Shown here: positions 1 through 64,000 of the stretch, piece by piece
Numbering within the stretch: the first letter of the stretch is position 1
Layout: every line of letters starts with the position of its first letter
From: Xiphophorus maculatus
Taxonomy: Eukaryota; Chordata; Actinopteri; Cyprinodontiformes; Poeciliidae
Reading direction: 5' to 3'
Length of the DNA stretch: 64,000 nt
Assembly: GCF_002775205.1 (NCBI RefSeq)
Contig: NC_036458.1
Location: 2,758,560-2,822,559 of the forward strand
Notes under the pieces: generated by a model
What the model was told of the DNA's origin: nothing
The model's database searches: none
The model's input: the letters and a program-made list of their open reading frames with translations, nothing else
Program-made: the position numbers and the translations under genes

Positions 1-240
1 AACTCAACTGGTTTTGGTTATAAAATTAATTTATCTCCTAGATTTACCACTTGAGTTTCAAAGAACTTCCTGCAAATTTCTCACTTCATAATCTTAGAAA
101 TTATTCTAGTTTTCAGTTCGGAGATGTATGCCTTTCTTTGTGGAAATGTTTTGGAGTAAATATTCTCCTATGTGTTTGCATATTTTTGTGCCGATGTGCT
201 GACCGTAGCGGTCAGGAGTCTAACGGCAGTTTCCTGTCAG

Positions 241-378
241 CTCGATCAGGCAGCGATCGGCTCCGACTTTCAGAGGAAGTGGGGTCAGCTCCAGAAGATT
301 CTGGAGAAGCAGAGGTGCAACGGCGGGATCATCGACACGGAGGAGGAATCCAACCGATTCCTGATCCACATCCAGGAG
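241..378 (+). CDS. Internal coding exon of an unrecognised gene (partial)
   Basis: I do not recognise this protein. The segment is open, is preceded by a plausible acceptor (ttcctgtcag) and followed by a plausible donor (GAG|GTAGGG), and is exactly 138 bp, phase 0 at both ends. It encodes a charged, probably helical peptide containing FQRKWGQLQKILEKQ and ending near FLIHIQE. The next acceptor downstream, at 1566, opens in the same phase, so the two pieces read as consecutive exons of one gene entering from the left edge. The stretch 379-1566 between them is AT-rich and intron-like, and I see nothing else in it. The acceptor choice is uncertain because three AG sites lie within 40 bp. Confidence 0.4.
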
Positions 379-1566
379 GTAGGGATGCCATTCAGCCAGC
401 TGATTAATTCATCAAGTCTAATTAAATCATTAAAACCGACCACATATTTACACATAACCTACTTTTTTCCCCACTGTTTGAATAGCAATAGCTAAAAAAG
501 AACATCCTGTTTCAGGTCAGTTAGACTTATTAAAGTAATTGTTATTGCTATTCCTTAAAATCGAATGATTAAAATTCATAAATGTACGTACAACAATCTA
601 ACTATGTCCTTTAAAAACAAAGGCCAAAGCAAAAATTATGCCTTATAAGATTCAGTTGAGGTTATTCCTTCAACATTTGTCAACATTTCTTAGTGTAAAT
701 TAACTGCTATTACACTAAGAAACAGCGCATCTGGTATTGAAATACCATTCATTTGTATGTCCATAATTATACAAATAAAAAAAACAAGCCATGTATCAAC
801 CTGGGCTGAAATGGCGCTCAGAAGAAGAAGAAGCCACCACAACAAAGGCTACATGAAAAGCCATTAACCTCCAACTTCTGGAGGTTTGTCCTCTGAAGAT
901 GAAATGATTAAACTTTGATGAACAAGTTCTGATGAAACGTAAACATTCATATTAGAAGATTTAAAAAATAATTGAAAGAAAACTCTCCAGTTTTTCTGCT
1001 GTTTAGCTAATCTGAACTATCCTGACCAAAAATAAGTTATCAGATTTAGTCGTTTTCAACTGTAGATTAAATTGATAACACAGAATTGATGATTATATTA
1101 ATTGTTAATTTGTGTGGCTGAAGCCTCCAGCTGGTTCTTAGCGACGCCTCTTGTTCTGGAACAGACAGAACGTGTGAAATGGATTTCTGAAGGTGTGAAG
1201 CTGCTGAAAAAAATAAGCTGTGAAATTAATTAATTGCACAATAAATTAAAACCAACTCAATGATTTATCATTTTTCTCTTTTCTTTCTACCAAAAACTGG
1301 AGGACAGAAATCTTACGTCTTTTTGAGGTTGAGAGACTAAATAATTTTATTTATTTTGCATATTTAAAATGTATTCCAGTCCATTAGAATTTAAAGCTTA
1401 TTGATGTTTGAGAGTTTTTTACATTATTATGGCATTAAATATTGCATTACTTGAAAACGGTCTTGAAACAACAATATTGTTTATTGCAATAACTTCTGGG
1501 ACAGTTTGTAATCCTAACATGCCTAGTCTGAGTTGCCTCTGGTTCTGGTTCTGTTGTTCCCTGCAG

Positions 1567-2139
1567 GCCCCTCCAGTGTCTGAAAACGTAAACCCAGAGG
1601 TCGATGCGTCCCCCGCCCTCCCAGTTTCCTCCTCCTCTGATGAAGCCGGCGTCCGATCGGAGCGGTTTGTTCCCGGACTGTCCCAGCTCCCAGGCTTCCA
1701 GGCCCAGAAGCACCAGAACCAGGCCAGAGCGCCAAGAGGAGGAGGAAGACCCAAACCCCGTCCTGGGCAGGGCCCCCCCATCGCAGAGCACCTGGAACGG
1801 CTCGCTCTGTCAGACTGCACCGACCAATCACAGATGATTCTGGGAGACGGTGGCCGACAGACGCGATGCCGGATCGGGTCGGGGGAGGAACCAGAGAAGC
1901 AGGTTCCTCCAACTGATTTAGACTCTGAGGGCCCAAAAGATGGAGCCAGGGGTCACCGAGGGAGAAGAAGGGGCCCCTACCGGCCTGCCCTGCACCACAT
2001 CGGGGCCCCCAGGCCCCCACAGCAGCACCGCGACAGTCGGGCCAGAAGTCGAGGAGGAGGCGGCGGGCCCCGGCGCGGCCATTACGGCCAGGGCCTCCAA
2101 CAGCAGGTGGTGGAGCGGGGAAGAGAGGAGGTGGTATGA
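1567..2139 (+). CDS. Last coding exon, arginine/glycine-rich C-terminus, unrecognised gene
   Basis: After a good acceptor (ttccctgcag) an open frame of 190 codons runs to a TGA at 2137-2139. It is GC-rich and CpG-containing against an AT-rich background, which supports coding. The peptide begins with a Ser/Pro-rich part, has a short predicted helix (EHLERLALSD), and ends in an Arg/Gly/Pro-rich tail with RG and RGG-like runs (for example SRGGGGGPRRGHYGQ). Such tails are common in RNA-binding and RNP proteins, so a nucleic-acid role is an inference only. Two overlapping frames are also open here because of the base composition. I chose this one because its phase matches the 241-378 exon and the acceptor. 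The protein family was not recognised. Confidence 0.4.
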   Translation, partial: APPVSENVNPEVDASPALPVSSSSDEAGVRSERFVPGLSQLPGFQAQKHQNQARAPRGGGRPKPRPGQGPPIAEHLERLALSDCTDQSQMILGDGGRQTRCRIGSGEEPEKQVPPTDLDSEGPKDGARGHRGRRRGPYRPALHHIGAPRPPQQHRDSRARSRGGGGGPRRGHYGQGLQQQVVERGREEVV

Positions 2140-3756
2140 CAAAGGGCGACCGGAGGGTGGAGGAACGGCAGAACGCGAGCCTCCATCATCAGATTAAAAC
2201 GCCGCGACAGAAAGGACTCTGGACGCCGCCTCCTGTCCCGCTGTCTCCAACGCACTTTCGTCTTTGCTCCAGTTGTGTCCAGCTGGTCGCTGCTTTGTGA
2301 TGTGATGCCAAACAGCTTAAAGAACTATAAATTAAATCTACTCTGGGTGTCAGTTTGGTGCAGTAGTCTCTTTCTATTGGTTCAGTTTATTCCATTTAAA
2401 AGTAGTTTTTTTGAAAAATATATAAAGTCTTTATTATGGATGTCGACTAATGGTTTAGATTAACATTAGTTTCCATCGATTACGACTTCTTTTGACATAG
2501 TTTGGCTGCCATCCAACAGGGGGCGCCACTTGTCATCCGTAAGCGGATTTCTGATGGAGCAGCGTCACCTTCTAATGTAAAACCTGATGTGCTATTTAGG
2601 TGAGGATGTGACAGAAAAATGGAGGTTAAAGCAAAAAATAAAAATTGTAATATGATGGGGAAAATCATGCCATGACCTTAAATATCTTGGAAAGACCCCA
2701 ACATGGCTGAAATAAAACATTTCTGCAAAGGAGAATGGGTCAAATATCGGATGAGGCTCGTTTGTCAAACATACTGTACATACAGGCAAACACTTTTCTA
2801 CCAGCCCACATCTCTGTATTAAAATGTGCTGATGTAATATACTAAATATGTTTTCAACAACTGGAAGCAGAAAATAACTTAACAGAAATAAACAGTTTAT
2901 GCTGAAGTAATGTATGTAATGCCAGTGGTCATTTCCTCCAGATATGGAGATCGGTTTGTGAAGGCCAAAAAGAAGGTCCAGGGAAGAAGTGATGATCCGG
3001 GTGGAAACAAACCTGCTCCACCCATCCTGGAAGAACTGAGGTGGCTCTCCCAGTTAGTGAAAAACAGAGAAACGGACCAATATGGACAGAGATGTATGGA
3101 CTACTGCTACACTTTAGCATACAATTATTGTGCAAGTTGTAGTTTGAGGATTCATTTTATTGTTTAACTACAGCACTCTGTCAATCCAAAACATTAACCT
3201 CTCAAACCTGAATATTTAAATAAGTAAAAGTGAGAGTTTGGCTTTCTTAGCCAAAAACCACATAGCTATTGTCCCAACTATTAGTTTTCCCCAGAAAACT
3301 TGTTGAGCTTGATGGAAAAGTCAGTAAGGACATCCATGAGCAACCTGCTGTGTTTTTGGTATTAAAAAAAAATACTTTACAAAAATTAAAGTACATGTGA
3401 AGTTAAATGAAAACTGTAGGGAAGGCCCAGTTGGTGCGCTGTTCTTCATGGCCAATCAACTACAAACCTAGCATAATCAGTCACTGTTACTGGTGTATAA
3501 AAATCCCTATTTAGAAACAAACTGGCATTGTGGGATTTTGTGTGGTGGAAAAACTACAAAACACCAAGTCTGGATTAGGGGGATTTTTCTATTTATTCAA
3601 CACAACAATATGGAGATATTAGCATTAGCACATAGCATGCGCTTCAGAGCTCCAGCCAGATCTATACAAAATAGCATTAGCATCATGGTCATAACACCAA
3701 ACATTTAGCATGATCTAATGTTACACAAGTGTAAAATCTTAAATTAATATATTAAA
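2140..3756. other. Non-coding, no supported gene
   Basis: Probable 3' flank of the gene ending at 2139, then AT-rich sequence. A frame at 2941-3165 follows a pyrimidine-rich AG and is partly hydrophilic, but it has no donor, no partner exon and no recognisable family, so I do not call it. Nothing else is supported. Confidence 0.5.
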
Positions 3757-4511
3757 CAGTGTTGTATAAAGTACTGAAATCTCAGAGTCAAGTAAAAGTA
3801 TAAGTACCTCTCCAAAATATGACTTTGGTAAAAGTCCAAGTCACTGACTGAAATGTTACTTGAGTTAAAGTCTTAAAGTATCTGAAACTTCTTGTACTTA
3901 AGTATGGAAATTACTGTAAAAATGGATGTACTCAAGTAATGTAATGAAAAGTAAAACAAGGCAAATGCAGTTTGAATGACATTTTTTATATTTTGGTAAA
4001 CTTGTCAAATACACTTAAAATAATGTACCCAACCAAGTGCAGGCAAAATTAAACCTGCTAATAGATATACCTGCAGGCATCATTTAGTTAAGAAAATTAG
4101 GTGCTTTACCTATAGCACAAGGTTAACTTAACCTGCTTTACAACTGAACCAGCTTCTTAGTAAACCCTCCAGGACAGAAAATACAAAGTTTTTGTAAACC
4201 TTAAGTTTTCCCTTCAGGTAAGGTCAGTGCTGAAAATGAGAAAAATAAATAGTACAGAAAATGCGGCCAACATGAAGAAAAAGATCTGTTACGATTACTA
4301 ACCCTAACCGTTCCTCTCTCGCTTTTTTGTAACCAGTAACTAAACCACACATTGAAAATGTATCGGAGCAAAAGTACGCAATTAAGTTCGGAAATATAGT
4401 GAAGTAAAAGTGAAAGTTATCAAAAATTTTTCCATACTCGAGGAAAGTATGAAGTACTCCAAAATATACTGAAGTAGTGAAGTGTTTTTACTTCGTTACT
4501 ATACAACACTG
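3757..4511. mobile_element. Non-autonomous hAT-type DNA transposon, 755 bp
   Basis: Terminal inverted repeats read CAGTGTTGTATAAAGTACT at the left and the imperfect reverse complement, ending ATACAACACTG, at the right. The element is flanked by a perfect 8-bp target duplication ATATTAAA (3749-3756 and 4512-4519), the hAT hallmark. The interior is built of decayed ACTTRAGTAAAAGTA-like motifs and has no transposase frame. Related fragments are scattered at about 14.2, 17.4-18.3, 20.6, 21.1 and 27.0 kb. Confidence 0.85.
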
Positions 4512-5738
4512 ATATTAAAACATCATTAGTACAGAAAGAAAAAAATAAAATATAAATAAAAGGATTGCAGCAAGTTATAAAACTTGCCTCTTTGCAGTGG
4601 AACAAATGAAAGCAAAGAGGAAAATAATAACTTTATAATGATTCTGGAGAAAGTAAAGCAGGGCTGGAGAACCAAACTCCTAATGATGGATTTGGGGGAA
4701 CATAGTCAGGTATTGTTCGTACCCGACTGTTTGCAGTTCCTGAGTAATACTGTTGTATTAATGACTGTCAATTATACAATAATGTGTATTGTCGTGGAAA
4801 AAAAAAAACTATTTCCAAACACTGTTCAGGTAAAATCACTCAATCAGGTTTATTCATGAATTGTGAACAACTCAGAGAGCTCACAGGAAAGTGAATAATG
4901 AAGCAAGTCTGAAACAAAAAGCTCTGCCAGGCAGACAACACATGAGTTTTGTACAAAGGGATAAGGGATCCAAAGCAGGGAATCAGACTGGTTCCCATGC
5001 AGCTGGGGAAAACAACATCCAACCTTGTGCATGTAACCCAAACAGCTTTAATTTGGTGGGAATATACAGAACGTAGAATAAACATATAGCAATACAGCTA
5101 GCAGGTGTGACCCTTAATATTAATAATCATTTCCCTCCGAGGTTAAAAGATACAACATAACACTATCCTGGAAGATGTAAGAAAAGGAGAAACAAATAAA
5201 AATGCCCCCCAAAAAAACAAAACAAAACACACAAAAAAAAAACATATACACAAGATACGAAAAACCTACCGGCATTCACTTATTCAGCAATGTAACAATA
5301 TCACTGTGTGAGGTAGGAAAAGTTATCTTGCAACCCCTCCTTGCCAGGGAGGCGGTTCTGTATATGTGCTAACCAGGATAAACACGGAGGTATCACACCT
5401 ACGATTGAAGACATGATAAAAATCAATAACAACTATTGTAATAAAAAAAGGTAATATAAAAACAAAAATTAGAAATAACATCAAATAGCAAAAAACAAAA
5501 CCCGACCAGAGGCATGAAGCCTCTGACGGCTCCTAGGATCTCTGGAACACTCAAACCCTTCCACCACAATAAGGTGGCAGGGGGAAAATAAAACCAGAAA
5601 CAGTGAACTGATCTGAATAGAGGCCTGAAGGTGTCAGAACCTGGTAGAGGAAGACCTGACAGGTTTAACTCATATTGAGGGACAAACTAGACAGTGAGTA
5701 AGACAACATATGAATAATAATTGGTATAAACGGCTAAC
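4512..5738. other. AT-rich intergenic DNA, no gene seen
   Basis: No reading frame with coding character and no terminal repeats that I can pair. Several A-rich runs occur around 5.2 kb. The right end adjoins the foldback element. Confidence 0.5.
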
Positions 5739-6208
5739 GTTTTATTTTCCGTTTTTCTCTCCATAGGAGCTCCACCTGGTCTGGCTTTCTGATTGGCTGT
5801 GGTTCCTTCCTGCAGGAGGGCACTGGCTGGCATGATGCTGCCATCACCTAACAGTTCTCCCTCTCCTGTTAACGTTCCACTTCCATGAGTGTAGAAAGTT
5901 CTCCTGACCAGCTGACCTGTTGTTGTCTCTGCTCTGTCTTCTCTCAGCTCCAGTCGGTCGTGGCAGATGACTGCTGGTACTGAGCCCGGTTCTGATTCAG
6001 CTGGAGGTTTCTTCCCGTTAGAGGAGAGTTCTTCCCCTCAACTGTCGGTACATGCATGCTCTGTCTGAGGGATTGCTGTAAGGTCAAGGACTCAACACGA
6101 GCGACTTGCTGTCGCCCCCTGCTGGTCAGGAGGAGTGACTGCTGGAAGTCAGTGACTCCATGCACTCTGCTGGGTTTCCTTTGGTACAAACTGTTTAAAA
6201 TACTTTAA
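5739..6208. repeat. Left arm of a 2.7-kb foldback (long inverted repeat)
   Basis: About 465 bp that recur almost unchanged in reverse complement at 8001-8469. The same 81-codon frame therefore appears on the minus strand here and on the plus strand in the other arm. It is a repeat artefact and not a gene. The arm carries a motif (GGAAGAAACCTCCAGC in the other orientation) that also appears, decayed, at 11.8 kb and near 61.3 kb, so it belongs to a dispersed family. Confidence 0.85.
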
Positions 6209-7159
6209 CCCTCTACGGTCCATAGTATAAATGATCGTTTGACAAATTTAGATTTTACCTTTATATTTCTTAATAGAAATGATTAATAATGTATAATATA
6301 TTATGTGGTATAATTTTTTTTCAGGACAACCTGAACTTTGTCAATTTACACTTATTTTTGTCATTTGGATGTACTGATATTGCATTTTGGGCCTAAAATT
6401 GCATAAAAAAATTTCTTATTTGAGTAGAAAAACTCATTTTTTCACTGTGAAACCCACAAATATGTATAATGAATGTTTTTTATAGTTCAGAATACTAAAG
6501 TAGTAGCAGTTGCACAGCGCCGCCTACTTCTCAGATCAAGGCTGCACAGTTGCGCAGCGCTCCCTATCTAAGCTGCACAGTTGCGCAGCGCTCCCTATCT
6601 AGGCTGCACAGTTGCGCAGCGCTCCCTATCTAAGCTGCACAGTTGCGCAGCGCTCCCTATCTAGGCTGCACAGTTGCGCAGCGCCCCCTACTTCTCAACA
6701 TCTCAGCGTCGCCCCTTAAAGATCAAGGCTGCACAGTTGCGCAGCGACCCTACTTCTCTATTTGGATCTCTGCATAGCTACCTCACCACCGTGTTACTGC
6801 TCATACTTTTTTCACGCCATTACTTGCGTCAATGTCCAAAGTTTCACAGCAACAAAATGTTGTCTACTCTTATCAGTTGAATATGTGAGATCGAGTCAGG
6901 GCATCTCCTGTTATGTTTTCTTTTGTATGTTGCAACAGCAATTTTTTTTACAATTTTGCTGATTGAAAAAAGATGGTTTAAATATTTTAGCATAACTTCA
7001 GTTTTACTTCGCCTATTGACATAATTTAAAAACTGGTTTATAATGTGCACTTCAAACTCAAGCGAAAGTGAGACTCGGGGAGGCGGAGTCTTGCTGCTAT
7101 GTCACCAAATCAGACATGTAAAAAAACAACAAGTATATCAGTCCATAGACCTTGGAGGG
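6209..7159. mobile_element. Possible piggyBac-like MITE inside the foldback
   Basis: Starts CCCTCTACGGTCCATAG directly after TTAA at the end of the left arm, and ends CTATGGACCTTGGAGGG-like (read as CCATAGACCTTGGAGGG) before TTTTAA. Inverted CCCTC termini next to TTAA resemble piggyBac-type insertions. The right junction has two extra Ts, so the boundary is not exact. It contains the 31-bp minisatellite. Confidence 0.4.
6508..6755. repeat. 31-bp minisatellite, about 6-7 units
   Basis: Five successive units begin at 6541, 6572, 6603, 6634 and 6665, each starting GCTGCACAGTTGCGCAGCGC and differing by single bases. Degenerate units flank them at 6508 and 6727. GC-rich and CpG-rich inside AT-rich DNA. 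Each unit contains the near-palindrome TTGCGCAG. Confidence 0.9.
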
Positions 7160-7311
7160 TTTTAATAAACCAAACTTGATGCTTTGATAAGTAGGATCAA
7201 TTGGAATCTAAGAATTAAAATTACTTTCTAAAATCCCTTGACGACATAGCTGTGAAATGACACTATAAATACAAATTAATAAATGTTATTTTGCTCTTTA
7301 ATTTCTGTTTT

Positions 7312-7850
7312 TGTTTATAGAGTTTTTGTATTGAAGTTTTTGTTTTTAGAGTTTTTAGGAGTTTTTGTTTTTAGAGTTTTTGTATTGGAGTTTTTGTTTT
7401 TAGAGTTTTTGTATTGAAGTTTTTGTTTTTAGGAGTTTTTGTTTTTAGGAGTTTTTGTTTAGAGTTTTTGTTTTTAGAGTTTTTGTATTGGAGTTTTTGT
7501 TTTTAGAGTTTTTGTATTGGAGTTTTTGTTTTTAGAGTTTTTGTTTTTAGAGTTTTTGTATTGAAGTTTTTGCTTTTAGAGTTTTTGTGTTGAAGTTTTT
7601 GTATTGAAGTTTTTGTTTTTAGAGTTTTTGTTTTTAGGAGTTTTTGTTTTTAGAGTTTTTGTTTTTAGAGTTTTTGTTTTTAGAGTTTTTGTATTGGAGT
7701 TTTTGTATTGGAGTTTTTGCTTTTAGAGTTTTTGCTTTTAGGTTTTTGCTTTTAGAGTTTTTGCTTTTAGAGTTTTTAGGAGTTTTTGTTTTTAGAGTTT
7801 TTGTATTGAAGTTTTTAGGAGTTTTTGTTTTTGAGTTTTTGTATTGGTTG
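7312..7850. repeat. T-rich minisatellite (TTTTTAGAG / TTTTTGTATTGGAG units)
   Basis: More than 25 irregular 14-19 bp units alternate between TTTTTAGAG-, TTTTTAGGAG- and TTTTTGTATTGRAG-type. The open frame across it (repeated Phe-Leu-Glu-Phe) is a by-product of the repeat and should not be called a gene. Confidence 0.9.
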
Positions 7851-8000
7851 TTTTATTGGCTATTGGGGCGCATTTGTTCGTTTAAGTGTTTAATTTTATA
7901 TAGTGCCAACTCACAGCAAAAGTCGTCTCAATGCACTTTGAAATTATTTGAGTTTAATCTCATATTGCAATTGCAATACAATAAGCTCAGTTAAATATTT

Positions 8001-8469
8001 AAGTATTTTAAACAGTTTGTACCAAAGGAAACCCAGCAGAGTGCATGGAGTCACTGACTTCCAGCAGTCACTCCTCCTGACCAGCAGGGGGCGACAGCAA
8101 GTCGCTCGTGTTGAGTCCTTGACCTTACAGCAATCCCTCAGACAGAGCATGCATGTACCGACAGTTGAGGGGAAGAACTCTCCTCTAACGGGAAGAAACC
8201 TCCAGCTGAATCAGAACCGGGCTCAGTACCAGCAGTCATCTGCCACGACCGACTGGAGCTGAGAGAAGACAGAGCAGAGACAACAACAGGTCAGCTGGTC
8301 AGGAGAACTTTCTACATTCATGGAAGTGGAACGTTAACAGGAGAGGGAGAACTGTTAGGTGATGGCAGCATCATGCCAGCCAGTGCCCTCCTGCAGGAAG
8401 GAACCACAGCCAATCAGAAAGCCAGACCAGGTGGAGCTCCTATGGAGAGAGAAACAGAAAACAAAAAGT
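8001..8469. repeat. Right arm of the foldback
   Basis: Reverse complement of 5739-6208 with only scattered single-base differences, for example catgaatgtag against catgagtgtag. The two arms bracket a spacer of about 1.8 kb holding both minisatellites and the possible piggyBac-like insert. High arm identity implies a recent origin or homogenisation of the arms. Confidence 0.85.
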
Positions 8470-8669
8470 TCACTGTTGAAATACATAATTAAGTAGAAAA
8501 AGAAAATGAGAACACAATTAAAATATCTACAACAAATAAAAACAACAAAATGAATTATGAAGTCTCTGTAAACAAAATTGACCTTCAATTTTACTGGAGA
8601 CTCGTTAAGTTTTTGGTAGAAAAAAGAAAAGAAACCGAGCTCGTGTTAAATGTTTCAAGTTCTGTCATT

Positions 8670-11640
8670 TTCTTTCCATCCATTGGTGGCGGGGGCGACG
8701 ACAGCCTTCTCCATCCGGCAGGGGACGACGGCCTTGTCCATCCGGCGGTGAAGGTCCAGGATGATCCAAGAGGATTCCTGAAGGACAACAGACGGGTGCA
8801 GATTTCCTGTCAAATCCTTTAACAACTCAGAATGTTCACAAACTCACTTCTAAGTGTGATGCCAATACCTGTTGCATTTCTTGAGGAAGACTGCAGAAGC
8901 CAATGTGGTAGGGTCACTGAGGTCATCCATCAGCAGGGGGAGAGGCAGGTGAAGAAGTAGGGCTGGGGGAAATGAGGAAAATTGAATATCACAATATATT
9001 TTTGCTTCATCACTATACACTATATACATCATGACATACTTAAATGAGCATCAAATGTTATTTTAAACTATAGCCCCCTTGCAGCATGATGTTACACAAG
9101 TTTCCACCCCCATTTCCCTGCTAGACTTAAATGTAATCTCAATATATGAAATAAAATGGATCCAGTGTTTTGCTATGAATTGTTGATTAGATAACAAGGT
9201 CAGAAAAAAGCTTTATTCAAGAAAAAAAATCACGAGGGAAAGCGTGTTGAGGAATAAAGTGTGTTTTGGTTCAGCTTAAAAAGAAAAAAGCAACCTACAC
9301 ACAGACTGACAGATCATCAGTAAAGCAGGTGTTTAAATTAGCTAACAGCAGCGCTGGCTAATCTACCACAGTGATCACTTATCAATACACACCTATAACG
9401 AACTGAACGTTCTGCTCTATGCGAGGGTAATGTTTGAGTTTTTGGTGCTGAATCCTGATGCATAAAGTTGCATTGTTGTCAGTTGCTACGGCAACGAGTC
9501 GACATGTAGCGTAAAGCTGACGAGATTAAAAAAAGAATGAGTAGTTTTGAGTTATTTTCTCCATTGCACGGCACTAAATGAATCATACCTACGTCTCCAG
9601 GTTTCACTTTAAAGGACTAGTTCTACTGGCATGTGCAGAAATTGTCTGATTAGGGAGGGAAATGCAATCTTTTGTGGCAACAGTTTTATAACATGCTTCA
9701 CAAATTACCTCATTTTGTTCAAATGTCCTCCATATAAAATCTGAACTACTGCCAAATTATTGATCCAGCGTTGTTTCTCTTAGGAACTAGACTAGTTCAT
9801 CTCATTCGTCTTCAGTTACCGTCTCATTCACAGCTTTCCTCAAACTGTCACTGCCACCATGTTAGTTTTCTCTGCATAACGTGATTGGCAGAAAATGTTC
9901 AGGTTGGGAGGGGCGACCGACTAGCGACGCATTTGTAGTCAAACCATACTGGAAGTGAATTTGATGGCAAAACCTTATTATTTGAACAACAATTTATACA
10001 CTATAGTTGCGATATAGCCATTTTAACTATCATGAATAGAAAATATCACAATACATCGAGTATGCTCGATACATCGCCCAGCCCTATGAGGAAGGCCTTT
10101 TCCGTCCGTCTATAGGGGGGCGACGAGGGGTGAAATCAGAGACAAAAACAAGATGAAGCAAAATAATTCCTAAAGGACAAGAAAGGTGAAGGTTTTACCT
10201 CAAACCCTTTAACAACTCAATGAAATCATCCCTCTTCAAAACCTCAGTTGTCAGTATCACTTAAAAAGCAGCAAAATAACTGCAGGATTCGAGGAACACT
10301 GCTGAGAAGGTTTCAAGTCAAAATGGAAAACTGGATCAGGAAGTGTCTGCCTTACCTGCTCACACGGGAACGCTTCCAGGGTTTCCTCCAGAAAACCTGC
10401 CGAGCGTGGTGGCAGGGTCACCGAGGTCATCCATCAGCAGCAGGGCGATGACGGCCTTTCCATCCATCAGTGGGGGGTGATAAAGGATGAAGTCAGATGA
10501 GAAGCTGACCCAGGTGGATTCCTGTAGCACAATAGGACAGGAAGAGTTTAGGTTTCAGGTCAAACCCTTTAACAACTCAATGAAATTTTCCCTTTTCAAA
10601 AACTCATACTTGTAAAAATTTCTAACAGCAAAATACCTGCAGCATTTCTTGAATTACACTGACAAACCGATGGTGGGGTCACCGAGGTCATCCATCAGCA
10701 GCAGGGCGATGACGGCCTTTCCATCCGTCAGTGGGGTTGATTAAGGATGAAGTCAGATGAAAAGTTGACCCAGGTGGATTCCTGAACTACAATATTACAG
10801 GAAGACAACAGGTGTAGGTCAAACTCTATTAATATGGTATCCCAAAAATGCCATGTCAGCTGTTAGGGTCAATATTGAAATTTGTTTTATTTTTCAAAAT
10901 GTCATTTTTTAAATAATCTTCATATTTAAAGTAATCCATTTAAACCATGCATTATCATGTTTTGCATTATGATTTATATACATTTAAGAAATGTCATTAC
11001 TAATAAGTGTCAAATTGATTTATTTTTTAAGAAATCAGCTTTCAAAAACCCCATCTTTTTCTGCTCAAAAGTGTTCAAGGTACACCCACCCCCCAAAATC
11101 TCAAACACCGTTGGACATAACAGGCTGGAAGTCATTTTGTTCTTTTCTGGTAATACACCCAATAGAAAAATGCATTTAGAGTATTAAAAATCTAAAGAAA
11201 AAAAATTGACTGCCGGCACCTACTAACAGCAAAATACCTGCAGCATTTCTTGAGTTAGACTGCCAAGCCGATGGTGGGGTCACCGAGGTCATCCTTCAGC
11301 AGCAGGGCGATGACGGCCTTTTCATCCATCAGTGGGGGGCGATTGAGGATGAAGTCAGATGAAATGATGACACAGGTGGATTCCTGTAGCACAATAGGAC
11401 AGGAAGACAACAGGAAGAGTTTAGGTTTCAGGTCAAACTCTAACAACTCAAAGAAATTTTCCCTTTTCAAAAACTCATACCTGTAAAAATCTCTAACAGC
11501 AAAATACCTGCAGCATTTCTTGAGTCAGACTGCCAAGCCGATGGTGGGGTCACCGAGGTCATCCATCAGCAGCAGGGCGATGACGGCCTTTCCATCCGTC
11601 AGTGGGGGGTTGCTAAAGGATGAAATCTGATGTAAAGTTG
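8670..11640 (-). repeat. Tandem array of about 270-bp exon-like units
   Basis: At least four clear units have cores near 10.39-10.54, 10.66-10.79, 11.26-11.39 and 11.51-11.63 kb, with degraded ones at 8.68-8.93 and 10.09 kb. Each unit read on the minus strand has an acceptor-like cag followed by a frame whose conserved core reads SDFIL..PPLMDGKAVIALLL and then MDDLGDP. The unit at 11.26 kb is open. The unit at 10.39 kb is open for about 50 codons and then meets a stop. The units at 10.66 and 11.51 kb are broken by a frameshift or a stop. This may be a decayed gene with duplicated exons or a noncoding repeat that happens to be open. I know no protein family with this core. Confidence 0.6.
8958..10086. 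mobile_element. Non-autonomous hAT-type transposon inside the tandem array
   Basis: Begins TAGGGCTGGG and ends CCCAGCCCTA. Longer terminal similarity includes the ATCACAATA and CGATACATCGCCC region. It is flanked by TGAAGAAG (8950-8957) and TGAGGAAG (10087-10094), an 8-bp target duplication with one mismatch. No transposase frame. It splits the exon-like repeat array and so post-dates at least part of it. Confidence 0.75.
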
Positions 11641-11960
11641 ACCCATGCCTCCTTACCATACTGAGGATGCATGAGAATAGAGAAGAAAAACTTCCCTTTA
11701 AAAGGAAGACTCAAAAAGAGGTCAACATTGCACCAATTATTTAAATTGGTTGAAAGTTGCACTAAAGCAATGCCTCATATTGAGGATGCTTGTAGTGACA
11801 GTGGAGGAAAAACTTCCCTTTAACAGGAAGAAACCTCCAGCAGAACCAGAATGTGGTTCTGTATGAAAGGCCATCTGTCACTACCCCCGGGGGATTTGAA
11901 AGGACAGAGGAAAAAATAGGACAGAAGAAGAAGAGAGTTTTCTACAGGAGAAAATGGATT
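11640..11960. repeat. Dispersed repeat related to the foldback arms
   Basis: Contains AGGAAGAAACCTCCAGCAGA, matching a motif in the inverted-repeat arms, and two direct copies of a segment including ATACTGAGGATGC / ATATTGAGGATGC followed by an AAAACTTCCCTTTAA motif. No coding capacity seen. Confidence 0.45.
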
Positions 11961-12697
11961 TAGCTGCAGTAGAAGCTCCTTTTTGGTGGCTTCATCTCTG
12001 AAAGAAACAACTTAATTGTGATTTTAAAGGCTTTAGAAAGGGAGGGAAAACAGTTAGGTGCAACAAAAGGTCAACCATTCATTAGACTAGGAGAGAAACT
12101 GGGTTTAAAACATACACTTAAAAACACTGAAACAGCTCCCAGTGGTGCTAGGAGAAAAACATGGAGTTAATTTCAGCTGAAAACCTGTGAAAAGAGTTTG
12201 ATTAGACAGTGTGAACATTACCTCTGTGACCTCCGACCTGCAGCTCCAGTCGATCTCTCCGCTGAGCGTCGTCGTCGTCCAGAAGAAATGAAATTCCAAA
12301 ATGAAATCGCAAGAGGCCGCGCTTTGTTGTTTCGACACAATAAAATCAGTTTTCACAGTTTTTGTGAAATTGTTTAACGTAAATTTGTTTGATTTATTGA
12401 ATTATTAAAGTATGAACCCTGCCTTTGAAACATTTAAATACAATTTGAAACTAAATATTTAGTAGGTACAACAAACAACAAAGGTATGCATGTAGAAATG
12501 TAAATGAAAGACCTTATTTTCACCCAGAGATATTTGATAATATTCATCAAAAAGATAATTACCTTAATGCACCTATGCCAATATGGCAACATAGCCACAT
12601 TAAATATGTAGGTATGTTATCAAGGTTTATTTGCGATATTTACCATTTACTAGGGCAAATCACTTCCTGTAGCCTCTAAACTGTATTTGCCAAATCC

Positions 12698-13057
12698 TTG
12701 GCAGCCATCTTTCTTTCACATCACAACAGACTTTTAACCATGAACTTAAGATCCCAACAACTAATTGCACCTAAACCTGCACAGGTCAACATGACCACAG
12801 CAGTTGTTTCAAAAACAGCAGTACAAAAACCAAAGCAGAAGGATTTAAACCAGCAGAATCCTTCTCAGCTCATAGACTCTCAGCAGAGAATCAAACCAAA
12901 CCAGCAGAGCGCGAGGCCTAGCGTAGGCCTTCAACCAGCAGCTCCTACCCTGAGACGTCTTCTGGACCCGCCATCGAAACCATCCATTGATGGATCGGGC
13001 GGATCCCCCAGGCAGCTCGAAGCGATCCTCAACTTGATTGCAGATCAACGTAGGTAA
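12698..13057 (+). CDS. Orphan 119-codon open frame, unrecognised
   Basis: An ATG-to-TAA frame of 119 codons, low in hydrophobic residues. It is Gln/Lys/Pro/Ser-rich (for example KPKQKDLNQQNPSQLIDSQQR), with a short C-terminal helix-like end (RQLEAILNLIADQRR). Codon use looks less repeat-like than the surrounding DNA. It sits immediately upstream of a CpG-rich block. A GTAGGT or GTAATC donor overlaps its last codons, so it could be a first exon instead of a whole gene. No family is recognised; it could also be a decayed element-encoded protein. There is no independent support for expression. Confidence 0.3.
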   Translation: MAAIFLSHHNRLLTMNLRSQQLIAPKPAQVNMTTAVVSKTAVQKPKQKDLNQQNPSQLIDSQQRIKPNQQSARPSVGLQPAAPTLRRLLDPPSKPSIDGSGGSPRQLEAILNLIADQRR

Positions 13058-13263
13058 TCCATTGTCGATCTACTGCCAAGTCCAGACGCCATTTTTATTC
13101 CTCAGATATTTTCGGGACGCCAGCAAACAAACAATCCGCCGTTGAGACGCCATGGTCGGTCGCTCCTCCTCTGCTGCTCTGTTTAAACACAGAAAACGGC
13201 TTCAATAACTTCATCACCGTCGAAGCAAACAATTTCGAATAAGGTATCCTAAAGGTAACTTAC

Positions 13264-13292
13264 CGAATAACAAACGCAGCGATTTCAATCAT
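13264..13292 (-). CDS. Possible minus-strand first coding exon
   Basis: On the minus strand, GCGCCATGATTGAAATC opens a 9-codon start (MIEIAAFVI plus two bases) that runs straight into a strong donor, TTCG|GTAAGT. It lies in the CpG-rich block. If real, its downstream exons would lie toward 12.3 kb and the exon-like array at 8.7-11.6 kb. This is speculative. Confidence 0.2.
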
Positions 13293-13539
13293 GGCGCTCC
13301 CGTGGCCTGGTGGCGTCCACGCTAGCAGGTGGAGGCCACCCTTCTAGGCCCATTCGGCAAAGAAACCATTTCAGGTTCATCCACGAAAGTTCAGTTATTT
13401 AAGTTTGGCGTCCACTCGGATTCAGCGTCTTGGAAGATCAGAAAAGTCCATTTTTTAATCCGGGTTCCAGAATGGATGTATATCAGCACGCTGCTTTCAT
13501 GTCTCCTGCTCCCAGGTGCGAACCGCGTCTTCATCAAGG

Positions 13540-13615
13540 GCTCACGTGGCGTCATAAGGCTATATAGCTTGGCGCATGCGCCTCACGCTCATGAAAAGCA
13601 AACATGGCGCCGTTC
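13540..13615 (+). promoter_or_regulatory. CpG-rich promoter-like block with NRF1 palindrome
   Basis: Within about 60 bp there is an E-box CACGTG (13543-13548), a CRE-like GCGTCATA (13549 on), a TATA-like CTATATAG (13560 on), and the perfect NRF1 palindrome GCGCATGCGC (13572-13581). These are followed by ATGGCGCC at about 13604. The wider block 13.06-13.62 kb is CpG-rich in an AT-rich neighbourhood and holds several GCCAT/ATGGC motifs of the YY1 kind. No downstream gene is identified. The plus-strand ATG opens only 16 codons. Confidence 0.4.
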
Positions 13616-13883
13616 GGCGGGGTTGCCGGTTGCAGTCCAAATTTCAACGTCTAGTAAAACTCATGTTAATAGTACTATATGTTTTATAGTCCATCCCTAA
13701 TATAGTTTTAGAATAATTAGAGAAAAGTAATATTTTATTTAATGTAGGACTGAAGAAAATATATTTTTTATGTTTTCAAAATGTAAATTTTTAAGAACAT
13801 TATTAGTTTATCTTTAGAATAATTTAGAGAAACAATGACAATTGATTTACACACACATGCAAACACACACACACATACACCCC

Positions 13884-15313
<1,430 letters not shown>

Positions 15314-15800
15314 GGATGCATTCACACCAGCCCAGTTTAGTCCACTTTAATCCTAATCCAGTTCGTTTGTTTGGGGAGATATGAATGAACTGTGGTCCAC
15401 CTGAAAACCCAGGACTCTGTTCGGCTGAAGTGAACTCTGGTGCGGTTCAAATACGTTATGTAAACAACACCGCTCCAAAAGCAGAAAGTGGATTGTACCG
15501 CAGGGCATTCTGGGTAAATTCCACCAAAAAAAAAAAAAAAAACCCGGAAGAAATCGCTCTTATTCTTTTAAAAAAGACAAAAGAGAAATCCTACAACCGC
15601 TAAAATCTGACGCCAGTCCATTTTTGTTAACATTTCGTGAAGATGCAAGTTTCTCATTGTCTTCCTCAGAGGTTTATGTATCACTTCCTTCTGTGGTTCT
15701 TGCTGCAGCTCCACCGCAGGCGAGGAGGGGAACTGTTTTTCAGGGTTTGGTTGGTTTGACACAATGCAGTGAGAAAGAGAACAGCAGCAGCTGAAAATGT
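15314..15800. repeat. Dispersed repeat family R1, copy 1
   Basis: Begins GATGCATTCACACCAGCCC and contains GTGAACTCTGGTGCGGTTCA and GCAGGGCATTCTGGGTA. The same ordered motifs recur at 30128-30660 and, truncated, at 53010-53110. Probably a non-autonomous DNA element. No termini could be paired with certainty. Confidence 0.6.
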
Positions 15801-16182
15801 AACAAAAGTTGTGATTTATCAGGCTAACAGGCGTGAAAACACTCTTACTTTATTCTTTTGTCAGGCCATTGATTTTCAGTTTCTCTTCAGTTTTACTTCA
15901 AGTTCAATTGTTGTGTTAATTAGTCTCGCTCCCTCATTTCTTCTCTTTCTGACTGTTGCTGCACTTCAAATCGTAAACATGACAAGAATAATAATGAAGC
16001 TGAATATGATACAGAGGAGACAGAGCAGAGAAGACACCAGGTTGGATTCATCATTTCTTCTTGCTTCTGCATAGACAGATCCTCCAAAGCCTCAGTGTGA
16101 GGTGGTGATGTCTGTGCAGAGGAAGGTTGATGCCAAGTGGTTCTGGTCGAGGTTTGGGTTTTAGTTCTCCTCCTGCGCAAAA

Positions 16183-16560
16183 AAATACTAACTAAACCCA
16201 GGTCACATCAGACCGGAGGGAAAAAATAATTAGCAGGGAACTGATGAGCATGTGGCTTCCTGTGTGTGTGTTTCTGTGTGCGTGTCTGAGAAGACACACT
16301 ACCTGACCTCTCATGTTTCAGTCAGAGAAGCAAAGCTGAAGACGGCAGACGGACCCAGAGAGAGGAAGACGAGCTGGAAAACAGACCGATAGGTAACCGT
16401 CCTGCCGGGAATTGGATGTTTACCGGATTTAGTTCGGAAAAAGCAGAAGAAGGTAAGCTGGAGTCAAGTGTTTCAGATGGAAGTGAGGTGCGATATGAAC
16501 CGTGTGTGTGTGTGTGTGTGTCTGTGGTGGAGCATGCAGAGCTGAGATTACACAGTGGGG
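16183..16560 (+). promoter_or_regulatory. Conserved upstream block of channel copy A
   Basis: This stretch is about 90% or more identical by eye to 49685-50060, upstream of channel copy B, while the DNA on either side has drifted and been filled by different repeats. Retention at the same relative place upstream of both copies suggests transcribed leader or promoter sequence. Contains a short GT run at 16501-16520. Confidence 0.5.
16322..16452 (+). other. Candidate 5' noncoding exon of channel copy A
   Basis: Follows an acceptor-like CATGTTTCAG and can end either at GATAG|GTAACC (16392) or at GAAG|GTAAGC (16452). Both donors and the acceptor are conserved in the copy at 49816-49946, and the 71-bp shorter form has the same length in both. 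SCN genes commonly have untranslated leader exons far upstream of the start codon, which fits the 17-kb distance. It contains no start codon in frame with the channel. Confidence 0.45.
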
Positions 16561-16899
16561 TCAAACCTTGATCTGTTGGATGGGTTTTCGATGATTGTGG
16601 TTTCTAAAAACAGCTTCTCCACAGCTCCAAGTGACACTTTCATCCGGAAACCTTCTCTCCGATTTACATCTCGTCTTAATTCAAGTTTCTTGTTTTCCAC
16701 ATGAACTGATTGTTATGTTTACATTTTTTAAAGTGAAAATAGAAGCTCATCAATGGAGGTTTTGATTTTAAACCGGTTCTGGATGAGTCGTGCTCCTAAT
16801 AAATTCAATTACAAACTTCTCAAAATAAGAAGGAAAATGTAAGGAGTAGGGTTTTATTTTGCTCTTAAGTTGGTTCTGGGGCAAATTTAACTGCTACAC

Positions 16900-18300
16900 A
16901 ACACAAAAAATGTTTGTTTTACTTTAATGGATTCAAAACTGAAGGGGAAGTCAGTAAAGGAGCCCAAGAAGCACAGCTATGTGCATTCGTTGGCTTGCAC
17001 GAGTTAAAGAGACACATTTTGTACTGTAGCAGTGAGAGGGACACCTGATGAAATCCAGTCAAACGAGAGGTACAGTAATTCAGGCATGAGGCGATAAAAA
17101 CATGGATCAGTGTCTCTCTGTGGCGTCTAGACATGACTGAAAGCAAGCGGACTGGACCGCAGCGTTGACAAGTGAGTCGACTTTTAGGCTGGGATCCATT
17201 TTTACACCAAAGTTAGTGGTGTTGGGTTTTTTATGCAGGACTAAATCAGAAGAAGAAAACTTCCCCCAGAAAACTTGCTAAGCCTGAAGGCAGCGGGTGT
17301 TTATTGTGTTTTTGAGTTAAAAAATGTTAAAAATTGACAGGAACTTTGAAAATACACAATAAAAAAACCCCAAAAACCTAAAATAAATAAACAAACAATG
17401 CTTAGCCTGATGATTACTTTTACTCAGGTAAAAGTAGCAATACTTCATCATATTATTATTCAAGTCAAAGTAAAAAATAGACATCCAAGAAATTACTAAA
17501 GAGTGAAAAAGTCTTTGGTACGAAGTCCGCTCTCACACCAAGTAACTGATCACATTATTAATGATTGAATATTTGAAAATTACATCCTCAGACGGACCAA
17601 AATATAAAGATAAGTGGAAATGTTGGTATTTTTAGGACCAAAATGACAATAATTTATAGAAGTAACAAAAAATAATACAGTTAGGTTAAATAATTTTTTT
17701 CCAAATCAGTTTCTTTCATTAAAAAAATTATGAAACTTTAACAAAAACTGCAGGTGCATCTGTGTCTGGTGAATTTTTATTTAAAACATGTTTGTTTTTA
17801 AATCAGTGGGTAGAAAATCTAAAAATTTTACTCAAGTAAGAGTAGAAATACTTCATAATAAATTTACTCAAGTAAAAGTACAATGTATTTGGTAAAACAT
17901 CAAGTGCTGAGTAACTGATCAAATCATTTAATATTTAAAAATTACATATTAGACAGCCCAAAATATAAAGTTAAGTGGAAATTTTGTAATTTTTAGTACC
18001 AAAATTACAATTCATAACAAAAAATAATTAAATTGGGCAAAAGATGATTATTTCTTCTTTTTCTTTTCAAAATTTACAAATCAAATTTTTGAACTTTAAT
18101 AAAAACTGCAGGTATGTGTCTGTGTCTGGTGAATTAATGGTTAAAACGTGTTTGTTTTTCGTTCAGTGGGTAGAAAATCCAGATATTTTACTCAAGTAAG
18201 AGTATAGATATTTTATAATAAAATCACTCAAGTAAAAATAAAAAGTACAGCATAGTAAAAATACTCCTAAATGTACACAAAAAGTTATGCTAGTAAATGT
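16900..18300. repeat. Repeat mosaic including direct repeats of about 360 bp
   Basis: 16915-17250 matches 50455-50790 upstream of copy B (GATTCAAAACTGAAGGGGAA, AATCCAGTCAAACGAGAG motifs). From 17405 two or three diverged direct copies follow, each with CTGCAGGTGCATCTGTGTCTG-like, GTGGGTAGAAAATC and ACTCAAGTAAGAGTA segments. Further copies lie at about 20.45-20.75 and 27.0-27.5 kb. No gene. Confidence 0.6.
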
Positions 18301-19036
18301 ACCTAGTTACTGCCCTAGAACTGAGCCCTGAGGTTCTCCTAGGGGTGAAGAAACTGGACCTGGAAGCTGATGGGAGAAGAGAAACTGTGTTTTTCTGCGG
18401 TTTGCTGGTCAGAGCAGCAGTTTGGATCCCATCAGCAGCGCCGGAGCTCAGATGGTTCTGGGTCCGACGTGTGAAGCAACATCAGCAGGACTATCCCGTG
18501 ACTGTAAACCTAAGACCGCAGCAGAGATCTACGCTCTGCCACATTATCCATCACTAAATATGACTCAGACTTTTAATAGTTTAAGGAGCCACTTGTTGAT
18601 GATGATGAAGATGATGAGCTTCAGGTTCAGTTTTGTGCAGCACGGTCCAGTCTGGGCTTAGCATAAACTAGCAGATGGTATTTATAGATCGGTCTGTGTT
18701 CAACCTACCGATAAGAGATCAGATATTAACAACTGCTGCCACCAACAACTGCTGGGGTTTAAATTAGCTCAGTGAGGCTGTGGCCCGGCTAACCGCTAAC
18801 TGAACAGGGTCACGCTGAAAGGTCAACCATCTGCCACAGGAAGCAGCAGTTAGCCGGTCAGATTAGCACGGCAGGCTTTGCATTAGTACGGTATGTAAGC
18901 TAGGAGATGAGCTCGCGTTTTCTTTCTCGGCAAACTTTCAATCTGGGCAAATTATCGCGCAGGTCGGGTTCCTGAAGCTGCATCACACAGGTGAGCCCCG
19001 TGGGAGAGAGCGGTCAGCAGGTTGAGTCTCCAGCTG
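18301..19036. other. No gene or clear repeat
   Basis: Moderate GC and no convincing exon. Frames at 18297-18661 lack splice context and any recognisable motif. Confidence 0.4.
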
Positions 19037-19429
19037 CACTGCAAAACATTAAATATTACCAAGTCATTTTAGTCCAGCTTCTAGTGCAAATATCTCAGTA
19101 CAAATGAAATCAGGCAAAGCAACTTAAAACTAACTTTTCAGTAAGAAATAGAAGCTTGTTTTAAGTAAATAACTCCTTAATATTGATTAAAAAGCTCAAG
19201 TTCCATTGGCAGATGAATTAATTTATAACATGGGGAAAATGTCTTGTTACAAGTGAAATAATCTGCCAATGGAACAAGAACATTTTCATCAATATTAAGG
19301 AATTATTTATTTAAAAAATGCTTCTACATCTTTCTAAGAAGTTAGTTTTGTCCTATTTTAAGTGTACTAACATATATGGATTAGAAACTGAAGCAAAAAT
19401 ACTTGGTAAGGTTTTGTGTTTTTGCAGTG
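19037..19429. mobile_element. Palindromic MITE, copy P1
   Basis: Begins CACTGCAAAAC and ends GTTTTTGCAGTG. The two halves are imperfect inverted repeats of about 150-190 bp containing TTTAGTCCAGCTTCTAGTGC and its reverse complement. Same family as 19800-20195, 24592-24966 and 57193-57492. No target duplication was confidently seen. Confidence 0.75.
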
Positions 19430-19799
19430 TAATTAAATTTACAACAGATCTCATCTCAAGGTGTTTCGCAAGAGAAAAAGAGCAGATTTATTAAATTAAA
19501 CCACATAATTTAAACTCAGCTGCATACACGCTTATCTTGATAACAAAATTTGTCTCTGAAGTTGTTATGATATTTTGAGACCATTTTCAAGAACTAGAAC
19601 ACAGTAATAGAATAAAACCACAAGCACATCCTCTCAAAGATCAATAAACTTTAATTTCTAATAAACATTTAACACTGGAACCAGAACACTTTTAAAATAT
19701 CCACAATAAATAAACAAAACAACCGAAACAACAAGTAAAATGGACACTTAGGTGTCTGTAAGGAAAATTGTCCATCAAAAGAAGGAATACACAAAGAAA

Positions 19800-20195
19800 A
19801 AATCAGAAAATATAGCCAAATATTTTTGGTCTAGTTTCTAGGGTAAATATTTTACTAAATTTAAAATCAGACAAAACAAGCTTACAAGTAACTTTTCAGT
19901 AAGATATAGCAGCTTGTTTTAGGTAAATCATTCCTTAATATTTCTGAAAAACTGCCAGTTCTATTGGCAGATTATTTCACTTATGAGAAAAACGTTTTGT
20001 TAAAAGTGAATTAATCTGCCAGTGGACCTAGTACTTTTTAAAAAATAAATACGAAGAAATTACTGGCTTTAAACAAGTACATTTTTGTTGAAAAGTTACT
20101 TTTAAATTAGTTTTGTCTCATTTTAAGTGCTCTAAAAATATTTGCACTAGAAGTAAACCAAAATACTTGGTAAGATTTTGTGATTTTGCAGTATA
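19800..20195. mobile_element. Palindromic MITE, copy P2 (left end decayed)
   Basis: Inner motifs TTTTTGGTCTAGTTTCTAG at the left and their reverse complement near 20160, ending TGATTTTGCAGTA. The left terminus has lost the CACTGC start. Lies about 400 bp from P1. Confidence 0.65.
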
Positions 20196-22119
20196 GTTGT
20201 AACCATAGCAACAGACTGAAGCCTTTACTCATCCAGTTTTTGGCAGAAAGAAAAACACCAAAAAAAATCAATCATGCAAAAGAAAATGATCAAACTTGTT
20301 TAAATTGATTATGCGATTAATTTACTGAAGGCTTAGTTGAATACATTCTGATTTAAAGCAAAGCAGTCGACCTCAGGTAATATTAATATTTATAGTGAGT
20401 AGGGTTGGCTGTACAAAATGAATCTAATGCAATACAATCAATCAGGTTGATGCTCTGAGACTAAATAACACAAATTGTTAGCAAACGGGCCAAAATATAA
20501 AGTTCAGTGGAAGTTTTGGTATTTTAAAGACAAAAATGACAATAATTCATATAAGCAAAAAAAAATTATAAAAACATTTTTCCCAAATCAGTTTCTTTCA
20601 ATAAAAAACTTGTGAAACTTTAACAGAAACTGCAGGTGTGTGTCTGAGTCTGGGGAGGTTTTGGTTAAAACGTGTTTGTTTTTCATTCAGTGGGTAGAAA
20701 ATCCAGAAATTTTACTCCAGTAAAAGTGGAGATAGAGAAGATTAGAGATGCAATTGGTAAAAAAAACACTTATAAAAGTACATCATTCCCCAAAATGAAC
20801 GGGAAAGTGATGTTCTGACACAGAGAAATAAAAATTGGTAGCTTTTAAAAAGAACCTCATTCTGAAGAACCCAAATCTGCATGGCTTTAAACCCACAGGT
20901 CACAGCGAAGTGTTTCTTCAGGATCAATATTTCCTCCACATTAAGTCAAAAAATCTCTTCATGTTTATTTTTATATTCTAGCAGCAGTTCTCTCCTCGAC
21001 CACTAGGCGTCACTACTGAGAGGAGTAGCACTCCTCCTCCACAGCAGGAATAGCAGCAGAATAAGAAACCTACGGTCAGAAACGTCATCTTTTACCTGAA
21101 ATAAAAAAGGCTTTTTACAGTTGTGTAGTAACAAGTTACATTTACTTGAGTAATTTTGGGGAAAATCCACTTTTAGGAGTATTTTTGCTACGCTACACTT
21201 TTAACTCTTACTTATGTAATGTTATTGTGAAGTAATTCTTCTTCACAATTTATTGAAGTAAAATTTCCAACAACACAGCTGCACGATTCTTTCAATATAT
21301 AGTTTATAAATATCATATTGAAAGAAATTGATTTGAAAAAATATATATTTTTGCCAGATTTTTTGTTTTGTAATTATGTTATTTATATGAATTATTTTCA
21401 TTTTAGCCCTTAAAATACCAACATTTCCACTGTACTGACATTTTTATACTTAAGTCAGTTCTCGGACGGCAACTTTTTACCTTTACCTGAGTAAATTCAT
21501 GTTTAAGTCGTGCTGCTCCTCTTCCAATCTCTGATTTTAAGATACAAACAGCTTGAAAAAGTAAATAGTCTAAAATAAATTCAGAAACAAATCAATGAGT
21601 GACTGAATTAACACAAGAAATAAACTAAGATGGCAAGAAATAGGTGAATAAACAGTAAATAAATGATCAAAACAGACATTGATTAAACTAAGATTGTATC
21701 AGTTTCTATAATTGCTTCTCCACATGTCAACTTTTTAAGTTGCATTTTCTGTCAAATATAATATTTGAGAACTTCTCTATAAAACAAAATCTGTGAATGG
21801 ATTCATTTCCTGAATATTGCTGCTGACTCAGTTATTGTTACTTAATTTCTGTCTTCTTAATATTGAGTTTTAGCCTTTAGAGACAAATAACCCGCTACTT
21901 TATCATCCGTCTTGATGATCCCGTAATGTTTGTAAACTTTTATTTTAACTGAACGTCACATTTCTAACTTCCTCAGAGCGATTTGTGCGTTCAGATAAAA
22001 TGACAAATGTTTTCTGATTGTATCTTCTTCCTGGCCCGATCAGAGTTTGAGTGGTTTATTTCTGGCTCAAACCATAAAACTGAGAGATTTATGAATTTTT
22101 TCAAGCATTTTGCTTCAGA
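20196..22119. other. Intergenic with repeat fragments
   Basis: 20450-20750 is a copy of the about 360-bp repeat at 17.4-18.3 kb. 21120-21530 contains ACTTGAGTAA / AGTAAAAGTA hAT-family fragments. No gene is supported. Confidence 0.5.
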
Positions 22120-22244
22120 AGCAAAACCGAACTGGAGTCTCCGACACACGTGTGACGGCAGCACATATGCTTTAGGAGTTAGAAGTTTCTTGGCATCTGA
22201 ATTGCAATGCGATCCTTTTGCGAGTCTGCGATGGTGTGTGTGTG

Positions 22245-22285
<41 letters not shown>

Positions 22286-22600
22286 GTGTGTGTGTGTGTG
22301 TGCGTGTGTGTCGCTGTTTGGCAGCGGCTCCACTCTGTGGCTCGTTTCTGTCCGCAGAGATTTCCGAGGGAAACTGGAGAAACGGGCGTGGACTGTCACA
22401 GAGTTTGTCTCTCACAACGACTCAATCAGAGGCGAACGCAGCAAAATCCAACACCAGCATTCAGGGCCGCCGCGCTCCAGAGAACACAACCCGGCTGCAG
22501 CATGCGTCTGTTCGCAGTCCATGCAGCTGTTTGATGCATGTGGTGCTGGATCAGTTCGGCACGAATACTTAGCTTGTTATTTGGTGGATGTCAGCAGACG
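22120..22600 (+). promoter_or_regulatory. Co-duplicated upstream block with (GT)n
   Basis: Matches 51713-51950 upstream of copy B: GGAGTCTCCGACACACGTGTG, CTGTTTGGCAGCGGCTCC, CAGAGATTTCCGAGGGAA and GGCGAACGCAGC each have a counterpart in the same order. A GT microsatellite (about 22235-22310) is expanded here and short in the other copy. Open frames through the GT tract are microsatellite artefacts. Role unknown; transcribed leader or enhancer sequence is possible. Confidence 0.45.
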
Positions 22601-24591
22601 CTGCAGCCATTAGGCGTGAACTGAAGGGAGGGAAGGAGTTGTCTGTGGTTTTATCCTGACCTCATCAAGCTGAAGGTGAAACTGCTGCCGGGATCATTGA
22701 CTCTGATCAACAGACTCAGGTTTTCAGTGGGATTAAAGTTGCTTTTTGGGTGAAAATGCATTTAATTGTCAAAAAGTATATGAAAAAAACACTAAGTCCC
22801 AGAATTTATTGCAAAAGTGATAATATTGTTTTGAGACATTTTCAAGTCATATAATGCAGAAACACATTCTGAAAGCTCAATAAACTTTACATTCTAAAAT
22901 GTAAAATATTCGAAATAAATAAACAAAAAAATTTATTATAAATTCTCTGCAAGCAAAATTAACCTTCACAAAAGGAGCTAGTTGAAACCAAAACACCAGG
23001 CTGAAAACTGCAGTCATCCAGTTTTTGGTAGAAAGGCAAATAGAAATGAGAAAAACAATCATGCAAATACAAATTATTGAGTTCATCTTTATTTATTATG
23101 CAATTAATTGATTTATTGCAACATGCCTAGTAGTTCCTAGTGCAAGAAGGAACTGCTATATTTATTTACTTATATTTTGTATGTATTTATTTGAGTTGCT
23201 ATTTTTTGTGTGCTTTCTTGCACAATAACAATAAAGGAATCCTGATTGTAGTAAGATATTCGCAGTAGAAATGAGACAATAATACTTGGTGATATTTACC
23301 CGAAATGTTCACCGGTCCTCTGCTCTTCTACCTTTACTCTGATTTAGAGGATTTGTTAAATTGTTGGGAAAATCTGCTCTGCGCTAGCATTTAAAAAATA
23401 GTGTAAAAACCTTGACAGACTAAATCCTATGAAGCAAAAACAAGTCAATGTTTTGTTCCAGATGTGCTGATTGAGGAGCGTTTACCTTTGACTTCCTGTC
23501 CCAGACATCCAGACATCGGCCCGTTTCAGACTCGTCTCATCATGTAGATCTTTGAACGACTTGCTCTCCACTTCCTCACACCTCAGCTCCGTCGTCCACG
23601 CAGCCGTCCCGGTTTTACAAAGTGAGCTGGTGAGAGTTTGGTTCCAGGTTCTCCAGTTGCCGGCATCTGAATGAAGGCCTGAGCATCAACAGCATTGGAG
23701 CTGTGCGGGAAGCTGCTGCTGGTGTTACGCCCGCCTGCGGGGTCTAATGTCGTCTTCAAAAACCAGATGGAGACTTTGGGATCCATTTTTATATTAATGA
23801 CTATTACATGGATTTATGCACTCGACATCTTGTGAAACATTCTGATGCTCCAATGAATGAGTTCTTCATGCTGCTGTGGAGGCATAAACAAAGTCGTTAA
23901 ACTGAGCAGAGTTGATAAATTGTCTCTAAGCAGACATGTCATTAAGATATCAGCTGCAGGGAAATGTTAAAAGTTTTCCCAGTCGGCTCTCTGGTGAGGC
24001 GTTCACTGTCACAGACAGTGAAAAGGGTGAAAGACCAGAACCTTGTGGTACTCCAGAACCGATATGTCTGAAGTCCAATGTATGTTTAAAGTATTTTAGA
24101 GAGAAAGTCTTGGATCCAGCAAGATCAGCTGAACAATTATTAGCATTCTGTTTAAATAGAAAACAGATGGAAAGCAGACAAAATATAAGTCTAAATATGT
24201 TTTTAACTCATTTCCTTCATGAAACTTTTCTGCTATATTTTATCCGCTAAGATTGAAACTAAAGACTTTTCCAAAAAACTAATTTAAATCTCTGTGCAAT
24301 CTGAGTGTCTCTCCTCTTTTCTACCTGTGATCAGGAGGATAGTTACCTGCAGAATGTTTGTGTAGTGAGTTGTGATCTCATTCCAAACATCTTTGCAATA
24401 AAAAGCAAATAAACACAAAAACCAAAGTTAAAATGTTCCAGTTCCAGCATTGTGTGCAGAGATGAGATGATCCTGATTCCAAGAAAAAAATGAAAAACAC
24501 AACAGCTGTCAAAATGTTTAAACTAATTACACTGAGATTACGCTAACAAATAGTATTGTTAGGGTTGTTTGCTCATGTGCACAGCTGCGTT
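22601..24591. other. Upstream region of copy A, no gene seen
   Basis: Mixed AT-rich DNA with a GC-richer stretch at 23.5-23.8 kb that lacks convincing splice sites. No repeat with definable ends. Confidence 0.4.
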
Positions 24592-24966
24592 CACTGCAAA
24601 AACAGAAAATCTTACCGAGTATTTTTGGTCTAATTTCTAGTGCAAATGTCTTAGTACAATTGAAATACGACAAAACAAACTTACCAGTAACTTTTCAGGA
24701 AGATATAGTCAATAATTCCTTAATTTTGACTAAACATTACAAGGTCCACCAGCAGATTATAAGGAAAAATGTCTTGTTATAAGTGCCATTCCTCAATATT
24801 GAAGAAAAGAATCATCAATATTGAGGAATTATTAACTTAAAACAAGCTGCTATATGTTGCTGAAAAGTTACTTGTTAGTTAGTTTTGTCTTATTTCAAGT
24901 GTACTGAGAAATTTGCACTAGAAACTGGACCAAAAATACTTGGTAAGATTTTGTGTTTTTGCAGTG
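24592..24966. mobile_element. Palindromic MITE, copy P3
   Basis: Starts CACTGCAAAAACAGAAAATC and ends TTTTGTGTTTTTGCAGTG, with internal inverted repeats (CTAATTTCTAGTGCAAATGT and complement). Best-preserved member of the family in this window. Confidence 0.8.
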
Positions 24967-25589
24967 CTCAGGAAATATCAACAATTCGATTGTTTCTGTT
25001 TTCTCTACAGAGAAACTTCAATGAAAAAGATCTAAAAAGCCTCCAGTGTTTGTTTTTCCAGTACAGGGATCATTTGGTTTTCAGGTGTTTTGGTTTTTCT
25101 ACAGCGATAAGATCGATTCTTCATCAGCTTTCATGGCTGCTGCAGTCGGAACAGGACTGAATGTTTTCAGTCCTGCAGTGGACTGAACTGTTCCTACAGC
25201 ATGTTGTGTGGAAGTAAAAATCCAGTGAATTGTTAAAGATATTTGGCTTTTTTGCAGGTTTTAGAACTCATCTTGAATTAGACTGTTGTTTGTTTTGTCT
25301 CCACTTTCCCTCTGAAGCTGGGTCAGTTAGGAACACTTGAATTTTTACAAATCATTTTTTCTTTTGTCATCCAGATGTTTCAACTGAAGCTGCTGGATTG
25401 TTGAAAAAAGACAGACTGTTGCTTTGAAGCAGCTTTATTAGTGCAGTGAACAAAGATTTGTTGCATTTAAGTTGTTGCTGTTTTGGAGAAGCTTTTTGGT
25501 CATTCTTTTGTTTCTTTTTTTTTTATTCAAACAGAACCCACTGTTCATGATGCTAATTTTTATTTTCCCACTGTGATTCGGTGACGGCT

Positions 25590-25770
25590 GCATGCCGGGG
25601 AGGCGCTGCAGCCTTGCAGCATGAAGGTCAGGGGTTTAAATCCCAACCTTTCTGCATGGATATTGCATTCATGGGTTCTCTCTGGTTACTCAGTTTTTGT
25701 TGAAAAGTCCATAATAGTTGGGTTAGTTAGTGCTAAAGTTTGAGTGTGTGTATTACACTTTCTTTTTTAG
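25590..25770. repeat. SINE-like fragment
   Basis: GGGGAGGCGCTGCAG, GGTCAGGGGTTTAAATCCCAA and TTCTGCATGGA in order resemble the B-box-like and body portions of a common fish short interspersed repeat, ending near GTGTGAGTGTG-type sequence. A related body lies at 52330-52540. Confidence 0.4.
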
Positions 25771-26550
25771 ATAAAAGACCACATACTAGAAAACACAGCC
25801 AGACAACAACAATGAAGTCTTAGGGCCATTGGTAATAGAAAGAAATGAGTACATTTCTGCTAAAAAAAATCAGCAGAAAAAACAAGGAAATTTCTGAGGT
25901 CCAAAATATACAAATTTTATAATGAAAATCTATATTTTGATTAATTCCAGAAATTTCCTTGATAAATTAAGGAAATTTCTCAGCTAAAAATGTTAAATAT
26001 TTGCAAGAAAAAGACTCAAAATTTTTTAGCTTAACCTGAGAAATGTTCTGGAAAAAATTATAAATTTCTTTGCTTGAAAAGTCAAAAATTTCCCCTTTTG
26101 AAACTCAGAAAATGTTTAAAAAAATTTGACTTTGTGAGCTCAAAAAATTTCACATTTTTTTCTAGGAAATATTTAAAATCTCAAAATTTTTGCGTTTCTT
26201 TGCACACATTTTTGACATTTCAAGGTCATAAATTTCCTAATTTTTTCTAAAAGGTTTCTGAGCTTAATCTGAAAATTTCTGAGTTTTTCATCTACAACAG
26301 CCATCATAGACAACCAAACAACTCTTTGAGAATTTATAAAGAAAAAAAAGAAATATATGTGTGTGGTGTGTTATTATTATTATTATTATTAACTGTAATG
26401 CAATGAAAGAGACTAAAACTGAAAAAAAAAATGTAAACAATGACAATTTGAAAAAGTGTGCAGTTAAACAGCGCCCCCTGCCTGCAGGAGGACTTTGATG
26501 GTCCGTCATTGGCTTCCTGCTCAAACTTAGCAGCTGACTTTAGCGTGAAA
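25771..26550. other. A/T-rich low-complexity DNA
   Basis: Many tandem-like AAATTTCT / AAATTTTT segments at 25.85-26.29 kb and an ATT trinucleotide run near 26370. No gene. Confidence 0.6.
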
Positions 26551-26860
26551 ATCCAACTGCAAGGGCGGAAATACCGAACGTTTCTGACCTGATCCAGCAG
26601 CGTTCAACCGTCTACGATTACACACACTCGCATGCATGAGTGTGTGGCTCCATTAGAAACAGGAAGACTTTTCTCTATCGGTGTGAAACAACATCCCAGC
26701 GAGCTGGAACAGAAGCCTGATAGCGGCTCAGAGAGCATGATGGCGTTATCAGTATGTTCCCTCGAAGCGACGAGTGTCTCATGTCAGCAGGAATGAGCAG
26801 AAACCAGTTCAGATTGTTTCTTCTAAGTGGATAAAAGCTGCAGAGGTGACTTCTTGTTTC
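26551..26860 (+). promoter_or_regulatory. Co-duplicated upstream block
   Basis: Collinear with 52553-52830 upstream of copy B: CGTTTCTGACCTGATCCAGC, CCGTCTACGATTACACACA, CAACATCCCAGCGAGCTGGA and CAGATTGTTTCTTCTAAGTG each have a close match in the same order. No coding frame in common. Conservation across the two units marks the extent of the segmental duplication. Confidence 0.45.
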
Positions 26861-29009
26861 TGATAATTTTTTCAGAGATAATTGATGACAGTTGCATGAT
26901 TTTAAAACTGTTTCAAGTTGTTAGAACATCGCTGCTTCAGACTGCAGGAAAACATCTAAACTGAGTCCATGATGCTGCCAAGTCCTGACTCACAGGCAGA
27001 GTGCAGGTGTGTGTCTGTGTCTGGTGAATGTTTGGTTAAAACATGTTTGTTCTTCATTCAGTGAGTAGAAAATCCAGAAATTTTACTCAAGTGTAGAAAT
27101 ACTTCATAATAAAACGACTCAAGGAAAAGTAAAAAATAGCCGTTCAAGAAATTACACAAGTAAGAGTAAAAATGTATCTGGAGTAACTCCAGTACTGATC
27201 AAAACATTGAGTACTTAATATTTAAAATTTACGTTATTTGATGGACCAAAATATAAAGTTATGTGGAAATTCTAAAGATCCAAATGAAAGTAATTCATAT
27301 AAATAACACAATTACAAAATAACAAAATCAGGCAAAAGAAAACATTTTTCCAAATCAATTTCTTTCATAAAACTTTAGCAAAAATGGCAGATATTCAGTG
27401 AAGTTCCTCACAGTGGGGAGAGGATCCAGAAAGTTTCCTCAATTAAGAGTAGAGACAAAGATAAAGTACAAAATACAGAGCAGTAAAAATACTGCGTTAC
27501 TACCCAGCTATCACAGATTAACTGATTCTGCTTTAGCTGAACAGATGCTAACAGATATTCCTGAAAGTCTATAATGACTAAATGTTTTGGGTCAGATGAT
27601 ATTCAGGAAGTTGAAACAGTTGAAACCATAAATAGAAATTGTTTGCAGATGCGACGTCCCCATCTAGTGGCGAAAAAGAGACGAGCATGACGAGGATTGA
27701 AGCAGACTGGGAGTTTGTGTGTGGCGCCGGTTATCAGCGTGACAAGAGACTCGGTGACTTGTTGGTGATGGATGCACTCCAAGCACACACACACACACAC
27801 ACCCACCCACACACCCCCACACCCACCCACACACACACTGTAAGGTCTATTAAATCAGTGGAGAAGATCACAGCAGCTGGAGAAATAGGACTCGGGTTTC
27901 TTCATAAACGCGTTCACAGATGCACCTTAAATACGTCCATACCCGTCTCATATTCCTTGCAAGTGCTCCGGCTGTTTTGGGAAGTGATGTTAATGTTTGC
28001 GAGTGTGTGAATTTATCGACACCTTGCAGGGAACACCGGTGATGAAGATGATGAAATGATCTTCACAAAAAGAACTGCTTTGAATTGAGAGTTGCGATGA
28101 GCTTCATGTTGGATGTAGTTGCAGAAATGCAGCAAAGGGATAACGAGGGCATCTAATTAGTTGCCGTGGTAACCACATCTTTAGTAAGACACCACCAAAG
28201 GATCTCAAACCTCTCCAGGTTCAGCTGAGTTGTTTTGTCTTCTGGTATTTATCCACATTCGCCTGAAGATGTTGTTTGGTTTGCTGCGGAGGTCAGAGGT
28301 AAAGGTCTGACCTCCTCAGAGAAGCGACTAAAGGTCGTGACCCCGTGGTTTATTAGTGGTACAATGTGGCTCCTGCAGACGGCTTCCCGAGTCGAGTCAA
28401 ATCCAGGATTCCTTCCAGGCTTTTCTGCTCATCTGGATGAATTAGTTCAGCTCTGGAGATGAAGATGTGTTGCAACATTTTGAGTCAGAATTTTGTGCCC
28501 ATCAGAATTTTGGCCTTTAAAACTGTTTTTAGACACAGTTTTAAAAACCTGTCTCTAAAAACCATTTGCAAATACAGAAACCTGAGGCTGTGTTCATAAA
28601 TTAGTAGAAAAAATTAGAATTTAATCATACTGTGTGCTTCTGGGCTTTATTTCTGGTAAAATTGTCTAAAACTGTAACAAATAATTTTGAAGGGGCAGCA
28701 TTATGTATTTTCAAGGTACATGGAGCCATTTTATAGCACAATGAATCATCCTAGTGGGATTGCTGTCTTCATATCTCCACAGACAAACTGTACCAAGGGG
28801 GGAAGAGAGCAGAGTTTATTTCAAATGGACTAAAGAGCTGCTGATTGGGAATTTATCTCTCCGAAGTCCAATATTTATGTGATCATCTGAGACTTGAAAG
28901 AATGACTTGGACTGACGAGGGTTGAACGATCTTCATCAGAAAATATGTGAAGGAATATTTCACACATCTCTGTAACTCAGACATTAAGCTCAGTTTAGTT
29001 TGAAGCTTC
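26861..29009. other. Upstream region of copy A: repeats, CA microsatellite, no gene
   Basis: 27.0-27.5 kb is another copy of the about 360-bp repeat. 27785-27837 is a CA-rich microsatellite with CCCACCC interruptions. 28680-28745 (CAGCATTATGTATTTTCAAG) is a dispersed repeat also present near 49330. No exon is supported. Confidence 0.5.
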
Positions 29010-29175
29010 AGAGAAAGCATCAACAGATTAATCTGAGGACAGAGAGGAAGGAGGGAGGAACGGTGTAGAGGTCAGAGGAGGAGGAGGTTAGCGGCTGATC
29101 AGAGGGAGGTGAGGAGGAGCTGAAAGACAGCCATGTAGGAACACATGAAGGAATGGTGTGTGTGTGTGTGTGTGT
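29010..29175 (+). promoter_or_regulatory. Co-duplicated upstream block
   Basis: Collinear with 53330-53480: GCATCAACAGATTAATCTGA and GACAGCCATGTAGGAACACA are nearly unchanged in the other unit. Purine-rich, then a GT run. Function unknown. Confidence 0.4.
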
Positions 29176-29739
29176 TGGAATGAGCTGGGTCATCGTCCTC
29201 CTTGTAATTTTACACCAGAAAGTAAAACTGATGACTCCCAACAGCTGCTGGTGCCACGGAGACGAGAAGGCGGAGTAAAACCTGGAAATGAGGAGGAAAC
29301 CAGAGACAGGGGGCTGAGTGTGTGAGATTTATACCGACTGAATCTGCCACCACGATTACAGTTCTGCTCATCACAACACAAGTTTCTGATCACACACCCA
29401 TCATCACACACTCCACAGACCCAGATCTGCTCACCTTACCTCCCTCCACCTTCAGGTACCAATGACCTTCAGTTCACTACTTCTGGAAGTCACATCTGTA
29501 ATGGAGGTCTTGAACATGGCTCATTCAGATTCCATGTTCTCTAAAGAACAGAGGCCACCAACCGGTGATCATTGAACAGCTTTCATACAGTATCTGAGAA
29601 AAAACACAGCAAATCTGATGATTCAATTACAATATCCATCATCAACTTTTGGTTTATTTTTCAACTTTTCAAGGATCCATCTTCAGTGGAGAGGTCAGAT
29701 AAAGAAAGTTTTGGAGATTTTGTGATTGCTCGACTTCAT

Positions 29740-30125
29740 CCAGATTAGGGCAACTGGGAAACCCTCCTGAAGGCAGGCATGGGGAAGGAGTTTGATGATG
29801 AGATCTTGGCTCCAGGGGTTCAGAAGTGCCAATTTATAAAAAGCTTCAGGAAGCCATCTCCATGTGGGTTCAGTACCTAAGGGAGCAATGGGATTTCAGT
29901 GGCAGATCAGTTTGAGGACCTGGATGTGCCAATTCCATCATCATTTGGGTCTAGAGACATGGAATATCACCTCACTAGTGGGTTGGGGTCATTGCACTCC
30001 TCAAACTCATTTACCACATTAAGATAGAGGGGTTAATTCACTGCGTTATGGACTGGTAACCTGCTTAGGTTGAATCCGATCTTCACCATATTGACATTTG
30101 CGAATGCGTCAGAGACGGTCTCATT
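29740..30125. mobile_element. Possible RTE-type LINE remnant (decayed)
   Basis: AACTGGGAAACCCTCCTGAA and GTCTAGAGACATGGAATATC followed by ACCTCACTAGTGGG resemble the endonuclease start (G-TWN-TSL) of fish RTE-like elements. Many stops and deletions. Weak. Confidence 0.3.
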
Positions 30126-30127
30126 CT

Positions 30128-30660
30128 TAGGGTGCATTCTCACCGGCCCTATTTAATCTCTTTAATCAAACTCTAGCAGACTAAAGTTTGTCTATGTAGA
30201 AAGTCTGGTTCATTTGGGGAGGTGTGAATGCAAGCTCAAGTCTGGTGAGGGCAGAAAAGAGACAGAAAAGCAAACTCCGGTTCGTCCACAACGTAGGTTT
30301 TGTTTCGCTTGAAGTGAACTCTTGCACGGTTTGAATGCATGTGAATGACAAGTGGACCAGAAGCTGCTCCACAAACAGGAAGCGGACTACAGCACAGGGC
30401 ATTCCTGGTAAATATACCAAAACTAATGCACAAGTTTGTTTTGGCTGCTAGCTAGTGGTAGCAGGAGAAATTGCTCCGAGTCTCTTGCCAAAGATAGAAG
30501 AAAAATAAATCCTACATCGGATAAAATCTGGTGCTACTCCATTTTTGTTTACATTTCATGAAGAAGGAAGTTGCTCTTGTTGTGTTCTTCAGAGGTTTGC
30601 ATGTTGACAAACAGGTTGCTCAAAGGGTTTGGTTCTATGGAGGAGTTAAAAGGTGCCTAA
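30128..30660. repeat. Dispersed repeat family R1, copy 2
   Basis: GGTGCATTCTCACCGGCCC, GAAGTGAACTCTTGCACGGT and GCACAGGGCATTCCTGGTAA follow the order of the copy at 15314-15800. Both also share the downstream AAATCCTACA...AAAATCTG and TCCATTTTTGTTAACATTTC-like segments. Confidence 0.6.
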
Positions 30661-31579
30661 ACTCATGGAATATATAAATAAAGAAATGATACAAATTCCC
30701 TCTGCTCATAGCCAAAACGGGAAGAGATTTAATGCACATCTGAAGAATCAAAACATCACATTTACATCATTACAGGACTTCTGCTTCTAACATCAGTTTT
30801 TTATAGAGTCCCAGTTCTACTGGTGTGTATTGGGAAGCTTCGACCAATGGTGTTACTCCCCTTCATTTGTGTAGCAATTCTGGCTCCGTTTTACACTGGA
30901 TGTGTATTTGGATGTTCTGAGAATTAGGAGTCGACCTCCTGGAATCAAATCAGCTCCATCAGAAGAACTATTAGTCAAGTTGTTGTTCCTCATCTGTCCA
31001 AACAGGTTCTTTACCAAGTCTTGGGCTCTGGCCCGGTTCCTTTGCAGGAGAGCAGGGGAAAGGTCAGGTGCCAGAACTTTCTTGCACAACAGCTTAAAAC
31101 TAACATCTTTCCTCTCTTAAGTGATTGTTATTCCTCATCTCTTAAAAATCTGAATTCCTTCCTGACTTCTAGGTCAGATTGACCCAGTCCATTTGACACA
31201 GTACATTTCTTTTAGGTTAAAACATATCTTAGTGCGAACCAACCAAACAACATAATTTTTAACTATTAATATAATCATATTCCTCTACAGTTCATTTGAC
31301 ACAAGCAACAAAGTGTTTGTTTGATAGTGTGAATGTGAAACGCACCAGCTGAAAATGCAACTCATGTACCAATTTTGGTCCCCAACTGAACCAAGTCTTA
31401 ATTCCTGAGCAAAGGAGGTTGATGGTACGAAACTCAATGTTGGAAAAATCTAACCAGCCCTGGAGCAGAATAGGTTTTCATTATCAGCTACCTTCAGGAA
31501 AGACTCAGGTAATTTTTACTAGAACAAAGCCAAGTTTTCTTTGATAATAATTCTGCTTGGCAGTAAAGGTTTATGGTGG
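30661..31579. other. No gene seen
   Basis: AT-rich. Short segments near 31.2-31.4 kb (CATTTGACACA, GTGAATGTGAAACGCACCAGC) may be the distal end of the R1 repeat. No coding evidence. Confidence 0.4.
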
Positions 31580-31870
31580 TTTATGGTGAGTTGTTTCTGA
31601 TCGGAGGCTGTTAATGGGAGAAAACACAGCAGGAAGGCTCATTGTTGGTGAACATCATCTGTTGTAGATCAGAACAACTGAAACTCTGTCTTCTTGAACG
31701 TTTGACCCCGCTGTCATTTCCTGTTATTTCCAAGCAGAAAGGGATTAGCAGGGACTTCAAATTCCACATCCGGCTTCAAAATCAAAATTCCTATAACTAA
31801 TCCTCACTGTGACTGCTAGCAGAGACAAAGATAGCTCTTCTATTTCTAAATGAAATGAAATTGGTTAAGT
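31580..31870 (+). promoter_or_regulatory. Co-duplicated block about 2 kb upstream of copy A
   Basis: Matches 55245-55500 just upstream of copy B: GGGAGAAAACACAGCAGGAA, TGTTGTAGATCAGAACAACT and TTTCCTGTTATTT segments are nearly identical and collinear. Nearest long conserved noncoding block to both start codons, so a candidate proximal regulatory element. Confidence 0.45.
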
Positions 31871-32199
31871 GTTTTTGTTCTAGTATTTACTACTGTACTG
31901 TAGAGGTGTAAATGTTGGTGAGAAAGGAAAAGTCTGTGAGTGGTCAAATTAATCTGATTAAAGCAAAATGAGGAAACCTTTAGATTGAAAGGGCCAGAGA
32001 CAGAGACGGTCAGTCAGGTGGACACATCCAGAAACAGGCAGATCCAGACAGAACCATGGTTACCAGGAAGAGAGGAACATCGTTTCATAAACTCTGGAGG
32101 AGTAACAAGGAGAGAGGAGCGGTTCTAATGAGAACAAATCAGCCAAGAACTGCCCACCTATAAGTCTGATATTAACAAATATCTAAAGAAACACAATAC

Positions 32200-32491
32200 A
32201 AGAGCTGAAGGACAGTAAAAATTTGGAACAAACTTCCAGAAAACTGTAAAACAGCTGAAACACTGACTTCTTTTAAATCTCAACTAAAAACCCACCTGTT
32301 TAGAATTGTATTTGAAATGTAATCAATTACAAATTTATGGATGGAACTTGACTTAATGCTTTGTTTTGATTATTGATTCTATATTGCATTGTGTTTCTGT
32401 GTTTGTAATGATCTAAAGCACTTTGAAATGTCTTGCTGCTGAAATGTGCTGTACAAATAAAATTTGATTGATTGATTGATTGATTGATTGA
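32200..32491 (+). mobile_element. L2-type LINE, 3' end
   Basis: The reverse transcriptase C-terminus is visible (GTNFQKTVKQ-type frame, and in another register NCKTAETLTSFKSQLKTHLF), followed by a 3' tail ending TGTACAAATAAAATTTG and a GATT tandem repeat (about 32462-32491), the usual 3' end of fish L2 elements. 5'-truncated and with stops. Confidence 0.8.
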
Positions 32492-32676
32492 TAAAAAAAA
32501 CTTTATGTGGAATAGCAGTACTCCATTCTCCTGTTCTGCTTTATTCCCCTGTCAGGAAGACCTTCCTGATCGGTTCTGAGCACAGCAAGTTAAACATGTT
32601 CAGAACTTTACCTGTCACTTTTCTTATGCAGATTATTTTTCTGACATTTTTTAAGAAAGAATTTATCTGTCTAAAC

Positions 32677-32898
32677 CAGGGGTCTCAAACTCCAGTCCTC
32701 GAGGGCCGCAGACCTACAGTTTTTAGATGTGCCACAGGTACGAAACACTGGAATGAAATGGCTTAATTACCTCCTTGTGTAGATCAGTTCTCCCAGCCTT
32801 GCTAATGACCTAATTATTCTGTTCAGGTGTGGTGCAGCAGAGGCACATCTAAAAGTTGCAGGACTGCGGCCCTCCAGGACTGGAGTTTGAGACCTCTG
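32677..32898. mobile_element. hAT MITE, 222 bp, 8-bp target duplication
   Basis: Left end CAGGGGTCTCAAACTCCAGT, right end the imperfect reverse complement ending GAGACCTCTG. Flanked on both sides by GTCTAAAC (32669-32676 and 32899-32906). No coding capacity. Same superfamily as the element at 34555-34778, with a different terminal sequence. Confidence 0.9.
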
Positions 32899-32906
32899 GT
32901 CTAAAC

Positions 32907-33621
32907 CAAACCTCTCCAATATGAAGGCCAGTAAATGAGTCAATATGTGGAGAGTGCGTAATTAAACTTTTGATCCACAGCAGAAGCTTCCAGAACGTAA
33001 TGATCCATTGAAAGTGGAGACTAAATATTAAGTGTGGAGTGATTGTTCAGATGGAGATAAGATGAGAGAAACACCTGGAGTTTTCTATGTGATTGACTTA
33101 TTGCTAGCTTATCATCTTTCAAATGCAGCAACATCCTGAGAACTGATCAGAACCAGTATGACCATAACAGAACACAACCAACCCTGAACTTGACCGGCCT
33201 CAAAAGAACTGGTCTGACCAATACAGGACTGGACCGATCAAAGCAAAACTGAACCAATAACACCAACACACAACTGACCCCACTACTCACTGGACTGCAT
33301 ATCTCAACCAGAGCTTTACCTGTCACTGGAAAACTGGTCTGACTGAACAAGAACTGACCTTCCCACTCCAAAACTGGAACAACCAGTCAACAGATCTACA
33401 ATGAACTGGATGTGTTACAGAGATCAGATGAATCAGGTGATTGGTGTAATCTGGGACTCAGGTGACAAAGGATTGCAGTTGGCTTCTTGTTTTGATCAAA
33501 GCGTCTCTTCCTATTGGCTGCTGTAGATTTGCTTCCTTCCTGTTTATGTTTTTGTGTTTTTTCTTTTCTTCGTTGAATTGTGTGGAAAGATATTTTAGAC
33601 TTTTTGTTTTCCTTTTGTCAG
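32907..33621. other. Proximal upstream region of copy A
   Basis: 33140-33410 is a degenerate run of GAACTGGACCAA-like motifs. 33400-33621 has short matches to the segment before the copy B start. The sequence ends in a pyrimidine-rich acceptor (CCTTTTGTCAG) at 33621. No TATA or CpG island is evident, which agrees with transcription starting farther upstream. Confidence 0.4.
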
Positions 33622-33673
33622 GAGGCGGTTGCTAGGCAGCACAGAAGTTCGGGCGGTTCGCCAAAATGTCAAT

Positions 33674-47981
<14,308 letters not shown>

Positions 47982-48717
47982 CAGACTGACTAACCCAGAT
48001 GACTCTTCTCTGTTTAACAGAGCTTTCTTCAGTTCAGTTTGACACAGAAACCCACAAGGAAAGTGACTCTGGGTTCTTATTAATGCCACAAAAGAAACAG
48101 ATAATAATGTTTCCAAACAGCTCTTCACTTCACTGCTCATCACTTCAAAGCCAAGACATCTGTACTTATCCTTCCTTGTTTCTTTCTTCTGAATGGTGGA
48201 TATTGAGGTGATGAAAAGTTGAAAAAACCAATGGCTGCTAAACAGCCATTCAGACAGGTTTGGATTAGGTGAAGAAAGTGGTTATGTACCATTAACCAGC
48301 CAGTGGAGCATCGGATAGTTGGAGCTTTGGAGCATGGGCTGCATGAACGCCCACTTTAACCACGTCACTCATATTCATATAACCAGGCTGCTTTAATGCA
48401 GAACCTAAATGTCTTAAATTAACGAGTAAAGTCAGTTAATCTGCTGGACAGCAGGGGATCCAGGCAGTGGGTTAACCAGCAGGTGTTTGGGATTTTATTC
48501 CTGCACAGTAACAATGAAATGAACACAGAGAGATGTGACAGCTCACACCTGGTTTAAGGTGGCACCTCCTTCCACCAGCAGACACCCAGCCCTGCATGGA
48601 GGAAAACTCCTCCATCAGTCCCCAAGTCGTCCCCCAGCAGACTGCAAACTGGAGGTGACAATAACTGACTGTGATGTCATCACAGGTGTAAATGTGGGTA
48701 ATTCGTAGTTGAATAAA
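47982..48717 (+). other. scn4a: Probable 3' UTR of copy A with AATAAA signal
   Basis: No further coding sequence follows the TAG at 47979-47981. A canonical AATAAA lies at 48712-48717, giving a 3' UTR of about 0.75 kb if it is used. Later AATAAA-like words near 49200 are alternatives. Confidence 0.5.
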
Positions 48718-48770
48718 GGTTAAACCAAAGAATGTTACTGTGAATGTTATAATAATGTTACTGCGCTTTA

Positions 48771-48817
48771 TTCTTCCTTCCTTTCTTCCTTCCTTTCTTT
48801 CTCTTTCTTTCTTTCCT

Positions 48818-48857
<40 letters not shown>
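48771..48857. repeat. (TTTC)n tetranucleotide microsatellite
   Basis: TTCC/TTTC repeats, purest at 48815-48857, just after the probable poly(A) signal of copy A. Confidence 0.93.
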
Positions 48858-49684
48858 GCTGCAGTGCACGAGTCTGTACTCAGATTAAACACTTGTCCTT
48901 TTGTTCTGTGAAGAAATTCAACGTTTTTTTCCTATGAAATAATGTTGCATCATGTGATCGTTGGCTTAATCAGAATATTTGAAATATTTTACCTGCAATA
49001 ACATCTACGCGATTAAAGCTTCAAATTGTACTGAGCATGATTTCTGGAGTTTTTGTTTAAATATCTTTGTGTGCATCACATGTACCATGGCATGGATTTA
49101 CTCACCTGCTTTAAACAGATGCTGAACCAGCATTTATTTCATTTCTGACCTGAACTCAAGTTTAAAATAATAGTTTTATTGCTGACTAAAGGTACTGTTA
49201 AATAAAATTCTGTCCAACACAAATGTGCCGGGGCTGTTCTGGTAAAAAAGTGGAGGAGGTTATGTTCTTCTGGAGTTTCAACAGATGCAGACCACCTGAA
49301 CCTCCTTCACAGAAACACAATCTGCACTTCAAAGGGCAGTATTATGTATTTTCCAGGAACATAGCACCATTTTATAGCACAATCAAGCAACAATGATGCC
49401 TTCGGTTGAAATGTTACATATATCAAATCTCAGTTGACAGTAATTTGACTTTGAAAACTTGATGCCTTAAAATTAGCCTGTGTCTCCTTAAGAAGCTTCT
49501 CCTTCCAACACTTTAACACACAGAGCTTTACCTGAAGAAACACACACTAGCCAGTGGCACAATGGATGTTGTGTCCCGTTTGGAGCACAACATCCATATT
49601 TTCCAAATAATTCACAAACAAAATATTTTCTTGAAGTGAATTATTATGTGCCGGTATTTATGAATTTATGATAAGAACACAAAC
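48858..49684. other. Short spacer between copy A and the copy B leader
   Basis: No gene. 49325-49400 (GCAGTATTATGTATTTTCCAGG) is a dispersed repeat also present at 28680. Only about 1.1 kb separates the AATAAA of copy A from the candidate leader exon of copy B. Confidence 0.5.
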
Positions 49685-49815
49685 TATTCCCAGATCGCAT
49701 CAGACTGGAGTAAATAAAACATTTTAGTTGGGAACTGATGATTATGTTGCTTCCTGTGTGTGTGTTTCTGTGTGCGTGTCTGAGAAGACACACTACCTGA
49801 CCTCTCATGTTTCAG

Positions 49816-49946
49816 TCAGAGAAGCAAAGCTGAAGACGGCAGACGGACCCAGAGAGAGGAAGACGAGCTGGAAAACAGACCGATAGGTAACCGTCCTGCC
49901 GGGAATCGGCTGTTTACCGGATTTAGTTTGGAAAAAGCAGAAGAAG
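49816..49946 (+). other. Candidate 5' noncoding exon of channel copy B
   Basis: Counterpart of 16322-16452, with the acceptor CATGTTTCAG and both donors (GATAG|GTAACC at 49886, GAAG|GTAAGC at 49946) preserved. The surrounding block 49685-50060 is also conserved. It lies 6.1 kb before the copy B start codon, against 17.3 kb in copy A. Confidence 0.45.
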
Positions 49947-50439
49947 GTAAGCTGGAGTCAAGTGTTTCAGGTGGAAGTGAGGTGTGATATGAACCGTGTG
50001 TGGGTGGGTGGGTGTGTCTGTGGTGGAGCATGCAGAGCTGAGATTACACAGAGGAGTCACCCCTTGATCTGTTGGATGGGTTTTTGATGATTGTGGTTTC
50101 TAAAAACAGCTTTTCCACTTTCATCTGGAAATCTTCTCTCCGATTTGCATCTTGTTTTAGGTAAAATCACTTGTTTTCCACAGGTATGGATTGTTACATT
50201 TACATTTTCTTGAAGTAAAAGTAGAAAAGCATCCCTGGTTTTAAGACTAATCAGGAAGAACTAGTTATGGTTCAGTTGTGCTCCTAATGAAAACTCCAAT
50301 TTATGAAAGATGCTATTATATTTGGGCTTTATGTGAGATAATTTAACTGTGATTTAGAGTTCAGATGCAGCTGTTTAAGCACAGAAAAATGTAAGGATTC
50401 ATTATGAACTGAAGCAGACAATCAGAAACAAGCACAAAA

Positions 50440-50790
50440 TCAGACTGATATAAAAAATCTTTCTTAAATGGATTCAAAATTAAAGGGGAAGTTAGTGAAG
50501 GGACGCTAAAACCAGAGTTATGAGCTTTTCTTTCCTTGTACCAGTTAAAAAGCTGCATTTTAAATATCTGCAGATGTGAGAGGGATGCATAATTAAATCC
50601 AGTCAAGTGAGAGTTACAGTAACCCAGTCGTGACACGATAAAAGCATAAAATAATGTCTGTTGGATGGGCCACCTCAATTAAAACAAGAGGACTGAACCA
50701 CAGCACTGACAAACGACTCAAGATTTAGACTGGGCATTATTTTTACACCTAATTTAGTGATTTTGGATTTTTCAAAAGAAAAATTAACAC
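50440..50790. repeat. Counterpart of the 16.9-17.25 kb segment
   Basis: ATGGATTCAAAATTAAAGGG, GTGAGAGGGATGC and AATCCAGTCAAGTGAGAG match the copy A upstream region in order, with about 80% identity by eye. Could be an old repeat that was duplicated with the unit. Confidence 0.5.
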
Positions 50791-51712
50791 AAGTCTCACA
50801 GCTGGAGTTATATTTGTTAAAAACAAAGCGTGAACAGAAAAGGACCAAGAATTGACCCCTGAGGTATCTCAAGGGACAGTTTGTATCTGGAAACTGATGT
50901 CTGAAGAAAGAAAGATGGTTTTATTCAACTCTCCTTCTCATTACTGACCCGAGGAAAATTTTGGGACACAGAAACTCAAAAATGTTCTGTGTCACAGAAA
51001 ATACAGCAAATAAAATGCTGCAGTCACAGAAAATGGAAGCAAAAATGTAAAAATGTTTCAACCACTGCAAAAAATGCAACCACATCAGATAGAAGCAAAA
51101 AGAAAAGTGCAGAAACAAGAGCAATGCAAACTGGCTTTAAGAAACAGAAGACCATTTGTTTGCACCATTTGCCCTCCATTTAATGTTGAGCAGGAAACAG
51201 ATTTACTGCAGTTCAATTCTTCCATTAACCAGAATTCACTCCAACTCAATTCAGTCTAATTTGATGTAATACAATCAATCAGGATGGAATTGTTCTGTTA
51301 TCTCCAGGATAAAACAGTTAACCTGATTGCAAAATATACAAATATGTTAAGAAGTGGACGTGCTTCTCAACAGAAGATTATCAGCTGAGAAGATAATTAA
51401 ACAAGATTAATTTTTAAAATTAAAAATTTAATGGGAACGTGATGCTCATCTGACACATATGGAGCTAGAAATAATCTACATACCATAAGAGCTCAGATAT
51501 TTTTAACAGTTGAGTTGTTTTTAATTGTTTTCTGTTAACTGAACAACACATTTATAACTTTCTCTGAATAATTTGCGTGTTTCAATAAGAAGACAAACGT
51601 TTCCTGTCTGACCAACTTCTTCCTGACATGAAGTCCCAGGTGGAGTTTGAATAGAGTCTCAGAAGGTTTTTTGCTGTTTTTGCTCCAGCAGACCTTAAGT
51701 TTTATGCTTCAG
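50791..51712. other. No gene seen
   Basis: AT-rich. Open frames at 50921-51259 lack splice context and recognisable motifs. Confidence 0.4.
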
Positions 51713-51950
51713 AGGCAAAACTGATCTGGAGTCTCTCCAACACACATGTGATTGCAGCACATAGTCTGTGTGTGTGAATGTGTGCGTGCGTTCCTGTTTG
51801 GCAGCAGTTCTACACTGCGGATCGTTTCTCTCCACAGAGATTTCCAAGGGAAGCTGGGGAAACAGGCATGGACTGTCAGAGTGTTTGTCTCTCACGCCAC
51901 CTCAGAGGCAAACGCAGCTAAATTCAACTCCAGCATTTAGAGATGACAAC
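51713..51950 (+). promoter_or_regulatory. Co-duplicated upstream block, copy B side
   Basis: Counterpart of 22120-22480. The GT run is short here, and the flanking GGAGTCTC, CTGTTTGGCAGCAG and CAGAGATTTCCAAGGGAAGC segments are conserved in order. Confidence 0.45.
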
Positions 51951-52329
51951 CCTCCTGAGAGCACCATCTGCAGCTGTTTGATACACATGGTGTTGGATCA
52001 GTTCAGCACAAATACTTTGCTTGGCTGTTTATACTGCAGATATTTGGCTTCAACAGAAGGAAATAGAAGGAGTCGTCTGTGAATCAGTGGTTTTATCCAG
52101 ACCTCATCACGCTGAAGGTTTGTTGGGAATCATTGCCTGTGATTTCCAGAGTGTTTGACTAGCATGAGCATAAAGTTGTTAAAATTAAATGGATTTAATT
52201 GTCAAAAAGACAAAACAGGGTGTCAAAGTGGAGTCCAGTCAAACCACTAATCTGGTCCAGACTTCGTCTGAATTCATAGATTTTTATGTGACGTGGTCAT
52301 GTGATGTACCACGACATGAGTCTGTCTGT

Positions 52330-52540
52330 ATGGATACTGGATGTTCTCCCTGTGCATGCACATGTTCTCTCTGGGAACTCCGGCTTCATCGCAGAAGATT
52401 TTCAGGTTAATTAGTCCTTAGAGGTGTGAGTGTGTGCATCATGTATTGTAATTTTTCCTGGGTGTCTCAGTCATGGACTTGTAAGCTGTCTCAGGTCTGT
52501 GTCTCACCCAGTGACCGCTGGAGATGGGAAGTCAGTGGGT
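52330..52540. repeat. SINE-like fragment
   Basis: GGATGTTCTCCCTGTGCATG, TTCTCTCTGGGAACTCCGGC, AGGTTAATTAGTCCTTAGAG and CAGTGACCGCTGGAGATGGG are the familiar body and tail segments of a common fish interspersed repeat related to 25590-25770. Confidence 0.5.
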
Positions 52541-52552
52541 TGCATCACCAAG

Positions 52553-52830
52553 GAAACAAGTTGTACTGCAAAGACCAAGGCAGGAAATGCCAAACATTTC
52601 TGACCTCGTCTGCCAGCATTCTGCCGTCTACAATTACTCTCACATGCATGAGTATGTGAAGCAACATCCCAGAGAAAAGGAACAGCGGTTCTCTGGAAGC
52701 ACGTTGGTGTTATTAGCATGTTCCCTCAGAGTGATGAGGAATGAAAACTCCTGGGTTTTCTATTTAGTGAGCAGAAACCCTTTCAGGTTGTTTCTTCAAA
52801 CTGGATGAAAGCTGCAAAGGTAAATAATGT
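52553..52830 (+). promoter_or_regulatory. Co-duplicated upstream block, copy B side
   Basis: Counterpart of 26551-26860. About 250 bp of collinear similarity with small deletions and no shared reading frame. Confidence 0.45.
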
Positions 52831-53009
52831 AAATATAATATTTAATGTAGCCTTATGTTTTTTTCTATGAAACTGTTGCACGCAAATCAGTCCCTGCTTT
52901 GGCACAGCCTCGGTCCCCTACACTGAGTGTGAGTCTCATAGTTGTCTTCTGGATAATTTGATATTATGCAGTCAAAGTATTACTAATATTAAATTATTTC
53001 TTAAAAAAC

Positions 53010-53110
53010 CGGGTCCACCGAATTAACAGGTGTGAAAACAACAGCTGAAGTGGAGACCGCTCCAAGACAGGAAGTGGACTATAGCGCAGGGCATTCTGGG
53101 TAGATACAAA
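53010..53110. repeat. Dispersed repeat family R1, truncated copy 3
   Basis: GGAAGTGGACTATAGCGCAG and GGCATTCTGGGTAGA match the 3' part of the copies at 15.3 and 30.1 kb. Confidence 0.55.
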
Positions 53111-55244
53111 CAAAACAAACACGCATGTGCCGCCATAGTTTATCATCTTCTTGACGGTACCCCAACACACAATACCACACAAACCTGCCCATGGGGAGGC
53201 GCAGGGTTTAAGCTTGCAGCATTTACCAGGTAGTTACTGTATATTGCTTCAATGTTGAATCGTGTTTTCTCCACAAGTGAACATCACTAGAACTTATTTT
53301 GAACCCTAACGAGACGGTTGGAGGATGTTTTTACAGAGAAACCATCAACAGATTAAATTGAGGAAGGAAGGAAGGATGTTGAAGAGGTCAGAGGAAGTTA
53401 GAGGGATGTGAGGGGAAGTTGTATGACAGCCATGTAGGAACACACTGTACCTAGGAATAAGGTGTGTGAATGTGTATGGCCTTGTATTTGATACATTGTA
53501 AGGGCAATTTCTTTTCAACTAATACTGCGTTGAGGAGCGACAGCTTCTTATGGGGCCCAAAGCAGAGGTCCTGTTTTTTGGGTTATGAATTAGGTTTAGG
53601 ACTAATGTGTAATTTGAGATTAGGTTTACATTTTTTACCTTTAAACTTTAATATCTTCAAAACCAAAGTAGCACAAACAAAGATTCTTGCTGCACAAACA
53701 TAGTCGAGTTGATTGTCACCAATTTTGTCTTATTTGAAGAAGGTGGGGGGGCAACTTCACTCAGGTGCTGTAGCCCCCACAGTCATGGCAGTACTCGATA
53801 CCCTTCACATGTCAGTGTTATAAATCCAGAGTGTGGAGATTTAAAAACAAACCAAGTGACTATCAGCTTTTGGAATCTATAGGTCTGACATTTGGATAAA
53901 GCTGCTTTTGTTTAAGGAGAGGCCGCAGAGAGGGAGCTGAATAAGTGGGAGTTATGGAGTCGTAGACTGAGTATCTTCCCACAACTCGTATCCAAGTAGA
54001 TGAGTGGAAGTGAGACATGGCCAGAACAGATGGAAAGAAACTCCATATAAGGCAGCAGGATTAGGTATTGAGAAATCAGCACACTGTACATCAGCTCAGA
54101 GACTCTGCCTTCAATTCTCATATTTCGCTGTAATCCCTCCTTTATGTTAATCATGCATATTTACTCATATAAAAGCTTAGAAAACAAATGTTAGACAGAC
54201 ATTTAGACTTGTTGATACTTTTTAAGGAGGTGGTTTTTAAGGACGTTCCTGTAATTGTAACCGTTTTTTGCTTTTGATCAATTTTCCTTTATTTTTCTTT
54301 GTATATCCACAATCTTTGCATCTGGGAGTTTTTTTTGGTGAGTGTCCTCTGCGATATAGTTAAAGTTTCTGGTTGCTGACTGAGTCATTATTAAAGAGCA
54401 TGTGCAGGGATTTTGAAGTGATTTATCTTAACCTCCAACTGGAATCAGTGCAGGCCTCAGCTGGGACAAAAGGAAACTGTCTAAAATGTTAACTAAGAAG
54501 AAAGGGGGTCAGACTAGGAGCTCCGGGATGAAAATTGCATTAAATGATGCAGGTGTCTGATGTAACATATCAGGGAAAATCTCTGTCTTAATCTCTTAGC
54601 AAGATTATTCACCTTGATTTTGGAAAAGTCTAACTTGCAATGGAGCAAGATAGGGTTTTGTTAAGCTACCAGGGGGACAAACTTGGGTAAATTTGACCAA
54701 AACTCAACCTAAGCTTTCTTTCATAAACTACTAATTCTGCTTTGAATGAATGGATGAATAAATGAATTTATTTGAATGAATTTTATTTATTTTGAACACG
54801 ATAGAAGTATAAAATCCCACACATGAACAAAGAATGCAAAAGACATATTTTTCTACTACAACAATCTTAACAAGCTCGAAAAGGAGCAGGAAGAAGTAAA
54901 ACTTATGAACTCCTACCTCATAAACTCATGCCATAGTTTCAGATGGACCCTCATTATTAAATAAAAAAATAAATAAACATAGGTTGATTAATTTTCCATT
55001 TTATCTGTGCTTACATATGTCTAAATGTATTCATCCATACATCCATACCCTCACTCATTCATATGTGTTTGCCTCAATTTACACATTAGTGCTAACTCCC
55101 ACCCATATTTCTATATGTTGTGAAAATGGCCTCTTATTTTTCCTTTTAAATTGTATTAAATTGTTACTCTTTTTTAACTCCTCATTTAACTTTTTCCATA
55201 ATTTTACACCATAAATTGAAATACAACTGCATCAAAGGTCCTGT
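53111..55244. other. Upstream region of copy B, no gene seen
   Basis: 53330-53480 is the counterpart of 29010-29175 (GACAGCCATGTAGGAACACA retained). The rest is AT-rich with low-complexity stretches and no supported exon. Confidence 0.45.
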
Positions 55245-55500
55245 AGCTGTTTCTGATCAGAATGGGAGAAAACACAGCAGGAAGGCTCATCACTGGTGAA
55301 CATCTGTTGTAGATCAGAACAACTGAAACTTTGTCTTCTTGTGATTTCCTGTTATTTTGAAACAGAAAGGATCTGCAGTGATTTCACAATCCACATCTGG
55401 CCAGAAAAACTAAATTCCTATTTTCCTCACTGCAACTCCTGGCAGAGACAAAGAGAGCTCTCATATTCCCAAATGATATGAAATCTAACAATGTTCTCTG
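55245..55500 (+). promoter_or_regulatory. Co-duplicated block about 0.6 kb upstream of copy B
   Basis: Counterpart of 31580-31870, highly similar over about 200 bp. Here it lies only about 0.5-0.7 kb before the start codon because later insertions present in copy A, such as the L2 and the 222-bp hAT MITE, are absent. Confidence 0.45.
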
Positions 55501-55965
55501 TGTCACCAAGTGATTTTATTCGAGTGGGTGCTGTACTGTCATGAGACGCAAATGAACCAATCACACCGTACGAGAACTGGGCTGCATATCAGACCAAACC
55601 CATCAGAACTGTACTATTAGTCGAAAACTGGACTAACCAGTCGACAGATCTCCAAGACCTGCATGTCTTAAATTACATGAGTAAACGAGAGTCATGTGAT
55701 CAGATGAATCAGGTGATCAGTGTTATCTGTGATTCAGGAAGGACTAAAGCATCCGCTTCTACTCGCTGCAATAGCATCAATAAAATTAGCCACTCCTTTC
55801 CTTCCTTCACGTTTATGTTTTTGTTGACGTTCTTAGACTTATTTCTTTTGTTCAGTTGTGTGGAAAACAGCACCAACATGTATATTATGGGATATTTTAA
55901 ACCCTTTTGTCAGGAGGCGGTTGCTAGGCAGCACAGAAGTTCGGGTGGTACTCGAAAATGCCAAT

Positions 55966-58225
55966 ATGGTCCCTCTGCTGCCCCCTGTTGGTACGGAGGT
56001 GTTTAGATGCTTCACACCAGCCTCACTGGAGAAAATTCAGCGAAAGCATGAAGCTGAAGCAAAGCAGCAGCAAATCAGAAAGGATAAGAACATCAAGGTA
56101 CGGATAATCAATCAGAGTACTATGTGACAATAACAAACCCTAATCCTGGTCTGACTGGTTTCTCTCTTACAGATAGCAAAGAAGTATCTTCCTAAACCAG
56201 CAGGTGATCTGGAGGATGGGAAGCCCCTCCCGTTGTTTTATGAAGACCAGGCCCAGGAGTTTCTCAACATCCCATTGGAGGACATGGACCCCTTCTACCA
56301 ATCACACAAGGTGTTACTCTCCATTGAAATTTTCAGAGAATTCGAAAATAGTTCTCTTAAAAAAAGTCAGAGCCGAATGTGGAGCAATTCCAAAATCTCA
56401 AAGTCCTAAATGTTCCCTTCCTAATAGAGCATTTCTACACTGAAGACCGATCATTATTGTGTGGCTTTCTAGTGTGTGCACACCCTCTGACAGAAAATAC
56501 AACCACAAAACTCAATCTTTCGACATTTCACCAAGTTTAAGTTATTTTCTAGCAACTGGAAAAAACTATACTTTTCTTTTTACCCAAAACATATTTATTT
56601 TCCTCCACAATAATCAATAAATATCAGACAGTATCAATAGTAACTTTACAGGTTTAGTTGGTCCAACAAATTGAACTTCCAATTATCTGTCAAATCTAAT
56701 CCTTTTCATTTGACTTCTGCACTTTTTTTAACTTTCTAATTGCAATGATGTTCAAAAGTTAAAGTTAATGACTAAGAAACTTTAAAAAATTATCCAGAAA
56801 GTCAATTTAAACCCAATTCATATGATTTTTAAAACTGCAATCAAATTACCTGTGATGGTTTTCAGTCAACCTGAATACGGTTGACTTTCAAAGATGAACA
56901 TAACTCTGGTTTTGGTTTATACAAATAAATGATTTGAGTTGAATTAGGATGTAATTCCGTTTTTCCTCTGCGTCTTTGCAGACCTTTATCGTTCTCAGTA
57001 AAGGAAAAACCATCTACAGGTTCAACGCCGAACCAACTTGTTACCTGCTGAGTCCCTTCAACTCTCTGAGGATCTTCTCCATCAGGATCCTCATCCATTC
57101 ATATCCTTTATGTCTTTATCATGTAACTATGATTCTTTTGAGAACACTTTTCTTAATAAGCCAATAGTTAAATTTTAAAGAGAGCAGCAGCACACTGAAA
57201 AACACAAAATCTTGCTGAGTAAAATTTGTCTAGTTTCTAGAGCAAATATCTTTATACACTTAAAATAAGACAAAACTACCTTACAGGTGACTGTTCAGCA
57301 AGATTTAGGAAATTTATTATACGAGAAATAATCTGCCAATGGAACAGGAAAATTTTCATCAATATTTAGAAATTATTGACTTTAAATAAGCTCCTAAATA
57401 TTGCTGAAACGTCACTTGTAAGCTAGTTTTATCTTATTTCAAGTATACTAAAATACTTGGTAATACGTGGTAAGATCTGTGTTTTTGCAGTGTAGGTTGT
57501 ACCTGTCAAAAGAAACATGGTTTTGATTTCAGATAAATGGACATGCTGAAGACTCAAGGAAATAGACAGAAGATGATATTAATGAGCTCTAATCATCAGT
57601 TGACCAACTGACATACATATTGCAAAAACTTTCCAAGGTCAATTCTGCAGAGTTGTGATAGGAATATCACATGAAACTGCAGTTTTGGAGCGCCGCATTT
57701 CAGGAACACTTAACCGACTTTACCTCCAGAATGTTGGTCATAATTGAAAGCATTATGGAGACCGTCTAAGTTTGTAGAGATGTGATATATTATTGTGCTC
57801 TATTATGAAAAACATGAGCAGAGCCACAACAAATAATAACAATCCCTAAACAATGTAGCCGAAACAGAACCCGGTAAGAGTAAGAACTAAACCGCAACAG
57901 ACATATAATAAACCACAAAAAATCCAGAATGGAGTCAGAATCAAAGTCACAGGAGAACTAGGGACAGAACTGGAATAGAGCCAGAACCAGAAACCTGAAA
58001 GAAATGACTAAATAAAAGCACCATGTGACTTAGAGTAACCAATCAGCTTTCAGAACCCACTGAAAGATTATTTAGCAGCTGAAGGGTTCTTGTTGAGCTG
58101 AAAACTGGTCCTTTTCCTTAAAACTAAAACTTTATTCAGTTTTTTCATCATGGCGACTATCCTGACTGACTGTGTGTTCATGACCTTGAGTAACCCTCCA
58201 GCATGGAGCAAGACAGTGGAGTAAG

Positions 58226-58307
<82 letters not shown>

Positions 58308-61300
58308 GAAACACATAGGCTTAGTTTATGGAAGCTCATTTCTGCCATAATACATATATAATATCAATTAATATTGGTTATCCGCCATAATATTAGCTCA
58401 TATTTTCAGTTCAGTGCATCCGTACTGAAAACCAAATGCCAACGGTGACCTATGACCTATGCAGAACATGTGAACAGATGCTCAGTATGTTGGGGTCTTG
58501 TCTCAGCTCATGTCTTCCTGTTGTTGGACAGATATGTTGTCTTTGTGATCTACACGTTTGAGGTAATCATCAAAGTTTTATCCAGAGGGTTCTGTGTGGG
58601 AGACTTCACCTACCTCAGAAACCCGTGGAACTGGCTGGAGTTCATGGTCATCAACATGATGTAAGAATTAAAACATTCCTGGACAGATTGCATCCCACTC
58701 AGATTTGTTGATATTAACTTAGTTACGATGCTGAAGAACGAGAAGATAATGAGGAATGTCTCTGTTTTACAGATACCTAGCAGAGTTTGTCCACTTTGGA
58801 AATGTATCAGCACTGAGGCCATTCAGAGTTCTTCGAATCCTGAAAATCATCACAGTATTCTCTGGTCAGTATGTCCGTTTCATTACAGAAACATGCCTGG
58901 TTGTAGGAGTCATGATCTTGTTGGAACTGACAGAATAAATGCTGCGTTCAGAATGAATACAATTTGAGTGTCGGGGGCGTTTGATTTACATGCGAAGTCT
59001 ATGTGGACGCAGCTCTACGGCTCGTCTCACTGAGCGTTTTAAGCATTATATGCATCTGGCGTTGCGCGCTTGAAGCACTTTGAGCGCAGCTACAAGATGG
59101 CCGACGCTGGAGCTGGAAAAACGGAACTTTTGCAGCTGGGTTTGGAGCATCAACCAATCAGAGAGACTCCACTATGTGGCGTAGCAGCCTGTAGTTGGTG
59201 TCCTGCCCGGAGATGTACACAGTGACACAGTTCACCAGATCATCATTAGCACTAAAAGCTACCCTCGTTAGCACACAGCGTGAAACTCGCCAAACTCACA
59301 ACACCCCTGAATTATCCGGTGAATTCAAATACGCAGCAGAGAAGCTCAACAACAATATTTTCTTGCTTTCTGTAAATAAAGCCAAGACATTTAGATCAGA
59401 ACAGCCGTTTCACAAAATGTTCACCAATTATCAATTTAGGGCAGCATGTTTTCCAGAAGCCATATAAACAACCTGTGGATAAATTATATAATGTGGCTAA
59501 GTATATCATCACGGCTTTTGTACAGTTCATTTTAGATTTTTTTTTTTTTATGTACAACTGCACCTAGAAAAAACAGATCATTCATAAACTAAACCCTACA
59601 TGATTAACTGACTATTTCTAACTAATTGTTCTGTAACTTTCTCTGCAGGTTTAAGGACAATCTTTGGGGCTGTCATCCAGTCAGTGAAGAAGCTGCGTGA
59701 TGCCATGCTTCTGACCTTCTTTTTTCTCAGTGTCTTTGCTCTGATTGGTTTACAGCTTTTTATGGGAGACCTCAGACAAAAATGCGTTTTTACCCTGTCA
59801 AGCGACAGCAACACATCAGGAGCTTTCAACATCAGTTCCTACGAAAACAACGGCAGTGACTTCGATTTTTACGAGTACATTAACAACCCAGGTAGCATGT
59901 CGAAGTATTTTACCTCAGAAATCACAAACATCCACCTGAAAAGATGCGAACTTCAACCTGTCCTTGTGTCTCACAGAAAATCACTACTACCCACCTGGTC
60001 AACTTGATGCCCTGCTGTGTGGAAACAGCTCTGATGCAGGGTAGCTTTAAGAAAACATTACTATTATTTTTAACATTATTGATTATGGTGATAATGATGA
60101 TGATGATGATGATGGTGTATCCAGGACCTGTCCAGATGGATACATGTGTCTGAAGGCAGGGAGAAACCCAAACTATGGATATACCAGCTACGACAGTTTC
60201 AGCTGGGCGTTTCTGTCTCTGTTCAGACTCATGACTCAGGACTTCTGGGAAAATCTCTTCCACCTGGTCAGTACCCAACATCTCCCTAATGCTGAGGCTG
60301 GTCCCAGCATCATCTCACCTCTGTTTATCTACATAGACGCTGCGAGCTGCAGGTAAAACCTACATCATCTTCTTCGTGGTCGTCATCTTCCTTGGTTCCT
60401 TCTACCTCATTAGTCTCATCCTGGCGGTGGTTGTCATGGCGTACGCCGAGCAAAACAGGGCTAACATCGTCAAGGCCAAACAGAGAGAAAAAGAGTATGC
60501 CCGCATCCTTAAGGAGTTAAAGAAGAGAGAAGAGGAGGTACAATGTGATGGAGAGAAAGCTTCCATCACTTTTCAGTACAAAGCTGAATGTTTGTTTTCT
60601 TTACATCAGACGGTCCAGAGGGCAACGCCCTTGGAGAAAAACGGCTCTGCATCACATGAGGAAGATGCTACCAGGGATGGTACACAGACACACTGATTAT
60701 TTTGGTGTTGTGCAGCAATAGGTGTCTAGTTTTGGATATAAATAACCATAATAATTGCTTAGGGCAATTATTTATAAATTAGTCATTTATATTTAAACTA
60801 CTGAGACAAGGCAAGACATTCAACATCAGAAAAAAATATTAGCCAAGTAGTTCAGTCTCGATTATTGTTGACCGAGTCATAGATTTCAAAGTAATAGGTG
60901 AAGGCACAATTATGGAATAAATACAAAAAACTTTTCTCAAATATACAATTATAACTACAGTAATAATTAAATAAATTAAAAATCTACACAACCTGCATTT
61001 ATAAGGTTCCTTCTGCAGACTTCTGAGTAAAATTAGCCTCAAGGTTTATGGCCGTCCAAAAAATACCTAATAAAAGACCCAAAGCTCCTGGGACATGTAG
61101 TGGGTGTTCTCTCTGCCAGAAGGGTTTAAAGTAGTGTGCCTTCTCTGCAATGCTGCCCTCCCAAGCAATAAGTGAAAGAGGAAGATGGTTTGCGATTTTT
61201 CCCTGATAAAAGTTTTCATGACATCACTGAGATTCCTCTTCCTGCTGAAGCTCCTGTCATTATTCCATCGCTGGAAGTCCAACACTGGACTTCTATTTCT

Positions 61301-63623
61301 TGCACTCGTATTAAGCCTTGTTCTGGTTCAGTAGGAGGTTTCTTCTTGTTAAAAGGAAAGAAGTCCACCCTACTTAAGTTTGGTCAAGATGGGGGATATC
61401 TGTGAAATCAATCATTTGTCAACTGGCTTCATCTCAATTACAAGTACTCTAAAACTTAGCCATTCAGTTAGATTTATCTTACATTTTCCGTAACAATCCC
61501 AAAGATTAAGTAAACCGAAGAGCAACAATAAGCAGATTAAGAAAAAAAAAGCTGTACCTGATGCTTAATTATTCTGAGCACCGGATGTAAATGTTAACTT
61601 ACTCAGCAGCTTTGTGTTTCAGACCTAGAGGACAACCAGAAGCCACGTTCTTCACGCTGGTACGTCTTTGCTGACACCTTCCTGAAGTGGGACTGTTGTG
61701 GCTGTTGGAGATGGTTGAAAAAGCTTCTGCATACTACTGTCATGGATCCATTTGTGGACGTCGCCATCACCATGTGCATTGTCCTCTACACTATCTTGAT
61801 GGCCACTGAGCACTATTATATGACTGAGAAGCTTCTACAGCTTATCGAAATTGGAAACCTGGTCAGTAACAGAGAGGAGGAACTGAGTTAGAGTACATGT
61901 AGTGAGGCCAAGTCCAAACGAAGACTGATGTTTTGTTTCGGTGTAATATTTAATGAAGTTATTTAGTTTTGGACAACAAGCTTGTAATGTTAGTGTTTAA
62001 GAGGTAAAGAAATGATCTAACGTGTGATATTTGACCCCCAGGTGATTACAGGGATCTTAACAGCTGAGATGGTTTTCAAAATTCTGGCGATGGATCCATA
62101 TCATTACTTTCAGGTCAGGATTATATTTCAAAACTAATGTCATAGTTGTGATGGTGTGCGGAAACTCCCGTGGTTACAGTCTCTTGTTGTCTTGGTTACA
62201 GGAAGGCTGGAATATCTTTGATAGCATCATCGTCACCATGAGTCTGGTGGAGCTAGGACTGGCTGTTGTTTATAGTGTTGTGTGGCGGCCCCTCAGATTG
62301 GTCCGTTTATCATTTTCTCAGCATGATTAAAAAGTGACCTTGTTTCTGTATTAATCTGTCCTAATGTCTCTGTTTGCCTCCTTATGCCATGTCCAGATAA
62401 GAGTGTTTAAGCTAGCCATGTCGTGGCCGGCTTTCAAGGTGTTGATAAAGATTATCCGCAACTCTTTGAGAGCCCTGGGGAACTTGATGCTGGTTCTCGC
62501 CATCATTGTCTTCATCTTCGCTGTATTTGGGATGCAGTTGTTTGGAAAGAGCTACAAAGACTGTGTCTGCCGCATTGCCCAGGACTGTGAGCTTCCTCGC
62601 TGGCACATGAATGACTTTTTTCATGCCTTCCTCGTCATCTTCAGGATTCTGTGTGGCGAGTGGATTGAGACAATGTGGGACTGTATGCAAGTTGCAGGGA
62701 AGCCTATGTGTCTGATTGTCTACATGATGGTACTGGTGATTGGAAAACTGGTGGTAAGTCTGTGCAGAAAAACTCTTTCTAATCTGACTTTGGTTGGTTT
62801 TTAAAAACCATATGACATTTCATGTTTCAAAACATGAAACTTCAAAAAGTTTCAAAACATGAATATGTTTTTGACATCGTTTCAGGTCCTGAATCTGTTC
62901 CTGGCCTTGCTGCTAAGCTCATTCAGTGGGGATAATCTTGCAGTTACAGAAGATGAAGGAGAAAATAATCTCCAGATTGTGATAAACCGGATCAGCAGGG
63001 GTACAGCAAGGACTAAGGCCTGGTTCTGGACTTTGGTGGGAAAGAAAACAAACATAAACTCAGATGTAAATGGTGGGAACAGATACTTGTTAAAGCATAA
63101 ACATTAGTTTAAGGTTTTTCTTTTGGTCTTCATAGTTATTTTTTTCTTTGTATTTTATGTTTTTAGATGTAACCTGTGAAGAAGGTGACAAGTCAAAGGA
63201 AGTTTTACCTCTGACAATTGTGAATTCAGAGCAGTCGGTGGTAAAAGTCCAAGACCCCAAAGTAACCAAAATCTCCTCTGAAGCCAAGTCTGACTCTGAG
63301 ATATCTAAAAATAAAAATGATGAAGATAATGAGGAGGATGACCAAGATGAACAGCTTGCACAAGTAAAATTTGAGGTTTTGGTTCTGTTACAGACTTGAT
63401 TGTGCTGTAGTGGTTTCCCTTTACATTCATAGATAATAAATGCCTCTGGAGTCTTTTAAATGCATTCAGGAAGAACCTCTTAATAAATACTGTATGTTGT
63501 TCATGCTAAGGTCTATCTTTGCTTAGGGTGATAAGTCTTTGGACTGCAGCAACATCGAGAGATTTCCTGTAATCTCAATAGTAAAAGAGGCAGAAGACAC
63601 TCCTGATGATTGTTTCACAGAAA
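55966..63623 (+). CDS. scn4a: Voltage-gated sodium channel alpha subunit, copy B, runs off the window
   Basis: Tandem paralogue of copy A, same strand. Coding exons: 55966-56097, 56173-56310, 56982-57100, 58131-58220, 58532-58660, 58773-58864, 59649-59891, 59977-60040, 60125-60266, 60337-60537, 60610-60679, 61623-61861, 62042-62113, 62202-62300, 62397-62753, 62886-63072, 63167-63363, 63527-63623. That gives 889 codons with no stop or frameshift. Every exon length equals that of copy A or differs by a multiple of three, so selection on the frame is visible. Domains I and II and the start of the II-III linker are present, and filter residues D375 and E698 are kept. Changes at normally invariant sites: FIYGDPP near residue 65 becomes LFYEDQA; domain I S3 NWLDF becomes NWLEF; S6 YLINLIL becomes YLISLIL (S409); domain II S6 GNLV becomes GKLV (K727); the last domain II S4 lysine becomes Met (KLAMSW). 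The acceptor of exon 11 has moved 3 nt downstream because its ancestral CAG is now CAT. Domains III and IV lie beyond the right edge, so the completeness of the gene is unknown. Confidence 0.9.
57101..58130 (+). other. U12-type AT-AC intron of copy B (intron 3)
   Basis: Begins ATATCCTTTA (perfect U12 donor), has TTCCTTAAAA about 8-15 nt from the end, and ends AAAAC before TTTATTCAG. Homologous to 34542-35172 but enlarged by a palindromic MITE. Confidence 0.92.
57193..57492. mobile_element. Palindromic MITE, copy P4, in the U12 intron of copy B
   Basis: Begins CACTGAAAAACACAAAATCT and ends TGTGTTTTTGCAGTG, with internal inverted halves. Same family as 19037-19429 and 24592-24966. Not present in the copy A intron. 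Confidence 0.75.
58227..58306. repeat. (CA)n microsatellite in intron 4 of copy B
   Basis: About 80 bp of CA with one CG interruption, starting right after the donor GTAAGC. Orthologous position to 35268-35319. Confidence 0.93.
58938..59480. mobile_element. Possible Harbinger-like or other DNA transposon remnant in intron 6 of copy B
   Basis: Locally GC- and CpG-rich sequence (TGCTGCGTTCAGAATGAA, GTTTGATTTACATGCGAAGT, CTATGTGGACGC, AAGATGGCCGACGCTGGAGC) interrupts an AT-rich intron and is absent from copy A. The opening words resemble the ends of fish Harbinger-type elements. The 90-codon frame at 59195-59467 has no family that I recognise. Confidence 0.35.
59993..60365 (+). other. Near-identical tract shared with copy A (373 bp)
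   Basis: Partner of 37745-38117. Includes two introns that are identical except for one base, although most other introns of the pair differ extensively. Explains why both genes share the identical domain I pore sequence. Confidence 0.85.
62754..62885 (+). other. Intron 15 of copy B, near-identical to copy A
   Basis: Matches 39938-40069 at a constant offset of 22,816 with about two differences by eye (CTCTTTC against TTCTTTC; AAACATG against AAAAATG). The first 80 bp of the next exon are also almost identical. A second homogenised tract. Confidence 0.75.
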
Positions 63624-64000
63624 GTAAGTGAACTAACAGAAAAATGTCTACTACCTTAGAAGGTGATCATTGGATTTAAAATTAACTGGGCCCAGTGGAT
63701 TATCTATAGAATAAGAACATTAAGTTATTTGCAGAAATAGTTCAAACAATGCCCCACTGTATTATAAGTCTAGTGGGCCATCAGGCTTTACCTGCTCCCC
63801 CAACAGGCGAAGCATTGTTTGTTTAGAGTTTTTATACACCAGTAACACTGACAGTAAAGATTATAGTAAAGATTATACTGTAGTTGAGGCAATGAACTGG
63901 CCTGAGGCAGGTTCAGGGACACCAACTGCGCCGTTCCTGAACCTTCCCGTTGGCTGTAACACTTTTTAACACAAAAGCAGTGGGCTGGTGGACTGCCATA
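63624..64000 (+). other. Start of intron 18 of copy B
   Basis: Follows donor GAAA|GTAAGT. The AT-rich intron continues past the window edge. The last 200 bp (GGCCATCAGGCTTTACCTGC, CCCCAACAGGCGAAGC) are unlike copy A and may be a repeat. Confidence 0.5.

What the first reader, a model, noticed from the sequence alone, without database searches (positions are those of the whole stretch)
59993..60365. Gene conversion over the domain I pore exon of the two channel copies
A 373-bp collinear tract (copy A 37745-38117) covers parts of two exons, one whole exon and two whole introns with one mismatch, while adjacent introns and exons differ widely. It carries the filter aspartate and the adjacent aromatic residue that sets tetrodotoxin and saxitoxin affinity, so conversion keeps or transfers the pore phenotype between copies.
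Basis: seen in the sequence. Interest (0 to 1): 0.75.

Follow-up and report, generated by a model that had tools for sequence, protein, structure and literature searches.

The report
Recurrent gene conversion between sodium-channel twins
In a platyfish, two neighbouring copies of a muscle sodium-channel gene have drifted far apart except where one copy recently overwrote the other across parts of the pore, and related livebearing fishes appear to have had the same patch overwritten separately.

Summary
A 37745-38117 and B 59993-60365 differ at 1 of 373 bases, including two whole introns (153 of 154 identical); of the 13 other introns compared, 12 are 41-86% identical and one (intron 15) lies in a second tract. 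No such run arose in 20,000 stratified permutations.

The copies are scn4ab (Nav1.4b) of Xiphophorus; B equals X. maculatus P0240. Among the best 120 hits, B orthologues came only from Poeciliidae. Between platyfish and guppy, 226 amino-acid sites group by copy and 3 by species; all 3 lie in exons 8-9 (one is 5 bp before the platyfish tract). Mollies share their own residue there. So this patch seems to evolve in concert in several lineages (protein evidence only).

Sites beside tract 2's core point to A as donor; tract 1's direction is open. No toxin phenotype moved: the aromatic residue is F in all seven poeciliid sequences checked.

Outside the window, annotated B proteins of three species lack the IFM inactivation motif. 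B may be a persistent sodium channel (inferred).

The parts
59993..60365 (+). Tract 1 in copy B: end of exon 8, intron 8, exon 9, intron 9, start of exon 10; domain I P-loop
   Evidence: 372/373 identical to A 37745-38117; 0 of 20,000 permutations
37745..38117 (+). Tract 1 in copy A
62774..62979 (+). Tract 2 core in copy B: most of intron 15 and the start of exon 16 (domain II S6); a wider high-identity stretch begins about 62635
   Evidence: 206 bp with 1 mismatch; with tract 1 masked, 0 of 20,000 permutations reach it
39958..40163 (+). Tract 2 core in copy A (wider stretch 39819-40163: 345 columns, 10 mismatches)
33674..47981 (+). Copy A: complete scn4ab coding region, 30 exons, 1766 aa, no internal stop; introns with AT-AC ends after exons 3 and 24
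   Evidence: gene model; named best hits are sodium channel protein type 4 subunit alpha B
55966..64000 (+). Copy B: exons 1-16 modelled to 63072 (791 aa, no stop); continues past the window end
   Evidence: identical to X. maculatus P0240 except that P0240 retains intron 10
60240..60245 (+). Filter aspartate codon and following phenylalanine codon of domain I in B (A 37992-37997)
   Evidence: aa 377-378 of the A model; coordinates from the exon table and the 22,248-bp offset
16181..49672 (+). Approximate first unit of the tandem duplication; the second unit starts near 49673
   Evidence: collinear BLAST matches such as 16181/49673, 16919/50460, 29009/53334, 31589/55245, 33611/55903; some upstream matches may be repeats and one (28687/49328) is not collinear, so the boundary is approximate

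Best explanation
The window holds a tandem pair of scn4ab genes; B-like copies were seen only in livebearers (Poeciliidae). After duplication copy B diverged fast over most of its length, but short stretches around the domain I and II pores are overwritten by nonallelic gene conversion. In this Xiphophorus genome the clearest event is the 373-bp domain I tract; another, possibly composite, covers domain II pore/S6. Shared residues suggest separate events in the guppy and molly lineages in the same exons 8-9. For the domain II stretch A is the likely donor; for tract 1 A is likelier but not shown. Mechanism (inferred): the copies lie about 22 kb apart in direct orientation and recombine where they are still similar enough, in pore exons kept similar by purifying selection; each event renews that similarity. 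Selection for a working pore may also favour such events.
For: Identity across introns and synonymous sites inside the tracts but not outside. Permutation tests for both tracts. Quartet XmacA/XmacB/PretA/PretB: 226 copy, 3 species, 1 cross; the species sites (aa 321, 334, 364) are the only informative sites in exons 8-9 (5e-7 if placed at random); no copy-type site falls in exons 8-9 in any of the five quartets. Mollies: aa 337 is S in P. mexicana A, P. latipinna A and P. formosa B but A in guppy and platyfish A and B. From exon 8 to the tract end (78 columns) paralogues differ by 3 (platyfish) and 2 (guppy) residues, platyfish-guppy B orthologues by 7; elsewhere (1,537 columns) by 363, 344 and 168. 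Trees of 18 sequences: outside the tracts B is monophyletic (1.000) and sister to poeciliid A (0.987); in the tract Poecilia A and B group together (0.951). Direction in domain II: aa 714 (codon at A 39872, in the wider stretch) is Q in four poeciliid A and in XmacB but E in 12 of 12 outgroups and both Poecilia B; aa 678 (39764, upstream of that stretch) is Q only in XmacA and XmacB. XmacB departs from outgroup-invariant residues at 76/406 sites of exons 1-16 outside the tracts, 1/51 in tract 1 (the edge codon) and 3/55 in tract 2; A at 1/407, 0/51, 1/55.
Against: No DNA from a second species, individual or assembly could be read, so recurrence rests on amino acids. aa 321 lies 5 bp before the platyfish tract, so it concerns Poecilia events only. 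Sites are few and some vary among outgroups: aa 364 is S in 3, G in 8, A in 1 of 12; aa 337 is S in Girardinichthys and aa 334 G in Nothobranchius. Species-type sites outside exons 8-9 (aa 604, 790, 1163) occur in four of the five quartets, and aa 252 is cross-type in three. Within Poecilia the B orthologues differ by only 3 in the tract, like platyfish A-B; platyfish A and B are not resolved as sisters in the tract tree (0.096). DIII and DIV pores are also fairly conserved in B, so conversion need not be what preserves the pore.
Confidence: 0.86

Rival explanations
1. Assembly or polishing artefact: reads from copy A were used to fill or correct this part of copy B.
For: Only one genome's DNA could be read; a near-identical insert with sharp edges is what such an error would look like; P0240 may come from the same assembly.
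Against: Guppy and molly proteins, from other genomes, show species-wise sharing in the same exons, with copy-type residues on both sides (from about aa 299 or lower upstream and aa 395-401 downstream); the copies are not fully identical; a second tract with more differences exists.
Confidence: 0.06
2. No conversion: extreme sequence constraint (protein, splicing or RNA structure) kept this segment identical since duplication.
For: The exons encode a highly conserved pore; 51 residues of the tract are invariant in the outgroups.
Against: Introns 8 and 9 are 153/154 identical and 0 of 49 synonymous sites changed; the shared residues differ between species.
Confidence: 0.02
3. Parallel substitution explains the shared residues in Poecilia, so only Xiphophorus had a conversion event.
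For: Sites 334, 337 and 364 vary among outgroups; only amino acids are available for Poecilia.
Against: In the platyfish-guppy quartet all three informative sites of exons 8-9 and none of the 227 others are species-type; among the 30 aligned sequences H at aa 321 occurs only in Poecilia A and B.
Confidence: 0.12
4. Copy B is a decaying pseudogene and the tract is an overwrite with no consequence.
For: A-B dN/dS is about 0.5 outside the tracts; B changes many conserved residues, including DII S6 N to K and, in annotations, loss of IFM.
Against: Open reading frame for 791 aa in the window and 1,655 aa in platyfish and P. formosa annotations, which can step over damage; DEKA is kept in all three B; B-specific residues are shared across two genera.
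Confidence: 0.2

Closest known systems
Nonallelic gene conversion among salamander Nav paralogues (PMC8476164; abstract, section 6 and section 9 read)
   Same: Conversion between tandem Nav paralogues over P-loop exons, including DI (Taricha Nav1.1-Nav1.3; A. mexicanum Nav1.2-Nav1.3, >626 bp with 2 differences), and between duplicated Nav1.4 exons.
   Different: In Taricha the tracts carry toxin-resistance substitutions; here no resistance residue is involved. Here the pair is two scn4ab genes in livebearers, and identity runs through introns.
Apteronotid scn4ab1/scn4ab2 duplication with persistent sodium current (PMC5870949; abstract, section 5, part 1 of 2 of section 6, and search passages read)
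   Same: Duplication of the same gene with one fast-evolving copy and changes in the D4 S4-S5 inactivation receptor; annotated B shares M1651R and has different changes at I1660 and G1661 (hNav1.5 numbering).
   Different: The electric-fish copy keeps F in its inactivation particle (LFL); annotated B has no recognisable IFM. 'Gene conversion' and 'tandem' do not occur in that paper's main text.
Teleost scn4ab (Nav1.4b)
   Same: Copy A is an ordinary member: 96% to the guppy protein over residues 1-801.
   Different: Copy B is a diverged paralogue; only four rows, all poeciliid, exceed 77% identity to it.

Membership tests
Nonallelic (ectopic) gene conversion tract | Sharp-edged near-identity spanning introns and silent sites | tested here: met
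   introns 8-9 153/154, dS 0 against 0.31
Nonallelic (ectopic) gene conversion tract | Run longer than chance by permutation | tested here: met
   0 of 20,000 for both tracts
Nonallelic (ectopic) gene conversion tract | Tract groups by species, flanks by copy | tested here: met
   proteins only, few informative sites, platyfish A and B not resolved as sisters in the tract tree
Nonallelic (ectopic) gene conversion tract | Donor and recipient identifiable | tested here: inconclusive
   domain II points to A as donor; tract 1 not resolved
Nonallelic (ectopic) gene conversion tract | Confirmed in an independent assembly or reads | not testable with these tools
   no second DNA source; the genome search unanswered in 9 tries
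scn4ab / Nav1.4b | Sequence relationship to annotated scn4ab | tested here: met
   tree
scn4ab / Nav1.4b | Four domains with DEKA filter | tested here: met
   A in the window; B for DI and DII in the window, DIII and DIV from annotated P0240, P0241, P0243
scn4ab / Nav1.4b | IFM inactivation motif | tested here: inconclusive
   A: present. B: absent in annotations P0240, P0241, P0243; that exon lies outside the window
Persistent-current scn4ab1 type | D4 S4-S5 receptor substitutions | tested here: met
   T1645K, M1651R, M1652K, L1657V, I1660L, G1661C in three annotated B proteins; numbering inferred from the paper's labels
Persistent-current scn4ab1 type | Measured persistent sodium current | not testable with these tools
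   needs electrophysiology

The most novel reading that the evidence does not exclude
Livebearing fishes carry a second muscle-type sodium channel that has lost fast inactivation (no IFM, altered receptor) and gives a persistent current, while repeated conversion from its neighbour keeps its domain I and II pore modules working: a channel whose pore evolves in concert with its twin and whose gates evolve freely.
Probability: 0.3. Interest if true: 0.85.

Novelty: new member of a known kind. Interest (0 to 1): 0.6.

Why it matters
It gives a clean case where gene conversion acts as a patch on particular modules of a duplicated ion channel, apparently recurring in several species of a fish family that is much used in genetics. 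It warns that pore exons of tandem Nav copies cannot be used alone to infer orthology or toxin-site evolution. If B lacks fast inactivation, it is a second, independent persistent-type scn4ab duplicate, outside electric fishes, and testable in oocytes.

Tried and rejected
The genome search in the window's own assembly was tried nine times with the same request and never answered, so copy number and other assemblies stay unchecked. The genome and viral contig collections were not searched, since by their descriptions they hold bacteria, archaea and viruses. A transfer of toxin resistance was considered and rejected: F follows the filter D in the seven poeciliid sequences checked. The idea that only converted pores stay conserved in B was tested and not supported. 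Pure selective constraint was rejected on introns and silent sites. Structure prediction was not used.

Literature: six searches. Searches (8 of 8 papers listed; 4 of 4) were seen whole; others (20 of 637; 20 of 30; 15 of 3,045; 15 of 16) were capped. None of the titles and abstract beginnings listed concerned a poeciliid scn4ab tandem pair or conversion in it; apart from two papers (PMC8476164, PMC5870949) none was opened. The library is open-licence only.

Rows and choices: of 247 proteins held, 28 plus the two window proteins were aligned. Counts against outgroups used 12 of the 14 non-poeciliid rows; F. heteroclitus and Melanotaenia were left out. Trees used 18 of the 30 rows. Quartets used one representative per copy and species; P. 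formosa B was paired with P. mexicana or P. latipinna A because no P. formosa A was listed. After rechecking I lowered the main confidence from 0.90 to 0.86 and raised the parallel-substitution rival from 0.10 to 0.12, because aa 321 lies just outside the platyfish tract and platyfish A and B are not resolved as sisters in the tract tree.

Full report
What is there. The window carries two direct tandem copies of a voltage-gated sodium channel gene. Copy A (CDS 33674-47981, 30 exons, 1766 aa) is intact. Copy B starts at 55966 and runs off the window; exons 1-16 give 791 aa without a stop. Both are scn4ab (Nav1.4b): A's best hit is the guppy protein at 96% over residues 1-801, and the 791 aa of B are identical to X. 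maculatus P0240 except that P0240 retains intron 10. Copy A matches X. maculatus P0124 in identical blocks totalling 1605 of 1766 residues; the rest look like differences of gene model. The window is therefore Xiphophorus, most likely X. maculatus (inference).

The observation. The 373-bp tract is real, at the stated coordinates, with one mismatch. It includes introns 8 and 9 complete (153 of 154 identical), exon 9 complete and parts of exons 8 and 10. Intron 7 upstream is 72/84 and intron 10 downstream 56/72 identical; introns 1-6 and 11-14 are 41-77%. Coding dS is 0.31 outside the tracts and 0 in tract 1. A GENECONV-like permutation, stratified by codon position and intron, never reached the observed run in 20,000 trials; its null keeps the tract's own lack of mismatches in the pool and is in that respect conservative; seven poorly alignable introns were left out.

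A second tract. With tract 1 masked, a run of 206 bp with one mismatch remains (A 39958-40163, B 62774-62979), and 345 columns with 10 mismatches from A 39819; 0 of 20,000 permutations reach either. The core covers most of intron 15 and the first 94 nt of exon 16; the wider stretch takes in the domain II pore end of exon 15. Direction: aa 714 (A 39872, in the wider stretch but not the core) is Q in four poeciliid A sequences and in platyfish B, but E in both Poecilia B and 12 of 12 outgroups, so A was the likely donor; aa 678 (A 39764, just upstream of that stretch) is Q in platyfish A and B alone. Beyond the window, aa 1136 of annotated B shows the same A-to-B pattern, a hint of a third tract in domain III (not followed up).

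Does the tract group by species? In one search only four rows exceed 77% identity to B: X. maculatus (P0240, P0242), P. formosa (P0241) and P. reticulata (P0243). For platyfish A and B with guppy A and B, 226 sites group by copy, 3 by species and 1 crosswise. The species sites, aa 321, 334 and 364, are the only informative sites of exons 8-9; aa 321 lies 5 bp before the platyfish tract. With P. formosa B and P. latipinna A in place of guppy the counts are 216, 4, 1 (aa 321, 337, 364 and, outside, 1163), and with P. mexicana A 213, 4, 1 (aa 321, 337 and, outside, 790 and 1163). Guppy against molly gives 229, 3, 0 (aa 334, 337 and, outside, 604) and 224, 4, 0 (the same and 790). No copy-type site falls in exons 8-9 in any of the five quartets. 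Distances agree in part: from exon 8 to the tract end (78 columns) platyfish A-B differ by 3, guppy A-B by 2 and platyfish-guppy B by 7, but the two Poecilia B differ by only 3 and platyfish-guppy A by 3. Elsewhere (1,537 columns) the first three numbers are 363, 344 and 168. Outside the tracts B is monophyletic (1.000) and sister to poeciliid A (0.987), so the duplication followed the split from the Cyprinodon and Fundulus lineage; in the tract Poecilia A and B group together (0.951) while platyfish A and B are not resolved as sisters. Hence platyfish (by DNA) and guppy and molly lineages (by protein) probably homogenised this patch separately or continually.

Age. Tract 1 has one difference at about 203 intron and synonymous sites (upper 95% bound about 2.7%) against dS 0.31 for the rest, so it is recent relative to the duplication.

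What it does. Shown: DNA of the DI and DII pore region is near-identical between otherwise diverged copies. Inferred: the copies recombine where selection has kept them similar, and each event renews that similarity. Not shown: that this preserves function. Platyfish B departs from outgroup-invariant residues at 76/406 sites outside the tracts but 1/51 in tract 1, the one being the edge codon (Fisher 0.001). Yet its DIII and DIV pores, with no demonstrated conversion, changed at only 4/38 and 3/35 sites against 1/41 and 2/39 in DI and DII. DEKA is present in the three B proteins compared. The residue after the DI aspartate is F in the seven poeciliid A and B sequences checked; the newt paper calls Y at this place sensitive and A or C resistant; that F is likewise sensitive is recalled. 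So conversion here did not move a toxin phenotype.

Copy B as a channel. Within the window B changes conserved gating residues: DI S6 N to S (platyfish only), DII S6 N to K (all three B) and positions in the DI and DII S4 segments. Beyond the window, the annotated B proteins of three species replace the linker that holds IFM by a shorter proline-rich stretch and carry changes at T1645, M1651, M1652, L1657, I1660 and G1661 of the D4 S4-S5 receptor (hNav1.5 numbering inferred from the paper). In the electric-fish study R1644W, L1647W, M1651R, I1660F and G1661S together gave a large persistent current in hNav1.5 (PMC5870949, passages). M1651R is the same change. This supports, but does not show, a persistent current; the exon concerned is known only as annotation.

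Known and new. Conversion between Nav paralogues over P-loop exons is published for salamanders (PMC8476164), so this is a new member of a known kind. In six searches of the library, four of them capped listings, I saw no paper on the poeciliid scn4ab pair or on its combination of a concerted pore with a divergent gate.

Noticed in passing
outside window; P0240, P0241, P0243 (B orthologues), DIII-DIV linker and DIV S4-S5: Annotated B proteins of platyfish, Amazon molly and guppy lack the IFM inactivation motif and share receptor changes, including M1651R as in electric-fish scn4ab1.
   Followed up: partly
A 43494-43499 (exon 22); B part beyond the window: aa 1136 is G in the poeciliid A sequences and in platyfish B but ancestral N in Poecilia B: possible third conversion tract in domain III.
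   Followed up: no
45336-45419, 45565-47139, 47218-47579: Copy A's last coding region (DIV to C terminus) is split by three introns in my model, whereas the newt paper describes one terminal exon of about 390 aa in Nav1.4: apparent intron gain in fish scn4ab.
   Followed up: no
16181-16744 and 49673-50226: Upstream block 87.5% identical between the two duplication units although the next match downstream is about 71%: conserved regulatory element or another conversion tract.
   Followed up: no
5736-6208 and 7998-8470: Inverted repeat of 473 bp with 6 mismatches, 1.8 kb apart; unexplained, perhaps a mobile-element remnant.
   Followed up: no
34542-35172 and 44075-44158: Introns with AT-AC ends after exons 3 and 24, at places where Nav genes are known to have them (recalled).
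   Followed up: partly
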